A stretch of 56,775 bases of DNA from Spirochaeta cellobiosiphila DSM 17781. GTDB lineage: Bacteria; Spirochaetota; Spirochaetia; DSM-17781. Shown one piece after another: positions 1 to 56,775 of the stretch. Numbering within the stretch: position 1 is the stretch's first letter; every line of letters starts with the position of its first letter. Where the stretch lies: contig NZ_KE384556.1 of the NCBI RefSeq assembly GCF_000426705.1, positions 1 through 56,775 on the forward strand, written 5' to 3'. Made by a program: the position numbers and the translations under genes. The notes beneath the pieces were generated by a model. It did no database searches. It was not told the origin of the DNA and saw only the letters and a program-made list of their open reading frames with translations.

Positions 1-234
1 GTGAAAGCCGGTATGCTTGGGTCCTTGGCTTGTGGGCTTTGGTTCTTCCCCTTACATAGGCTTCTTCTCAGCTGTTTCCGGAATATCGAGAAGTTTTTTG
101 AAAGTTTTTTTCGAGAATTGGATGTTTTTTCGTCTTTTTTTCTATTTTTACTTAACAAAAATACTTAACAGACAATAAGAATTGAGAGTTCTTTAGCTTT
201 GACTAGGATTCATTAAAGAAAAGAAGGGTTAAAT
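1..234. other. Window-edge intergenic stretch, T-rich on the + strand, no gene supported
   Basis: The stretch has long T runs between about 90 and 150 and a repeated TCGAGAA (near 85 and 111). The + strand is open from the window edge to a TAA at 166-168, but the reading is Phe/Leu-rich low-complexity sequence. A leftward reading ending in a TAA near 52-54 (last residues ETAEKKPM) has no start codon. I cannot assign a gene or RNA here. Confidence 0.4.
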
Positions 235-259
235 AAAGCTTCTCATTAAGAGAAGCTTT
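235..259. terminator. Hairpin terminator after the PEGA-protein gene
   Basis: A perfect 10-bp stem (AAAGCTTCTC / GAGAAGCTTT) with a 5-nt loop lies just past the stop codon of the leftward PEGA-protein gene. On the leftward strand the stem is followed by ATTTAA, a weak U-tract; on the other strand by TATAAG. It most likely ends the two-gene leftward unit and may work in both directions. Confidence 0.7.
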
Positions 260-266
260 TATAAGA

Positions 267-1016
267 TTATTGAATAGAAAAGCTAAGATTGGGAACGATA
301 GTATAGGTTTGCCCAGCAGCAAAATTATAACTCTGCTCAGTACTCATATCACCAAATTCGATACGAAGTCTGTGATTTCCAGGTAATACTTCAAAGCGAT
401 ATCCCATGCGTTGACCGTCAAGATACACTTTGAGGCTTTGATTGGAATATTGTATATTTACTTGAGCATTGGCTGGTTGCATATTGATATTAATCGTTAA
501 CGGACTTCTTACATCAAAAGTCTGTTCAAAATCCCTATACCCAGGACTAGTAGCTTTGATACTGTGTCTTCCTATGGATAACTCCGTAACATAGGGGAAG
601 TTAAGACTGGCCCCTTGAGCTCCAACCCATTGTCCATCAATATACAAACGCAGAGGCGTAACGGAACTGTTGATGCTAACCCTAGCGGATAGCGGCTGAA
701 AACTTAAGTTAACCTCCCTATCACCATTAACAACGACAGTTTGTTTTATAGTACCCTGATTAGGGCTCTGGGCCTCAATGTTATACGTACCTCTAATCAA
801 AGGGATTCTGGTTGGAAGATTTAAATATCCTTTCCCCCATCTTTGACCATTGATGTATATCATAGCTTTATCAGCAGTTCCGACGAAGGTAACATTGAAT
901 TTGTGCTCACTAACAGAACTATTGGAAGAGGAAGACGAAGCAGGAGCGGCACTACGTTGTGCAAACACAGTAAAAGGAATCAATCCAATTAATAATAATA
1001 ATATAAACCTTTTCAT
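267..1016 (-). CDS. Secreted PEGA-repeat protein
   Basis: This 249-residue protein has a typical signal peptide (about residues 1-19, ending VFAQ), so it is exported; there is no lipobox cysteine. After a Ser-rich linker come three PEGA-like modules of about 65 residues each. Each contains a short strand such as MIYINGQRWG, LYIDGQWVG or VYLDGQRMG, followed by a P/G-H/Y-x-I turn. PEGA modules are small beta-sandwich domains found on the outside of cells, often in surface-layer or envelope-binding proteins; no enzymatic residues are visible. The start has a good ribosome site (AAGGAG, 5 nt before ATG). The gene begins 9 bp after the lipoprotein gene at 1026-2060, so the two are probably co-transcribed and may act together at the cell surface. 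Domain type is fairly sure; the role is unknown. Confidence 0.8.
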   Translation of the reverse strand: MKRFILLLLIGLIPFTVFAQRSAAPASSSSSNSSVSEHKFNVTFVGTADKAMIYINGQRWGKGYLNLPTRIPLIRGTYNIEAQSPNQGTIKQTVVVNGDREVNLSFQPLSARVSINSSVTPLRLYIDGQWVGAQGASLNFPYVTELSIGRHSIKATSPGYRDFEQTFDVRSPLTININMQPANAQVNIQYSNQSLKVYLDGQRMGYRFEVLPGNHRLRIEFGDMSTEQSYNFAAGQTYTIVPNLSFSIQ

Positions 1017-1025
1017 GTATTCTCC

Positions 1026-2060
1026 TTATCTTTGGATGATCACTATAGAAGATTCATCTTCTATTCGAACACCTTTATTTATACCATAAACAGCATTCTT
1101 GTTTTCATCTGCGTTAACAGAGCTAATATTCCCTGCGCTATATATCAAAACCTGACCAGCCGCATATTTTATGGAAGCAACATGTAAAGTGGTCTCTGCC
1201 GTATCAAAAGGGACTTCCCATGTACCATATAGTGTAGACCCTTGCATGATAAACAATCGAGCATCAGCTGCGGGTATACTATTATCAGTCAAACCAGTAA
1301 TATACTGGTTATTAGTATCAAAAGTACCATCACTTTTTAAGCGCCCATAAGAATCAATATAAATTCTAACTTCATCTTGAGGAACACCATTAACATCACC
1401 AGCACTAGAATTATAGTAAGGAGTCCCACTAATTCTAATGGTTTCAACCCTTGGTTCTGAAGAAGATGTTCCATTATAACCTTCTTTAGATCCAGTTAAG
1501 TCATAAGGGGCTTTAACGTCTCTTTTCAAACTCAGATTGGCACTACCAGAGGTTTGGGATGGGGAACTTGATTCGACAACAGTTCTCGAAGAGGCACCTG
1601 AAGGAGCACTCAATTTTAAGTCAAGATCATAGTCTGTGTTATCCCACTGAAGAAATATCAAGATATCCGTACTATTACTAGGTGTCTGATATCCAATTAA
1701 ATCAGGTAGAATGGTATTACTTCCTGTTATATCAACATACATAGGAACAAAAGTATAACCACTTAACTCTCCAGTTAATTTGTATGTTCCATTTTCAACA
1801 CCATTAAAAGTATAGGAACCTCCTGAACTCAAATAAGTGGTATAAGTAGAATAACTCCTTAAAACACCATCCTCATATCGAGTTAATTTGACTCGAGTGC
1901 TAGACATTCCATAATAATAACTACTAGTTGTAGCAACTTCAGCATTAACAACATTACCACTAACATCATAATTAGCTGTTTCTGTGACAGTTACCTGACA
2001 GCTTGATATAAGGCCAATAATGATAGCCATTGATAAAAAAATAATATGATATTTTCTCAT
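1026..2060 (-). CDS. Putative lipoprotein with carboxypeptidase-regulatory-like and DUF2135-like domains
   Basis: This 344-residue protein carries a lipoprotein signal with the lipobox ISSC at about residues 18-21, so it should be anchored to a membrane, probably facing the periplasm or outside. Residues about 30-130 resemble a carboxypeptidase-regulatory-like beta-sandwich (the GSYTFNGVENGTYKLTG turn). Residues about 135-215 begin ILIFLQWDNTDYDLDLKL, which resembles the DUF2135/YfaP-type domains whose signature is W(D/N)xxxxDLDLxV. Ser, Thr and Tyr are very abundant, as in surface proteins. The ATG has a GGAGC ribosome site. It is the first gene of a two-gene unit with the PEGA-repeat protein downstream. 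The function is not known; an adhesive or structural surface role is only an inference. Confidence 0.7.
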   Translation of the reverse strand: MRKYHIIFLSMAIIIGLISSCQVTVTETANYDVSGNVVNAEVATTSSYYYGMSSTRVKLTRYEDGVLRSYSTYTTYLSSGGSYTFNGVENGTYKLTGELSGYTFVPMYVDITGSNTILPDLIGYQTPSNSTDILIFLQWDNTDYDLDLKLSAPSGASSRTVVESSSPSQTSGSANLSLKRDVKAPYDLTGSKEGYNGTSSSEPRVETIRISGTPYYNSSAGDVNGVPQDEVRIYIDSYGRLKSDGTFDTNNQYITGLTDNSIPAADARLFIMQGSTLYGTWEVPFDTAETTLHVASIKYAAGQVLIYSAGNISSVNADENKNAVYGINKGVRIEDESSIVIIQR

Positions 2061-2272
2061 TTCTGCTCCTATAAATTTATACTACCTGTAACAAAAAGCA
2101 CTTACAGTAATCCCACTTTTTTACATGATTATTTCACCATTTTAAGTGAAATTCCATGTTATGATCCTTTTTTTAACAAAACAAGCTCTTTTCTACAATG
2201 ATTCTAGTAATATTTGTGACAGAATACAAAGAATTATTATTATCTTTATAACGAGCCTTTGTGCTTATCAAT
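2061..2272. other. AT-rich intergenic region upstream of the lipoprotein gene
   Basis: This 212-bp gap must hold the promoter of the leftward lipoprotein gene and the end of the methyltransferase transcript. An inverted repeat (ATTTCAC at 2131-2137, GTGAAAT at 2146-2152, 8-nt spacer) could be an operator. I see no convincing terminator hairpin and no small gene. Confidence 0.4.
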
Positions 2273-3040
2273 TCATCCAAGATTAACAGGTTCTTTTGTG
2301 GCTACTATTCGCAGGCGTACATAGTCCGCATACCATTGGCCTTCTCTGTAGTTGGTGAGCACCATTTTTTCCTCAACGTCCTTTAAGATAACCTCCACTT
2401 TGTCAGCCCCTATCCCTTCGAGAAAGGACGAACAAAACATGGCGATCCAATTCCGCAATCCATCTTGATCAGATAGGACGGTGGGACGATCAAAGTGTTT
2501 AGCATAGACGACGCGGAAGCCTATACCCTCAAGAAGGGTGGAATATTCTCCAAGGGAAGGGAAATACCATTTCTGACGTTTCATATGGTCTTCATAACCT
2601 TCCTTCTTAAGTGATTGACATAGGGCCTTCAGGACATGACTCACATTGCCCTGCCCTCCGAACTCGGCTACGAAACGCCCCCCTGGTTTTAGACAATGAT
2701 AGATGCTTTGGGCGGCCTTTTCTTTTTCCAAGACCCAGTGAAGGGCTGCATTGGAGAAGACCCCATCAAAGCTTTGGTCAAAGTGAAAGTCTTCTGCCCT
2801 CTGATTTTCAAAAGTAAGATGGGGGTACTTCTCTTTGGCAGATTTAAGCATATCCTTCGAACTATCTATCCCCACCACATGGGCACCTTCTTGGCTAATC
2901 TGATTAGCCAGATCGCCAGTCCCACAACCTAAATCCAGGATGCGTTCCCCCTTCCCGGGGTTCAACATCTCAATAAGCTCTGCTCCGTATTGGGATACAA
3001 AGTTATGTTTTGAGTCATATAATTCTGATTTCCATTTCAT
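2273..3040 (-). CDS. Class I SAM-dependent methyltransferase
   Basis: The 255-residue protein has the classic class I Rossmann methyltransferase motif I (ILDLGCGTGDLANQ, about residues 34-47), an acidic end to strand 2 (VVGIDSS) and the motif near FDGVFSNAALHWV. The last pattern is typical of the trans-aconitate 2-methyltransferase / UbiE-like group that methylates small molecules, but the substrate cannot be read from sequence. Its start overlaps the stop of the upstream glucosidase gene by 4 bp (ATGA-type coupling), so it is translated from the same message as the GH13 gene. The pairing with a sugar hydrolase gives no obvious substrate clue. Confidence 0.85.
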   Translation of the reverse strand: MKWKSELYDSKHNFVSQYGAELIEMLNPGKGERILDLGCGTGDLANQISQEGAHVVGIDSSKDMLKSAKEKYPHLTFENQRAEDFHFDQSFDGVFSNAALHWVLEKEKAAQSIYHCLKPGGRFVAEFGGQGNVSHVLKALCQSLKKEGYEDHMKRQKWYFPSLGEYSTLLEGIGFRVVYAKHFDRPTVLSDQDGLRNWIAMFCSSFLEGIGADKVEVILKDVEEKMVLTNYREGQWYADYVRLRIVATKEPVNLG

Positions 3041-4713
3041 TTTACTAACTGATACACCCTTGCTTCGTATGGTCTAAGAACAAATTGGTCAATATCTTCC
3101 TTGGGATTCACTGAATAATTGCTGATCAATAACTTTAAAGAGTTAAACGCAATCTCTTCAGGTAAGTAGAAGAGAGGGATTTCTTCACTAAAGTTAAGAA
3201 TCACAAGGAGAACTTGATCCTCTAAAGTTCTTGTGAAGGCATAAATTTCTTTATGCTCTGGAAGGATAATATCATACTGACCGTACACGATGATATCGTA
3301 TTCTCGCCGAAGGGCAATAAGCTTTTGATAATAGTAGTAAATGGAATTTTTATCGGCCAGGGCTTGTTCCACATTGATATCAACATAGTTAGGATTCACC
3401 TGAATCCAGGGGGTACCGGTGGTAAAGCCTCCCTGGGAGCTCCCATCCCATTGGACAGGAGTACGGGCGTTGTCACGGCTCTTTTGCTTTATTAGAGTGA
3501 GTATCTCACTGGGATCTCCCCCCTTTAGGTTCACCTCTTCTTTATACCAATTCAGAGTTTCAATATCCCTATAAGCCTCAATGCTCTGGAAATCCACATT
3601 GGTCATTCCTATTTCTTCACCTTGATAAATGTAGGGGGTTCCCTGAATGAGGTGATTAAAGGTAGCTAAGAGCTTAGCCGACTCAACACGGTATTCCTGA
3701 TCATTCCCAAAACGGGAGACAGGTCGAGGTTGATCATGATTACAGAGATAATTACTATTCCATCCTTTCCCGTTTAAATCATTCTGCCAACGATTGGTGA
3801 TGCGTTTCAAATCTGATAAGGACCAGGATTGTAGACGATCCCGCCCCCCATCCATGTCCATCAACTCGAACTGGAAGACCATATTAAGCACACCAGAGTT
3901 TTCATCCGTTAATTCAGACGCTTCTGTTGTGGATATGGAAGGGGTCTCTCCTACGGTTATGATGTCATAATGCTGAAGAACCTTGTCCTTCATTTCCTGC
4001 AGATAAGGCATCATCTTAGGACCGTGGAGAAAATGCTGTCCTCCGAACTGATAAGGATGGTCATCTACGACTTCCGCATCAGGATATCCCGGAACTTTGG
4101 ATATCATATTAATAACATCCATGCGAAAACCATCGATCCCTTTTTCCAGCCACCAGGTCATCATGTTGAATATTTCCGTTCGAAGATCGGGATTATCCCA
4201 ATTAAGGTCCGGTTGTTTTTTGGAAAAAAGATGGAGGTAATATTCCTGAGTCGGCTCATGGAATTCCCAGGCGGAACCGCTAAACCAGGATTTCCAGTTA
4301 TTAGGAGGCATCCCATCCCTGCCTTCTTGCCATATATAATAGTCACGATAAGGGTTGTCCCTGGATTTCTTTGATTCTATAAACCATTGGTGTTCATCTG
4401 AGGAATGGTTGACCACTAAGTCCATAACCATTTTGATGTCACGTTGGTGCATTTCCCTTAATAGCTCATCCCAATCCTCAAGGGTCCCGAACTCAGCCAT
4501 AATATCCTGATAATCACTAATATCATAACCATTGTCATCATTAGGGGATTTGTATATAGGGGATAGCCATATGACACCTACCCCAAGATCCTTTAGGTAA
4601 TCAAGCTTTTGAATGATTCCTTGTAAGTCCCCGATCCCGTCTCCATTGCTGTCATAGAAACTCCGGGGATAGATCTGATACACCACACGTTCTTTCCACC
4701 AGGCTTTTTTCAT
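3037..4713 (-). CDS. GH13 oligo-1,6-glucosidase-type alpha-glucosidase
   Basis: At 558 residues this is a standard-length cytoplasmic GH13 subfamily 31 enzyme with no signal peptide; it starts KKAWWKERVVYQIYPRSF, as that family does. Visible catalytic residues are the nucleophile Asp199 (GFRMDV), the acid/base Glu256 (GETPSI) and the stabilising Asp327 (NHDQPR), along with the conserved DLVVNH loop at 98-103. The residue after the nucleophile is Val200. In GH13_31 enzymes Val at this position is linked to alpha-1,6 specificity (isomaltose, panose), while Ala, Thr or Gly favours alpha-1,4 substrates. It likely cleaves glucose from the non-reducing ends of imported isomalto-oligosaccharides. 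It lies 20 bp after the PucR-type regulator gene and overlaps the methyltransferase gene by 4 bp. AGGAG precedes the ATG. Confidence 0.92.
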   Translation of the reverse strand: MKKAWWKERVVYQIYPRSFYDSNGDGIGDLQGIIQKLDYLKDLGVGVIWLSPIYKSPNDDNGYDISDYQDIMAEFGTLEDWDELLREMHQRDIKMVMDLVVNHSSDEHQWFIESKKSRDNPYRDYYIWQEGRDGMPPNNWKSWFSGSAWEFHEPTQEYYLHLFSKKQPDLNWDNPDLRTEIFNMMTWWLEKGIDGFRMDVINMISKVPGYPDAEVVDDHPYQFGGQHFLHGPKMMPYLQEMKDKVLQHYDIITVGETPSISTTEASELTDENSGVLNMVFQFELMDMDGGRDRLQSWSLSDLKRITNRWQNDLNGKGWNSNYLCNHDQPRPVSRFGNDQEYRVESAKLLATFNHLIQGTPYIYQGEEIGMTNVDFQSIEAYRDIETLNWYKEEVNLKGGDPSEILTLIKQKSRDNARTPVQWDGSSQGGFTTGTPWIQVNPNYVDINVEQALADKNSIYYYYQKLIALRREYDIIVYGQYDIILPEHKEIYAFTRTLEDQVLLVILNFSEEIPLFYLPEEIAFNSLKLLISNYSVNPKEDIDQFVLRPYEARVYQLVK

Positions 4714-4733
4714 ATTTATTAACTCCTACTATA

Positions 4734-5915
4734 TTATTGTAGAGGAGTATCTGAGATTCTGCTGTTTAAATATTCTAAAATGGGAAAAGACAGAACAAGC
4801 CAGCTATTATTGCTACATTCCTTTATATTTATATCAAATTGTTCTTCTAACTGATTAATCCGGTATTTCAAAGTATTGATATGAATATTGAGAGTATGGG
4901 CTATTTCTTTTTGCCCATATTGATGGCAAATAAGTAGCTCTGCTGTTTTAAAATATTGGCTGTTATTACTAATATCATACTCATATAAATGGATAACCTT
5001 GTGGTGAACCAGACTCATTAAATCCATTTGTTTTTCTAAGACACTTAATAGAAAGGGGGACATATGCTCATCGAGTTTAATGAGAAGGGGCCCCTGGGAG
5101 GAAAGGGGATAGAGCTTCTTCAATTGCTCATACATATAATAAGTTCGCCTTAGTTCCACATAAGGAAGTCCCACAATGAGCTTAGTATGATTCTCCTGAC
5201 AAATGGAGGTCCATTGGGACTCTTTCTTAAGATAATCATTATAAGGGACACAGCAGATCCCGCCCTTTGCATCTATATCCACTAAACTAGTAGGATGGAT
5301 TTCTTTAAAAAGCCTAAGGTAATAGTCCTGACTTTGTTCCAGATCAGATCCTTCCCTTTGGGAAGTTAATAGCAAAAGGACAAAAGAATCATCCATACAA
5401 AAATTCTGGATACGCATGTTGTGTTCAATCATTCTATCCGAAGGATTTTGTGTGGTCAGAAGATAATGGAGGAAGAGATTATCCTTAACCCGGTAATGGT
5501 GGAATAGTTGATTCCGTTGGAGGATAATGGTAATGGCCTTAAGGGATTCTTCAAAATAAGGCGAATCCAAGTCATAGTTATCGGTTAAGAAACAGGTAAC
5601 CTTGGCGATGTGCTTACCTTCAGATACACAATCCCCAATCAAACAGTCACGCTTCAACACAGGAGAATGGTGGAGAATAGATCCGTATTTCTTGATTTCC
5701 CTATGAATAATGTCTTCAGGCTGTAACCCAACAATAACATCATAGAACTGGTCGACATCCTGAATACTATTATAAATTTCCGTAGCCAAAGGTGAGGCCG
5801 CGATCAGGTTATAGGCATTGTCCATAACCCAGATTCCCCCTTTATATTCCTCCTCTATTACTCCTAAAATCTCATCAAGAGACTGATTTGAGTAGAGCAA
5901 ATCTAACCATTCCAT
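4734..5915 (-). CDS. PucR/CdaR-type transcriptional regulator
   Basis: This 393-residue cytoplasmic protein ends in a PucR C-terminal helix-turn-helix (about residues 335-375; the core reads GQKEIAHTLNIHINTLKYRI, with the typical N-T-L-x-Y-R-I-x-x-L). The middle shows the weak GGDEF-like sensory region common in CdaR/PucR regulators, and the N-terminal part contains ligand-domain-like sequence (IWVMDNAYNLIAASP). Such proteins usually sense small metabolites and activate nearby genes. It is divergent from the FMN/FAD reductase gene across 110 bp and is followed, 20 bp on, by the GH13 gene, so either could be its target. The ATG has an AAGGAG site. Confidence 0.88.
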   Translation of the reverse strand: MEWLDLLYSNQSLDEILGVIEEEYKGGIWVMDNAYNLIAASPLATEIYNSIQDVDQFYDVIVGLQPEDIIHREIKKYGSILHHSPVLKRDCLIGDCVSEGKHIAKVTCFLTDNYDLDSPYFEESLKAITIILQRNQLFHHYRVKDNLFLHYLLTTQNPSDRMIEHNMRIQNFCMDDSFVLLLLTSQREGSDLEQSQDYYLRLFKEIHPTSLVDIDAKGGICCVPYNDYLKKESQWTSICQENHTKLIVGLPYVELRRTYYMYEQLKKLYPLSSQGPLLIKLDEHMSPFLLSVLEKQMDLMSLVHHKVIHLYEYDISNNSQYFKTAELLICHQYGQKEIAHTLNIHINTLKYRINQLEEQFDINIKECSNNSWLVLSFPILEYLNSRISDTPLQ

Positions 5916-5955
5916 ACCTTCTCCTTGTCTTAAAAGGACAAATCAATAAATAAAT

Positions 5956-5965
5956 ATCTATAGAT
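5956..5965. promoter_or_regulatory. Palindrome in the divergent PucR-reductase promoter region
   Basis: A perfect 10-bp palindrome, ATCTATAGAT, sits about 40 bp upstream of the PucR-type gene and 60 bp upstream of the reductase gene. It lies in the 110-bp shared control region, where a regulator operator would be expected. A GACGTC palindrome is nearby at 5977-5982. Function is inferred only from place and symmetry. Confidence 0.3.
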
Positions 5966-6025
5966 TATGTCCGAAGACGTCAAGGAGAGGGAGAGATAAA
6001 ATAAAACAAAACTTGTGAGGTTAAT

Positions 6026-7891
6026 ATGAAAAAACGATTCAGTATCCTATGGGTTTCCTTATTATTACTATCACTTATGGCCTGTGGTAATCATAAAGAA
6101 GCTCAGATACATTACACACCAGGAACCTATGAAGGAACCGGTCAAGGTCACAACGGGGACATTGAGGTGGAAGTTACCCTTAGTGAAAACAAAATTGAAA
6201 ACATCAAGATTGTAAAAAACACCGAAACCGAATCTATAGCTCAAACGGCTATGACGAAAATTCCCGATTCCATCATCAAAGAACAAAGCTTAGCCGTTGA
6301 TACCGTAACAGGAGCGACCTTAGCTTCAGAAGCTATTGTGAATGCCGTAACAGACGCCCTAAAAAAATCTGGAGTGGATGTTACCAAACTTCAGATAGAA
6401 AAGAAGAAGGATGAGAAAACTCAGGTCAAATCCTTAAAGGCTGATATGGTCATCATTGGATCAGGAGCCGCAGGAACTGCCGCCGCCCTAACAGCGACAG
6501 AAGAAGGGGCTACCGTCATTGTTCTGGAAAAAGCGCCCGTTCCAGGAGGACTATCAAAACTGGCGGGGGGGATCTTTGCTATAGATTCTACTGATCAAAA
6601 GAAGGCTGGAGTAGCAGGAACCTATACCCTTCAAGACATTATTGCAAAATGGCAGAACTACAATGCCTATCTGTCCGATGCGAATATGTTCTATTCTGTA
6701 TTCCACAATTCTGGTGATACCGCTGATTGGCTAGAACAGAATGGTTTTAATTTTACCTTTGTAGGAAATGAACAAGCAGCTCATGAAGACGACTACCCTA
6801 CCTATCATGCCTATGCTGATCAAAGTAAGAAATTAGATTACTTCCAAGCCGCTTTGAAGATTGTTGAAGAACGGGGAGGACAAATATTCTACGAAACAAC
6901 CGCCACCGAACTTGTGGGAGATTCTACAAAAGTAACTGGCGTTAAAGCCAAAGAAGCTAACGGAACCATCCTTAATATAACAAGCCCTCATGTCATCATG
7001 GCAACAGGGGGAGCAGGAGCCAACAAAGAACTGATTAAGAAGTACAACGGCTTTGACTTAATGAACATCAGTACAGGAACTCAAACAGGGGATGCTATTA
7101 AGATGGGAAAAGCCCTTGGCGTGGGAGAGGGAAAATCTATTGCCGAATTACACGGGGTAACCGTACCAGGATATGTTCCTAATACTCCAGAACGTGAACC
7201 CTTAACTTATTTAGCGTACTTCCCCACTTCTGTCTTTATCAATCATTCAGGCTACCGCTTTGTGGAAGAGGACATTGTTTTTGACACAGCCCTGACAGCC
7301 AATGCGGCTTATGAACAGGGAGGATCCTATTATTCTGTCATGTCTACAGATATGATTGATACTTTGGAATCCAAAGGACCAACCGCTTATGGAAATTATC
7401 CTGATGTGAATTACCAAGTAGGGATGCCCCTCTATCCAGTTAAGGAAGCCTGGACTGGATTAACAGCATCATTAAATAAGGGAGTGGAAGAAGGAACTGT
7501 TATCAAAGGTAATACTCTAGAAGATCTAGCCAAAGCGATTGGTGTTGATCCAGCTATCCTTCAAGGAACTTTTGATCAATACAATGACTTTGTTAAAAAA
7601 GGGGAAGACAGTATGTTCGGTAAGAAATCCCCCTATCTGGAACCAATGAATGAAGGTCCTTATTATGCAGTGGTTACCGTTCCTGTATCCCTTGGACAAA
7701 TCGGTGGTCTAGCGGTAGATAGTGGATTACATGCCTTGAACAACCAAGGTAAAGTCATTCAAGGCTTATTTTTAGCTGGTAATGATGTGGCATCAATCTA
7801 TAATAATACCTACCCAACTGTCGAAGGAATATCCCTGGGATTTGCCTTTAATTCGGGAAGATTAGCGGCTCAAACAGCCCTTAAGAAATAA
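6026..7891 (+). CDS. Flavinylated extracytoplasmic FMN/FAD reductase lipoprotein (fumarate/urocanate-reductase family)
   Basis: This 621-residue protein has a lipoprotein signal (lipobox LMAC, Cys20). Residues about 30-115 are an FMN-binding domain with the flavinylation motif DTVTGAT (Asp92, Thr98), the site to which ApbE-type transferases attach FMN through a phosphoester. A linker leads to a FAD-binding fumarate-reductase-type domain (GSGAAG at 145-150, VIVLEKA at strand 2, GYRFVEED, and C-terminal EGISLGFAFNSGRLAAQ). In this family FMN passes electrons to FAD, which reduces an organic acceptor such as fumarate, urocanate or an acrylate outside the cytoplasmic membrane. The acceptor here is not known. 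The ribosome site is GTGAGG, and a strong hairpin follows the stop. It is divergent from a PucR-type regulator. No apbE gene or electron donor is in the window. Confidence 0.9.
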   Translation: MKKRFSILWVSLLLLSLMACGNHKEAQIHYTPGTYEGTGQGHNGDIEVEVTLSENKIENIKIVKNTETESIAQTAMTKIPDSIIKEQSLAVDTVTGATLASEAIVNAVTDALKKSGVDVTKLQIEKKKDEKTQVKSLKADMVIIGSGAAGTAAALTATEEGATVIVLEKAPVPGGLSKLAGGIFAIDSTDQKKAGVAGTYTLQDIIAKWQNYNAYLSDANMFYSVFHNSGDTADWLEQNGFNFTFVGNEQAAHEDDYPTYHAYADQSKKLDYFQAALKIVEERGGQIFYETTATELVGDSTKVTGVKAKEANGTILNITSPHVIMATGGAGANKELIKKYNGFDLMNISTGTQTGDAIKMGKALGVGEGKSIAELHGVTVPGYVPNTPEREPLTYLAYFPTSVFINHSGYRFVEEDIVFDTALTANAAYEQGGSYYSVMSTDMIDTLESKGPTAYGNYPDVNYQVGMPLYPVKEAWTGLTASLNKGVEEGTVIKGNTLEDLAKAIGVDPAILQGTFDQYNDFVKKGEDSMFGKKSPYLEPMNEGPYYAVVTVPVSLGQIGGLAVDSGLHALNNQGKVIQGLFLAGNDVASIYNNTYPTVEGISLGFAFNSGRLAAQTALKK

Positions 7892-7900
7892 AACAATATT

Positions 7901-7937
7901 CAGTAGTAGCCTTTTTTCAACTTAGGGGCTACTACTG
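7901..7937. terminator. Bidirectional hairpin terminator
   Basis: An 11-bp perfect stem (CAGTAGTAGCC / GGCTACTACTG) with a 15-nt loop lies between the convergent ends of the reductase gene and the C_GCAxxG_C_C gene. T-rich sequence follows on both strands, so it can serve both transcripts. Confidence 0.75.
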
Positions 7938-7952
7938 CTTATTTAATAATTA

Positions 7953-8405
7953 TTATTTGTAGGCGAATATCCCTTCTGAATGCATTTGTTCAAAGGTCTC
8001 AATGGCTGTTCTAACACAGCTATGACAGACTTTCTGCTTTATGCCCTTTTCTTTAAAGTAGGCCTGTCCTTCCTCTGTATTGAGATCACACTGAACCAGT
8101 TCTTTACAGAGCATTGTTCCTGTTCTCTTTTCAAATCGGGAAGCTAAATCATGAATGATGAGCTTCTGTTGAACCTTGTCTTCAGGAGTCTCGGGTAAGG
8201 GAGAAACAAAGCCTGTTACCATAAAAGCCCCTGTAAGAGCTCCGCACACCGATTGTAATCCTCCCATTCCAGCCCCGAAGGAAGAGGCCATATGGAGGAT
8301 ATCCCTGGAACTTAAGGGGATTAGGTCCTCAAAGGCTATAGCGACAGATTGGGCACAGTTTGTGCTTGTATCGAAATGCTCCAGGGCTTTTTTACATCTA
8401 TCCAT
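7953..8405 (-). CDS. C_GCAxxG_C_C family putative redox protein
   Basis: This 150-residue protein matches the C_GCAxxG_C_C family: Cys17 in TNCAQSV, the CGALTG motif at 54-59 after the FGAGMGG turn, and later cysteines at 100, 106, 127 and 130. The cysteine pattern suggests a metal or disulfide redox role, but the biochemical function of the family is not established. There is no signal peptide, so it is cytoplasmic. It starts 12 bp after the SDR gene with an AAGGAG site, so it is likely the last gene of that leftward unit. Confidence 0.85.
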   Translation of the reverse strand: MDRCKKALEHFDTSTNCAQSVAIAFEDLIPLSSRDILHMASSFGAGMGGLQSVCGALTGAFMVTGFVSPLPETPEDKVQQKLIIHDLASRFEKRTGTMLCKELVQCDLNTEEGQAYFKEKGIKQKVCHSCVRTAIETFEQMHSEGIFAYK

Positions 8406-8417
8406 CCTTATGTCTCC

Positions 8418-9203
8418 TTATACATCCTGAATTTTACTTATGGCCTTAAGAACTACCGACTTGGGTAAGAGAGGTAAGAAAAGCAGGCCTAGTCTAAGTC
8501 CGAAGGGCATGACCTTTACATTGAGTTTGCCCTTGACCATACCTCGGTATCCCGCCTGGGCCACTTTTATGGTTTGCAAAGGCTTCTTAAAGGCTATGGT
8601 TTTATCCATTCCTGATTTCTGACCAAATTGGCTTTTTGTAGCTCCGGGCATCAAGGCCGTTACACTAACCCCTGTGCCCCGTAATTCCTCTGCGATGCCG
8701 TTACTGAAGGAAGTCACAAAGGCCTTCGTTGCATAATAGACGGCTTGAAAAGGTCCCGGAGTGAGGGCCGCCATAGAGGATACGTTTAAAACCCGTCCAG
8801 ATTTTCTTTGCACAAAATCCGGTAGGAATAATCGGGTTAAAGCAGCTAAGCTCATCACATTGACCTGGATCATGGACCTATCCGCTTCCCAGTCCCTTTT
8901 ATGGAAGGAGCCTAGGCCTCCAAATCCTGCATTATTGATTAAATAGTCAATGGTAATACCCTTTTCTTTAACACTTGTGTATATGTTTTCAGGACCCTCT
9001 GGTAAGTTCAGATCCTGAAGGATAATCTCGACTTTTACCTGGTATTTTGACTCTATCTCTTCTTTGACTTTATTCAAAGCTTCACCATTACGGGCGACGA
9101 GAACTAAATCACCACCATAACTTGCATGAAGAATCGCCAGCTCCCGCCCAATACCGGAAGAAGCTCCTGTTATTAAGGCCACCTTGCCTTTTGTATTTTC
9201 CAC
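8418..9203 (-). CDS. Short-chain dehydrogenase/reductase (SDR)
   Basis: The 261-residue protein is a classical SDR. It has a cofactor motif TGASSGIG at residues 12-19, NNAG in the middle and the YxxxK catalytic pair in YYATKAF, preceded by the conserved serines of NVSSMAAL. The Arg/Asn residues after the second beta strand (LVARNGEAL) suggest NADP preference. It resembles the DltE/YqjQ-like group of unknown substrate, with a basic hydrophobic C-terminus (RLGLLFLPLLPKSVV) that may touch a membrane. The ribosome site is AGGAGG. It is followed by the C_GCAxxG_C_C gene. Confidence 0.88.
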   Translation of the reverse strand: MENTKGKVALITGASSGIGRELAILHASYGGDLVLVARNGEALNKVKEEIESKYQVKVEIILQDLNLPEGPENIYTSVKEKGITIDYLINNAGFGGLGSFHKRDWEADRSMIQVNVMSLAALTRLFLPDFVQRKSGRVLNVSSMAALTPGPFQAVYYATKAFVTSFSNGIAEELRGTGVSVTALMPGATKSQFGQKSGMDKTIAFKKPLQTIKVAQAGYRGMVKGKLNVKVMPFGLRLGLLFLPLLPKSVVLKAISKIQDV

Positions 9204-9254
9204 ACTAGCCTCCTACTTTAATTATGGAGGTATTATCAGGGAGAGGCAACCAAA

Positions 9255-9746
9255 TTACACACGCCTGCCTAAGACAATCAGGCTTCGTTCCTTATGATCT
9301 AATTCGGCGATATTAGGATAATGGCCCCACTCTTCAAAGCCTGATTTTTTAAACAGCCTTAGGCTTGGTTCATTATGAAGGAAGATAAAACCTAAGATAG
9401 TCTTAATATCATATTGGGGCGCCTTTTCCAGGCTATGCTGGAGGATGGCAGAACCTAAGCCTTTTCCCCTTTGATCCTCATCCAGATAGATACTGATTTC
9501 AACAGTATGTTTATAGGCAGGACGTCCATAGAAGGATTGGAAACTGACCCAGCCTACAATATCTTTCTGATCATTTTCCACGACCCATAAGGGGCGTGTC
9601 CGGGGATTATGCTGATAAAACCAGTCTTCCCGACTGGCCACACTAACCGGTTCAAGATCAGCAGTTACCATTCGAGAGGCGATTGTCGTGTTGTAGATAA
9701 GGACTATAGTTGGAAGGTCAGCTATCAGGGCATCTCTATAGGTCAT
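9255..9746 (-). CDS. GNAT N-acetyltransferase, phosphinothricin-acetyltransferase-like
   Basis: The 163-residue protein opens with RDALIADLPTIVLIYN and contains RGKGLGSAIL, the acetyl-CoA pyrophosphate loop (Q/RxxGxG/A), plus SFYGRPAYKHTVEISIYL. This pattern is typical of the Pat/Bar/YncA group that acetylates amino groups of small molecules such as phosphinothricin or methionine sulfoximine. Its start overlaps the stop of the neighbouring GNAT gene by 4 bp, so the two are translationally coupled. Confidence 0.85.
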   Translation of the reverse strand: MTYRDALIADLPTIVLIYNTTIASRMVTADLEPVSVASREDWFYQHNPRTRPLWVVENDQKDIVGWVSFQSFYGRPAYKHTVEISIYLDEDQRGKGLGSAILQHSLEKAPQYDIKTILGFIFLHNEPSLRLFKKSGFEEWGHYPNIAELDHKERSLIVLGRRV

Positions 9747-10252
9747 AGTTTATATTCCATCAAGTGAAAATCACCTTTTCTAAATCGGGCAATCCCCACC
9801 ATATGATATCCTAACTTAGTGTATAGTCTGATGGCGTAGGGGTTGAGGGTAAAGCAATCCAAACGAACCGTCTCTGTTCCCTTAGCCCTTAGTTCTTCAT
9901 GAATATGCATCATGGTTCGGTATCCCACTTTCTGGTTCTGGAATAGAGGATTGACACATAGACGGTGAATCACAGTGAAGTCACTATGAGGATATTGCCA
10001 TTGCCCTTTGTGATATTCCTCGTCGAATTCCTGATTGAGAACATAAGTGGAGGCAATACGTCCATCAATGCTTACTTTATATAATTGGGATTGTTCCCTA
10101 TCATAGCGGAGCTGCTTCTCATCAGGATAGATATCATCCCATTGGTCGATACCTAAACTAAGCATTTTATTAACCGCCCTTTGGTACAGGGACAAGACCT
10201 CATCCATGTCATCGGCGGTTGCCAGATTATAATCGAGTTCACTCATTACCAT
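9743..10252 (-). CDS. GNAT family N-acetyltransferase
   Basis: This 169-residue protein has GNAT hallmarks: an N-terminal TADDMDEVLSLYQRAV helix, VIHRLCVNPLFQNQKVGYRTM containing the acetyl-CoA loop QNQKVG, and C-terminal NPYAIRLYTKLGYHMVG. The substrate is unknown. The frame starts ATG GTA ATG, and either ATG may be used; the ribosome site is poor (AGG). It lies 23 bp after the hemerythrin gene and overlaps the next GNAT gene by 4 bp. Confidence 0.83.
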   Translation of the reverse strand: MVMSELDYNLATADDMDEVLSLYQRAVNKMLSLGIDQWDDIYPDEKQLRYDREQSQLYKVSIDGRIASTYVLNQEFDEEYHKGQWQYPHSDFTVIHRLCVNPLFQNQKVGYRTMMHIHEELRAKGTETVRLDCFTLNPYAIRLYTKLGYHMVGIARFRKGDFHLMEYKL

Positions 10253-10275
10253 AGAACCTATATTACAATGTCTTT

Positions 10276-10686
10276 TTATTGGACTCCATGGCTTTTGAGA
10301 TGTTCTTCATATTTTTTATCACTCACGGCAATATGATTAAGGAGCCACTCTTTTAGAAAATTCATGACCGACACACTTAATAACATATTGCCTTTATCAA
10401 ATTTCTCTTTAAACTCAGTCACTTTTTTAACAAACTCCTGGTGTTCCTTTTTATGCTCTGTACTTAAGGGATAAGCCGTGGAATCAAACAGCTTTTCCTC
10501 TGTGCTGAAATGGACTTCTGTATATTCTAATAAGCCATTAATTGTTTCCCCTATATGCTCTGTAGCCTTCCCGTCCTTCATATCTTCAAAGAGCTTATTT
10601 AAAATGGTAGCTAACTTTTTATGTTGTGAATCAATAACCCCAATTCCTAAATCATAATCTTTGTTCCAAACGACAAATTCTGTCAT
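10276..10686 (-). CDS. Bacteriohemerythrin
   Basis: This 136-residue single-domain protein keeps all seven di-iron ligands of hemerythrin: His22 (DSQH), His59 and Glu63 (HFSTE), His78 and His82 (HKKEH), His118 and Asp123 (HIAVSD). It binds O2 reversibly in the cytoplasm. In anaerobic or micro-aerophilic bacteria it is thought to buffer or sense oxygen or deliver it to enzymes. A good AGAGGGG ribosome site precedes the ATG. It probably has its own promoter or is read from the AlaX gene 47 bp upstream. Confidence 0.93.
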   Translation of the reverse strand: MTEFVVWNKDYDLGIGVIDSQHKKLATILNKLFEDMKDGKATEHIGETINGLLEYTEVHFSTEEKLFDSTAYPLSTEHKKEHQEFVKKVTEFKEKFDKGNMLLSVSVMNFLKEWLLNHIAVSDKKYEEHLKSHGVQ

Positions 10687-10733
10687 AATCCCCTCTTTCT
10701 ATCCAAGATAAAATAAAGTCTATAAAAGAGAGG

Positions 10734-11375
10734 TCATCTGTCAAATCTAATTTCGATCCGTTCTTTGCCTTTCCCGATGTTTTTACGCTTTAACTTAATC
10801 GGTCCCAGTTCTCCCGTCGATCGAAGATGGGTTCCTCCACAGGGGACTTGTCCAAAACCGTCGATCTTCCAATAGCGTCTTTGTTGTTCTTCATCACTAA
10901 AGGCACTAATAATAGGAAGATTTTGATCCACAAGATTTTGATAGGCTTCTAATAACTTAGGATAAAAGGGAGCTAAACTCTCCTCCCAGAGGAAATCAAT
11001 TCGTGCCTTATCCTGACTGATATGAGCCCCTATCTTTTCTATACCTGGCCAGGTGGAATAACATAACTCAAGGATGATTTCTGCGGCGAAATGGAGACGC
11101 ATAAGAAGATATCTCCTCTCCCAATCGATCTTAACAAGGACCTCATCACCAGGCTTAAAGCTTGGGACTTCTGCTAATTCATAGTAGATATCCCATCCCT
11201 CTTTGCGAGCGGACAACACATTCACCCCACCTATCGTTCCCGTGTCACTTTCCTGTCCTCCGGAAAAAGCATAGAAGATAGTAGAGTCTAATGAGACGGT
11301 TCGCCCTTCTCTGGTTTTTATGGTTGTTAATAATTCTGTTTGATAGGGGTTCTCCCAAAAGACCTTCTGAACCAT
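10734..11375 (-). CDS. Alanyl-tRNA editing protein, AlaX family
   Basis: The 213-residue protein resembles the editing domain of alanyl-tRNA synthetase and should hydrolyse mischarged Ser-tRNA(Ala). The C-terminal metal motif CGGTH (in VPCGGTHLRSTGELG) is intact. The N-terminal metal motif, normally HxxxH, reads HFAAE here, with Glu for the second His. From memory, a bacterial AlaX subgroup shares this HFAAE form together with FYAFSGGQESD and LKRKNIGKGKERIEI, so it is probably a subgroup feature, not damage. It starts 4 bp after the LysM amidase gene and is likely co-transcribed with it. Confidence 0.85.
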   Translation of the reverse strand: MVQKVFWENPYQTELLTTIKTREGRTVSLDSTIFYAFSGGQESDTGTIGGVNVLSARKEGWDIYYELAEVPSFKPGDEVLVKIDWERRYLLMRLHFAAEIILELCYSTWPGIEKIGAHISQDKARIDFLWEESLAPFYPKLLEAYQNLVDQNLPIISAFSDEEQQRRYWKIDGFGQVPCGGTHLRSTGELGPIKLKRKNIGKGKERIEIRFDR

Positions 11376-11379
11376 TTGC

Positions 11380-12918
11380 CTATGAAGAAGAACGGGCCGC
11401 GTAAGCTAAAACACCATTGAGAATCATACTAGCCTGTTCCTCTCTCAAGTGCCAATCTCTGATGGCCCATCCATTCCTGTCAAAATATAGATTCCGGGTT
11501 TCAATCAATACAGCTGCGTCAGCAGGATTATTCCTGAGAACCCGTACTTCCTCTTTGTGGGTAAAGGCCCCTTGTCCCAGATACTCTGTCAGTGTCTGGG
11601 CAAAAGATAAGGAAGTCTTTAATTCCTTACTATTATCTCCATAATAGATTATCGCTGTTGCTTCAGGCAAATTAGGAGAATTATCCGCATGCATACTGAT
11701 ATATAAAGTATGCCGGGAATGACTTTGTGAGAGGTATTTCTTAGCAAGGATTTTCCGTTCTTCTAATCCCTTCGTCCCTCCCCGGGGCCTGAAAGACGTA
11801 TTGTTAGGTCCTCCTAACCAGTTGTAGACTTCATTTTTCTCATGGGTAAAGGGTTTATGCGCAGAGCCATCCCGAATGATATGGTTAGGGCTAATGATTG
11901 TCATATCAACCTGAGCACCATGTAAAGCCAATAGCCTGTACAAACGTAATGACGTATCATAGGCATACTCATCTTCCACGATATAAATAGGCTGACCCAT
12001 CCCGTTAGAACCTTCTACGATGGCCCCGGAATCATACCCCCCATGCCCTGGATCTAATATGATATGCCACCCTTCCAACTCTCTTCCCAGGCTTCTCTCC
12101 GCAGCTATAGACTTTTGGAATTTTCTAATCAGGGAGCTAGCCTGTTCATAGTCATCCTGAAGAGATTGGCTGGGGCTTTCCTGGTAAGAGATAGACAGTT
12201 GATGGTCACTATGAGGTTTGGAATAATAATATTCCCCCAGGGGTTTGATAGAATCACGAGGAGAGGAATAAGTGAGTTTTAGTTTTTGTCCTACATAAAG
12301 AGTGTCAGAACTAAGGTCATTCCATAATCGAAGGGTAGCCATACTGACATTATGACGATGGGCAATACTCCAGAGGGAATCACCAGCTTGTACTACATAT
12401 ATGTCCTTTGCCACCTGGGGAATCTTGAGCTTCATTCCTACTCTCAGGAAGGGAGAATCAAGATGATTTGCCCTTTGAATCTTATCCATAGAGATGTCCC
12501 ATTTATAGGCTAATCCCGATAGGGTATCACCAGCACGAACTTCATATTCATCGTCCTGGGAAGATAAACGGATCTCCTTGCCCACTTGAAGGATATCGTC
12601 ATAAAGGGCATTTGGATTCCCCCTTCGTAGCTCTTCTTGGGAGATATCAAAGGCATAGGAGATAGAGCTTAAGGTATCCCCTTCCTGGATAATGTACTTA
12701 GTATCTTTCTGACTATTAGGTATAAGGATTCGTATACCATCCCTCAGTATATCTTCATCAAAATGATTGATGGCCATAATACGGTCTTGGGAGATGGAAT
12801 AGCGATAGGCGATCTCTGAGAGAGTATCTCCTTGCTGGACAACATATTCCTCACTATAGGCGATAGAAATGATAAACAGGAAAAGGGCACAACCAAGCAG
12901 ATACTTATAGTGATTCAT
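11380..12918 (-). CDS. LysM-containing N-acetylmuramoyl-L-alanine amidase
   Basis: This 512-residue exported protein has a signal peptide (about 1-22). Four LysM repeats follow, each opening with a YVVQQGDTLSEIA-like stretch, at roughly residues 25-67, 73-117, 123-166 and 173-216. A linker leads to an Amidase_3 zinc domain. Its catalytic and zinc residues are visible: His in LDPGHGGYDSGA, Glu in VEDEYAYD, His in SMHADNS and Glu in VLIETRN. It should bind peptidoglycan through LysM and cleave between MurNAc and L-Ala, for growth or daughter-cell separation. The ribosome site before the ATG is weak. It lies 27 bp downstream of a GNAT gene. Confidence 0.92.
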   Translation of the reverse strand: MNHYKYLLGCALFLFIISIAYSEEYVVQQGDTLSEIAYRYSISQDRIMAINHFDEDILRDGIRILIPNSQKDTKYIIQEGDTLSSISYAFDISQEELRRGNPNALYDDILQVGKEIRLSSQDDEYEVRAGDTLSGLAYKWDISMDKIQRANHLDSPFLRVGMKLKIPQVAKDIYVVQAGDSLWSIAHRHNVSMATLRLWNDLSSDTLYVGQKLKLTYSSPRDSIKPLGEYYYSKPHSDHQLSISYQESPSQSLQDDYEQASSLIRKFQKSIAAERSLGRELEGWHIILDPGHGGYDSGAIVEGSNGMGQPIYIVEDEYAYDTSLRLYRLLALHGAQVDMTIISPNHIIRDGSAHKPFTHEKNEVYNWLGGPNNTSFRPRGGTKGLEERKILAKKYLSQSHSRHTLYISMHADNSPNLPEATAIIYYGDNSKELKTSLSFAQTLTEYLGQGAFTHKEEVRVLRNNPADAAVLIETRNLYFDRNGWAIRDWHLREEQASMILNGVLAYAARSSS

Positions 12919-12945
12919 ACATTTTATATCGTATGATTTGATGGA

Positions 12946-13395
12946 TTATTTTAGGACTTTTTTGTAGACAATAGAGTAAGCTTCTTCTGTATAATACTGT
13001 CGTCCTATAGAGATATAACCTCTATTCTCATAGTAAGATTGGTTTATAGAATGAAAGTAAGAAGCTTCTAATTGAACGGACTGAATATCAGCCATCGATT
13101 CTATAGAAGAGAGGACTTGAGACCCTATCCCCTGATTTTGATATTCCGGGAGAATAAAGACCCTTTTTAGTTCACAAACCCTGTCTATAATGCTGTAAAT
13201 AAAGCCACCAATGGGGATATCTTCCCACTCAATAACATAGTAATGATACTGGGATATGGCGAGAAGCTGACTGTCATCACTATCATAGCCCGGTGGTCCG
13301 GCCCCCACCATTTGTTCATCAAAAGCAAAGGCTTCTATCTGTATGGCAGTTAATAAGGAAGCATCAGCGGGAGTGGCTTTTCTATATTTGATCAT
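12946..13395 (-). CDS. GNAT family N-acetyltransferase
   Basis: The protein has a GNAT fold (ATPADASLLTAIQIEAF; RVFILPEYQNQGIGSQVL with acetyl-CoA loop QNQGIG; YYENRGYISIG). A longer frame begins at a GTG at 13407 with no ribosome site; the ATG at 13395 has GTGAG 7 nt before it and gives the usual family start, so I prefer 149 residues. The start lies inside the end of the PocR-AraC gene (stop at 13382), so the two are translationally coupled. The substrate is unknown. Confidence 0.82.
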   Translation of the reverse strand: MIKYRKATPADASLLTAIQIEAFAFDEQMVGAGPPGYDSDDSQLLAISQYHYYVIEWEDIPIGGFIYSIIDRVCELKRVFILPEYQNQGIGSQVLSSIESMADIQSVQLEASYFHSINQSYYENRGYISIGRQYYTEEAYSIVYKKVLK

Positions 13396-14254
13396 TTCGA
13401 TACTCACGGGGAGATTGTTTGAAGTGCTTTTTAAATAATCTGGAAAAATAAAGAGGATCAGAGAAACCTGTTTTCTCTGCCACCTCTGATATGGTCATAT
13501 CCGTAAAGTCCCTGAGCAATTTGGAAGCTTCCTTGATTCGTAATTGTACAATAAGTTGCTTAAAGCTGTGTCCTGTCTTGTTCTTAAGGGCCAGATTAAT
13601 AGTAGAGGGTGATTTATGGAATTTATCCACCAGATCAGACATCTCCACATTGTATAGGTAATTATTTTTTATGTATGCCAGTAATTCATCACCTAATTGG
13701 TTTTGCTTTAAGGCCAGCATATTATTATCTAAAATATAAGAGGTTGTCATTCTGATTAACTGTAAGGCACTCTCTAGCTTTTCCCCGTTATAATGGGGAA
13801 GCTTATTATACTCTTTCTCTAATTGAGTCTTTAAGAAGGACATATTATGAGAGGTGATTTTAAGAGGGAGTTCTTCTTCTGTTCGGAATTGTCCCACCAA
13901 AAAGAATCCAACACATTCTTCATCAAAGATGATAGGAAAGACAGCTTCATGCAAACCGGCATGACATTGGTAATGTATGGTCTCTCCAGAAGCTTTTGCC
14001 TGACTGCAGTAGAATTGATCGTTCTTCACACACTCTTGATACAAACCCAGATTGCTTTGAATGAGCTTGCAATACTGACAGGAAGCTTGGGTGTCCAAGG
14101 GGGCTTTTTCTTCATAATTAACATCAAAGAAGGACATTCTAAAACCAAGAACCTTGGAAATGTTATTGAGAATCTCTAAACCTTCTTTGGATAAAACCAC
14201 ATCTAAGGGATAATTCATGGATATAGTATCAATTGTTTTAATTGATTTGTCCAT
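13382..14254 (-). CDS. AraC-family regulator with PocR ligand-binding domain
   Basis: The 290-residue protein has an N-terminal PocR domain (about 18-165). Its cysteine cluster (CQYCKL, ECVKND, YCSQ) and the YQCHAGLHEAVFPI motif are those of the family; such domains bind small hydrocarbon derivatives or a metal/redox ligand. The C-terminal AraC DNA-binding domain (about 185-288) has two helix-turn-helix units, ending VAEKTGFSDPLYFSRLFKKHFKQSPREYR. The gene is divergent from the sugar nucleotidyltransferase gene across 71 bp and may control it. There is no ribosome site before the ATG at 14254; an in-frame ATG at 14218 is a possible leaderless start. Confidence 0.87.
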   Translation of the reverse strand: MDKSIKTIDTISMNYPLDVVLSKEGLEILNNISKVLGFRMSFFDVNYEEKAPLDTQASCQYCKLIQSNLGLYQECVKNDQFYCSQAKASGETIHYQCHAGLHEAVFPIIFDEECVGFFLVGQFRTEEELPLKITSHNMSFLKTQLEKEYNKLPHYNGEKLESALQLIRMTTSYILDNNMLALKQNQLGDELLAYIKNNYLYNVEMSDLVDKFHKSPSTINLALKNKTGHSFKQLIVQLRIKEASKLLRDFTDMTISEVAEKTGFSDPLYFSRLFKKHFKQSPREYRNDQI

Positions 14255-14325
14255 ATATTAACAGCTTAGCCCATGTTCTTTATCCCTCATTAGACATAGA
14301 TTACCCATAGAATGAGGAGTTTATC

Positions 14326-15225
14326 ATGAATAAAACTGTTGTAGTGATGGCTGCAGGCCTGGGAACAAGATATGGAGGGTTAAAGCAATTAGACATTGTA
14401 GGCCCTACGAATGAAACCATTATCGATTATTCTATGTATGACGCTTATAAAGCTGGTTTTACAAAAGTAGTATTTATTATTCGAGAGGACTTTAAGCAGG
14501 AGTTTATCGAAAAGATTGGATCTAAATATGAAAATCTCATGCAAGTTAATTATGCCAATCAATCCCTTGCTGATACTCCGATCATCATCAAAGACATCGC
14601 CAATATTCGAACAAAACCATGGGGAACGGGACATGCCTTATTAGCCGCACGTCATGTACTGGAAGACCCCTTCTTGATCATCAATGCAGATGACTATTAT
14701 GGAACCAACGCCTTCAAAGCCGCTTCTGATTATATGGAAAATATGAAGGCAAGCCAAATGGAAGCTAGCATGATAGGTTATACCCTCGCTAATACTCTGA
14801 GTGAATATGGAAGCGTGGCTCGGGGCATCTGCTCTATAAATTCTGAGGGAATATTGGAAGACATAGAGGAAACTCTGGGGATCCACCGTAATGAAACTGG
14901 TTCTGTAGTATCACAGGAAGGAAAGATCCTTGATGAACAAGGAATGGTGTCCATGAATATGTGGTTACTAACCCCTCCCTGCCTTAAATTAGGCTCCTCT
15001 TATTTTGAAGACTTTCTAGGTGAGGAAGAGAATCTCAAGAAAAAGGAATTCTACCTCCCTACATTGGTTAAGCGACTGATCGATGAGCAGGGCCTCGTCT
15101 TACCTGTATTGCATAGTCCTGATCAATGGTTTGGAGTGACGTACCGTGAAGACAAACCTATCGTCAAATCACATATCAAGAAACTGATAGACCAGAATAT
15201 CTACCCCTATAAGCTATGGGATTAA
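14326..15225 (+). CDS. Sugar-phosphate nucleotidyltransferase
   Basis: This 299-residue protein has the NTP-transferase signature AAGLGTRYGGLKQ (residues 9-21; the G-x-G-T-R loop binds the nucleotide phosphates) and a metal-binding INADDYYG. It should join a sugar 1-phosphate to UTP (or another NTP) to make a nucleotide sugar and pyrophosphate. The next gene, 16 bp downstream, is an N-acetylhexosamine 1-kinase homologue, so the likely substrate is GlcNAc-1-P or GalNAc-1-P; that is an inference from context. The ribosome site GAGGAG is good. The promoter lies in the 71-bp gap shared with the divergent PocR-AraC gene. Confidence 0.85.
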   Translation: MNKTVVVMAAGLGTRYGGLKQLDIVGPTNETIIDYSMYDAYKAGFTKVVFIIREDFKQEFIEKIGSKYENLMQVNYANQSLADTPIIIKDIANIRTKPWGTGHALLAARHVLEDPFLIINADDYYGTNAFKAASDYMENMKASQMEASMIGYTLANTLSEYGSVARGICSINSEGILEDIEETLGIHRNETGSVVSQEGKILDEQGMVSMNMWLLTPPCLKLGSSYFEDFLGEEENLKKKEFYLPTLVKRLIDEQGLVLPVLHSPDQWFGVTYREDKPIVKSHIKKLIDQNIYPYKLWD

Positions 15226-15241
15226 GAACAGGAGGCTGACA

Positions 15242-16366
15242 ATGACTGATCAAGAAATGAAAGAAATAATAAATCAATTTGTTATCTATGGAGATATTAT
15301 ATCCTTCGCTCCCTATGGTAGCGGTCATATAAATGATACCTATGTGGTGAATACCAACCAGGCAGGAACAGACATACGCTATATCATTCAGCGCATAAAC
15401 ACTAAGGTATTTACCGATCCAGAAGGTCTTATGTCGAATATCAAGCGTATTACTGAGACCCTTCAGAAGGGCTATCAGGACAATGATGTCATAGATAGTT
15501 CGAGAAGAACATTAACGGTCATTCCTTCCAGAGAAGGAAAACCTTATCTGGTTGATCAGACTGGTAATTATTGGAGAATGTACTTATTCATTGAAAAGGC
15601 TTTAGGTTATGATTTTATTGAGAACACAACCCAGGCCTTTGAAGCGGCGAAAAGCTTTGGAGAATACCAGAAGCTTCTAAACGATATGAAAGGAGAACGT
15701 CTGGTTGAGACTATTAAAGACTTTCACAATACTCCTAAACGTTTTGAATACTTTAAGTCCGTATTAGCAAAGGCCAGCTCTCTTAAAAAAGACCAGGCCA
15801 AAGAAGAGATAGACTTCTACCTATCCAGAGAAGAAGAGACCTCTCACCTTATGAATCTCTATAAATCAGGTAAGATTCCTGAAAGGATTACCCATAACGA
15901 TTGTAAACTCAATAATGTGCTCTTAGATGTTCATAACTATAAAGCTATTTGCGTTATTGATTTAGATACAACCATGCCCGGATTAAGTCTCTATGACTTT
16001 GGAGATTTGGTAAGGACATCCGTGGTTCGTGCTCCGGAAGATGAAAAGGATCTGACACAAATAGTGATAGACATGGAAATGTTCAGATCCCTCATTGATG
16101 GCTATCTGATATCCACCTTGTCCTTCCTTAATGAAACAGAGAGAGAGAATCTTGTTTTCGGTGGCAAGATAATGACTTATGAAGTAGGTCTTAGATTCCT
16201 CACAGACTTTTTGGAGGGGGATAAGTATTTTAAAACGTCCTATGAGGAACATAATCTAGTTCGCACAAGAACTCAGATGACCTTAGTCAAAGCTATTGAA
16301 AAATGTCAAAAAGAAATGGAAGCTTATGTGGAGCACCGATACAACAAACTAATAGCAAAGAACTAG
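15242..16366 (+). CDS. N-acetylhexosamine 1-kinase-like phosphotransferase
   Basis: The 374-residue protein is an aminoglycoside-phosphotransferase-fold kinase that closely follows Bifidobacterium NahK from end to end: YGSGHINDTYVV, RYIIQRINTKVF, HNTPKRFEYFK, the catalytic loop THNDCKLNNVL (Asp220), the metal motif VIDLDTTMPG, and C-terminal EEHNLVRTRTQMTLVK. NahK phosphorylates the anomeric position of GlcNAc or GalNAc using ATP. With the upstream nucleotidyltransferase it could turn free HexNAc into UDP-HexNAc. The ribosome site is AGGAGG. The stop codon overlaps, inside a CTAG palindrome, that of the convergent AraC gene. Confidence 0.88.
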   Translation: MTDQEMKEIINQFVIYGDIISFAPYGSGHINDTYVVNTNQAGTDIRYIIQRINTKVFTDPEGLMSNIKRITETLQKGYQDNDVIDSSRRTLTVIPSREGKPYLVDQTGNYWRMYLFIEKALGYDFIENTTQAFEAAKSFGEYQKLLNDMKGERLVETIKDFHNTPKRFEYFKSVLAKASSLKKDQAKEEIDFYLSREEETSHLMNLYKSGKIPERITHNDCKLNNVLLDVHNYKAICVIDLDTTMPGLSLYDFGDLVRTSVVRAPEDEKDLTQIVIDMEMFRSLIDGYLISTLSFLNETERENLVFGGKIMTYEVGLRFLTDFLEGDKYFKTSYEEHNLVRTRTQMTLVKAIEKCQKEMEAYVEHRYNKLIAKN

Positions 16367-18531
16367 TTTTTCTTGCGTAAAGTATTAGGTGTTCTCGATT
16401 CGTATTTCTTGAAGACACGAATAAAGGAGATGTCACTGGAAAAACCAACTGCAGTGGCAATCTCTTTTATATTCATATCTGTTTTTAAGATAAATTCCTT
16501 TGCCAAATTAATTCGCAATTGGTTAATGTATTGAACAATTCCCACTCCGCAAACCTGTTTGAAAGTAGAAGATAAATAGGAGTTACTAACATTCAATTCT
16601 TCAGCAATGCTATATAAACCTAATAAGGAGTTAGTATAATCCCTATGAATTATGGTCTTGGCCTTCTCTGCTAAGGAGTTTCTTTCCCCATTGAGAGTCT
16701 TCGATAAGCGTATTTCCAAAGTATCCCAGAACTGTAAGAGATTTAAACGCATCTCTCTTTGGTTTGAAAAATCAAAAAAGGGATCTCCTAATTGCTGTAA
16801 ATCAATGTTCTGATGCTGGCTGATATCCTTTATTAAATCGACGAGAGGTGTTAGATGATATTTTAAATCTTCCATGGTCTCACTCACGGATATACATTGA
16901 GAGAAGAAAAGATCAAAGAAAAGCCTAATATCGGGAAAGTTATTCTGGACAATACTGTTATATAGGGAATCAAAGTAGTTATTGAGGTTCTGATCTGATC
17001 GTTCGGTCATTCCTTTCTGATAGGCCTTGACCGGTGAAGAATTCACTTGGGAGCTCTCTTTCAGGGCCACTATGGCATTGTGATAACTATCCTTTATTGA
17101 ACTCAAATTATCAACACAGGAGCCTATTCCGACTAGTGGTGTTTTGCCCCATAGGTCCTGCTCTGTTAGTTCTGTCATGAGAGGAATCAAGGTTGATACC
17201 GCAATAGAAGATTCCACATTTAGAAGTAAGACATATTGATGATTGAAGACCGATACAACAGATTCCATCGTATTTTCTTCGAGCCAGGTGTGAAGTTTTT
17301 TTATGACTCCATTATTACTGGTATTAAATGTTTTAATAAGGACCACAACAAAGAAGTCATTTTCAAAACTGATATCATACAACTGGGCAAAGTTAAAAAT
17401 ATCTTTCTCGGACATATTATCTGTATTGATTAAGGTGTTAATGAATAAACCTGTAATCATATTCTGTTGTATCTGTAATTTTTGTAATTGTGTTCCATGT
17501 TCAAAGACAAGATTATCAATACTTTTATTGATAATATCATATTCATTACCACGGACCCTATTAGAATGATGTAATTTATGAAGAAGTGATTCTATAGGAG
17601 CAGCATTACGTTTACCAATCCTTACGGACATATACCATCCAAGAATTCCAATAGCTAATATACCAGTGACACATATTAGCAGGGGATAGATAAAGGCTTG
17701 CAGATTATGGGGAAGATTATAGGAATTTACGTATTCAATGCCCGGGAATAAACGAGATTCCGTTCGCAGGACATACTTAAACTTGTTATTGTCCTTCGGT
17801 TTATCAGCTTTAGAAGGTTCTGGGTCACTTAGGACAGAATCCTCCTCACCTTGGTTATCAGGGAGCGGCTGTCCATCAACGATCATCCCAAAAGAGACTT
17901 TTTCTGCTCTCCTGTCGACGACTCTTTCACTATCCTGAAACAACACCCCAGGATTTAACATGACGACCATAATCCCTGCAACATTACCCTGAGAGTTCAT
18001 TCTTCTTATATAAACGATGCGGGTCTGTCCCCATAATTCGATGAGTCGAAAACCATCAATTGTTTTGTCAATATTAACCAACCAGTCCTGATATCCTGTT
18101 GAATCAAGTTGATTGTTCAGCATGTAAAAGGATTGTGAAGGAAAGACTCCCAGACTGCCTATGACGTATTGATTAGAGGGATAATAGATAAACAGATCAG
18201 CAATGGTTTTATTAGTTAAGGTAAAGGTAGAAAGGACTTGTGATAAATCATAATCATCGGAGGACACTATATGGTCAGGGCCGATGTTCTTCTTTATTTT
18301 CCGATTATCCTCATTTAATTCAATAGTGAGGGCTATTTTCTGAATCTCCAGTAATTGGTTATCCATAGAATGATTCATAAACTGGGACATACTGGCCATA
18401 GAGGAATACAGAGTATTTCTTAACAAATGTAGATTATACACCATCAATAAGGAACTTAGCCCTAGTACCACAAGGACAATCATGGTACTGGACCTAATCC
18501 ATGAGTGCATTAAACTATTCTGGTAATGCAA
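16363..18531 (-). CDS. Membrane-anchored AraC-family regulator (YesN/MalR-like)
   Basis: This 722-residue protein has two membrane helices (about 15-35 and 281-301) that bracket an extracytoplasmic sensor domain. A cytoplasmic linker follows, and a C-terminal AraC DNA-binding domain (about 620-720; IAEELNVSNSYLSSTFKQVCG and IATAVGFSSDISFIRVFKKY). This build occurs in regulators that sit beside sugar ABC transporters and sense extracellular glycans. It is the last gene of the leftward transporter operon, 23 bp after the DUF4091 gene, and likely controls that operon. The start is TTG at 18531, supported by an AGAGGGAGAG ribosome site 8 nt before it; the next ATG is at 18510. Confidence 0.88.
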   Translation of the reverse strand: MHYQNSLMHSWIRSSTMIVLVVLGLSSLLMVYNLHLLRNTLYSSMASMSQFMNHSMDNQLLEIQKIALTIELNEDNRKIKKNIGPDHIVSSDDYDLSQVLSTFTLTNKTIADLFIYYPSNQYVIGSLGVFPSQSFYMLNNQLDSTGYQDWLVNIDKTIDGFRLIELWGQTRIVYIRRMNSQGNVAGIMVVMLNPGVLFQDSERVVDRRAEKVSFGMIVDGQPLPDNQGEEDSVLSDPEPSKADKPKDNNKFKYVLRTESRLFPGIEYVNSYNLPHNLQAFIYPLLICVTGILAIGILGWYMSVRIGKRNAAPIESLLHKLHHSNRVRGNEYDIINKSIDNLVFEHGTQLQKLQIQQNMITGLFINTLINTDNMSEKDIFNFAQLYDISFENDFFVVVLIKTFNTSNNGVIKKLHTWLEENTMESVVSVFNHQYVLLLNVESSIAVSTLIPLMTELTEQDLWGKTPLVGIGSCVDNLSSIKDSYHNAIVALKESSQVNSSPVKAYQKGMTERSDQNLNNYFDSLYNSIVQNNFPDIRLFFDLFFSQCISVSETMEDLKYHLTPLVDLIKDISQHQNIDLQQLGDPFFDFSNQREMRLNLLQFWDTLEIRLSKTLNGERNSLAEKAKTIIHRDYTNSLLGLYSIAEELNVSNSYLSSTFKQVCGVGIVQYINQLRINLAKEFILKTDMNIKEIATAVGFSSDISFIRVFKKYESRTPNTLRKKN

Positions 18532-18554
18532 GAAATACTCTCCCTCTAAGTCAA

Positions 18555-20228
18555 CTAACTCCCAAGAGCTTGAAAGATTCTCCCATGAAGCTCTGAGAAG
18601 TACTCATCGTATCTTGGATAGCTAGTAAAAGTAAACAGATTTTTTCCTTCTCCCAGAACCAATTCGATTGTTTTATCCCTTCCCAATACAGATTCTGTAT
18701 AGGTCAATAATCTTAAATCATCTAAAGCGAGGACCTGAATTTCATTCCTTATAGAGCCGAGGGGACCCTCTTTACCAGGATAAACCAGGTAGGCATCACC
18801 TGAAGGGAAAGCCATATCGCAATCAGTGGTTAAGAAGGGATTTATTTTACTTTTAGAGAATTGGGAACTATAGAAATTATATCCCCAATGGAGAAAGCCT
18901 TCTATTTTATATAAATACATGAGTACGCCCATAATCCGATTCCTTCTATTAGGCATGGAAAGGAAACGATTTGGAACTAGTTTTCCCTGTGCTACACAAT
19001 AATATGTCCATAAATGTTCAACATTGTGATCAATAAAGGTCTGTATCGCACTATTTGCGGGAACGGGATGGGAGACAATATCTTTTTGATAGAAATCATA
19101 ACTACTTAGGGCATCTATAATCGTATATCCCGATAATAGATCCTCTACTTGAGACTTTGATTTAAGATAACTTTCCAGATGCTGATCTTCTGGTTCATCA
19201 GAGATGTGGAAAAACAGACGATCCTTGGTATAAGAGTTTTCTTCTAATGATTTTAGTAAGGCTGGAATCAATTGATTCAGAAAATCTTTATACTCAGGAG
19301 AATCAGCTTTTGTGTGCCACCCGAAACGTAATTCACCATTGACATATATGTTAGGAGTGAATTCAGCTCCCCATTGTGTAAAGAAATGACTGATCTCCAG
19401 ATATTGGACGCCCAGCTTTGAACAGATCTGACACCAGCGATCAAGCAAGGAAAAATCAAATTGATAAGTCGTTCCCTCATAGGATATTTGCAGTAACTGG
19501 ACGTTAGTTCGACTTCCTCCTACTTCTGTATCTAAGGGCGGGGTAAAGACAGGAGTAAGGATGGTGTTAATACCACAGCGATTAACAGCATAATCAATGA
19601 ATTGTTCTATTCGTTCCCAATGGGCTTCACTATAGGCATCGACACCATAGTAATCAGCCAGACAATCTGTATGAAACCATTCAGTATGTATTAAGCTTTG
19701 TTCTGGTAAGGTCTGAGCTAACACATCAATTTGAAATTCAAGAGTTGTCTCTGTAGTGTTTTTAAGGATTACCTCTTCACCATTCCCTAGGACTATCTTT
19801 TTATCAGGAACAATGTTGATTCCTATATTATGTGTTCCTGCATCCAAACGGGAACTATCTATTTGAAGCCACAAACTTCTGTACTGATTAAAGACAGGTT
19901 TCAACTTTCCTTCAAAAGCATCTAACAAATCTGGATAGAGACCAGGAGTCTTTGACAGGTAATCAGTATCATCATTAGGAGTACTGGGATACTGGGAAGG
20001 AACAAGTTCAACCTTACGGATCTCCAGTAAGGATTGGTCTCCTGTCACATTAAGAGAGAAGGCCTGCATTCGGCTTGTAGGGTCAGGATCTGTTAAGGAA
20101 TACACCAATTGCAGATTCACAACTTGTCCTTTCAGGACAGTGAAAGCCTTCTCCTTTAGGGGAGAAGGTTTTCTGTCAGGAAAAACTTTGGTCATAGAGT
20201 CAGCAAGATAAAAATCAAAATAAGCCAT
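18555..20228 (-). CDS. DUF4091 / GH123-like putative glycoside hydrolase
   Basis: This 557-residue protein lacks a signal peptide. An N-terminal beta-sandwich (about 25-170) precedes a TIM-barrel-like domain of the DUF4091 type, related to glycoside hydrolase family 123. The barrel shows FHISDEPEDQH with the neighbouring acids Asp344-Glu345. In GH123 N-acetyl-beta-galactosaminidases an Asp-Glu pair at this kind of site carries substrate-assisted catalysis. The segment MYLYKIEGFLHWGYNFYSS is a DUF4091 hallmark. It sits between the permease genes and the regulator gene of a sugar transporter operon, facing an N-acetylhexosamine kinase gene. A cytoplasmic glycosidase for imported HexNAc-containing oligosaccharides is my inference; the substrate is not proven. 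Confidence 0.8.
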   Translation of the reverse strand: MAYFDFYLADSMTKVFPDRKPSPLKEKAFTVLKGQVVNLQLVYSLTDPDPTSRMQAFSLNVTGDQSLLEIRKVELVPSQYPSTPNDDTDYLSKTPGLYPDLLDAFEGKLKPVFNQYRSLWLQIDSSRLDAGTHNIGINIVPDKKIVLGNGEEVILKNTTETTLEFQIDVLAQTLPEQSLIHTEWFHTDCLADYYGVDAYSEAHWERIEQFIDYAVNRCGINTILTPVFTPPLDTEVGGSRTNVQLLQISYEGTTYQFDFSLLDRWCQICSKLGVQYLEISHFFTQWGAEFTPNIYVNGELRFGWHTKADSPEYKDFLNQLIPALLKSLEENSYTKDRLFFHISDEPEDQHLESYLKSKSQVEDLLSGYTIIDALSSYDFYQKDIVSHPVPANSAIQTFIDHNVEHLWTYYCVAQGKLVPNRFLSMPNRRNRIMGVLMYLYKIEGFLHWGYNFYSSQFSKSKINPFLTTDCDMAFPSGDAYLVYPGKEGPLGSIRNEIQVLALDDLRLLTYTESVLGRDKTIELVLGEGKNLFTFTSYPRYDEYFSELHGRIFQALGS

Positions 20229-20231
20229 AAA

Positions 20232-21041
20232 CTATCCTTTAATTCCGCTCAGGGCAATTCCCTGTATGAACATTCTTTGGAGTGATAAGTACAAGAGAAA
20301 GGGGGGGAGAAAAGCCAAAGTTGAACCAGCCATTACCAGTCCATAGTTAGTGGAATAGGTTCCTTTCAAAGCGGATATGGCTAGAGTTAATGTTTTCATA
20401 GAAGGTTTGCTTGCGATAACCAAAGGCCAGAGGAAGTCATTCCAGCTGGTAATAAAGGTGAATATGGTGAGAGAAATCAATACGGTTTTTACTAAAGGGA
20501 GAACGATAGTAAAAAAGATTCTCGGATCACTACAGCCATCAATCTTGGCAGCTTCTAACAGATCATCAGGGATACCAACCATAAACTGACGCACAAGGAA
20601 TACCCCAAAGGCATTAATAATAGGTAAAAACAAAGCGGGATAGGTATTCATCAATCCTAAGTTCTTAATGATAACAAACACAGGTATCAATGTAACTTGG
20701 CCGGGAATCATCAAAGTAGCGATATACAGATAGAAGAGCTTATCCCTCAAGGGAAATTTCTTCTTGGCAAAAGCATAAGCAGCCATAGCACTGATGAAGT
20801 TATTAAAGATACAAGCTGATACGGTAACGATCAGACTATTACGGAAGTTCACAAGGATATTCAGGTTCTTAAAGACCCTAAAATAATTAACTAAGCTCAA
20901 CTCATTGATAGCAAATTGAAAATCAAGAACTTGTTTTTGAGTTAATGATACAAGAGCCATATAGACAAAAGGTATAAAAGCCGCCACGGCAAATATCACC
21001 AAACAAATTCCAATAGTAATATTAATAATTCTGTTTCTCAT
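20232..21041 (-). CDS. Carbohydrate ABC transporter permease, MalG type
   Basis: This 269-residue integral membrane protein has six predicted helices and the EAA loop that docks the ATPase (EAAKIDGCSDPRIFFTIVLP). Length and C-terminus (GIALSGIKG) match the MalG-like inner-membrane subunit of CUT1 sugar importers. It lies 9 bp after the MalF-type gene and 3 bp before the DUF4091 gene. No ATP-binding subunit gene is in this operon; CUT1 systems often share one ATPase (MsiK-like) encoded elsewhere. Confidence 0.92.
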   Translation of the reverse strand: MRNRIINITIGICLVIFAVAAFIPFVYMALVSLTQKQVLDFQFAINELSLVNYFRVFKNLNILVNFRNSLIVTVSACIFNNFISAMAAYAFAKKKFPLRDKLFYLYIATLMIPGQVTLIPVFVIIKNLGLMNTYPALFLPIINAFGVFLVRQFMVGIPDDLLEAAKIDGCSDPRIFFTIVLPLVKTVLISLTIFTFITSWNDFLWPLVIASKPSMKTLTLAISALKGTYSTNYGLVMAGSTLAFLPPFLLYLSLQRMFIQGIALSGIKG

Positions 21042-21050
21042 ATTCTCCCC

Positions 21051-21968
21051 CTACCCGTCTTTTCTCATAATCAGTCGTTGCAATTGAGAAAGGAGAATGA
21101 CAAACACAAACATTAACAGAGCAATAGCGCTTGCATAACCCATACTATATTCTTTGAAAGCCGTATTATATATGGTTAACACTAAGGTAACTGTAGATAA
21201 ACCAGGACCGCCTCCGGTCATGGTATAGACCATATCAAATATTTGGAAAGACCAAATGGTTCCTAAAGTAACAACTAGATAAGTAACAGAGGACAAACCA
21301 GGAATAGTAATGTGAATGAATTGCTGCCATTTGCTGGCCCCATCCACAGAAGCGGCTTCATATAAACTAGTGGGGATCTCTAATATTCCTGCATAGAATA
21401 TGACTAAAAAGTATCCGACATTTTTCCAGATAGTAGCGATACAAATACTTAACAAAGAAGTTGATTGTCTTCCCAGCCAATTGATAGGCTCTAGTCCTAT
21501 TAATTCTATAGCCTGATTCACAACCCCATGAGAACTAAGAATAATAGACCACAAGGTTCCTACTAATACAGCAGAAGCGATAACAGGAATGAACAATGCG
21601 CCTTTAATGAAATTGGTAAACTTATCGTGAAACCGTCTTACTAACAATGCGGCTAATACCAATGCAAAGAGTGTTTGTAGTGGAACGGTTATAAAGGTAA
21701 ATATAACTGTATTTTTTATTGAGGCCACAATATAGGGATCATTAATAAGTCGTTTATAGTTGGACAAACCACTCCAAGAAGGTGGTTGAATGATATTATA
21801 ATCATGAAAACTATAAAAAATGTTCATCACAATAGGGAGTATTGCGAAGATCGTAATTAATAATAAACTTGGCAAAATATAGACAAATGCTCCAAGAGCT
21901 TCTTTCCTATTACGTGTCATATGAAGATCCTTTAGGGAAGGCAATGGAATAAATCCATTGCCTTTCAT
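21051..21968 (-). CDS. Sugar ABC transporter permease, MalF type
   Basis: The 305-residue protein has about six membrane helices and an EAA loop (EAASVDGASKWQQFIHITIP). It is the MalF-like partner of the following permease in a CUT1 sugar importer. The sequence IWKNVGYFLVIFYAGILEIP just before the EAA loop is typical of this family. The start at 21968 follows the solute-binding protein gene by only 2 bp. Confidence 0.92.
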   Translation of the reverse strand: MKGNGFIPLPSLKDLHMTRNRKEALGAFVYILPSLLLITIFAILPIVMNIFYSFHDYNIIQPPSWSGLSNYKRLINDPYIVASIKNTVIFTFITVPLQTLFALVLAALLVRRFHDKFTNFIKGALFIPVIASAVLVGTLWSIILSSHGVVNQAIELIGLEPINWLGRQSTSLLSICIATIWKNVGYFLVIFYAGILEIPTSLYEAASVDGASKWQQFIHITIPGLSSVTYLVVTLGTIWSFQIFDMVYTMTGGGPGLSTVTLVLTIYNTAFKEYSMGYASAIALLMFVFVILLSQLQRLIMRKDG

Positions 21969-21970
21969 TA

Positions 21971-23221
21971 TTATTCTGAGTCAATGATACTTTTAGAATA
22001 ATCTACTGTGTTTTTAATAGCTTCTTCAGGTGTAAGAGCATCCAACATCATAAGCTGTAAATTCTTGTAAAGGTTATCCATAATTTTAAAGGATCCCTCT
22101 GCTACAGGTAATGTCTTGAAATACTCTGTGTCATTAGAATACATGTCCTCAAAAATAGGATTATCATTGTACGCTTCATCAACAGTGATAGGTGGGAATT
22201 GAGCAATAACAGTATGGTACTTAGCCATAACTTCACTACTGGTTATGAACTTCATCAATTCAGCAGCTAATTCCTTGTTTTTGGACTGGCTGTTCATAAT
22301 AAGGGAATCAGAGGCTACCCATATAGCTTTTGTTTTGTCAGTAAAGCTTGGGATAAAGTCCCATTCAACACCAGCTTTGGTTAATCGACTTCCTGCTTTG
22401 GCATCCATGTATGCAATACCTACACGACCTTTACTAAACTCTTGATATAATGTGGATTCATCCATAGAAAAACTTTCTTCAGGAATCACTCCGTACTTGT
22501 AACGCATATCATACAAGAATCTGGCCGCTCTTACTGCGGCGTCATTGTCCATCAAAGCTACACGGTCTCCAGCCTTGTTATAGATGTCACCACCAGCTTG
22601 CCATAAGTAGGGATAGTACAGCGTATTAAGGGCTCCAATGGCAGGGTCAGCCCAAGCTTGACCAAAGGGGATAACATCATCTAAGCCGGCGTTCTTTATT
22701 TTAACAGCTGCAGCTCTTAAATCATCCCAAGTCTGGGGTAACTCAGTGATACCGGCTTTTCTAAAAATCTCTTTGTTAAAGTAAGGTAGACGGGCATTAC
22801 CAACGATAAAAGGAAGAGCATATTGACCACCCTTCATATTACCTTGATCCCAATAGAGATATTTTGCTTTTTCAGCTTCAGTGAAATAGCCGGAAAGATC
22901 TTCCAATGTTCCCATTTCTATAAAGTCGTTAAACATTTCCAAATACATATATCCAATGTCTGGACCTTGTCCTGAAGCTATACCTGTTAGGTATTTTTCT
23001 TCATAACCACCCCAGGGAGTGATCTCAACATCTACTTTTACATTGTGAGCTTCAGCCCAGGGAGCAATTGTCTCTTGCCAAAACATCTGATCTGTAGTAT
23101 CACCTGTTGCGAATGGTGGTAACCACACTAGTAAAGAAGATTCACTTTCACTTTGTCCTTCTGCAAACAGGCCAAAGGATAGAGTGGATAGAAATAAAAT
23201 CATTAACAGTTTCTTAATCAT
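21971..23221 (-). CDS. Extracellular sugar-binding protein of an ABC transporter
   Basis: The 416-residue protein is a family 1 solute-binding protein, first gene of the leftward importer operon. The signal peptide (residues 1-20) ends GLFAEGQSE, a style common in spirochaetes, without a lipobox cysteine, so it should be free in the periplasm. Conserved features include ASGQGPDIGYMYLEMFNDF, PFIVGNARLPYFNKEIFRKAG and AAELMKFITS. The ligand is probably an oligosaccharide; the neighbouring GH123-like gene suggests one with N-acetylhexosamine. GGAGAG precedes the ATG. Confidence 0.9.
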   Translation of the reverse strand: MIKKLLMILFLSTLSFGLFAEGQSESESSLLVWLPPFATGDTTDQMFWQETIAPWAEAHNVKVDVEITPWGGYEEKYLTGIASGQGPDIGYMYLEMFNDFIEMGTLEDLSGYFTEAEKAKYLYWDQGNMKGGQYALPFIVGNARLPYFNKEIFRKAGITELPQTWDDLRAAAVKIKNAGLDDVIPFGQAWADPAIGALNTLYYPYLWQAGGDIYNKAGDRVALMDNDAAVRAARFLYDMRYKYGVIPEESFSMDESTLYQEFSKGRVGIAYMDAKAGSRLTKAGVEWDFIPSFTDKTKAIWVASDSLIMNSQSKNKELAAELMKFITSSEVMAKYHTVIAQFPPITVDEAYNDNPIFEDMYSNDTEYFKTLPVAEGSFKIMDNLYKNLQLMMLDALTPEEAIKNTVDYSKSIIDSE

Positions 23222-23424
23222 ACTCGTCTCTCCGTTTCTAATTTATGATAATTTAGAATAGGAGGGGCTTATGGGATCTGTATATTTTCAATTTTTTTTC
23301 TGACTTTTATTCAAAACTAACCTATTTTTAGAAAAAAATAGCTTTTAATACAGATTAATTAACATATTTTTAATTGAACTTATAATTATTTAAGTACTCA
23401 TGTGGCCAAATGACACAATGAAAT
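23222..23424. promoter_or_regulatory. Divergent control region: transporter operon / LURP-one-like gene
   Basis: This AT-rich 203-bp gap separates the leftward importer operon from the rightward LURP-one-like gene. For the rightward gene I see a -35 box TTAACA (23359-23364), 16 bp, then a -10 box TATAAT (23381-23386), giving a start near 23393. A hairpin CTATTTTT / AAAAATAG with a 4-nt loop lies at 23322-23341. No clear promoter was found for the importer operon, which suggests activator dependence. Confidence 0.5.
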
Positions 23425-23976
23425 ATGTATTCTACAAATATGTATACCCTTTTTTTGCAAGGAAAAAGTGGATATGTCCCCAAATTCAGTGATATATTAC
23501 CTATTATTATGTTAATTAATTATAATGTTGATAAAGTAACACTAACTATTTCACCAAAATATCTAGCTTATACAGATAACAAAGAGGATATTCTGTATAA
23601 TTTTAAAGCAAGTCTTTTTAATCCATTTCCACAAATAAAAGCCTACAAAGGTAGTACTCAGAAGGAACTTATTGCCTATATGAAGGGCAATCTTATCAGA
23701 AAACATTACAAGATATATTCTCCTGATGGTAGCTTAAAGGCGTCTATTCATTATCCCTTTTACAGGTCTTTTCAAAGAGTTGTCTTTACAATAGGTGATA
23801 AGATTTATAAGACGAAGAAAAGCTTCTTTGAGAGTAGAATTGTTCTCCGTGATGATAATGATCAAGAATTCTTGTCTTATAACATCTTTGAGGATTCTGA
23901 CTCTAACCAGTCCATTTACTTCCATGAGAGCCTTCCAGTAGAAATTGCGTTATTAGTCGCTATTAGTATAGATTAG
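23425..23976 (+). CDS. LURP-one/Tubby-C-like protein, paralogue 1
   Basis: The 183-residue protein is a diverged paralogue of the protein at 24429-24917. Shared blocks, in order, are KAYKGSTQKELIAYMKGNL versus IGYKGENSKEIIATMEGDL, then HYPFYRSF versus TFPFFEFG, then LPVEIALLVAISID versus LPKELVIMSAIALD. The strand-rich pattern resembles the LURP-one-related/Tubby C-terminal fold, which binds membranes or phospholipids in other organisms; its bacterial role is not established. No membrane helix or signal is present. The start is uncertain: the ATG at 23425 has no ribosome site, and in-frame ATGs lie at 23440 and 23509. The alignment with the paralogue covers the part after about residue 35. 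Confidence 0.65.
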   Translation: MYSTNMYTLFLQGKSGYVPKFSDILPIIMLINYNVDKVTLTISPKYLAYTDNKEDILYNFKASLFNPFPQIKAYKGSTQKELIAYMKGNLIRKHYKIYSPDGSLKASIHYPFYRSFQRVVFTIGDKIYKTKKSFFESRIVLRDDNDQEFLSYNIFEDSDSNQSIYFHESLPVEIALLVAISID

Positions 23977-24022
23977 ATTATGATAGGGATAACCGTAATG
24001 ACTCTTTACAGCTATGATTTCC

Positions 24023-24364
24023 TTATGCTTCATAAGATCTCTGAAGCAATTGAATGCCCTGGAAGATTTGGTTCACTCGCTCTTCTGAAAGTTGTCCCAT
24101 ATATTCGCCTAAATCATCCTTTTTAATATCTGTCACTTGAGATACATCGACAAGACTTTTGTGAGGAAGACCGCCTTCATTCTCCTCTAATAGAACATAT
24201 CCGGGCCAGGCGGCTTTTCTCATATTACTGGTAATGCCACAGATGACAAGAGATTCTATTCGAGTCTGGTTAATAATGGTATCTTGAATGACCACACAAG
24301 GATGTGGTACTGATCCTTCCCGGCTATACCAGTAGAGATCGCCCCTCTCTATGATTTTATTCAT
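24023..24364 (-). CDS. Solo PemK/MazF-like toxin-family protein
   Basis: From the ATG at 24364 this is a 113-residue protein that begins MNKIIERGDLYWYSREG and continues HPCVVIQDTIINQ, the usual PemK/MazF opening (RGDIYW then P-x-V-V-x-Q/S-x). MazF proteins are ribosome-independent mRNA endonucleases. A start further upstream (24412) is open, but the 24364 start has AGAAGGA 8 nt before it and fits the family. No antitoxin gene is attached on either side; the neighbours are two LURP-one-like genes on the other strand. It may be an orphan toxin, a domesticated RNase, or be paired with an unrecognised partner. Confidence 0.82.
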   Translation of the reverse strand: MNKIIERGDLYWYSREGSVPHPCVVIQDTIINQTRIESLVICGITSNMRKAAWPGYVLLEENEGGLPHKSLVDVSQVTDIKKDDLGEYMGQLSEERVNQIFQGIQLLQRSYEA

Positions 24365-24413
24365 AATTCTAATCCTTCTGTCCTCACAGTCATTAGTAAA
24401 TCTATTTACCATG

Positions 24414-24428
24414 TGTTATAATAAAAAT
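24414..24428 (+). promoter_or_regulatory. Extended -10 promoter of a predicted leaderless gene
   Basis: TGT followed by TATAAT (24417-24422) forms an extended -10 element. The expected transcript start, 7 nt after the last T, is 24429, exactly the A of the ATG of the LURP-one-like gene. No ribosome site lies before this ATG and the -35 region is poor, as usual for extended -10 promoters. Confidence 0.65.
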
Positions 24429-24917
24429 ATGCAACGATATACAATCACACAGCGATTTTTTAGTTGGGGTGTTACTTATGCTGTAACACAAAATAATGAA
24501 GATGAAGTTATTATGCTAGCTAAACAAAAAATTCTAAGCCTTTCTCCCAAAATTATCGGGTACAAGGGAGAGAATAGTAAAGAAATCATAGCCACTATGG
24601 AAGGAGATCTATTTCGTTTCTCTTTTACAGTCCATGATGAGACTGGTAAAAACTTGGGAGGGATTACTTTCCCTTTTTTTGAATTTGGAAAGAGCTTTAC
24701 CCTTAATACATCCTTAGGAAGCTTTAGATCAAAAAGAAAATTTATTGATCCCCAAATAACTTGCTATGATTCTGAAGAAAAGGAAATCCTATCCATAACC
24801 AAAGTTCTGAACCTCACAGATACATTCAATGTGGAAGCTATTGATGACCTTCCCAAAGAATTGGTTATAATGTCAGCTATCGCATTAGACCAAAAATATT
24901 ATCAGAATAACAAATAG
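24429..24917 (+). CDS. LURP-one/Tubby-C-like protein, paralogue 2
   Basis: From the ATG at 24429 this is a 162-residue protein starting MQRYTITQRFFSWGVTYAVT, the classic opening of LURP-one-related (LOR) proteins, which form a Tubby-like beta barrel. Further LOR-like spacing is seen in KILSLSPKIIGYKG and FPFFEFGKSFTL. It is a paralogue of the protein at 23425-23976. Open frame exists upstream to 24351, but that part reads as hydrophobic sequence overlapping the MazF-like gene, and the promoter placement argues for the 24429 start. It is cytoplasmic, without helices. LOR proteins are linked to membrane lipids in eukaryotes; in bacteria the role is unknown. Confidence 0.72.
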   Translation: MQRYTITQRFFSWGVTYAVTQNNEDEVIMLAKQKILSLSPKIIGYKGENSKEIIATMEGDLFRFSFTVHDETGKNLGGITFPFFEFGKSFTLNTSLGSFRSKRKFIDPQITCYDSEEKEILSITKVLNLTDTFNVEAIDDLPKELVIMSAIALDQKYYQNNK

Positions 24918-24966
24918 TGAAGAATGGTGATACTCTTTCTCCTTGTTAAACATGATCCTTATGAGT

Positions 24967-24985
24967 TACGAAAAGTCATTTCGTA
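24967..24985. terminator. Small hairpin between convergent genes
   Basis: A 7-bp perfect stem (TACGAAA / TTTCGTA) with a 5-nt loop lies in the 92-bp gap between the LURP-one-like gene and the convergent chemoreceptor gene. There is no strong U-tract, so terminator function is only likely by position. Confidence 0.4.
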
Positions 24986-25009
24986 TTAGGGGATTCAACA
25001 AAGGAGATC

Positions 25010-26797
25010 TTATTCTTCAGTCCTAAACTGCGTTAAATTCATGGTCAGACGATTAATAATATTATTAAGATCATGGGACAATACAAGAACATGATCCATA
25101 GCGCTAACGATATTCTGTGATCCAGCGGCTGATTCTTCCATACGCAAAGAAACATTGGTAGAAGATCCCCTAATCATTCCCGATGAACCTTTGAGATTAT
25201 TTATGTCCTCTTTTATCTTCCCGGATCCTTCTTTAACAGCTATAGCCATATCCTTAATGCTTGAAGAGGCTTCCAGGATTTCTTGTCCTCCCGCTGACAA
25301 TTCAATAACAGCATTCTCGATCTCATAGAAAGCTTTTACCGTATCTTCTACTTCCTTATTCACGGCTTCAAAAGCTTCTGCAGATTGACTGACTTTTTCT
25401 TCTGTTTCACCAACAGAATGGGTGACATCCTGGATAAGGTTGGTTATAAGATGAGAAGACTCTCCAGCTGAATCAGCCAGTTTCCGTATCTCTTCTGCAA
25501 CAACAGCAAAACCTTTACCCGCATCCCCGGCATGGGCGGCTTCAATGGCGGCATTCATTGACAGGAGATTAGTTTGAGCAGCAATGCTATTGATAGAAGC
25601 TACCATGTCCTGTATCTGGGTAATATTATCGACCACTTTTCGAAAGGCTTCCTTGGTTTCACCTATTTGATCCCACCCCTTTTGAGCAATATCTGATAAT
25701 TTTTGAGTGCTTACCTTTTTAGTGCCAGCGACTTTGTTAACACTTTGTAATGCGGCATTCATCTCTGTTATGGCGGCACTGGATTCTTCTACCATGGATG
25801 ATTGATCCAGAACAATTCTATCAAAGGAAGCCATATGTCCTGTTAATCTATTAATGACATTATCACTATTGAGAATATTCTGATCCAATAAGTTAATTTC
25901 ATTCTTAATGGACTGAATATGTCTATTAATATCATTAATAGAAGCAGATGTTTCTTCGGTAGAAGTGGTAATGTTGAGTTTAACAAAATCTGTCTGTTCT
26001 ACGATTTCCTTTAAATCTATCATTAGGCCTTGTAATCGTAGTATGAATTGATTAAAAGAATCGGCTAATTGACCAATCTCATCCTTAGAAGTCTTTTTCA
26101 AACGAATTGTTAGATCTGCTTCCTTTGTAGCTAATTGTTTCAATTCCTTATCAAGGAGAGATAAAGGCCGGCTGTACCAACGGGCAATAAAGAAGCTAAC
26201 TACCAATGTAAGAAGGATACCTATCAAAAAAGATATAAGAAAAGACCATAAAGCCAGCTTTCGAACAGATACTACATAAGATAAATCATAATCAACCCCA
26301 ATGACAAAAGCCTTTCCATCGCGGGAGGTAATAGGATGGAAAAAGGATATGAAAGTACCAAACTCATCTTTATAAGGTTTGGACATGAGAGACTTCCCCG
26401 TGCTGATAGCCTGGAGGGATTCAGGAGCAGGATTCTCCCAATAGATAAGCCCCCTCTCGTCCATAAAGTCAGAAATCTCAATAGTAGGAAATTTAGAAGA
26501 CTCTCCTGTGGAAATTAAATACACAAAGGCAAAACCAGAATCCCGTGCATATTGGCCCATGAGAGCTCTATAAGATTGTAGAGACTCTTCTTTTTCCTGA
26601 GCCGCTTTTACAAATCCATCAAAACTTTTGTAAGGGATTGTATGCTCCACAAAATGTGAGGCGTCGGTCAGGGCTTTTGTGATTGTGTTATCGATATACT
26701 TTGTGTATTGAAGATAAATTATTGTTCCGACCAATAGTCCAACAAATACTGATAACATTACAAAAATCATAATCAGTTTGGCTTTAAAACTTCCCAT
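25010..26797 (-). CDS. Methyl-accepting chemotaxis protein
   Basis: From the ATG at 26797 (GGAAGG ribosome site) this is a 595-residue transmembrane chemoreceptor. TM1 is at about 8-28, followed by a Cache-like periplasmic sensor of about 150 residues ([35 protein letters not shown]). TM2 is at about 185-210, then a HAMP linker ([21 protein letters not shown]) and a long signalling coil with the highly conserved hairpin tip [20 protein letters not shown]. It transmits ligand binding to CheA/CheW. The upstream frame to 26857 overlaps the end of the amine-oxidoreductase gene and is probably not translated. Being last in the amine-oxidation operon, it may sense that operon's substrate or a related amine. 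Confidence 0.93.
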
Positions 26798-26819
26798 AGT
26801 CCAATTCCTTCCTGCGATA

Positions 26820-27953
26820 TTAGCTTTTGGCTTTAAAACGATCATATTTAAGGGCACTCAGATCCAGAACAGGATCTTCATCCACTGTTATTTGACTTAA
26901 TAATAATCCAACAGTTGGAGAAATTCCAAAACCGTGTCCCGTGAAACCACAGGCTAGAATTAAACCGGGTACCTCGTCAACAGGGCTAATGACAGGAACC
27001 CCGTCACCACTATAGTCAATCCACCCCGCCCAGGCTCTTATAACCTTTGTTTTAGTTAAAGCCGGAAGGTAGCTCAAAATACCCCGACAAGTACTGGAGG
27101 TAGCATAGCTACTAGTACTAGTGTCCTCCAGGCCTTTACTTCTTGTTAAGTGCTCAAAGCCTGTCGTTCCTCCAAAAACAAAAGACCCATGTGTTGTTTG
27201 GTGGCCGTAAAAATCAGCAGCCGCTGTTCCCAGCATTTGATAAAACATGGGAGGTTGTGCTTCTGTCACTAAGGTTTCCAGTAATAGTTTATTCATAGGA
27301 ATATCGAGACCTACAGTCTCTGCAATAAAGCGGCTCTCATATCCTGCAGCCAGGATCACCCTGTCTCCTTCAAAGTTTCCTTTATCCGTAATAACTTGCT
27401 TTGCTCTTCCTTTTATCTTTCGAATGGATTGAACAGCATGGTCTGTCACAAATTGAACCCCCAACTGACGGGCTCTTCTATAATATCCTAAGGTCGTTAA
27501 TAGAGGATTGGCATGTCCGTCAGTAGGACACCAACTGGCTCCGATGACCTCTTCTGACAGATAGGGATTAATGCTTCGAGCTTCCTCTCCACTAATCATA
27601 TTTACATCTAGGCCCAGGGACTGGGCATTGGATGTGAGTTTACCCAGGGTTTCCAAATGGGCTTCTGTTTTGCCCAGACGTAAATTCCCTTCCTGGTAGT
27701 ACTCTACATCCATATCAAGTTCTTCTGATAGATGGGGCCATAAGTTTTGCGCTCCATACATGGCTAAAGGGAGTTCCCTTTTGTCACGACCGGATTGACG
27801 GACACCTCCACCATTACGGCTGGAACCGCCATCACCTATGACTTTATTCTTTTCTAAAACAATGACGGAATGACCTTTTTTCGCTAGATAGTAGGCAGCT
27901 GAGTTGCCTATAACACCACTACCGATGATCAGGATATCTGCTTTTGTTTTCAT
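26820..27953 (-). CDS. DAO-family FAD oxidoreductase, HcnC-like catalytic subunit
   Basis: This 377-residue protein is a D-amino-acid-oxidase-fold flavoprotein. It has the FAD motif GSGVIG at 11-16, VIVLEK ending strand 2, the [15 protein letters not shown] loop typical of glycine/sarcosine/proline oxidoreductases and a C-terminal [15 protein letters not shown]. With the neighbouring BFD-like, FAD/iron-sulfur and 2Fe-2S proteins it matches the HcnC-type subunit of multi-subunit amino-acid dehydrogenases (hydrogen cyanide synthase, octopine/nopaline oxidase, hydroxyproline dehydrogenase). It should oxidise an amine to an imine. It overlaps the upstream BFD-like gene by 4 bp. The substrate is unknown. 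Confidence 0.87.
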
Positions 27954-28288
27954 TTATCCTCTCCCTTGGTTTCGACTTCCTTTGCCAGGATATGCATCGC
28001 TGTTGGGCGCATAGGCGCACGATTTGTAGGAGGAGCTAAAGATAAAGGATCGACTCCCAGTTCTTTTGCAACTATCCGGCGTACTAAATTCCCACATCTT
28101 GACCCTTGGCATAATCCCATCCCTGTCCGAAGGAATCGCTTTACCTCTGTTAAGGTATACATTCCTTCATGAACGGCCTGTCGGATTTCCCCTTTTGTGA
28201 TCTCTTCACAGCGGCATATTATGGTTTGATCGTCTTCTTCCGGGAGGAAAGGTTCCGGTTCTAATAATCTATCATTGTAATCTTTCAT
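27950..28288 (-). CDS. BFD-like [2Fe-2S] protein
   Basis: The 112-residue protein has the bacterioferritin-associated-ferredoxin-type cysteine set C25-x-C27 (IICRCEE) and C60-x4-C65 (GLCQGSRC), binding one [2Fe-2S] cluster. In HcnABC-like amino-acid dehydrogenases such a domain is often fused to the B subunit or encoded separately, passing electrons between the two flavoproteins. Here it is a separate gene coupled to the HcnC-like gene. The ribosome site TTAGGAG is strong. Confidence 0.88.
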   Translation of the reverse strand: MKDYNDRLLEPEPFLPEEDDQTIICRCEEITKGEIRQAVHEGMYTLTEVKRFLRTGMGLCQGSRCGNLVRRIVAKELGVDPLSLAPPTNRAPMRPTAMHILAKEVETKGEDK

Positions 28289-28296
28289 ATAGGCTC

Positions 28297-29868
28297 CTAA
28301 GGCCGAAAGAAACGGGCAGACATGGCCATTTCTTTGGGAACTTTCATTGTTAAAACATGGGTATGATCATAAGCTTTGAGAGATTTAACCTTCACCACTG
28401 TCGCTTCACAGACTTCCTGTCCCTGACGGTCCAGGGCCTTACCAACTTGTCCAACCTGAGGAACAGGACTAAATTCATAGGGTAAAGCAATGGAGGCATA
28501 CCCTTCCTGATAGTCTTCATCTATTAGGAAAATGGCCTGCCCAGAACAAGCGGCGACACACATACCACAAGCCACACAGGGATTTTTATCATCAACAACA
28601 GGTAAAGAGGTAATCTGATGTCCTATGGTGATACATTGTTTATTACAAGCATCCTGACAAGGGTTACAGGGAATGTTCTGTGTACATTCAATAACAGGAT
28701 GAACTCCTCCTGCCCCCTTAGTTACACCAGGAAAACGATGGAGTTCTTCTTCTAATAAATAGCCATATCTTAATAGATTCTCCGATACAGGGATGCCCTC
28801 CTCTGTATCAGGAATAAACTTCCCCTTTGTACCAGGGGCAAACATTCCCTGACGTAAACTTGTTAAAGCTGATTCAAATTGTTTGATCCGTTCTTCTTTA
28901 TTGTTGTTATCGATATATCCTAGGTACTCAGCAGCCGCTGTTCCAGCGATTCGACCTTCAATCATAGCAGCACTAGCTTCTTCAATACCAGAGACATCAC
29001 CAGCAACAAAGACGCCAGGTAATGAAGTAGATCCAAACTCATCTATAAGAGGGACCTTACCTCCAGGGCCATCAACCATGGTACATCCTGCCATGTCCAG
29101 TATTTGAGACATAGGAGATAAACCGACAGCCAGACAAACAGTGTCCACTTCAAAAGTCTTCTCACTACCTTCCATAATTTTCCAGTCAGGACCAACTTCG
29201 CCTATAGTGACGGAGTTTACACTATCCTCCCCTTCTGCCTTGATGATGGTGTGAGAAAGATAAAAAGGAACTCCACTCCTGGTTAACTTGGAAGCATGAA
29301 CTCCATAACCTCCAATACGAGGAGCGGCATCAACGACAGCGATGACTTCACACCCGGCTTGGAGAAGTTGATAACTGACAACTAGTCCTACATTACCGGA
29401 GCCGAGCATGATGATTTTTTTTCCCGGTCTGAGATTGTGAAGGTTCATCATAGTCTGAGCAGCACCAGCTCCTATGACACCAGGTAATGTCCAGCCCTCA
29501 AAATAGACCATATTCTCAGAAGCACCTGTCGCGATTATGATAGTGTCTCCTTTATAATGGCGAATCTCATCTTCCGTTTTTACAGTTACTTCCCTGTCCT
29601 GGAACAACCCTGTCACCACAGAGTTGAGCAAAACCTTTACTCCAAGATCCTGAGCTTCTTGAAGGAGGTCTTCTCCTATCTTGTATCCCCGAATCTTAGC
29701 CTTATGTTCTTTAGATCCAAAGAATTTATGGATTTGTTTGAAAAGCTGTCCCCCTGGACGTTGGTTTTCATCAAACACAACCACTTCCAGTCCTGCCTTC
29801 GCTGCTTCAATAGCTGCAGATAAACCGGCGGGGCCTGCCCCAACAATAATGAGATCGTATCGTTTCAT
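28297..29868 (-). CDS. FAD/NAD-binding oxidoreductase with [4Fe-4S] domain, HcnB-like
   Basis: This 523-residue protein has a FAD motif GAGPAG (10-15), a second dinucleotide motif GSGNVG (about 155-160) and the second FAD motif VFVAGDVSG. Unlike plain HcnB proteins it continues with a cysteine-rich ferredoxin-like part: CTQNIPCNPCQDACNKQC, then CVACGMCVAAC (about 405-465), enough for two [4Fe-4S] clusters. It likely takes electrons from the HcnC-like subunit and hands them on to a ferredoxin or NAD(P). It overlaps the downstream order-mate at 29865 by 4 bp. The iron-sulfur extension suggests use in anaerobic metabolism. Confidence 0.87.
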   Translation of the reverse strand: MKRYDLIIVGAGPAGLSAAIEAAKAGLEVVVFDENQRPGGQLFKQIHKFFGSKEHKAKIRGYKIGEDLLQEAQDLGVKVLLNSVVTGLFQDREVTVKTEDEIRHYKGDTIIIATGASENMVYFEGWTLPGVIGAGAAQTMMNLHNLRPGKKIIMLGSGNVGLVVSYQLLQAGCEVIAVVDAAPRIGGYGVHASKLTRSGVPFYLSHTIIKAEGEDSVNSVTIGEVGPDWKIMEGSEKTFEVDTVCLAVGLSPMSQILDMAGCTMVDGPGGKVPLIDEFGSTSLPGVFVAGDVSGIEEASAAMIEGRIAGTAAAEYLGYIDNNNKEERIKQFESALTSLRQGMFAPGTKGKFIPDTEEGIPVSENLLRYGYLLEEELHRFPGVTKGAGGVHPVIECTQNIPCNPCQDACNKQCITIGHQITSLPVVDDKNPCVACGMCVAACSGQAIFLIDEDYQEGYASIALPYEFSPVPQVGQVGKALDRQGQEVCEATVVKVKSLKAYDHTHVLTMKVPKEMAMSARFFRP

Positions 29869-30194
29869 GACGGGGCTCCCTTTGCTTTATTTTTAGGTAG
29901 AATTCCAAACTGAGTTTGTACACGCATTCCCTCTACTAAAGGAGTGACACAGGTTCTCGTATTGGGAACCCCATCCACGGTCATGACACAGTCTGTACAG
30001 CGACCGATGGAACAAAAGACTCCCCTGGGTTTATGGCCTTTGCCTGTATAGCGAAATGTTTTAACTCCTGCTGCCAGGAGAGCAACAGATATTGGTTCTC
30101 CTTGATATCCCCTTAACTCCTGATCATCATAATAGAAAGTTACTTCCTTACGGGAAGGTACGTCCCCTAATATAGGATGGGATTTGATTCGCAT
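29865..30194 (-). CDS. [2Fe-2S] ferredoxin-like subunit, HcnA-like
   Basis: This 109-residue protein has a plant-type [2Fe-2S] motif, Cys61-x4-Cys66-x2-Cys69 and Cys82 (FCSIGRCTDCVMTVDG), preceded by GEPISVALLAAG. This is the small A subunit of HcnABC-type amino-acid dehydrogenases. A TTAGGAG ribosome site precedes the ATG. The gene is 14 bp after the ornithine-cyclodeaminase-family gene. Confidence 0.9.
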   Translation of the reverse strand: MRIKSHPILGDVPSRKEVTFYYDDQELRGYQGEPISVALLAAGVKTFRYTGKGHKPRGVFCSIGRCTDCVMTVDGVPNTRTCVTPLVEGMRVQTQFGILPKNKAKGAPS

Positions 30195-30208
30195 ATGATA
30201 CTCCTAAC

Positions 30209-31339
30209 TTAAGCCAGATAAGGGCTATCCCATAGATTTAGTTTTTTACCAATACCTTTATCCAGGGCGTTGCGATAGATAATAGTTCCCCAGGCCACAT
30301 CTTCAATGGGCATTCCACCAATGGAATATATAATTTTGTCGTTTTTATTCTTAATAGCGGGAACCGCACCAGTTATGATATCACCCAGATCATCGATTTG
30401 ATTTCTATCCATCTTCCCTTCTTCAATCAAGTCCATACAATGTACAGCTGGAATAGGGATGGTATGAAAAGCAGGATAAGGACATTCTTCTGCCCAGGCT
30501 TCGTACAATTGTATGTTGTCTGTAACAGTTCTAGCGCGATTAAGGATAAAATCTTCGTCAAAACGAGCGGCTGCAGGACAACACATCACAGCACCTGGTT
30601 TTATCCATTCTTCTTTAATATATGGATAAAGAGAGGGATCTCCAGTAGGAGTTGAAGGGGCAATACTTGCAATATCCACACCTTCAATAGCACTCTGAAT
30701 ATCTTCAACTATTTTAAAATGAGATACACTGGGATATTTCTCCTTCACATAGGCTATGAATTTATCAATGGAAGCTTGACTTCGACCTTTAATCTTCACG
30801 GTGTCGATTCCTGGACGTACAGCCATGAAGGCATCAAAAGCGGTTTTACTCATGACCCCCGGACCGACAATTCCTACCACTTTGGCATCTTCAGGAGCGA
30901 AGTATTTAACACCCACACCAGGAACAGCTCCTGTTCTAAAAGCACTTAGGATATTAGCGGACATATAAGCCAAGGGAGCCCCTGTCTCTTTATCGTTCAA
31001 TGTCAACATCAATATGGACCTGGGTAACCCCTTCTCCCGGTTATCAACATTGGAACCATACCATTTCATGCCAACCATATCGAATTCACCACCAAGATAA
31101 GCGGGCATGGCCATGAAACGTCTGTCTGGTCCGTCCACAGGCATATTGGGAAAAGGTGATTCTTCTGGAAAAACCATCATTACCCCATGGGAGTTATTAT
31201 TAGCGCCTCCCATACGGTAATCACCTTGTTTTAACAGAACAAACATCTTTTCCATGGCATCAACACAACCAGCCATATCTGTTACACCTGCTTCAATCAT
31301 TTCCTGTTCATTCAGGTAAATAAAATCTAATTTTGACAT
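30209..31339 (-). CDS. Ornithine cyclodeaminase / mu-crystallin family protein
   Basis: The 376-residue protein belongs to the ornithine cyclodeaminase/mu-crystallin superfamily: the substrate loop region MKWYGSNVDN, AYMSANILSAFRTGAVPGVGVKYFA and the NAD-binding motif VGIVGPGVMSKTA. Members make or reduce cyclic imines (proline, ketimines) or act as amino-acid dehydrogenases. From memory, close relatives in anaerobes are annotated 'tyramine oxidase subunit B', which would suit this amine-oxidising operon, but I cannot verify that. It lies between the RidA gene and the 2Fe-2S subunit gene with small gaps, so it likely handles the imine product of the flavin dehydrogenase or is a subunit of it. 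Confidence 0.85.
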   Translation of the reverse strand: MSKLDFIYLNEQEMIEAGVTDMAGCVDAMEKMFVLLKQGDYRMGGANNNSHGVMMVFPEESPFPNMPVDGPDRRFMAMPAYLGGEFDMVGMKWYGSNVDNREKGLPRSILMLTLNDKETGAPLAYMSANILSAFRTGAVPGVGVKYFAPEDAKVVGIVGPGVMSKTAFDAFMAVRPGIDTVKIKGRSQASIDKFIAYVKEKYPSVSHFKIVEDIQSAIEGVDIASIAPSTPTGDPSLYPYIKEEWIKPGAVMCCPAAARFDEDFILNRARTVTDNIQLYEAWAEECPYPAFHTIPIPAVHCMDLIEEGKMDRNQIDDLGDIITGAVPAIKNKNDKIIYSIGGMPIEDVAWGTIIYRNALDKGIGKKLNLWDSPYLA

Positions 31340-31349
31340 TTACTACTCC

Positions 31350-31751
31350 TTAGATAGTGATATTTTCACAGCCGATGATGGCTTCTAATTCTATTTCTAC
31401 ATATTGGGAAGGCCGATTAAGTTTAGGTGTTTCAACCATGGTAAAAAGAGGTCGTATAGCCTTGAAATACTCTGAATAGGCTTTCCCTACTTCTGGGGCG
31501 AAACCCATATCAGTGACATAGGCTTTGATTTTGATAACATCCTTAGGTTCAGCGTTTGCCTTGGGAAGGTATTCCATAAATTTACTAAAAATGTATCTGG
31601 CTTGTTCATAAGGAGATCTGCCATAAACACTTCCATCAGGCTGAACTGCTGTTGTTCCCCCTATGTACACATGATCTCCTACTTTGACCATTCTTGAATA
31701 TCCAGCAGATTCCTCTAAAGGAGCTCCCGATGAATAATTAACCCTTTCCAT
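31350..31751 (-). CDS. RidA (YjgF/UK114) family protein
   Basis: This 133-residue protein has the RidA fold: HVYIGGTTAVQPDGS, EQARYIFSKFMEYLPKANAEPKDVIKIKAYVTD and a C-terminal YVEIELEAI. RidA enzymes speed hydrolysis of reactive enamine/imine products of amino-acid metabolism. The catalytic Arg of the canonical group, normally a few residues before the last strand (VARLP), is not evident here; the region reads MVETPKLNRPSQY, so it may belong to a divergent subgroup. It is the first gene of the leftward amine operon, with an AAGGAGG ribosome site. Confidence 0.88.
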   Translation of the reverse strand: MERVNYSSGAPLEESAGYSRMVKVGDHVYIGGTTAVQPDGSVYGRSPYEQARYIFSKFMEYLPKANAEPKDVIKIKAYVTDMGFAPEVGKAYSEYFKAIRPLFTMVETPKLNRPSQYVEIELEAIIGCENITI

Positions 31752-32046
31752 AACTAACCTCCTTGAGGCTAAGGTACAGGAACCCTAGAAGAAAAAATTG
31801 GAAAAATCGGAATTATACGGCCCCTTAAAACCAAAACACATAAGTATTAAACAAAACATCAAGATACATTTATGTAGCTATAAAGACTAATTACCATCCA
31901 ATAGGTCACAAATATCTTACTTGTCTAAGGGAGTAATTACTTTCTTTATATATATAGAGGCAGGAAAGGGGCTTTTACAGTATCAACAGGTATTTGGCAT
32001 GGTAATTGCAACATGTTAGCAGACCTAATACAAGGAGGTTGGTATC
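31752..32046. promoter_or_regulatory. Divergent control region of the amine-oxidation locus
   Basis: This 295-bp gap lies between ridA and the divergent AraC gene. For ridA the leftward -10 is TATAAT (31812-31817 read on the complement) with a poor -35, which suits an activator-dependent promoter. Three copies of a TAATTAC-like motif occur at 31888-31895 (TAATTACC), 31933-31940 (GTAATTAC) and 32001-32008 (GGTAATTG), candidate operators. Both genes have an AAGGAGG ribosome site. Confidence 0.5.
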
Positions 32047-32823
32047 ATGGCGATAGACTACATTCCATCACAGCCTTTTTTTGAGCTATCTACCAAAGAG
32101 TTCAAATCTACATTTAGAACACAGTCCGGGCACTTAACCCAGTACTATAGCTTTTCATTGCCCCAAAAAGCAGCAAAACCAATAGTGGCTGTTCCTGATG
32201 GAACAGTAGACATAATATTCCATTGTTCTCCCTCCAAACCTAAAGCTTATATTTGTGGCTCTGTTAAAAAAGGGAAGGAAATATGTTTTAAGAATGGAAT
32301 AGAGTATTTTGGTGTACGTTTCCTTCCAGGAGGAGCTGAAGAACTACTTGATTGTCCTTTGTCCCATTTTACAGATCAGGAAGTTCTTTTAGAAGATGTT
32401 CATAAAAAGACAAGTTCTTTGATTGATTCCATCAATATGGCAAAAAGTTTTGAAGAACGTATAAACTTGTTTGAGTCATATAACACTGTTCACCAATCAC
32501 CACAAAAACAAATGTGGCTTGTAAATTACATGCTTGAACGTATTAACAACACCCGAGGGGAAATCCGTATACAGGAATTAGCTGATGACACAGGTTTTTC
32601 TGCAAGACATATTAATAATGTCTTCAAAACTCATGTCGGAATCGCCCCTAAACTCTTCATAAGGATTGTTCGTTTTCAAAAATGTTTTAGCCTTATACGC
32701 AACCAACTTTCCTTTGATTATACGGAGATGGCACAGGAAGCAGGCTACTACGATCAAGCTCATTTTATTAAAGAATTCAAAGAATTTTCCTTATGCACAC
32801 CAACCCAAATCGGAATATGTTAA
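32047..32823 (+). CDS. AraC-family regulator with DUF6597-like N-terminal domain
   Basis: This 258-residue protein has an N-terminal DUF6597-like domain (about 1-120; FPLP-rich PQKAAKPIVAVPDGTVDIIF and FGVRFLPGGAEELL). Its C-terminal AraC DNA-binding domain (about 155-255) contains IQELADDTGFSARHINNVFKTHVG and MAQEAGYYDQAHFIKEFKEF. Divergent placement from ridA and the amine dehydrogenase genes, and the APC permease gene just downstream, make it the likely local regulator of amine or amino-acid use. The ribosome site AAGGAGG is strong. Confidence 0.87.
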   Translation: MAIDYIPSQPFFELSTKEFKSTFRTQSGHLTQYYSFSLPQKAAKPIVAVPDGTVDIIFHCSPSKPKAYICGSVKKGKEICFKNGIEYFGVRFLPGGAEELLDCPLSHFTDQEVLLEDVHKKTSSLIDSINMAKSFEERINLFESYNTVHQSPQKQMWLVNYMLERINNTRGEIRIQELADDTGFSARHINNVFKTHVGIAPKLFIRIVRFQKCFSLIRNQLSFDYTEMAQEAGYYDQAHFIKEFKEFSLCTPTQIGIC

Positions 32824-32986
32824 AAACCTCTTTGATCATATCAATCTGGAAAATAAAATTTAATAAATTTTTATTATACAAATAGTTACGTAATTAAGAC
32901 ATCTATTATTAATAGTTCCGTTTTTTCCAATACCACTAGAAATAACCCATGCTATCAAGAGAGTAAGATCATTAAAGGAGTTAGTA
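32824..32986 (+). promoter_or_regulatory. AT-rich spacer before the permease gene with palindromes
   Basis: The 163-bp gap between the AraC gene and the permease gene contains TTACGTAA (32886-32893) and the near-perfect palindrome CTATTATTAATAG (32903-32915). These could be operators for a separate permease promoter. I see no convincing -35/-10 pair or terminator. Confidence 0.35.
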
Positions 32987-34393
32987 ATGCCGAATCTAAA
33001 AAGGACCTTGGGATTTTGGTCATGCCTATCTGTAAGTATGGGATTGGTTGTGGCCTCTAGTACATTAGTCACCTTAGGACAGGGAATGGGAATAGCCGGA
33101 GCAGGATTTATCTTTGCTATGATTGCGGCCTGGTTGCTTCAACATTTTTCTGCTCAATCATTTGGAGAGCTCTCTTGTATGATGCCCTATGCGGGAGGGC
33201 TAGGGTCTTATACAAAAGTAGCTTTAGGTACATTAGTGGCTATGGTGGCCACAATAGCAGGGTATGTTATACCAAATATATTTGCAGCTCCTGCAGAGTT
33301 AACTATTGCAGGTTCTGTTCTATCAGCAACATTTGCCCCAAGCGTAAATCCGCTGGTGTTTGGTGGTTTGCTCTTTGGTTTATTCATTGTGTTTAACCTT
33401 TTAGGTGTCGATGTTTTTGCCAAGACACAGATCCTCTTTACAACAATCATGATGGTGTCTATCACCGTATTAGGGCTCATTGGTTTAACAGGAATTGCCA
33501 ATGACCCCATCCAGACGCTTAGTGGTCTGGAAAGCTTCAACCCCATGGGATGGGGAGTCTTTGGTTTAACGGCACTAGCCATTTGGTTATACATTGGAAT
33601 TGAATTTGTCACTCCTATGGCTCAGGAAGTTAAAAACCCAGAGAAACACATTCCCAAAGCTATGACTGTAGGGCTGTTGATTATCTTTATTGTGAATCTC
33701 CTATATGGATTTGCTTCTCTTAAATATGTATCCCCTGGTATCCTGGCGGAATCCATTAGTCCTCATATTCTTGTGGCTGAAGCTATTCTAGGAAAACCAG
33801 GACTCTTTATTATGTCCATTGTGGCTGTCTTCGCATCAGCAAGTACGGTAAATACAATCGTCGCTGTTGTCCCTCGCATGCTCTACGGAATGGCCGCGGA
33901 TCGGGAATTACCCGCTATTTTTGGTAAGCTTCACCCCAGATTCCGAACACCATGGGCTGGAATCTTTGGAATGTCAGCTTTAATCGGAGCATTCTTTTTT
34001 GCTGGTATCGCGAATGCCTCTAATATTACTATCTACCTTATGGCGGCCGTATCTTCCTGGCTACTAGCTTATATCGTGGCTCATATTGATGTTATCGTAC
34101 TCCGGTATCGATACCCTAATGCGAAAAGACCTTATAAAGCACCCTTTTACCCTATTCCACAAGTTCTGGGTATTGTGGGAATGGTATTTGCTTTTCTGAA
34201 TATATTCCCCGATCCGGAAATGGCTAAAACTATATTTCTATATTCAGGTGTATTTCTGGTAGCCTCTGTCATCTATTCTGTCCTGTGGATCAAACTAAAG
34301 ATGAAAGAAAAGCTATTTAAGACCATAACCTTAGAGGACGCCCTCAAAGAATGGGGCGAACAATCAGAAACTGCTGAAGTGGGAGCTGTGTAA
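32987..34393 (+). CDS. APC-superfamily amino acid/amine permease
   Basis: This 468-residue membrane protein has about 12 predicted helices. Its start (GFWSCLSVSMGLVVASSTLVTLGQGMG) is the helix-1 region of APC transporters, and WLYIGIEFVTPMAQEVKNPEKHIPKAM is the typical helix 6 to loop region. It should import an amino acid or amine with a proton or sodium ion, or exchange it. Position next to the AraC regulator and opposite the amine dehydrogenase operon suggests that it brings in that operon's substrate. The ribosome site GGAGTTAGTA precedes the ATG. The next gene starts directly after its stop. Confidence 0.9.
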   Translation: MPNLKRTLGFWSCLSVSMGLVVASSTLVTLGQGMGIAGAGFIFAMIAAWLLQHFSAQSFGELSCMMPYAGGLGSYTKVALGTLVAMVATIAGYVIPNIFAAPAELTIAGSVLSATFAPSVNPLVFGGLLFGLFIVFNLLGVDVFAKTQILFTTIMMVSITVLGLIGLTGIANDPIQTLSGLESFNPMGWGVFGLTALAIWLYIGIEFVTPMAQEVKNPEKHIPKAMTVGLLIIFIVNLLYGFASLKYVSPGILAESISPHILVAEAILGKPGLFIMSIVAVFASASTVNTIVAVVPRMLYGMAADRELPAIFGKLHPRFRTPWAGIFGMSALIGAFFFAGIANASNITIYLMAAVSSWLLAYIVAHIDVIVLRYRYPNAKRPYKAPFYPIPQVLGIVGMVFAFLNIFPDPEMAKTIFLYSGVFLVASVIYSVLWIKLKMKEKLFKTITLEDALKEWGEQSETAEVGAV

Positions 34394-34921
34394 ATGATAA
34401 AGGTACAGGGAGATATGCTTCTAAGGGAACGAGCTGCTGAACTGAGTTCACGGTTAGGAAGTTGTACCGATATACAGGAAGGGAAAATCTTTTTTCCCTC
34501 CTGTTCTCATCCTACCTACCTAACATTAGTACAGAAGAAAAGCCTCATTAGTTCCAATTACATCCTATCTCTCCGAACAGAGTTACCGATAGAACAAGCT
34601 AATGAGAAAGAAGAAAGGATTCAACTTAATAGATTGGGTAAATTAAAGCATAAAGGGATATCACCTCTATTGATGAAAATAAGAACAAAACTAATACAGA
34701 CCCCTTCTTTTGGTAAAGCTTTGAAACTATGTGATCTGGAGGACTTTGTCATTACCCAAAACAAGGACAAACTTATTCTGGAAGTGAATCCCTATGGCGG
34801 AGGCTACAGTCAAGTTCTCCTACCTCCTATGAGACTTAGAATAGGAATATCTAAAGATAAGTGGTTAGGTTGTTCACAGCTGCTTCATAAGCTGGAAAAG
34901 ACTATCATCAAGCTCTTGTGA
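34394..34921 (+). CDS. Unknown protein coupled to the permease gene
   Basis: I do not recognise this 175-residue protein with confidence. It is basic, cytoplasmic (no signal or membrane helix), with blocks SCSHPTYLTLVQKKSLISS, LKLCDLEDFVITQ and VNPYGGGYSQVLLPPMRLRI. Its ATG directly follows the permease stop codon (TAAATG), so it is translationally coupled and probably functions with the transporter. I have a weak memory of a DUF3156-type small protein beside APC permeases; that would need a search to confirm. Confidence 0.7.
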   Translation: MIKVQGDMLLRERAAELSSRLGSCTDIQEGKIFFPSCSHPTYLTLVQKKSLISSNYILSLRTELPIEQANEKEERIQLNRLGKLKHKGISPLLMKIRTKLIQTPSFGKALKLCDLEDFVITQNKDKLILEVNPYGGGYSQVLLPPMRLRIGISKDKWLGCSQLLHKLEKTIIKLL

Positions 34922-34967
34922 TCTGATTTCATTTTGCTTAGGAGAAAATCCAATCTACAGCAAAATA

Positions 34968-36104
34968 ATGACTTTTTTATGCCTCCTTGTTATAATCCCT
35001 TCCATGTATACACAGGATTATGAAAAGGAAGCTCTCACAGGATCGGATAATACCTTACCGGTGTTTTATGAATCGCTAAAAGCAAAAATACCCTTTACGA
35101 TGACATGGACTGGTGAGGGACAAGAATTTAATCAGTGGAAAACAGAGGGATTACAAAAAGCAGAAGAGTTAATTCTTCCCTGGGATGACAATACGCCTTT
35201 TGAAATGGAAGTGATCGATCAAATCGATAGAGGAGCCTATATGGCTCAAAAGGTGGTATTCAATCTAACAGAAGAAAGTCGGGTTATGGCTCTTTTACTC
35301 ATTCCTAAAGGAAGTGCACCTTTCCCAGCAGCCCTTATGCTCCATGATCATGGTGCCAAATACGATATTGGCAAAGAAAAGATGGTAGAGACCTGGAAGG
35401 ATCCAGTCAAACAAGCCTCCTCTAAAGCTTGGAGTCAAAAATACTTTACAGGAACATTCCCAGGTGATGAGTTGGCCAAACGTGGTTATGTTGTTTTAAG
35501 CTGTGATGCTCTTGGCTGGGGAGATCGTAGCGTTGAAGGTTGGAACACCGAGGCCCAGCAATCCTTAGCCTCTAATATGTTCAATATGGGTGTGTCCTAT
35601 GCTGGATGGATAGCTTTAGAGGATTGTCGCGCTGCCCAATTTCTAGCAAGTTTAAAACAAGTTAACAAAGAGAAAGTAGCTGCTGTTGGTTTTTCCATGG
35701 GAGCTTTTAGAGCTTGGCAAGTGGCTTCCTTATCACCAGATATTAAAGCAGGTATTGTAGAGAACTGGATGGCCACAATGAAAGGCTTAATGGTCCCAGG
35801 TAGTAATCAGCTCAAAGGATCATCCGCTTATACCATGCTTCATCCTTTCATTGGCAAATATCTGGATTATCCAGATGTTGCTGGTCTTGCAGCACCTAAA
35901 CCTATGTTATTCTATGCAGGAGAAGAGGATGGCCTTTTTCCCCCATCTAGTGCAAAGGAAGCTTTTGATAAAATGCATAAGATATGGAATGCTTCAGGGG
36001 CTGGGAATAATCTGGAAACGCGATTCTGGCCTTATGGTCATGTTTTCTATAAAGAACAACAAGATGCCGCTTATGATTGGTTGGATAAGAAGTTTGCTTA
36101 TTAA
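34968..36104 (+). CDS. Secreted alpha/beta hydrolase of the dienelactone-hydrolase/acetylesterase type
   Basis: This 378-residue enzyme is an alpha/beta hydrolase with the nucleophile elbow GFSMGAF, an acid in AGEEDGLFPP and the catalytic His in PYGHVFYKEQQD. The oxyanion-type region LMLHDHGAKYDIGKEK and the insertion before the elbow resemble secreted carbohydrate esterases and bacterial dienelactone-hydrolase-like proteins. The N-terminus (FLCLLVIIPSMYTQ) is a signal peptide but lacks basic residues from the ATG. Codons upstream would add YSKI, and a ribosome site (AGGAG) lies 8 nt before an in-frame ATC at 34953, so the true start may be non-canonical. It is the last gene of the rightward unit. 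Confidence 0.82.
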   Translation: MTFLCLLVIIPSMYTQDYEKEALTGSDNTLPVFYESLKAKIPFTMTWTGEGQEFNQWKTEGLQKAEELILPWDDNTPFEMEVIDQIDRGAYMAQKVVFNLTEESRVMALLLIPKGSAPFPAALMLHDHGAKYDIGKEKMVETWKDPVKQASSKAWSQKYFTGTFPGDELAKRGYVVLSCDALGWGDRSVEGWNTEAQQSLASNMFNMGVSYAGWIALEDCRAAQFLASLKQVNKEKVAAVGFSMGAFRAWQVASLSPDIKAGIVENWMATMKGLMVPGSNQLKGSSAYTMLHPFIGKYLDYPDVAGLAAPKPMLFYAGEEDGLFPPSSAKEAFDKMHKIWNASGAGNNLETRFWPYGHVFYKEQQDAAYDWLDKKFAY

Positions 36105-36108
36105 GAGA

Positions 36109-36132
36109 AGAGGCTATTTTAAAATAGCCTCT
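36109..36132. terminator. Perfect-palindrome terminator between convergent genes
   Basis: The sequence AGAGGCTATTTT joined directly to AAAATAGCCTCT forms a fully self-complementary 24-bp palindrome, giving a hairpin with a GC-rich base and an A/T-rich top, followed on the + strand by TGTTTAAAT. It lies between the rightward hydrolase gene and the leftward coiled-coil gene and probably ends both transcripts. Confidence 0.75.
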
Positions 36133-36182
36133 GTTTAAATAAAATATCTATATTTCTTACAAATCTTGTTTTATAATCTCTA

Positions 36183-39100
36183 TTATCCCTTAACACCCAT
36201 CTCCAAGATCAACTCAACCTCACCGCGACTAAGCTTTGTTGCCCGTGCGATCTCCTCGATCTTCCAATTCTGTCGTGCTAATTTGATAACAGATTCCCTA
36301 ATATCCATATTAGGAGCTCCCTTAGTCCGTCTACTGGCAGGTTCATCCTTAGCTAAAGTACCCAATAACCGAACTTGTTCTTGAGCCTGCTTGGAGATTT
36401 CTTCTAAACGAGTTTCTGTTTTAGCGAGCCACTCTCTAGCTTTATTCATTTCATTGATACGAGTTTCTAGATATTCTACGCTTTCATCCAGGTTAGTTAA
36501 TTGCTGTATCGCATGATCTACCTGAGATTTATCTGTTTGAACTTGATCAAGTAATTCACGAATAGAATCAACCTGTTCTGGTAAATTATCTAATTGTGTT
36601 CTTATAGTAAATATACGTTCTTCGATGGATTTAAGTTGATCAAAACTTTTATCTACACCATCTATCGTTTCACTGAGTAAGTCCTGCTTTTGCTCCAGTC
36701 GCTGGTAGATTTGGGCGATGCCCTTTTCATTTTCTTCAAGTCGTCTTAGTTTTACTTGTATATCCTGAAGTCTATCATGACTTTCGGTGACAGAAACCAG
36801 CTTTGTATCAATAGAATTAGATATGGAGACAACCTTCTGAAAGTCATTTTCCATAGCTTCGATTTTGTTTCTTTGATCATAGAAATCTGATAATTTATCA
36901 GAGACATCATTGGTCAAATCACGGATCTTAAGAATTTCCTGTGATAGAGTGACCAGTTCTTCCCGGTCTTTTTCAACACGAGTAATATCACTCTTAAGAT
37001 CTCCAATTTTAGATTCTAATTCTAACTTAAGACTATCAGCGCGATCAAAGATCTTCGTCTGGGCTACAAACTCTTGCTGACGCCTTTCTAAGGCTTCCAA
37101 ATTAGTAGTTATCAATTGATAACTCTGATCAATCTTATCAGTGAAGTTCTGTTGATGAGTTTCGATGGTATTTCGAGCATCTTGTAAGCTTTGGAAGATC
37201 TCCCTTTGTTTGTCGTCAGACTCACTGACAATCTCTCTGGTCTTCTTTTGAAAATCAAGGATAAAGACTTCTTTTTCCCTTTCCAAACCTTCGATAGCCT
37301 TGATGGTTCTTTCTTTTAAATCACCTTGAAGATCTGACATTTGATCTGACATTTCTTGTAATTCTTTCTTCAATTTAATACGTTCTTCTTGAGAAGAAAG
37401 TATTATATCTTCACGCTGAGCAAGGAACTCGTCTTTGATTTGCCCCATTTGGGATTCCAGGCCCCGTCTCCAGTCATCTAGCTTAAGACTGAAGTCTCCT
37501 TCGGTAGTTTTAATATCCTGTAGTATTTTACTTTGCCAACGTGTTACATCATCTCTGGCAGCTTCTAATAATTGTTGATTCTCTAAACGACTTGTTTCAA
37601 TAGCATCGGTAGTAAGATTCAGCCTTCCCTGTAGTTCATTCTCATATCTGACTAACTTATCCCCAAAGAGGCTTTCCTGATTACGGATTTCCTGATCAAA
37701 ACGTTCCTGACTGGCTAGCTCCATTTGTTTTAGTTGTTTATTTAACTCCTGTTCTTGGGACTGAATATCGTCACTTCCCTTAGCCAATTGGGTAGTTAAT
37801 TCGTTTTGGAAATTCTTTAACTGATCTTCCAAATTCGTAATCTGATTCATGGAATTCTTTTCCAGTTCATTTAGTTCATTACGAAGCATTTGAGACAAAC
37901 GATTACTGAGGTCTTCCTGTTGTATTCGTTGGGTTTCTTTTGTCTCAGACAAGTTGTTGTTGAAGTTAGCAGACCATTCATCCAGGGCGGCTTCCATTTG
38001 TCCAGAACGAGTTTTTAAGTCCTCAAAGAAATCATCTTCGAAGATCTTTAGTTTAGAACTAACATTATCATAGGCCCTTTCCTTTAGACCATTCAACTCT
38101 GTTTCTAAGCGCTTCATTTCATCATCAAGACTTAGGATATCCTGATTGAGACGTACAGCAGCATTGTTTTTATCATCTTCCAGCCGTTCTTCAAACTTAT
38201 GTAAGTTATCTTCTGCCTTGACCATAAAAGTTTTCATAAGCTGTCTTAAATTTTCATCTAGATTTTCTATATCATTTGATAGAGCTTCCAGCTTATCCAA
38301 ACGTCCTGAGATACCTTCTTCATAGCTGGTAAGTCTATTATCCAGACTCTGGAAGACTGTATTTTCCACACCTTTGTGACTATCCTTTAAAGTAGCAATT
38401 AGAGTTGTTTGGGAGTCTTCCAGTTCTTGATAGAATTCTTCTTTTTGTTTATGAGCTAAGGCCCTTGTTTCTCCAGCCAGACTTTCGATCTCATCACTTA
38501 GAGTCTGCACCCTTATCATCTGATCTTCCAGATTCTGAATCTGATCCTTTAATTCTTGATTCATATCTTCAAAAGCACGATCCTGACTTTCTTTATGATG
38601 AATAATCTTTTGATTCAGATTATCAGCAAGTGATTGATATTGTTGCTGGAAATTGTCAATTTTACTTTTAGCGGCCTCTGTTGATTCAGTGAAATCCTGT
38701 TGATTGAGATCCAATTTTTGAAGGGCATCTGTATATCGACGTTGAATGTCTGATTCTAAATCCTCAATTACCTTTGATAAGGATTGTTCCTGGGCAATAA
38801 TATCCTTTGACAGCTCTTCTCCCTGACTGAGAAGTTGAGATTCCGCTTCTTTTATACGGGCCGCATTACGCTGTTCCATATCACTTATCGAATTGGCTAA
38901 AAGAGATTGTTGATCCTGGGAAAGGATAGCTAATCTATTCTCAAGATCCTGACTCAAAGAATCCTGGCTTACTTTAAGATCATTACTTATGTTGTTTTGC
39001 CTTTCCACGACTTCATTTGTTAAGTTATTGAATCTAGAATCAAAATCCTGGGCAAGCTGATCGATTTTGGGACTAAAATCTTGAAGCCTGTCATCCTGTT

Positions 39101-40301
39101 CTGATAAAGTCTGTTGCAGATCCCTATCAAAACGGCTTAATTGATCATTCATATCGCTTAGATTTTGATCCAGCTGATCCTGTAATGTTGTCATTCTGGA
39201 TCTGTAGGAATCATCTATTTCCTGTATACGGTCATCCAAAACCTGCTGTTGTGATTCAATTCTATCAGTCACACTTCTTTGTATATTCCCAAGATCATCC
39301 TGTGATGTTTGATCAAGTTCCTGGATTTGTTGCTGTAACTGATTATTAATTTGTTCTATTTCATGGGCCCAATTGTCATTTAAAGAATTTACATGGGAGG
39401 AAATATTGGCCTTTAACTGTTCAAATACTTCAGATTCGAGATTGATGCCCTTTTCTCTCGCATTATCAATTTTCTGTTGATAATCCTTAATCAAGGCAGT
39501 GTAGTTTTTACTAGCCTCATCCTGTGCCTGATTGAATTGTGTTCTATAGGAGGATACCGCTTGTTCCCATGTTTGAATGAGTTCATTTTTAATCTGGCTG
39601 CCTTTATCTTCTGCCGTCTTAAGGGATTCATTCATTAGGTTCTGGGCATTTTCAGTAAGACGTTTTTCAAAAAGCTCTTTTCTGTCCTCTAATTGGTTAA
39701 CATAATCCGCCAGTTCCTGTATACGATCTGACTCACCCTTTACAAGAAGCTCTAAGGCTTGATAACTTTCACGGGACTCACCAAGGATAATGTCTTTTAA
39801 TTCATTAAAACGATTCTGGTTTTCTTCTGTGAAGTACTGGTTGATTTCAGGAATCTGCTTTTCAATTAGGGCAATTCGCTGACTGGAATCCTTTAACCGC
39901 TTACCAATGGTATCAACAAATTCCGATTCTTTACGAATCCGGTTTACATTTTCCTGTACAGCCTTTGTTAATTCTTCCAGTTCCGATAGGGATCCATCAT
40001 ATCCAAGTATACGATCATTGACCTTATCCAATACATCAGCCCGGCTGGCTATCTCATCTTCAATAGATTGAATACGGTTAAGGACCTCACGGCCAGATTT
40101 TTGATGAACTTCTAGTTCAACAGCGATATCCTTTATTTCTGTTGTACGTTCATCCACAAATTTCTCAAGGTCATCTCTTATCTTATCAGAATATCTCTTT
40201 ACTTTCTCTAGTGAGCGATTCCCTTTATCAAGTTGTCTATATAAAAACAATATCAATACTACAATAAGCAGAGTTATAATATTGCCTGTTGTGAATACCA
40301 T
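36183..40301 (-). CDS. Giant membrane-anchored coiled-coil protein (SpiroCoCo family)
   Basis: At 1372 residues this is the largest protein in the window. A single N-terminal membrane helix (about 9-23, IITLLIVVLILFLYRQLD) is followed by about 1280 residues of nearly unbroken coiled coil, rich in Gln, Glu, Asp, Ser, Leu and Lys and almost free of Cys and Trp. It ends in a short globular tail, IRESVIKLARQNWKIEEIA then TKLSRGEVELILEMG, which looks like a small helix-turn-helix. A fully extended coil of this size would exceed 150 nm. Spirochaetes carry such proteins under the name SpiroCoCo; a link to cell shape, division or flagellar filaments is suspected but unproven. It is the final gene of the ptsI-to-SpiroCoCo string, 44 bp after the HAD gene, with a GGGAG ribosome site. 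Confidence 0.88.
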   Translation of the reverse strand: MVFTTGNIITLLIVVLILFLYRQLDKGNRSLEKVKRYSDKIRDDLEKFVDERTTEIKDIAVELEVHQKSGREVLNRIQSIEDEIASRADVLDKVNDRILGYDGSLSELEELTKAVQENVNRIRKESEFVDTIGKRLKDSSQRIALIEKQIPEINQYFTEENQNRFNELKDIILGESRESYQALELLVKGESDRIQELADYVNQLEDRKELFEKRLTENAQNLMNESLKTAEDKGSQIKNELIQTWEQAVSSYRTQFNQAQDEASKNYTALIKDYQQKIDNAREKGINLESEVFEQLKANISSHVNSLNDNWAHEIEQINNQLQQQIQELDQTSQDDLGNIQRSVTDRIESQQQVLDDRIQEIDDSYRSRMTTLQDQLDQNLSDMNDQLSRFDRDLQQTLSEQDDRLQDFSPKIDQLAQDFDSRFNNLTNEVVERQNNISNDLKVSQDSLSQDLENRLAILSQDQQSLLANSISDMEQRNAARIKEAESQLLSQGEELSKDIIAQEQSLSKVIEDLESDIQRRYTDALQKLDLNQQDFTESTEAAKSKIDNFQQQYQSLADNLNQKIIHHKESQDRAFEDMNQELKDQIQNLEDQMIRVQTLSDEIESLAGETRALAHKQKEEFYQELEDSQTTLIATLKDSHKGVENTVFQSLDNRLTSYEEGISGRLDKLEALSNDIENLDENLRQLMKTFMVKAEDNLHKFEERLEDDKNNAAVRLNQDILSLDDEMKRLETELNGLKERAYDNVSSKLKIFEDDFFEDLKTRSGQMEAALDEWSANFNNNLSETKETQRIQQEDLSNRLSQMLRNELNELEKNSMNQITNLEDQLKNFQNELTTQLAKGSDDIQSQEQELNKQLKQMELASQERFDQEIRNQESLFGDKLVRYENELQGRLNLTTDAIETSRLENQQLLEAARDDVTRWQSKILQDIKTTEGDFSLKLDDWRRGLESQMGQIKDEFLAQREDIILSSQEERIKLKKELQEMSDQMSDLQGDLKERTIKAIEGLEREKEVFILDFQKKTREIVSESDDKQREIFQSLQDARNTIETHQQNFTDKIDQSYQLITTNLEALERRQQEFVAQTKIFDRADSLKLELESKIGDLKSDITRVEKDREELVTLSQEILKIRDLTNDVSDKLSDFYDQRNKIEAMENDFQKVVSISNSIDTKLVSVTESHDRLQDIQVKLRRLEENEKGIAQIYQRLEQKQDLLSETIDGVDKSFDQLKSIEERIFTIRTQLDNLPEQVDSIRELLDQVQTDKSQVDHAIQQLTNLDESVEYLETRINEMNKAREWLAKTETRLEEISKQAQEQVRLLGTLAKDEPASRRTKGAPNMDIRESVIKLARQNWKIEEIARATKLSRGEVELILEMGVKG

Positions 40302-40345
40302 ATAAATAGCTCCCAGTTTATTTATTAGATGCTATTTTACCATAG

Positions 40346-41005
40346 CTATTGTAATTGGCCTAACACCCATTTTTCCAACTCATGATAGTTGTAAAAGGAG
40401 AACTCGGCTTCACTTTGTTTTTTGGGTCGTTTTACAAGATGAGCAGCCTTCATATTGGCTTTATGGGATCCTTCCACATCATACTGATAAGAATTACCTA
40501 CATAGAGTATATTTTCTGCAGGGATTTCCAATCTCTTTTGTAGCTCAACAAAGGGTTCTACATTGGGTTTCAAACGTCCCACATCTTCTGAACTTAATTT
40601 TACAGGAAAATACTCATCCAAACCAAGTTTATTTAAACGGTCTTGAAGAGGAAAGTCGCTTAATGCTGCTAATTTAAGGCCTTTACTTTTAAAAGATTCT
40701 AATACTTCTTTTACATGGGGAAATGGTTTTAAATGATTAAAAACCTTAAACCATCTGGTATAAAATACTCTATTGATTAACGCCTTAGCCCGTTCGGGAG
40801 ATATGCCCAAGGCCTCCCCCATCATGATGGCCTGCTGTTGGTGAAAATCAACAAACTGTTTATGGTCACGGATATCTTTTCTAACCTTTGAAAAAGTTTT
40901 TAGTTCTCTAAGATGTCCCATTACAAAGGGAATCGATTTCAGGTACATTTCACTATTGGGATATAAAGTACCATCGATATCAAAGGCCACCGCTTCAATC
41001 TTCAC
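40346..41005 (-). CDS. HAD-superfamily phosphatase
   Basis: The 219-residue protein has HAD motif I (FDIDGTLYPN), motif II Ser in LAALSDFP, Lys in SSEDVGRLKPN and motif IV in ILYVGNSYQYDVEGS, with a helical cap, so it is a subfamily IA phosphatase acting on a small phosphorylated metabolite. The start codon is GTG, with AGAGG before it. It begins 2 bp after the tonB stop, so it is coupled to the TonB genes, though no functional link is obvious. Confidence 0.87.
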   Translation of the reverse strand: MKIEAVAFDIDGTLYPNSEMYLKSIPFVMGHLRELKTFSKVRKDIRDHKQFVDFHQQQAIMMGEALGISPERAKALINRVFYTRWFKVFNHLKPFPHVKEVLESFKSKGLKLAALSDFPLQDRLNKLGLDEYFPVKLSSEDVGRLKPNVEPFVELQKRLEIPAENILYVGNSYQYDVEGSHKANMKAAHLVKRPKKQSEAEFSFYNYHELEKWVLGQLQ

Positions 41006-41007
41006 TA

Positions 41008-41898
41008 TTACCTCTTAATTACTGTATCTATGGGGATTCGTCCTCGAACAACATTGTCTTTTCCATTCTGACTTGGTGCCGGTTTGAATCGCCATTTACG
41101 AAGTTGATCAAATATATCTTTTCTGACGTCACCATAAACTATTTTGGGAATAACTTTCAAGGGGACTAAATTCCCTGCTTCTGTTATCTCGAACTCGATC
41201 TCAAAAGAAATTTGTTCATTAAAACCAGAAGGTAATTTGATGGGAGGACCATAGATAAGTTCTCTTCCCTTCGTGGGATCATCCCACTCTATTCCAGAAA
41301 CATTTTCAGTAGGACTTGATTCCCCTGAACCATTATCCTGAACAGTGCCTTTTGAGTTTTCACTGACCTTCAGAGAATCATCAAGATTAAAATCCTGGAA
41401 CCATGGACTAGGCTCTTCTGCTTCCTGAACAGGTTCACTCGTTTTTGAAGTCACATCAACATCTGTCTGCGTCTCTTGTTGTGGTTCATTTTTTTCACCT
41501 TGAACAACAGTAGAAGGATTATCATTGTTGGGAACAACTTCTCCTTCTGACACTTCTGTTTTTTGAGCTTGGTCAGTGGCCAAGCCTTGAGCTATTTGTG
41601 TGGGCTTATCATTTTGAGGATTCGGAGAAGGTGTAGAAGTGCTGGGAGATTCTATATCTTGATTAGTTTCCTCTGCCTTTGGCTTTTCCCTTGTACTATC
41701 CTCTTTTACTTCAATGTTGGGTACTGTTTTTACAGCAGAGCCTGGTAATGGGGATATATCGACATATAAAGGACCAAGCACTTCCTTGGTTGGTTCATAA
41801 TGCCAGTCAAAGAAGGTCATAACAAACCATATCAGCAAGTGAAGAATCAATGCGGCTATAATACTAATGCTAAGACGTTCTTTTTCCTGATAGGTCAC
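41008..41898 (-). CDS. tonB: TonB-family energy transducer
   Basis: This 296-residue protein has an N-terminal membrane helix with a His (IIAALILHLLIWF). A long, low-complexity periplasmic spacer follows (about 60-200, rich in Pro, Ser, Thr, Glu, Gln), and a C-terminal TonB-like domain ends RKWRFKPAPS then GRIPIDTVI. It should link the ExbB-ExbD proton motor to an outer-membrane partner. It begins with GTG overlapping the exbD stop in TAGTG, so the two are tightly coupled. The partner here is probably the beta-barrel or TPR protein of the same string, since no TonB-dependent receptor is present. Confidence 0.87.
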   Translation of the reverse strand: MTYQEKERLSISIIAALILHLLIWFVMTFFDWHYEPTKEVLGPLYVDISPLPGSAVKTVPNIEVKEDSTREKPKAEETNQDIESPSTSTPSPNPQNDKPTQIAQGLATDQAQKTEVSEGEVVPNNDNPSTVVQGEKNEPQQETQTDVDVTSKTSEPVQEAEEPSPWFQDFNLDDSLKVSENSKGTVQDNGSGESSPTENVSGIEWDDPTKGRELIYGPPIKLPSGFNEQISFEIEFEITEAGNLVPLKVIPKIVYGDVRKDIFDQLRKWRFKPAPSQNGKDNVVRGRIPIDTVIKR

Positions 41899-42308
41899 TA
41901 GTCTTGGACCTCCCTCGTTTTAAGTTGTATACCTTTAAAACCATTGAGGCGTAATACATCCATCACTTCTATGATAGTAGCATAAGAAGTTGTAGCATCT
42001 CCCTGAAGTATAATACTATCAAATTGAGCTCTATCCTCCTGGGAATACTTAGCTAAAGCCGCTCCAAGCTGATCCATTGAATAAGATTCTTTATTCAAAT
42101 ATATCTGATCACTATCTATAACTGTTACAGTTAACTGTGTCACCTGTACCACATCAGCAGTAGTAGAACCTGGTAAGATTAGGCTTATAGCCGGAGTTAA
42201 ATTAAAAGTACTGGATACCATGAAGAAGACAACCAGCTGAAACACAACATCAATCATAGGAACAAGATCGACTTTGGCATTGGGTGTCAGATTTCTTCTG
42301 AATCTCAT
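41898..42308 (-). CDS. exbD: ExbD/TolR-family proton-channel subunit
   Basis: This 136-residue protein has one membrane helix (about 16-36) holding the essential proton-carrying Asp in LVPMIDVVFQLVVFFMVS, then a periplasmic domain (LTVTVIDSDQIYLNKESY; IILQGDATTSYATIIEVMDVL). It works with ExbB to turn proton flow into movement of TonB. It overlaps exbB by 4 bp and tonB by 1 bp. Confidence 0.93.
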   Translation of the reverse strand: MRFRRNLTPNAKVDLVPMIDVVFQLVVFFMVSSTFNLTPAISLILPGSTTADVVQVTQLTVTVIDSDQIYLNKESYSMDQLGAALAKYSQEDRAQFDSIILQGDATTSYATIIEVMDVLRLNGFKGIQLKTREVQD

Positions 42309-42916
42309 ACCTTTTCCTTCTTCAATAGGGCTACTAATTCACTAACTCTATTCTCAAGTCTAATGATGGTATGATTAACCTTTGTCACCAAGTAATTATA
42401 AAATATAGTAGAAGGTATGGATACAATAATACCTGCAGCAGTCGTGATAAGAGCTTTTGAGATACCTCCAGCTAACGCACTGGGATCTCCAGCACCGCCA
42501 AGACCATTCAGGACATCAAAAGCTTGAATATTACCGACAACAGTTCCTAATAACCCTAAAAGAGGACTGATGTTGGCTATTGTACCTAAAGAGGATAAAA
42601 ATCTTTCCATAGAAGGAATTTCCAAATTAGCCGCATCTAATACGGTGTCCTTTATTACTTGAGGACTGTAATTACGATATTCTATGCCTACTTTCATCAA
42701 GTTTGATACAGGACAAGGATTGCTTTCACATATACTTAAGGCTTCATCATAATGCTCTTTTTCTAAAGCATTCTTTAAACGATTTAGTATCTGTTCTTCA
42801 TCGACTTTAATTTTTCTAAAATATAATAGACGTTCCACTATGATAACTGTGGCAACTAAAGAGAGCAGTAGAATCAAAGCCATTACTACTCCCCCGTATT
42901 CTAATATTGCTAACAT
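42305..42916 (-). CDS. exbB: ExbB/TolQ/MotA-family proton-channel protein
   Basis: The 203-residue protein has three membrane helices (about 8-28, 112-132 and 145-170) and the conserved SLGTIANISPLLGLLGTVVGNIQAF and GGISKALITTAAGIIVSIPS segments of the ExbB/TolQ/MotA family. Five copies form the stator channel around an ExbD dimer. It is followed immediately by exbD and tonB. A partial resemblance to gliding-motility motors (AglR) and TolQ means its role need not be nutrient uptake. Confidence 0.93.
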   Translation of the reverse strand: MLAILEYGGVVMALILLLSLVATVIIVERLLYFRKIKVDEEQILNRLKNALEKEHYDEALSICESNPCPVSNLMKVGIEYRNYSPQVIKDTVLDAANLEIPSMERFLSSLGTIANISPLLGLLGTVVGNIQAFDVLNGLGGAGDPSALAGGISKALITTAAGIIVSIPSTIFYNYLVTKVNHTIIRLENRVSELVALLKKEKV

Positions 42917-42936
42917 AACTTCTCCTTCACAGATTA

Positions 42937-44523
42937 TTAAAATGATATTCGAGCTTGTAAATTAACAAGGAACCCTGGTTCTAGATAAGTACCATAGAGT
43001 TCCCGTCCCTCTGAGATAAAGGGACTTAACAGGTCTTGTCCTTCCAAAGCAATAACTAAGCCCTGATTCACTTTATAATAGCCCTCAATATTGGATTGTG
43101 GCATGGAATCTGAACCAGAATTACGTAAAATATACCAATTGGTCCATCTAATACCCCATTGAGAGACAGATTCATAACCGAAATCCCAGGTTACTTTGGT
43201 ATAATCCTCATACCAAGAGTCTTCGAATAGAGTCAACTCTAGTCCCCCATTGGTATAAAATCCATTATTTTCGTAACCAATAGTAGATTTTGGTCTTAAT
43301 TGGGGGCCATCATCTTTTTCTGTTACAAAAAGACCCGATTGTGCTTCCAAATCCTTGGTAATGACCTGTCGGGACTCATAATAGGAATAGGGGACATTGA
43401 ATGAGAGATTAAAGGATGACCATGTATAGGATGCTGATATTCCCCCAGTCCAACCAAGATTCTCTTTTAAATCAAGAGTGGGCAAAAGATATAAATCATT
43501 AATGAGGGAGGTAGAGTAATACTCTTGTATTCTTCCCCCATAGACTTCAAAACCCAACTGGTAGTTAGGACGATAGGATAATGTTAAATGAAAAGGTGAC
43601 CATAGGGCATCATTGAATCCCCATCCTAACTGACTGTCTATAGAATATCTAAAGGTTCCCTTTGCCCCTTCACTATTCATCTCAACACCAGCCATACTTT
43701 TTGATCCTTTTTCTACTGACCAATACTGTCCATAAGGGGCAGCCTTTATGGAAACATCATCAGAGAACCACTGAATACCACCAGAAGCCTTCACACGATT
43801 CTCATTGGTATCATAGGGATTCGTTCCGGTTAACACACTAAAGAAGCCGCTATACTCCCCATAACCTAAAACATTCCAGTGTGGTTTTATATTCCAGGTC
43901 ACATTACCATTAGCATCAATATTCCTGGTGCGTTGTGATTCATATTCATTCAGGCCACCACCGTTTTGAAGACCATCTTCTCTTTCTTTGAAGTCTAAAT
44001 TACCACCAAAGGTCAAAAGATCTTTTTGAATACTTAAGTCGCCATGAAAGATTTCCTGTCTATTGTAACTACCGCTTCCGGCACTCTGATAAGAATCACC
44101 AGACCAATAACCATCCATAGCCTCATGAGAAAACTTGAGATCAAAATCGGGATTGCTATTTGGCATAGAAAGCTCAATTTGCCCCATCAGGTAATTCATA
44201 GAACCTGCCCCTATAGCCCCTGAAGCATAATAAGGGATTACTCTGTTACCTGTGGTCTCCGGTGTTATTTCTATAGAGTCATTAAGGACAATGGAGCTCA
44301 TGTCTACTTGTAAATCCTCTGGCTGAGGTAGAGGTAGCTCAATATCAGGAGAACCTAACTCCTCCTGAGAAGGTAATATTGTTTGTATATCATCCAAATC
44401 TATATCCTGCACTTCGAGCATTAAACGGGGAAGGACGATCCCCGGTTCTTCTGGAGCTTCCTGCCCAAAGACCAAGGAGGTAGAAATAATTGTGAATATA
44501 CCTAATATTAATAACTTTCTCAT
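42937..44523 (-). CDS. Predicted outer-membrane beta-barrel protein
   Basis: This 528-residue exported protein (signal peptide about 1-20, ending VFGQ) has an acidic, proline-rich linker up to about residue 95. The rest is rich in alternating aromatic/hydrophobic strands and Asn/Gly/Tyr turns, and it ends LQARISF, the terminal aromatic used for insertion by the BAM machinery. It lacks a visible TonB-dependent plug domain. The linker LPRLMLEVQDIDLDD might touch TonB, but that is speculative. It overlaps the TPR gene by 4 bp and precedes exbB by 20 bp, so these proteins probably work together. I do not recognise the family. Confidence 0.78.
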   Translation of the reverse strand: MRKLLILGIFTIISTSLVFGQEAPEEPGIVLPRLMLEVQDIDLDDIQTILPSQEELGSPDIELPLPQPEDLQVDMSSIVLNDSIEITPETTGNRVIPYYASGAIGAGSMNYLMGQIELSMPNSNPDFDLKFSHEAMDGYWSGDSYQSAGSGSYNRQEIFHGDLSIQKDLLTFGGNLDFKEREDGLQNGGGLNEYESQRTRNIDANGNVTWNIKPHWNVLGYGEYSGFFSVLTGTNPYDTNENRVKASGGIQWFSDDVSIKAAPYGQYWSVEKGSKSMAGVEMNSEGAKGTFRYSIDSQLGWGFNDALWSPFHLTLSYRPNYQLGFEVYGGRIQEYYSTSLINDLYLLPTLDLKENLGWTGGISASYTWSSFNLSFNVPYSYYESRQVITKDLEAQSGLFVTEKDDGPQLRPKSTIGYENNGFYTNGGLELTLFEDSWYEDYTKVTWDFGYESVSQWGIRWTNWYILRNSGSDSMPQSNIEGYYKVNQGLVIALEGQDLLSPFISEGRELYGTYLEPGFLVNLQARISF

Positions 44524-47348
44524 TTGTGAGCCTCCAGTAATTCTTGGCCCTTTGTCACCCAGGGGGTATCACTGAAATAGGACTTGAGTCTTTGGAATAA
44601 AGCCTCAGCATCTTTATGTTTATTGGCTTGAAGACTCATATCCATAGCCCGATATAAACTCATAGCCATCAGATCTCTATCTGAGGGATTCATAGTGGCG
44701 GCTTTCAAATATTCTTTTCCTGCTTCAAGAGGATCATTCTCTCTCGCGTAATATTCTCCTAATAGAAATTGAGCTCTAGCTGCCCAGTAAGGATCTTCAT
44801 CGTATTTGCTTATAACATCTTCCAACATTTTAATAGCTAACCCTTGTTTTCCTCGACTCTCATATATATAAAGTCTACTTAATGAGACGAGGGCTTCCCT
44901 TCCTTTTGCTGACTTAGAACCACCTTCTTTACCAATGATTACAGATAATTCTGCTTCTTGATCACTTAAACCCAAAAGTTGCAATCGTAACTGCTCTGAC
45001 CTGGTCTCTGCCTGTAGAGAATTAGCAGCAGCAGGATAAGAAGATATTAACTCACCATATAAATTAAGTGCTTTACGATAGTTCCCTTCGCTAGCATAGA
45101 TTTCTGCAGAACGATATAGGGCATCGGATCTGTAAGGACTGTTAGCGATATCCAGTAGTTCTTCCCAAAGAAGTAATGCTCCAAATTTTTCATCTATATT
45201 CTGAGCTGCGATACCGCCCCAATAAAGAGCATCATCATAGTACTCTCCTTTAGGATAATCCTGTCTATACTGATAGAAAGACTCTTTAGCTTTACTATAT
45301 TCACCTGCCTGAGAGTATGTCTCTGCGATGCTATACGCTGCTTCCTGGCCTATGGAAGTTGAAGGATTGATATTCTGTGCCTTTTTATACATGGCAATCC
45401 CACTATCGACACCTTTTAAAGTAGTAAGTATTCGTGCTGAACTCATTGCCACTTCCTGAGCTCTGGTGGATTTACTATCCTTATTCAGATAGTCTTCAAA
45501 CACTAGTAAAGCATCGTTATCTTTGTCTTCGTTAACCAGGGTGATACCTAGTAGCTGAAGGCTTTTAAGAGATCTCTCTGTACTTATACTTCTGTCATTA
45601 CTTAAAGATCTAAACACTGATTCTGCTGTTGGAAAATCCTCCATAGTAAAAGAACACCAACCAGCCATATACCGACTCTCCTCAGCAAATTCATGAGCAG
45701 GGAATTCCTTATACAATTGAGTAAATAAGCGAACAGCTTCTGGATAGTTGGGTAGGCGATAGTTAGCCCAGCCGGCATAAAATAATGCATATGCTTTCAA
45801 TGAATAGTTACTATTATCACCCTTTAATGTTCTTGTGATAGGCATAAGATAGCGAAGAACACCATCATAGTCTTTGTTATTCAAGGAACATAAACCTTTT
45901 AGATAGGCCAATTGAGGAGTATTATTTGGATCTTTTAAATTGAGAACTTTGGAATATTCCCCTTTTTGATAATAAAGGTTGGCAAGTTCAATTAAGGCAA
46001 TCGAATCCTTAGGATTAACAAGGATATAACGCTCATATGTTGTAATACCATCCTTATTAAGCTTCACTTCCAATTGTCCCTTGAGTCGTAAGTATTTCTC
46101 ATTTAATGAATCATTCAATGCAACTGTGGCAAGGGGAGTAATATATTCATAAGCCTTTTGATATTTTTTTTGTTTATAGAGAGCAAAAGAACCAAGATAC
46201 CTTGCTTCTCCTATAAACTCAAATTGAGGATACTCTTTTATGAGAGTATCCATTGTCATAAAAGACTGTTCCCATTGAGATTGCTTTATGAGTAGGGAGC
46301 CCCATTTGAATAGTAGATTGGATCTTTTATCTTGAGATATATCGGTGAAACTCTGAATCACTTGGATCGCTCCCGGGATATCACCTTTTTGCTCCATAAT
46401 TGAGCTTAAATACAAAGGAACGGTTCCTGATATATTTTGGCTATCTTTGAGATCCCAAACTCTCCACAAATAGATTTCAGCCTTGTCGTAGTTATTTTTC
46501 TGATAATAATCAATGCCTACACGAAGCCAAAATTCTTTTAGGATACCAGGCATTCCTGCTAAGTCTCTTTCGGCCTGCCTAACAAAAGCTTCCATATCAT
46601 CCCCATTTGACTGGGCTATGAGAAAATAACGTTGATAGGCAACGGCTGCTATATCTTGTTCGGCTCCTAACAAACTTCTGGTAATAGCACTTGATTTAGT
46701 GTCATCCCCTTTAGAGTCGTATGCTTCTGAAGCGTATAAACTTAATTGGTGATAGACATGGGTATCTTGTAAAGCTAGTTTTTCATATATTTCAATCAAT
46801 TTATCATATTCCTGTAATTTGAGAAGAACGGAAAAATAAATGACTAATTCATCTTTATATTTGCTATACGACTTTTGTTCCTGATAAAATTGTTGAAATA
46901 CTTCAGCGGCCTCTTTATTTTTGTTAAGCTTCGCTAATGAAATACTTGATAAGCGATCTGCTTCTTCAGAATATGCAGAATCATTCGATGTCTTAGATAG
47001 ATAATCTAAAGCATCTTGCCATTGACCCAGTTTAAAATAAGAAGCTCCTAACCAAAAGGAGGCATCATCCATGCCTTCTGGATACTGATTTAAATAATTA
47101 AGCCACAGATTCTTGGCTTCTTCATCTTGCCCCAATCTCATAGTTGCCAAGGCTTCTCCATAATAGGAATCCTTTAGATACCGTGACAGGGGGTATTTCT
47201 TAATAATTTGTTCATACTGGTTTAACGCCAGTTGGATTCGACCTGCTTGAAAATGCTCTTCTGCCTGACGGAAAAGAATTCCATCCTGACTAAAAGCTGA
47301 TACTGTTAGGACGCACGATATAAACAGAAATATTATGACTTGTTTCAT
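44520..47348 (-). CDS. Large periplasmic TPR-repeat protein
   Basis: The 942-residue protein has a signal peptide (about 1-19, VSAFSQ) followed by about 20 tetratricopeptide-like helical repeats across its whole length. Examples are AEEHFQAGRIQLALNQYEQI, YYGEALATMRLGQDEEAKNL, YKLGQWQDALDYL and YSLAETYSQAGEYSKAKESF-like segments. TPR solenoids act as protein-binding scaffolds. In its position between an NlpC/P60-like gene and the beta-barrel/ExbBD/TonB genes, it may scaffold a trans-envelope complex, as TPR proteins do in the Myxococcus Agl-Glt and Tol-Pal (CpoB) systems. The role is inferred. It overlaps the beta-barrel gene by 4 bp. Confidence 0.85.
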   Translation of the reverse strand: MKQVIIFLFISCVLTVSAFSQDGILFRQAEEHFQAGRIQLALNQYEQIIKKYPLSRYLKDSYYGEALATMRLGQDEEAKNLWLNYLNQYPEGMDDASFWLGASYFKLGQWQDALDYLSKTSNDSAYSEEADRLSSISLAKLNKNKEAAEVFQQFYQEQKSYSKYKDELVIYFSVLLKLQEYDKLIEIYEKLALQDTHVYHQLSLYASEAYDSKGDDTKSSAITRSLLGAEQDIAAVAYQRYFLIAQSNGDDMEAFVRQAERDLAGMPGILKEFWLRVGIDYYQKNNYDKAEIYLWRVWDLKDSQNISGTVPLYLSSIMEQKGDIPGAIQVIQSFTDISQDKRSNLLFKWGSLLIKQSQWEQSFMTMDTLIKEYPQFEFIGEARYLGSFALYKQKKYQKAYEYITPLATVALNDSLNEKYLRLKGQLEVKLNKDGITTYERYILVNPKDSIALIELANLYYQKGEYSKVLNLKDPNNTPQLAYLKGLCSLNNKDYDGVLRYLMPITRTLKGDNSNYSLKAYALFYAGWANYRLPNYPEAVRLFTQLYKEFPAHEFAEESRYMAGWCSFTMEDFPTAESVFRSLSNDRSISTERSLKSLQLLGITLVNEDKDNDALLVFEDYLNKDSKSTRAQEVAMSSARILTTLKGVDSGIAMYKKAQNINPSTSIGQEAAYSIAETYSQAGEYSKAKESFYQYRQDYPKGEYYDDALYWGGIAAQNIDEKFGALLLWEELLDIANSPYRSDALYRSAEIYASEGNYRKALNLYGELISSYPAAANSLQAETRSEQLRLQLLGLSDQEAELSVIIGKEGGSKSAKGREALVSLSRLYIYESRGKQGLAIKMLEDVISKYDEDPYWAARAQFLLGEYYARENDPLEAGKEYLKAATMNPSDRDLMAMSLYRAMDMSLQANKHKDAEALFQRLKSYFSDTPWVTKGQELLEAHK

Positions 47349-47376
47349 ATGATAAAAAATACATCAGCCTAGAGGA

Positions 47377-48630
47377 TTATTCAACGATAGGAAGAGAAAA
47401 GTCTGCAGGAACTTTACTATAGGTTAAATGGACAAAGGCGCCTTCATATCGACTTTTGAGTGATTTAATACTTGTTTTGTGATTTCGTTCAAATACTTCC
47501 ACATGATAATTACCATCTTCATCAAACCAGGGAATGAAGATAGCAACATGAATATGTTGTCTTAATACAGGAGCTGTTCCAAATTCTTTATTAACCGATC
47601 CCCAATAAATATTACCTGGATCTTTAATAGCTTGTATATATAGAGCAAAATCCAAATCATCAATGGAATATCCCACATCTTCTACATAGTTAATAAAAGG
47701 TATATCTCGAACATCATATTTTTCTGGATTCTCAAAATCAGGTTTGCCAGTTAAGGAACCTAAGGTTAAAGCGATATTACGAGTCCAATCTAAACCAAAA
47801 TAGGGATCGCGGTTTTCACGTGTTCTGCTCCAGGTATTCCCTCTGGACTCCAAGTGCTTTGTTTTCAGACCTTCTATATTCATTAGCCGCCCCCATATGG
47901 GCTTATAAAAACCATCGGCAATCCATTTGGCAAAACCAGAACAATTAAAGCCAGGACCTTCATCTTGATCTGATAAAGATTCAATAAATACAAATTGGCC
48001 GTTTTCATCCATAGCCCCATCCTCAGCATCTCCTAAGGAAGGCAAAGCTTTTGCAATAGAGCTAATGACATTTTGTAATCGTTCTGGGAATCTACCTGGC
48101 TGGGGAACTAGATTATTCCAATCTATCAAGGAATCAGAATTTAATTGCAGACTATAAAAAGGGTATTTTAATACATCTTGAAAGGATAGGGATAAATTAA
48201 TTCCTTCATATAGCATTTTGCCTCTCAAATATATATCCATAAAAGTCCTTTCATGACTGGGATATATTCTTAGGAAAGTCCCTTCATCGCTTTGGAGAAA
48301 AATCTTAACTTGAAGAAATTCTCCAGTTTTTTCATCTCTTTTAACAACATAGGAACCTCTGCTGTATACAGGGAATTTATAATCCATTTCATTTAGAAAT
48401 AAAAAATAAACACTCCCCGCCTGTTGCTTTAAGTCGAACTTTACCCTATGTGGACTTCCAATCTGTTCATAAACAAAGGCCGTCTCATCTAGTATATCGG
48501 CGATAGGAGCCGTCATTATTTTATTGTATTTTTGCCTGATCTCGAAGTTCTCAGGAAAACTACTTTGGGCATTAATGATTTGAGGCCAGCTAACCAGCAC
48601 CATAGTTATTATTAATGCCCTAATCTTCAT
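47377..48630 (-). CDS. Secreted NlpC/P60-like putative cysteine hydrolase
   Basis: I do not recognise this 417-residue protein by overall sequence. It has a signal peptide (about 1-22, ending INAQ). The second half has two features of NlpC/P60-type enzymes in the right order: Cys230 in FNCSGFAKWIADG (family DCSGFV) and His361 in HIHVAIFIPW (family HVGIYL), with a polar ERNH at 381-384 as a possible third residue. NlpC/P60 enzymes cut peptidoglycan stem peptides or related amides. The first half (about 30-220) is a unique domain. It lies 2 bp from der and 28 bp before the TPR gene, which suggests envelope work with the downstream genes. The enzyme call is an inference. Confidence 0.68.
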   Translation of the reverse strand: MKIRALIITMVLVSWPQIINAQSSFPENFEIRQKYNKIMTAPIADILDETAFVYEQIGSPHRVKFDLKQQAGSVYFLFLNEMDYKFPVYSRGSYVVKRDEKTGEFLQVKIFLQSDEGTFLRIYPSHERTFMDIYLRGKMLYEGINLSLSFQDVLKYPFYSLQLNSDSLIDWNNLVPQPGRFPERLQNVISSIAKALPSLGDAEDGAMDENGQFVFIESLSDQDEGPGFNCSGFAKWIADGFYKPIWGRLMNIEGLKTKHLESRGNTWSRTRENRDPYFGLDWTRNIALTLGSLTGKPDFENPEKYDVRDIPFINYVEDVGYSIDDLDFALYIQAIKDPGNIYWGSVNKEFGTAPVLRQHIHVAIFIPWFDEDGNYHVEVFERNHKTSIKSLKSRYEGAFVHLTYSKVPADFSLPIVE

Positions 48631-48632
48631 GA

Positions 48633-49967
48633 TTATTTAGACTCCCGTACTTCCACAAGAATAGGAATATGATGGAATCCAAAATCTCTTCGGATCCTAT
48701 TAGTAATATATTCAATATATGCGGCAGGGAAACCGACTTTCCTATTAACAAAGTAGACAAAACTTACAGGATTTGCACTCACTTGAGTTATATAGCGGAT
48801 CTTACGTGACTTACCTTTTACATTCGGTGCTGGATTTTGATCAACCCAATCAGCCAATGCTTGATTTAATCGCCCTGTATCAATCCGATTTAAGCGTTGT
48901 GTCTGTACTTGAATTACCTTGTTCAGGAGTTCTTTCAATCCTGTCTTTTCTTTGGCAGAAATAGTTAGAATGGGAGCAAAATCAAGGATTGGGAAAAAAT
49001 ATCTAATCTTATCCTTTTCAGCATCTTCCAAATTCTCGATATCAGGTTTTAAATCCCATTTGTTCAAGACTAATAAGATACCTTTTCCATGTTTAACAAC
49101 ATGATCGGCGATCTTCTTGTCTTGATCTGTTAAGCCCTCAATGGAATCAATCATCAACAGGACAACATCTGAATCATCAATAGTGCTAATGGCTCTATTG
49201 ACAGAATAGTATTCTACATTTTCCGCAACTTTCTTCTTTTTTCTTATTCCCGCTGTATCCAATACTTGAATATTTTTACCTTTGTAGTGAAAAGACCCTT
49301 CAATCACATCACGAGTGGTACCCGGGATATCAGAGACAATAGATCTATCCTCTCCTACAAGAGCATTTGTTAGTGTAGACTTTCCAGCATTTGGCTTACC
49401 TAATATGGCAAGTCTTATATCAATAGGATCACTCACTTCAGTATAATCAAAATTCTTTGTCTCAAGATAGTTCAGTATTTCTTCTTCCAGCTGGGCTATT
49501 CCCCTTCCATGAGTAGCAGAAATACCAATAACTTTTTCAAAACCATAGGAATAATAATTCCAAACTAAGTTCTCCCGCTCTTCAGAATCAATCTTGTTAA
49601 TCACTAACATGACCTTTTCTGTGTACGGCCGCAACATCTTCATAAAGCTTTCATCTTCAGGAGTTACTTCTGTAACATCCAATACTAAAAGAATGAGATC
49701 AGCTTCCGATGCAGTCAAGAGACTTTTTTGGGATACTAATTCGTCAAAACCTTCATTTTCCAGCTTATATCCTCCAGTATCCACTAGTCTCATGGGGATA
49801 CCGGATATGTTATAAGATCCTTCAATGGGATCTCGAGTAACTCCTGGTGTGGGATCAGTAATAGCTTTTCTTTTTTTTATCAATCGATTAAATAATGTAG
49901 ATTTACCTACATTGGGTCTTCCAGCAATAGCAATTCTTGGCAAACCAGCTTCTCTAGGTGATGTCAA
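48633..49967 (-). CDS. der: Ribosome biogenesis GTPase Der (EngA)
   Basis: This 444-residue protein has two GTPase domains, the mark of Der. Domain 1 has GRPNVGKST, DTGG and NKID. Domain 2 has GKPNAGKST, DTAG and NKWD. The C-terminal KH-like domain (about 350-440) ends FHHIPILVEVRESK. It is needed for 50S ribosome assembly. The start codon is TTG (49967), well supported by GGAGGAG 5 nt before it, and it lies within the last 14 bp of ptsI, so the two are coupled. Confidence 0.96.
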   Translation of the reverse strand: MTSPREAGLPRIAIAGRPNVGKSTLFNRLIKKRKAITDPTPGVTRDPIEGSYNISGIPMRLVDTGGYKLENEGFDELVSQKSLLTASEADLILLVLDVTEVTPEDESFMKMLRPYTEKVMLVINKIDSEERENLVWNYYSYGFEKVIGISATHGRGIAQLEEEILNYLETKNFDYTEVSDPIDIRLAILGKPNAGKSTLTNALVGEDRSIVSDIPGTTRDVIEGSFHYKGKNIQVLDTAGIRKKKKVAENVEYYSVNRAISTIDDSDVVLLMIDSIEGLTDQDKKIADHVVKHGKGILLVLNKWDLKPDIENLEDAEKDKIRYFFPILDFAPILTISAKEKTGLKELLNKVIQVQTQRLNRIDTGRLNQALADWVDQNPAPNVKGKSRKIRYITQVSANPVSFVYFVNRKVGFPAAYIEYITNRIRRDFGFHHIPILVEVRESK

Positions 49968-51693
49968 AACGCTCCTCCATCCATCTTCTTACATGCTTAT
50001 CAATTTCACGGGAGGATCGCATTAACATTACATTACCAACAAGCTCTTCAGCTTCTAGAAGACTGGTGGATCGAATGATGCCTTTTATTTTAGGTATCAT
50101 ATAGGCACTCATACTGAATTCATCTAGGCCTAAACCTAGTAAAATAACAGTGGCTAAGGGATCTCCTGCCATCTCGCCACACATCCCCGCAGTGATACCT
50201 TGGGAATGAGCACCTTCTATTATGATTTTTAATAATCTTAATACTCCCGGATGAAACGGTTCATAGAGATATGCCACTTTTTCATTGCCACGGTCAACCG
50301 CTAAAGTATATTGAATGAGGTCATTTGTTCCAATTGATAGAAAATCTACCTTTTTTGCTATGATTTCAGTGGTCATAGCTGCTGAGGGGACTTCTATCAT
50401 ACTTCCAATAGGAATGTTATCACGATAAGGAATCCCTTCTCTTTTAAGTTGATATTTTACTTCTTCAAGGATAGCTAAAGCACGCTCCAACTCTTCAATC
50501 CCCGAGATCATGGGAAACATGATTTGCAAATTACCTGAAATACTAGCCCTAAGAAGAGCTCTAAGTTGAGTTTTAAATATATCAGGTTCACTCAGACAAA
50601 AGCGTATAGCACGCCAGCCTAATATAGGATTATTTTCATTTTTTATATTTATGTTCTTTAGTATTTTGTCCCCACCAACATCCAAAGTTCTTATGGTAAC
50701 AGCTTTACCTCCTACGCCTTTTAACACAGAGGTATACGCTTTATACTGTTCTTCCTCTGATGGCATGGTATGTTTACTCAGGAATAGAAACTCAGAACGA
50801 TATAACCCGACACCGTCTGCACCATGTGCAAAAATGGAATCCACTTCTTCCGGAACTTCAATATTACCCTTTAAATAAATTAACTTGCCATCTTTGGTTT
50901 CAGCAGATAACTCATTCATATAGAGGAGCTGACTTTCTTTCCTCTGCCATTCTTGAAGATGACTCTGATAAAAATCTAAGGTGGCTTGATCAGGATCTAC
51001 GATGACAATCCCATTATTGCCGTCAATTATGAGGAGATCTCTATTCTGAATTTCTTCTGAAATACTTCCTAACCCCAAGACTGCCGGAATTTCAAAACTA
51101 CGAGCAAGTATAGCTGTGTGACTGGTTTTACTCCCAACATCAAGGGCCATCCCTTTGACATGTTCTTTCCTCATTGCAACAGCATCTGAGGGCATTAAAT
51201 TATGAGCTACAAGAATTATGTCTTCTTTAAGATTAGATAAATCCAAAAGGTCCCGATCCATTAAATGATTCAGAACTCTCCTACTAATGTCATTAAAATC
51301 TAAACTTCTCTCTCTTAAATATGAGTCCTGAAAGGAATTCATTTTCTGAATCAAATTATCCATGACTTTTTGGAGTACCCATTCAACATTTAGTAGAATT
51401 TCGGTCATCATCTTTTGAATTTGGAGAGAAAGGTCCGGATCACGCAACATGAGTATGTGGGCGTCCAAGATATGTGAACTCCCTTCGAAACTTGAGAAGT
51501 CGGTCTTCTTTTTTATATCCTCAATCTCTGCAACGGCTTTCCCTACCGCTTCCTCAAAACGATTCATCTCCTGTGTGATATCGTCATGTTTGATGGAAAA
51601 CTTAGGAATAGAAGCCTCATCATCCTGATATAGAAAAGCTTTACCGATTGAAATGCCTTTAGAAGCAGAAATACCGGTATATCGTTTCATCAT
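49954..51693 (-). CDS. ptsI: PTS enzyme I (phosphoenolpyruvate-protein phosphotransferase)
   Basis: The 579-residue protein has the enzyme I layout: an N-terminal HPr-binding domain with the phosphorylated His in GSKTSHTAILARS, then the PEP-binding barrel (GLYRSEFLFL; IMFPMISGIEELERA; IGSMIEVPSAA; FLSIGTNDLIQYTLAVDRGNE; CGEMAGDP). It takes phosphate from PEP and gives it to HPr. No HPr or sugar-specific PTS gene is in the window; a regulatory or incomplete PTS, common in spirochaetes, is possible. It is the first gene of the long leftward string, with a near-perfect promoter directly upstream and no ribosome site, so its mRNA is predicted to be leaderless. Confidence 0.95.
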   Translation of the reverse strand: MMKRYTGISASKGISIGKAFLYQDDEASIPKFSIKHDDITQEMNRFEEAVGKAVAEIEDIKKKTDFSSFEGSSHILDAHILMLRDPDLSLQIQKMMTEILLNVEWVLQKVMDNLIQKMNSFQDSYLRERSLDFNDISRRVLNHLMDRDLLDLSNLKEDIILVAHNLMPSDAVAMRKEHVKGMALDVGSKTSHTAILARSFEIPAVLGLGSISEEIQNRDLLIIDGNNGIVIVDPDQATLDFYQSHLQEWQRKESQLLYMNELSAETKDGKLIYLKGNIEVPEEVDSIFAHGADGVGLYRSEFLFLSKHTMPSEEEQYKAYTSVLKGVGGKAVTIRTLDVGGDKILKNINIKNENNPILGWRAIRFCLSEPDIFKTQLRALLRASISGNLQIMFPMISGIEELERALAILEEVKYQLKREGIPYRDNIPIGSMIEVPSAAMTTEIIAKKVDFLSIGTNDLIQYTLAVDRGNEKVAYLYEPFHPGVLRLLKIIIEGAHSQGITAGMCGEMAGDPLATVILLGLGLDEFSMSAYMIPKIKGIIRSTSLLEAEELVGNVMLMRSSREIDKHVRRWMEERFDIT

Positions 51694-51698
51694 AGAAA

Positions 51699-51727
51699 AC
51701 TATACGAAACTTTTTGTACTATGTCAA
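51699..51727 (-). promoter_or_regulatory. ptsI promoter, consensus -35/-10
   Basis: Read leftward, the -35 TTGACA (complement of 51722-51727) and -10 TATAGT (complement of 51699-51704) are exactly 17 bp apart. Counting 6-7 nt from the -10 puts the transcript start at 51693-51692, on the first base or two of the ptsI ATG. This predicts a leaderless message for the whole ptsI-der string. Confidence 0.75.
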
Positions 51728-51742
51728 ACTAGACCTATTCAC

Positions 51743-51771
51743 TGGACAATTTAATATTGCATGGTTAATAT
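51743..51771 (+). promoter_or_regulatory. GerMN-gene promoter, leaderless geometry
   Basis: A -35 TGGACA (51743-51748), 17-bp spacer and -10 TAATAT (51766-51771) place the transcript start at 51778, exactly the A of the ATG. There is no ribosome site. It stands back-to-back with the ptsI promoter, with 15 bp between the two -35 boxes. Confidence 0.68.
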
Positions 51772-51777
51772 TACAAC

Positions 51778-52539
51778 ATGAAAAAGCGTCAAATTCCCAC
51801 CAGTGTTCTTGTTTGGATAGCCTTAGTTTTATTTGTACTAGTAGTGTTTTTACTTAACCGAAAGACAATTGAACATGTACTGGAAGTCACTGGCTTTGTT
51901 GATATTGTTCAAGAAAACTGGGAAATCAAAGAACCAGAATTACATCCCACTTATCTCGACGACTCTACTTATAATCCTGATCTATCTGAAGAAGAGAAGG
52001 AAATAGCTAATGAAGCTACGAATACTGTCGTTGAAAATCAAGTAGAAGACTCGAATCAATCTCTACCTGTGGATTCTGATTCAAGAGAAGAAAAGGAAGA
52101 TTCACAAGATCGAACGAGAATTAGTACCTTATATTTCCTAAAGGTTAATAATGATGGTAAAATTCTTTTAAGGAGTTCAGAGAGACAGATTCCTTACAGT
52201 GAATCGCCTTTAACATCTACACTTCATATTTTATTAGCAGGAACAACACCAGAAGAAGCTAACGATGGTCTCATAAGCTTGATTCCGCATGATAGTAAGT
52301 TATTGGGAATAAGTGTTGCAGATGGGATCGCCGTAGTTAATTTTAGTGAGGATTTTCAATTTAATCAGATTGGAATTGAAGGATACGACGCACAGTTAAA
52401 ACAAATAGTATACACAGCTACAGAATTCAGTACAGTGAATAAGGTTCAGTTTTTGATTGAAGGAAGGAAAGTTCCCTATTTGGGTGCAGAAGGATTATAT
52501 ATTATGGACCCCTTAGGCCGAGAAGTCTTTGAGCAGTAA
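51778..52539 (+). CDS. GerMN-domain membrane-anchored protein
   Basis: This 253-residue protein has one N-terminal membrane helix (about 7-26), an acidic Glu/Asp/Ser-rich linker (about 50-110) and a C-terminal GerMN domain (about 115-250; LHILLAGTTPEEANDGLIS, IPHDSKLLGISVADGIAVVNFS, QLKQIVYTATEFSTVNKVQFLIEG). GerMN domains occur in sporulation protein GerM and in many envelope proteins of non-sporulating bacteria and are thought to act near peptidoglycan. The predicted position is inner membrane with the domain outside. Its last 27 bp overlap the convergent tlyA gene. Confidence 0.87.
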   Translation: MKKRQIPTSVLVWIALVLFVLVVFLLNRKTIEHVLEVTGFVDIVQENWEIKEPELHPTYLDDSTYNPDLSEEEKEIANEATNTVVENQVEDSNQSLPVDSDSREEKEDSQDRTRISTLYFLKVNNDGKILLRSSERQIPYSESPLTSTLHILLAGTTPEEANDGLISLIPHDSKLLGISVADGIAVVNFSEDFQFNQIGIEGYDAQLKQIVYTATEFSTVNKVQFLIEGRKVPYLGAEGLYIMDPLGREVFEQ

Positions 52540-53304
52540 GTCTACCTTATTAATTAAATATTCCTTGTTTTCTTGAGATGGTGCTTTAGTGATATAAAAT
52601 ATGAATTCCTGGTTACCTTTCCTTCCTCTAATAGGAGAAGGGACAAGCTCCTGGATTCCGAATCCTTGTTGGAATATCTTATCTATTACCTGTAATAAGG
52701 TGGTTCTGATCGCGTGGGGATCCTTTAACACACCAGTAAAACTATCATCTTCTTCTTCGTACTCAAATTGAGGTTTGACAAGTGCAAGCATCCAACCTTC
52801 TGTTGTTAAGGATAAAATATGCTCAACAATATTTGTTAGAGAACGAAAACTTAAATCTGCAACAGCACCTTGGGGAGAAGGATCGAGGGTATTAAGGCTC
52901 AGGGATAACACATTAGTTTTTTCAAGGTTATTAACTCTATCGTCGTTTCTCAATGTAAACGCTAATTGATTGTATCCCACATCTACTGCATGAACATATT
53001 TAGCAGATCTCTTTAATAGACAATCTGTAAAACCACCGGTTGAAGCACCAGCATCTAACATAACTTTGTCTTTGATATCAATATTTAATATGTCTATGGC
53101 TTTATCTAATTTGTATCCACCTCTAGATACGAACTTTTTAACTCTAATATGAAAAATAGCATCTACTGGAAACTTCACTTTAGGATTGGGGCATCTTTCG
53201 TCCTCCCAATATACGTTCCCACAAAGGACATAGGCCAATAACTTTTCACGGGTGTATTCGGGATATTGCTCTACCAGTAGATCCAAGAGGATCGACTTCT
53301 TCAT
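52513..53304 (-). CDS. tlyA: TlyA-family rRNA methyltransferase / hemolysin-like protein
   Basis: The 263-residue protein has an N-terminal S4 RNA-binding domain (about 1-60; VKKFVSRGGYKLDKAI) and an FtsJ/RrmJ-type methyltransferase domain (MLDAGASTGGFTDCLL at about 80-95; HAVDVGYNQL; VADLSFRSL; LALVKPQFE). TlyA proteins methylate 2'-O ribose positions of 16S/23S rRNA; the hemolysin name comes from spirochaetes. It overlaps ymdB by 4 bp and the convergent GerMN gene by 27 bp. Confidence 0.92.
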   Translation of the reverse strand: MKKSILLDLLVEQYPEYTREKLLAYVLCGNVYWEDERCPNPKVKFPVDAIFHIRVKKFVSRGGYKLDKAIDILNIDIKDKVMLDAGASTGGFTDCLLKRSAKYVHAVDVGYNQLAFTLRNDDRVNNLEKTNVLSLSLNTLDPSPQGAVADLSFRSLTNIVEHILSLTTEGWMLALVKPQFEYEEEDDSFTGVLKDPHAIRTTLLQVIDKIFQQGFGIQELVPSPIRGRKGNQEFIFYITKAPSQENKEYLINKVDLLLKDFSA

Positions 53305-54092
53305 AAAGAAGAAGTCTCTTGAACTTTGGTGATTTCTAAGGTACGCCCATTATCAGGATCTATTTTTACTAATATACCATGTATTGTCGCATTACCATCT
53401 AAAACTTCCTGCCTTAGAGGCATTTGAGACAAACTTCTTTCTATAGCTATCTTTGGGTCAAATCCAATAACAGAATCTTTGACACCTGTTGATCCTATAT
53501 CAGTTATATATCCAGTACCATTAGGTAATATTCTCTCATCATTGGTTTGAATATGGGTATGAGTACCCCAAACCATAGTTACTTTACCATCCAGGTGTTT
53601 TGCAAAGGCTTCTTTTTCCATTGGTATTTCACCATGAAAGTCTATCAATATGTTCTTTATTCCCGAGAGTTGTTTACGGGTCAATTCACTTGCCTTTCTA
53701 AATGGGCAGTCTACATTTCCCATCTGTTCTCTTCCCTGTAGATTGACAACAGCCAAAGAATGACCTTTTATTTCAGTAATGTAGTACCCGTGGCCCTGAG
53801 GTTTCCCTGGATAATTTTCCGGACGTAGAACCTGGGGGTGTTTATCCATATAGTCTAAGATCTCTCTTTTTTGCCAGACATGGTTACCAGTGGTTATAAC
53901 ATCAACACCTTGTGCCATAAATTTATCTGCAATCTCCGGTGTTATTCCATATCCATCAGCAGCATTTTCACCATTTACAATAATTATGTCAGGTGCATGT
54001 TCTTTTTTTAAATTTTGTAATCCTATAAAAAGGGCCCTACACCCTGGTTGTCCAATGACATCACCAAGGATAAGGGCTCGTATTTCACTCAT
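53301..54092 (-). CDS. ymdB: YmdB-type metallophosphoesterase (TIGR00282)
   Basis: This 263-residue protein shows the YmdB motifs: GDVIGQPG at the start, VNGENAADGYG, TTGNHVWQKREI, IDFHGE and VWGTHTHIQTND, which hold the di-metal centre. YmdB enzymes cleave 2',3'-cyclic AMP and related RNA-derived nucleotides. It sits directly downstream of rny (14 bp), the same pairing as in Bacillus and many others, suggesting joint work in RNA turnover. The ribosome site before the ATG is weak (AAGGA, 12 nt away). Confidence 0.94.
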   Translation of the reverse strand: MSEIRALILGDVIGQPGCRALFIGLQNLKKEHAPDIIIVNGENAADGYGITPEIADKFMAQGVDVITTGNHVWQKREILDYMDKHPQVLRPENYPGKPQGHGYYITEIKGHSLAVVNLQGREQMGNVDCPFRKASELTRKQLSGIKNILIDFHGEIPMEKEAFAKHLDGKVTMVWGTHTHIQTNDERILPNGTGYITDIGSTGVKDSVIGFDPKIAIERSLSQMPLRQEVLDGNATIHGILVKIDPDNGRTLEITKVQETSSL

Positions 54093-54106
54093 TTGAACAA
54101 TAATCC

Positions 54107-55639
54107 TTATCTTGCGTATTCAATTATTCGAGTCTCACGAATAATAGTTACCTTAATTCTTCCTGGATATCTTAATTCATCCTCAATTTGTTTTGCAATA
54201 TTTTTGGCAAGTGATTTTGATTCTGTATCATCTACTGTATCTTGATTAACCATGATTCTAAGTTCACGACCTGCCTGTATAGCAAAGGCTTTTTCAACTC
54301 CTTGATAACTTTCAGCAATTCTCTCTAGATTTTCTAAACGCTTTATATAGTTATCAAGAGTCTCTCTTCTAGCACCCGGTCGAGATGCACTTATAGCATC
54401 TGCTAACTGAACTACAATAGCTTCCACACATGTTGGATCTACATCACCATGATGAGATGCAATAGCATTAATTACCCTCTCATCTTCACCCCACTTTTTA
54501 GCAAGATCAATTCCTACTTCTACATGAGTCGCAACACCATCAGTCTCCATACCTTTACCGATATCATGAAGTAAAGCACCTCTTTTAGCTATTTCCCGGT
54601 CAGCACCAACTTCGGCAGCAATCATACCAGCCAAGACAGCTACTTCTTTTGAGTGAGTCAATACATTCTGTCCATATGAGGTTCTAAAGTGTAATCGGCC
54701 TAATGCTCTAATACCTTCTTGATGAATATTATGTATACCTAAATCAAATAGTATCTTCTCACCTTCTTCAAAGATGATTTGACTTATTTCCTTGGTAACT
54801 TTCTGTACAACTTCTTCAATTCTGGCAGGGTGTATTCGACCATCGGAAATCAATCTTTCTAATGAAGTCTTTGCAATTACCTTTCTAATCGGATCATAAC
54901 AGGAAATAACGACTGCTTCAGGAGTATCATCAATAATAATGTCTACACCTGTAAGGGTCTCAAGGGTTCTAATGTTTCTTCCCTCACGACCAATTATTCT
55001 ACCTTTCATTTCATCAGAAGGGAGACTAACACTCGTAACGGTTATCTCAGAGCTTACATCAGTCGCAATACGTTGTATCGTTGTAACTAATATATCCCTT
55101 GCTTTCTTTTCAGCGGTGAGATTTGCCTCTTGTTCAATTTTGTTTATTAATCCTTGAGCATCATGACGAGCTTCATTTTCCATGCTCTGAATAATAAGTT
55201 TCTTAGCTTCATCTTGAGTTAAACTACTAATCTCTTCGAGTTTAACTCGCCAATTATCTTCTTGCTTATCTAATTCTAGTCTTTTCTCATCTATTGCCTT
55301 ATCACGGGTAGCTAACTCTTTTTGCTGCCGTTCAATCGCGGTAAGCTTGTTATCAAGATTATCTTCCTTTTGTAAAAGCCGTCGCTCGAACTTCTGCAGT
55401 TCATTCCTTCTTTCTCGATATTCCCTTTCCTGAGCATGTCTATCTCTTAAAAGTTGATCTTTACCTTCAAGAAGAATTTCTTTCTTCTTGGCCTCAGCCT
55501 CTTTTATTGCATCTTGTTTCAGTCGTTTCGCTCTTTGTTCTAAAGAGGAAAGCTGATACTTAGCGTATATCCACCTAGCTAACCAGCCTAATCCTATACC
55601 CGTGGGGAGGCAAATAGCTATCAAAATCCAAGTGCGCAT
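54107..55639 (-). CDS. rny: Ribonuclease Y
   Basis: The 510-residue protein has the full RNase Y layout: N-terminal membrane helix (about 2-22), long coiled coil (25-200), KH domain (GRIIGREGRNIRTLETLTG, about 205-275), then HD hydrolase domain (HSKEVAVLAGMIAAE; RGALLHDIGKGM; ASHHGDVDP) and C-terminal domain ending IRETRIIEYAR. It is a membrane-bound endonuclease that starts mRNA decay. AAGGGGAG precedes the ATG. It is transcribed from a good promoter at 55682-55709 together with ymdB and tlyA. Confidence 0.96.
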   Translation of the reverse strand: MRTWILIAICLPTGIGLGWLARWIYAKYQLSSLEQRAKRLKQDAIKEAEAKKKEILLEGKDQLLRDRHAQEREYRERRNELQKFERRLLQKEDNLDNKLTAIERQQKELATRDKAIDEKRLELDKQEDNWRVKLEEISSLTQDEAKKLIIQSMENEARHDAQGLINKIEQEANLTAEKKARDILVTTIQRIATDVSSEITVTSVSLPSDEMKGRIIGREGRNIRTLETLTGVDIIIDDTPEAVVISCYDPIRKVIAKTSLERLISDGRIHPARIEEVVQKVTKEISQIIFEEGEKILFDLGIHNIHQEGIRALGRLHFRTSYGQNVLTHSKEVAVLAGMIAAEVGADREIAKRGALLHDIGKGMETDGVATHVEVGIDLAKKWGEDERVINAIASHHGDVDPTCVEAIVVQLADAISASRPGARRETLDNYIKRLENLERIAESYQGVEKAFAIQAGRELRIMVNQDTVDDTESKSLAKNIAKQIEDELRYPGRIKVTIIRETRIIEYAR

Positions 55640-55681
55640 ATTCTCCCCTTACTTACTTTGTTTAATTTCTAAGTAGTTTGC

Positions 55682-55709
55682 ATTATATACCCTAATAAGA
55701 AAAAGTCAA
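55682..55709 (-). promoter_or_regulatory. Promoter of the rny-ymdB-tlyA operon
   Basis: Read leftward, TTGACT (complement of 55704-55709), a 16-bp spacer and TATAAT (complement of 55682-55687) form a strong promoter with a start near 55675 and a 36-nt leader carrying the rny ribosome site. The -35 box lies inside the last codons of the upstream gene (stop at 55692), so rny has its own promoter even if read-through occurs. Confidence 0.72.
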
Positions 55710-56775
55710 GGATTCAATATTGACGGCATTTGTAGCAATCTGAGAGGGGCTATCTACGGTTGTTTTATAAAATAAGATAAAAATTCCCTTATTTTGATTA
55801 ACCCGTATAGGCATAACCAAAAGAGAATTCATATAGTGAATATCATTTTTGTCAAAATAACTATTTTGAATATTGGGGAACTCTTCTATGTCAGGCAAAA
55901 GCAAACTATTTTTAAGATTAAATAAGTACTGATACATATCACTTTTTGAATTCTCATGTAATCGCTCAACAGTAGTCTGACTTAAGCCAAGAGAAGCAAC
56001 GCAAGTCAGTTCTTTGTTAAATTCAAGAATCCCACCACAAAATCCTCTGAAATACTTTGAGAGCTGAACCATTCCCTGTTTCAAATTATTAACTTTTGGG
56101 TCCTGCTGCATATATGTATCGACATCAAAAAAATGATCATTCCAATAATTATTGAGAAGATCTTCAATATTTTCAGTATCTTCAAAAATGTCAGGCCAGA
56201 TATCCTCATCATTAGTATTATGTTTTGTGTCTAAAACAGTATCTACTAATTCTTTCAATTGATGATTGCTGCTTTTCTTTTCTGATAGATTATCACTTAA
56301 CTGAAAGACACCATCGACCATAATAACTGCATCTTTCGCAGTTCTATCTGTATTCTGATTTGCTATAGTAAATTCAATGTAACGACCTTCGAAAACTATG
56401 GGATTATCTAATTCACTATCATAAGTAGTGATACTTCTATCTTCATACCCTTTTATTAGATCATAATTTGGTTCTTCGATATTATTTACAATAATACTGT
56501 TATGTACGCCCGTCATTCCCTCTAAATAGGCCTCGCCATCTATTTCTACTATAGGTAATTCCATAAGATCTTCTTTAGGAATAGCAGGATAAGGTGTTAT
56601 TTGGGGAATTTCTTCAAGGATTCCAAACGCATCCTCATTACTGTTATAATATGTATCTAATTCTTCACCCTTCCTATTGGCATCGAACTTCTCCAAAAGC
56701 TCTGGCTCCAAAGATAATTGAAGTTCAGTATTTTTATTGACATCATCTAACTCTTCGGTATCATCTAACTCTTCG
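55692..56775 (-). CDS. Partial acidic protein with C-terminal GAF-like region (5' end beyond window)
   Basis: The frame is open to the window edge, so the gene is incomplete; a TTG at 56711 is only an internal Leu codon. At the edge the reading is a tandem acidic repeat, EELDDT then EELDDV, encoded by an 18-bp DNA repeat. The middle is Asp/Asn/Glu-rich. The C-terminal 130 residues look like a GAF-type ligand or redox sensor (LEFNKELTCVASLGLSQTT; NSLLVMPIRVNQNKGIFILF). At least 361 residues are visible. I do not recognise the family. Its end overlaps the rny promoter. Confidence 0.7.
   Translation of the reverse strand, partial: EELDDTEELDDVNKNTELQLSLEPELLEKFDANRKGEELDTYYNSNEDAFGILEEIPQITPYPAIPKEDLMELPIVEIDGEAYLEGMTGVHNSIIVNNIEEPNYDLIKGYEDRSITTYDSELDNPIVFEGRYIEFTIANQNTDRTAKDAVIMVDGVFQLSDNLSEKKSSNHQLKELVDTVLDTKHNTNDEDIWPDIFEDTENIEDLLNNYWNDHFFDVDTYMQQDPKVNNLKQGMVQLSKYFRGFCGGILEFNKELTCVASLGLSQTTVERLHENSKSDMYQYLFNLKNSLLLPDIEEFPNIQNSYFDKNDIHYMNSLLVMPIRVNQNKGIFILFYKTTVDSPSQIATNAVNIESLTFSY

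Follow-up and report, generated by a model that had tools for sequence, protein, structure and literature searches.

Two operons that meet end to end in this genome raise the question of whether they form a single amino-sugar pathway, for which sugar, and whether its product is built upon or broken down. The window, by which we mean the whole stretch of 56,775 nucleotides analysed here, covers bases 1-56775 of its contig, in an assembly of 3.95 Mb that is 96% complete. On its forward strand, a nucleotidyltransferase (NTase) gene of the 3PNN type (14326-15225) is followed by the gene of a NahK-like kinase (N-acetylhexosamine 1-kinase; 15242-16366), while the reverse strand encodes a solute-binding protein (21971-23221), CUT1 permease 1 (21051-21968), CUT1 permease 2 (20232-21041), a GH123/DUF4091 protein (18555-20228) and a membrane-anchored AraC-family regulator (16363-18531). 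In an ORF check of the window, all genes of the block were open and complete, and each gene that the original prediction had listed was found where it had been put. The ends of the kinase and membrane regulator genes share 4 bases, so that the two operons face each other, NTase-NahK on one strand and regulator-GH123-importer on the other, in the convergent layout that had been described. On balance, we read the block as probably devoted to the acquisition and activation of GalNAc, from import through release to GalNAc-1-P and UDP-GalNAc.

We favour GalNAc over a generic HexNAc because the hydrolase is, by sequence, a Group-4 beta-N-acetylgalactosaminidase of GH123. The protein scored 331.5 bits against the Pfam GH123_cat profile (cut-off of 23.1), and its nearest solved structures were the Group-4 enzymes NgaP2 (8k2l, E-value of 3e-139) and NgaLy (8k2n, 1e-132), with the other GH123 groups far behind (2e-27 for 8k2j, an OR/MR-beta-NGA, and 1.5e-7 for 8k2h, a beta-HEX) and with E-values of 2.5e-6 and 0.004 for 5l7v and 5fqe. 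Hydrolase and NgaP2 are 42% identical over 533 aligned residues. The Asp-Glu pair at positions 344-345, already pointed out from the sequence, proved to be the GH123 catalytic pair: D344-E345 fell on the catalytic DE of NgaP2 in the alignment and was invariant in relatives. Using a numbering offset of 3 that was obtained by matching, the NgaP2 pocket residues W196, D244, W298 and F489 corresponded in the alignment to W184, D233, W286 and F474 of the hydrolase. Where the NgaP2 paper prints D297 the chain itself has Q, and the same Q is found in the hydrolase (Q285). Enzymes of GH123 Group 4 act strictly as monosaccharide-releasing beta-GalNAcases (Sumida et al. 2024, PMC11087588), and release of GalNAc as the monosaccharide is predicted for this member. 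We looked for a signal peptide or transmembrane segment in the hydrolase sequence and saw none; we therefore expect a cytosolic enzyme that works on material taken up by the cell.

The kinase would take the freed sugar further. Its residues 8-363 matched the solved NahK structures 4wh1, 4ocj and 4ocu with E-values of about 1e-85 to 1e-82 (4.5e-85 for 4wh1). Residues D208, N213 and D228 of 4wh1, which we take to be the catalytic and metal residues of NahK, correspond to D220, N225 and D240 of the kinase and were invariant among eight relatives. With a match over nearly the full length and these residues kept, the kinase does follow NahK closely, as had been claimed, and it is predicted to phosphorylate GalNAc at C1. 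Characterised NahKs accept both GlcNAc and GalNAc, glucose and galactose being poor substrates (PMC6264712).

For the NTase, a PF00483 protein, the best solved relative was 3pnn (E-value of 1.2e-70, residues 2-297), and GalU-type structures matched weakly (about 1e-5). The entry 3pnn comes from structural genomics and has no assigned function. Separate RmlA, GlgC-like, ManC-like and GalU-like proteins are encoded in the genome, so the NTase is probably not needed for UDP-glucose. Our best guess from gene context is that it makes an N-acetylated UDP-sugar, converting GalNAc-1-P and UTP to UDP-GalNAc, and the step from HexNAc-1-P to UDP-HexNAc in the original prediction stands on the same footing. 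This GalY-like protein is proposed as a UDP-GalNAc/HexNAc pyrophosphorylase.

The predicted CUT1 importer was recovered beside the GH123 gene as an SBP_bac_1 protein (124.5 bits), carrying an N-terminal hydrophobic signal and presumably exported, and two BPD_transp_1 permeases (54 bits for permease 1; 68 bits for permease 2, whose nearest NCBIfam family is UgpE). The closest solved homologs of the binding protein bind various sugars. We found no gene for an ATPase subunit among the ORFs of the 11-27 kb part of the window; sharing of one ATPase between importers is common for CUT1 systems. Two regulators had gone without mention in the original prediction. One is the membrane-anchored AraC-family protein (16363-18531, reverse strand, TTG start), whose gene directly follows the hydrolase gene in the importer operon and which has hydrophobic stretches at residues 11 and 276, a GGDEF-like region (Pfam GGDEF_2) and an HTH_18 domain. 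The other is an AraC-family protein with a PocR domain (13382-14254, reverse strand; PocR 100 bits, HTH_18 78 bits), the one PocR protein found in the genome, encoded divergently from the NTase gene across a gap of 71 bp. Scanning 14 intergenic stretches between PocR and NTase or NahK genes for a shared operator motif gave nothing convincing.

To place these genes in context, we compared genomes of the same class, in sets of 148 and 395, of which 21 and 98 respectively encode NahK, and counted neighbours over 81 NahK loci. The NTase adjoins NahK in 10 of the 81 (8 families), with GalE directly after the pair in two of them (L026 and L027), and an NTase-GalE pair without NahK occurs in L074. 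A divergent PocR-AraC gene adjoins NahK in 14 of the 81 loci (7 families); in the 148-genome set, 8 such neighbours were seen in six families against 0.025 expected by chance. On the NTase tree, the NahK label requires six changes, of which well-supported branches force at least three; this makes it probable that the pairing recurs and is not a single inherited arrangement. The PocR-AraC regulator is part of a conserved unit with NTase-NahK. The functional link between the two facing operons draws on two loci and is thinner than this one. In L149, NahK and a GH123 gene are same-strand neighbours a few bases apart, in an apparent operon, the GH123 protein being 43% identical to that of the window and keeping the DE pair. 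In L140, PocR and NTase-NahK face permeases that are 58% (permease 2) and 54% (permease 1) identical to those of the window, together with a binding protein of 40% identity; L140 has no GH123. The first 20 relatives had no GH123 near NahK, and the wider sample added L149, the one other locus of 80 in which the two adjoin. GH123-like genes of L094 and L095 lie with sulfatases, a KduI-type isomerase and SDRs.

From these data we infer the following route. The CUT1 importer, served by a shared ATPase encoded elsewhere, would take up a small oligosaccharide that bears beta-GalNAc at its non-reducing end, from which the cytosolic GH123 enzyme, judged by its family and residues, would free GalNAc by substrate-assisted catalysis through D344/E345. 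NahK, on the same kind of evidence, would use ATP to give GalNAc-1-P, and the 3PNN/GalY-type NTase, as its recurrent pairing with NahK suggests, would combine this with UTP to give UDP-GalNAc, which GalE could equilibrate with UDP-GlcNAc. Outlets for the UDP-sugars may be envelope glycans, or reversal of the pyrophosphorylase to GlcNAc-1-P and onward through the nagA/nagB route. Judging from position, NTase-NahK is probably under the PocR-AraC protein, and the importer operon under the membrane AraC protein. The proposed uptake of HexNAc-containing oligosaccharides and their conversion to UDP-HexNAc is in this way retained as a well-supported reading of families, residues and gene pairing, narrowed to GalNAc. 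Conversion without deacetylation, as a purely anabolic route, is not: the genome encodes nagA-nagB, galE and galK outside the block, and in bifidobacteria the NahK pathway serves catabolism. The accompanying statement that no deacetylase or deaminase is present holds within the window and fails genome-wide, as nagA (428.6 bits) and nagB (420 bits) lie side by side on another contig. A two-way role of UDP-GalNAc, biosynthetic and catabolic, is likely.

How far the balance tips towards breakdown is one matter on which other readings differ. A catabolic GalNAc route resembling the Isselbacher pathway, in which UDP-GalNAc passes through GalE to UDP-GlcNAc and GlcNAc-1-P and then through a mutase, NagA and NagB to glycolysis, is a serious possibility, though we would not bet on it; its GlcNAc-1-P step would be taken either by the NTase reversed with pyrophosphate or by another pyrophosphorylase. 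The nagA-nagB pair is followed by a ROK regulator and then a ROK kinase, galE is present (451.8 bits, over the cut-off, on another contig than the block), relatives have NTase-NahK-GalE operons, and the bifidobacterial NahK-GalT-GalE set is catabolic, turning cleavage products into glycolysis precursors (PMC8106489). Yet nagAB is unlinked to the block, the mutase and the reverse flux are hypothetical, and surface glycans are a common destination of the UDP-GalNAc that cells make. The two operons could also be unrelated neighbours, PocR/NTase-NahK serving general HexNAc salvage (e.g. of GlcNAc derived from chitin or the cell wall) and the operon of GH123 and importer another pathway, which we consider unlikely. 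PocR-NTase-NahK is indeed kept without GH123 in L024, L026, L027, L038 and other loci, and GH123 usually lies elsewhere, but L149 joins NahK and GH123 on one strand, L140 has the same importer in the same convergent place, the predicted GH123 product is exactly a NahK substrate, and GlcNAc is already served by the nagAB-ROK cluster.

Other readings concern the NTase. Ravcheev and Thiele (2017, PMC5583593) predicted that GalY (Amuc_0031, a PF00483 protein) takes the place of GalT, since it is found in genomes that have galK but lack galT, and in clusters with galE. The NTase could accordingly act mainly on galactose-1-P while NahK feeds GalNAc-1-P to other enzymes. NTase homologs occur in 68 of the 148 genomes against 21 for NahK, which points to a wider role of the family, possibly on galactose-1-P; many of them lie away from NahK, L074 pairs NTase with GalE alone, and the interval between the neighbouring galK and galE genes of this genome holds no galT. 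Against this stand the recurrent NTase-NahK pairing and the distance of galK from the window NTase, and we hold a mainly galactose-directed NTase to be rather improbable. The AmgK-MurU pair of peptidoglycan recycling combines an APH-type kinase with an NTP transferase that makes UDP-MurNAc. The window has the same two superfamilies side by side, but the kinase matches NahK along its length and, in an NCBIfam profile search, the MurU equivalog NF045761 was not among the NTase matches (its weak matches were the RmlA, GlgC-like and GalU proteins of the genome). We therefore rejected this pair as highly improbable. Phosphorolysis of the GH112 type was likewise rejected for this genome, which has no PF09508 match.

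Returning to GalNAc acquisition and activation, we asked what the NTase might mean for the cell as a whole. A profile search of the genome gave no recognisable GlmU (best TIGR01173 score of 33.3 bits against a cut-off of 366.85), and a motif scan of 0.87 Mb (22% of the genome) gave no match to a UDPGP/UAP-type loop. If no other UDP-GlcNAc pyrophosphorylase exists, the role of the NTase would reach beyond salvage; more likely, an enzyme of the UDPGP type makes up for the missing GlmU. It is doubtful that NahK fed by GH123, together with the 3PNN-type NTase and under an aminosugar-sensing PocR regulator, forms the main supply of UDP-HexNAc (UDP-GalNAc, and UDP-GlcNAc via GalE). Were it so, the 3PNN/GalY family would be a broad bacterial UDP-HexNAc pyrophosphorylase, and the PocR domain would gain an aminosugar ligand.

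All parts of the block come from known families, and their combination seems to be undescribed: in a non-exhaustive literature search we found no description of GH123, NahK, a 3PNN/GalY-type NTase and a PocR regulator together. The block offers a testable function for a widespread NTase family known as the 3pnn entry and, probably, as the predicted GalY, and a physiological setting for Group-4 GH123 enzymes, about whose roles in nature little is known. It also extends NahK chemistry beyond bifidobacteria, to bacteria in which the releasing enzyme and the nucleotide-sugar step are different and a dedicated regulator recurs.

Compared with the Group 4 beta-NGAs (NgaP2, NgaLy, NgaBf and NgaBl; PMC11087588), the hydrolase shares full-length similarity, the DE motif and the W/D/W/F pocket, but it is predicted to be cytosolic and is tied to NahK, whereas those enzymes were studied in isolation. 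The likeness of the NTase to GalY is one of domain (PF00483) and neighbour, galE lying beside it in the relatives L026, L027 and L074 only, and galactose was the sugar proposed for GalY whereas the partner here is NahK (PMC5583593). As a whole, the block resembles the bifidobacterial LNB/GNB pathway (ABC importer, GH112, NahK, GalT class II and GalE) in its importer, intracellular HexNAc release, NahK, nucleotide-sugar step and GalE, the counterpart of the last being on another contig here and within the operon in L026 and L027. It differs in that a GH123 hydrolase replaces the GH112 phosphorylase, a 3PNN-type NTP transferase instead of GalT stands beside NahK, and control is of the PocR-AraC type. 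In the Isselbacher galactose route, a kinase, a UTP-dependent UDP-sugar pyrophosphorylase and a 4-epimerase likewise suffice without GalT. The pyrophosphorylase of that route, however, belongs to the UDPGP family, which is unrelated to that of the NTase, and the sugar is another.

In the window, an AraC-type regulator gene with a PocR domain (13382-14254) is divergent from the pair formed by the sugar-1-phosphate nucleotidyltransferase (NTase) and N-acetylhexosamine 1-kinase-like (NahK) genes. Such a regulator is likewise divergent from NahK or NTase-NahK at 13 related loci (L024-L027, L038-L040, L140, L159, L168, L173, L186 and L199), the whole set spanning seven families. This recurrent arrangement points to an aminosugar, or the phosphate of one, as a signal that PocR domains can recognise.

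Regarding UDP-GlcNAc supply, no GlmU scored above the TIGR01173 cut-off in the whole genome carrying the window (assembly 96% complete). At L140, NTase-NahK is followed by a Gfo/Idh/MocA-type oxidoreductase gene (7285-8457, + strand), hinting that the UDP-sugar may be modified further in this relative; the top model for its product was UDP-GlcNAc 3-dehydrogenase, with a score far under the cut-off. L042, in the relative G087, also carries an NTase-NahK pair, of which NahK is apparently disrupted by a stop and a deletion; both nagA and nagB were found in this genome.

Among the 81 NahK loci compared, 13 have a DUF5107-TPR protein of about 680-760 amino acids adjoining or close to NahK (L029, 7376-9421, + strand; similar genes in L032, L034, L143, L150, L153, L155, L156, L159, L163, L186, L188 and L190), usually accompanied by a CUT1 importer. 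We consider this protein a candidate uncharacterised enzyme freeing N-acetylhexosamine from oligosaccharides after import.

In the window, two + strand genes (23425-23976 and 24351-24917) encode proteins of 183 and 188 amino acids that are apparently alike, as judged by eye, and neither matched any profile in Pfam or NCBIfam searches. The L094 locus (relative G128, 9473-18755) combines GH123, a sulfatase and two importers with an SDR and a KduI-like isomerase, and this gene group looks like one for the utilisation of a sulfated, uronate-containing glycan of the chondroitin type.
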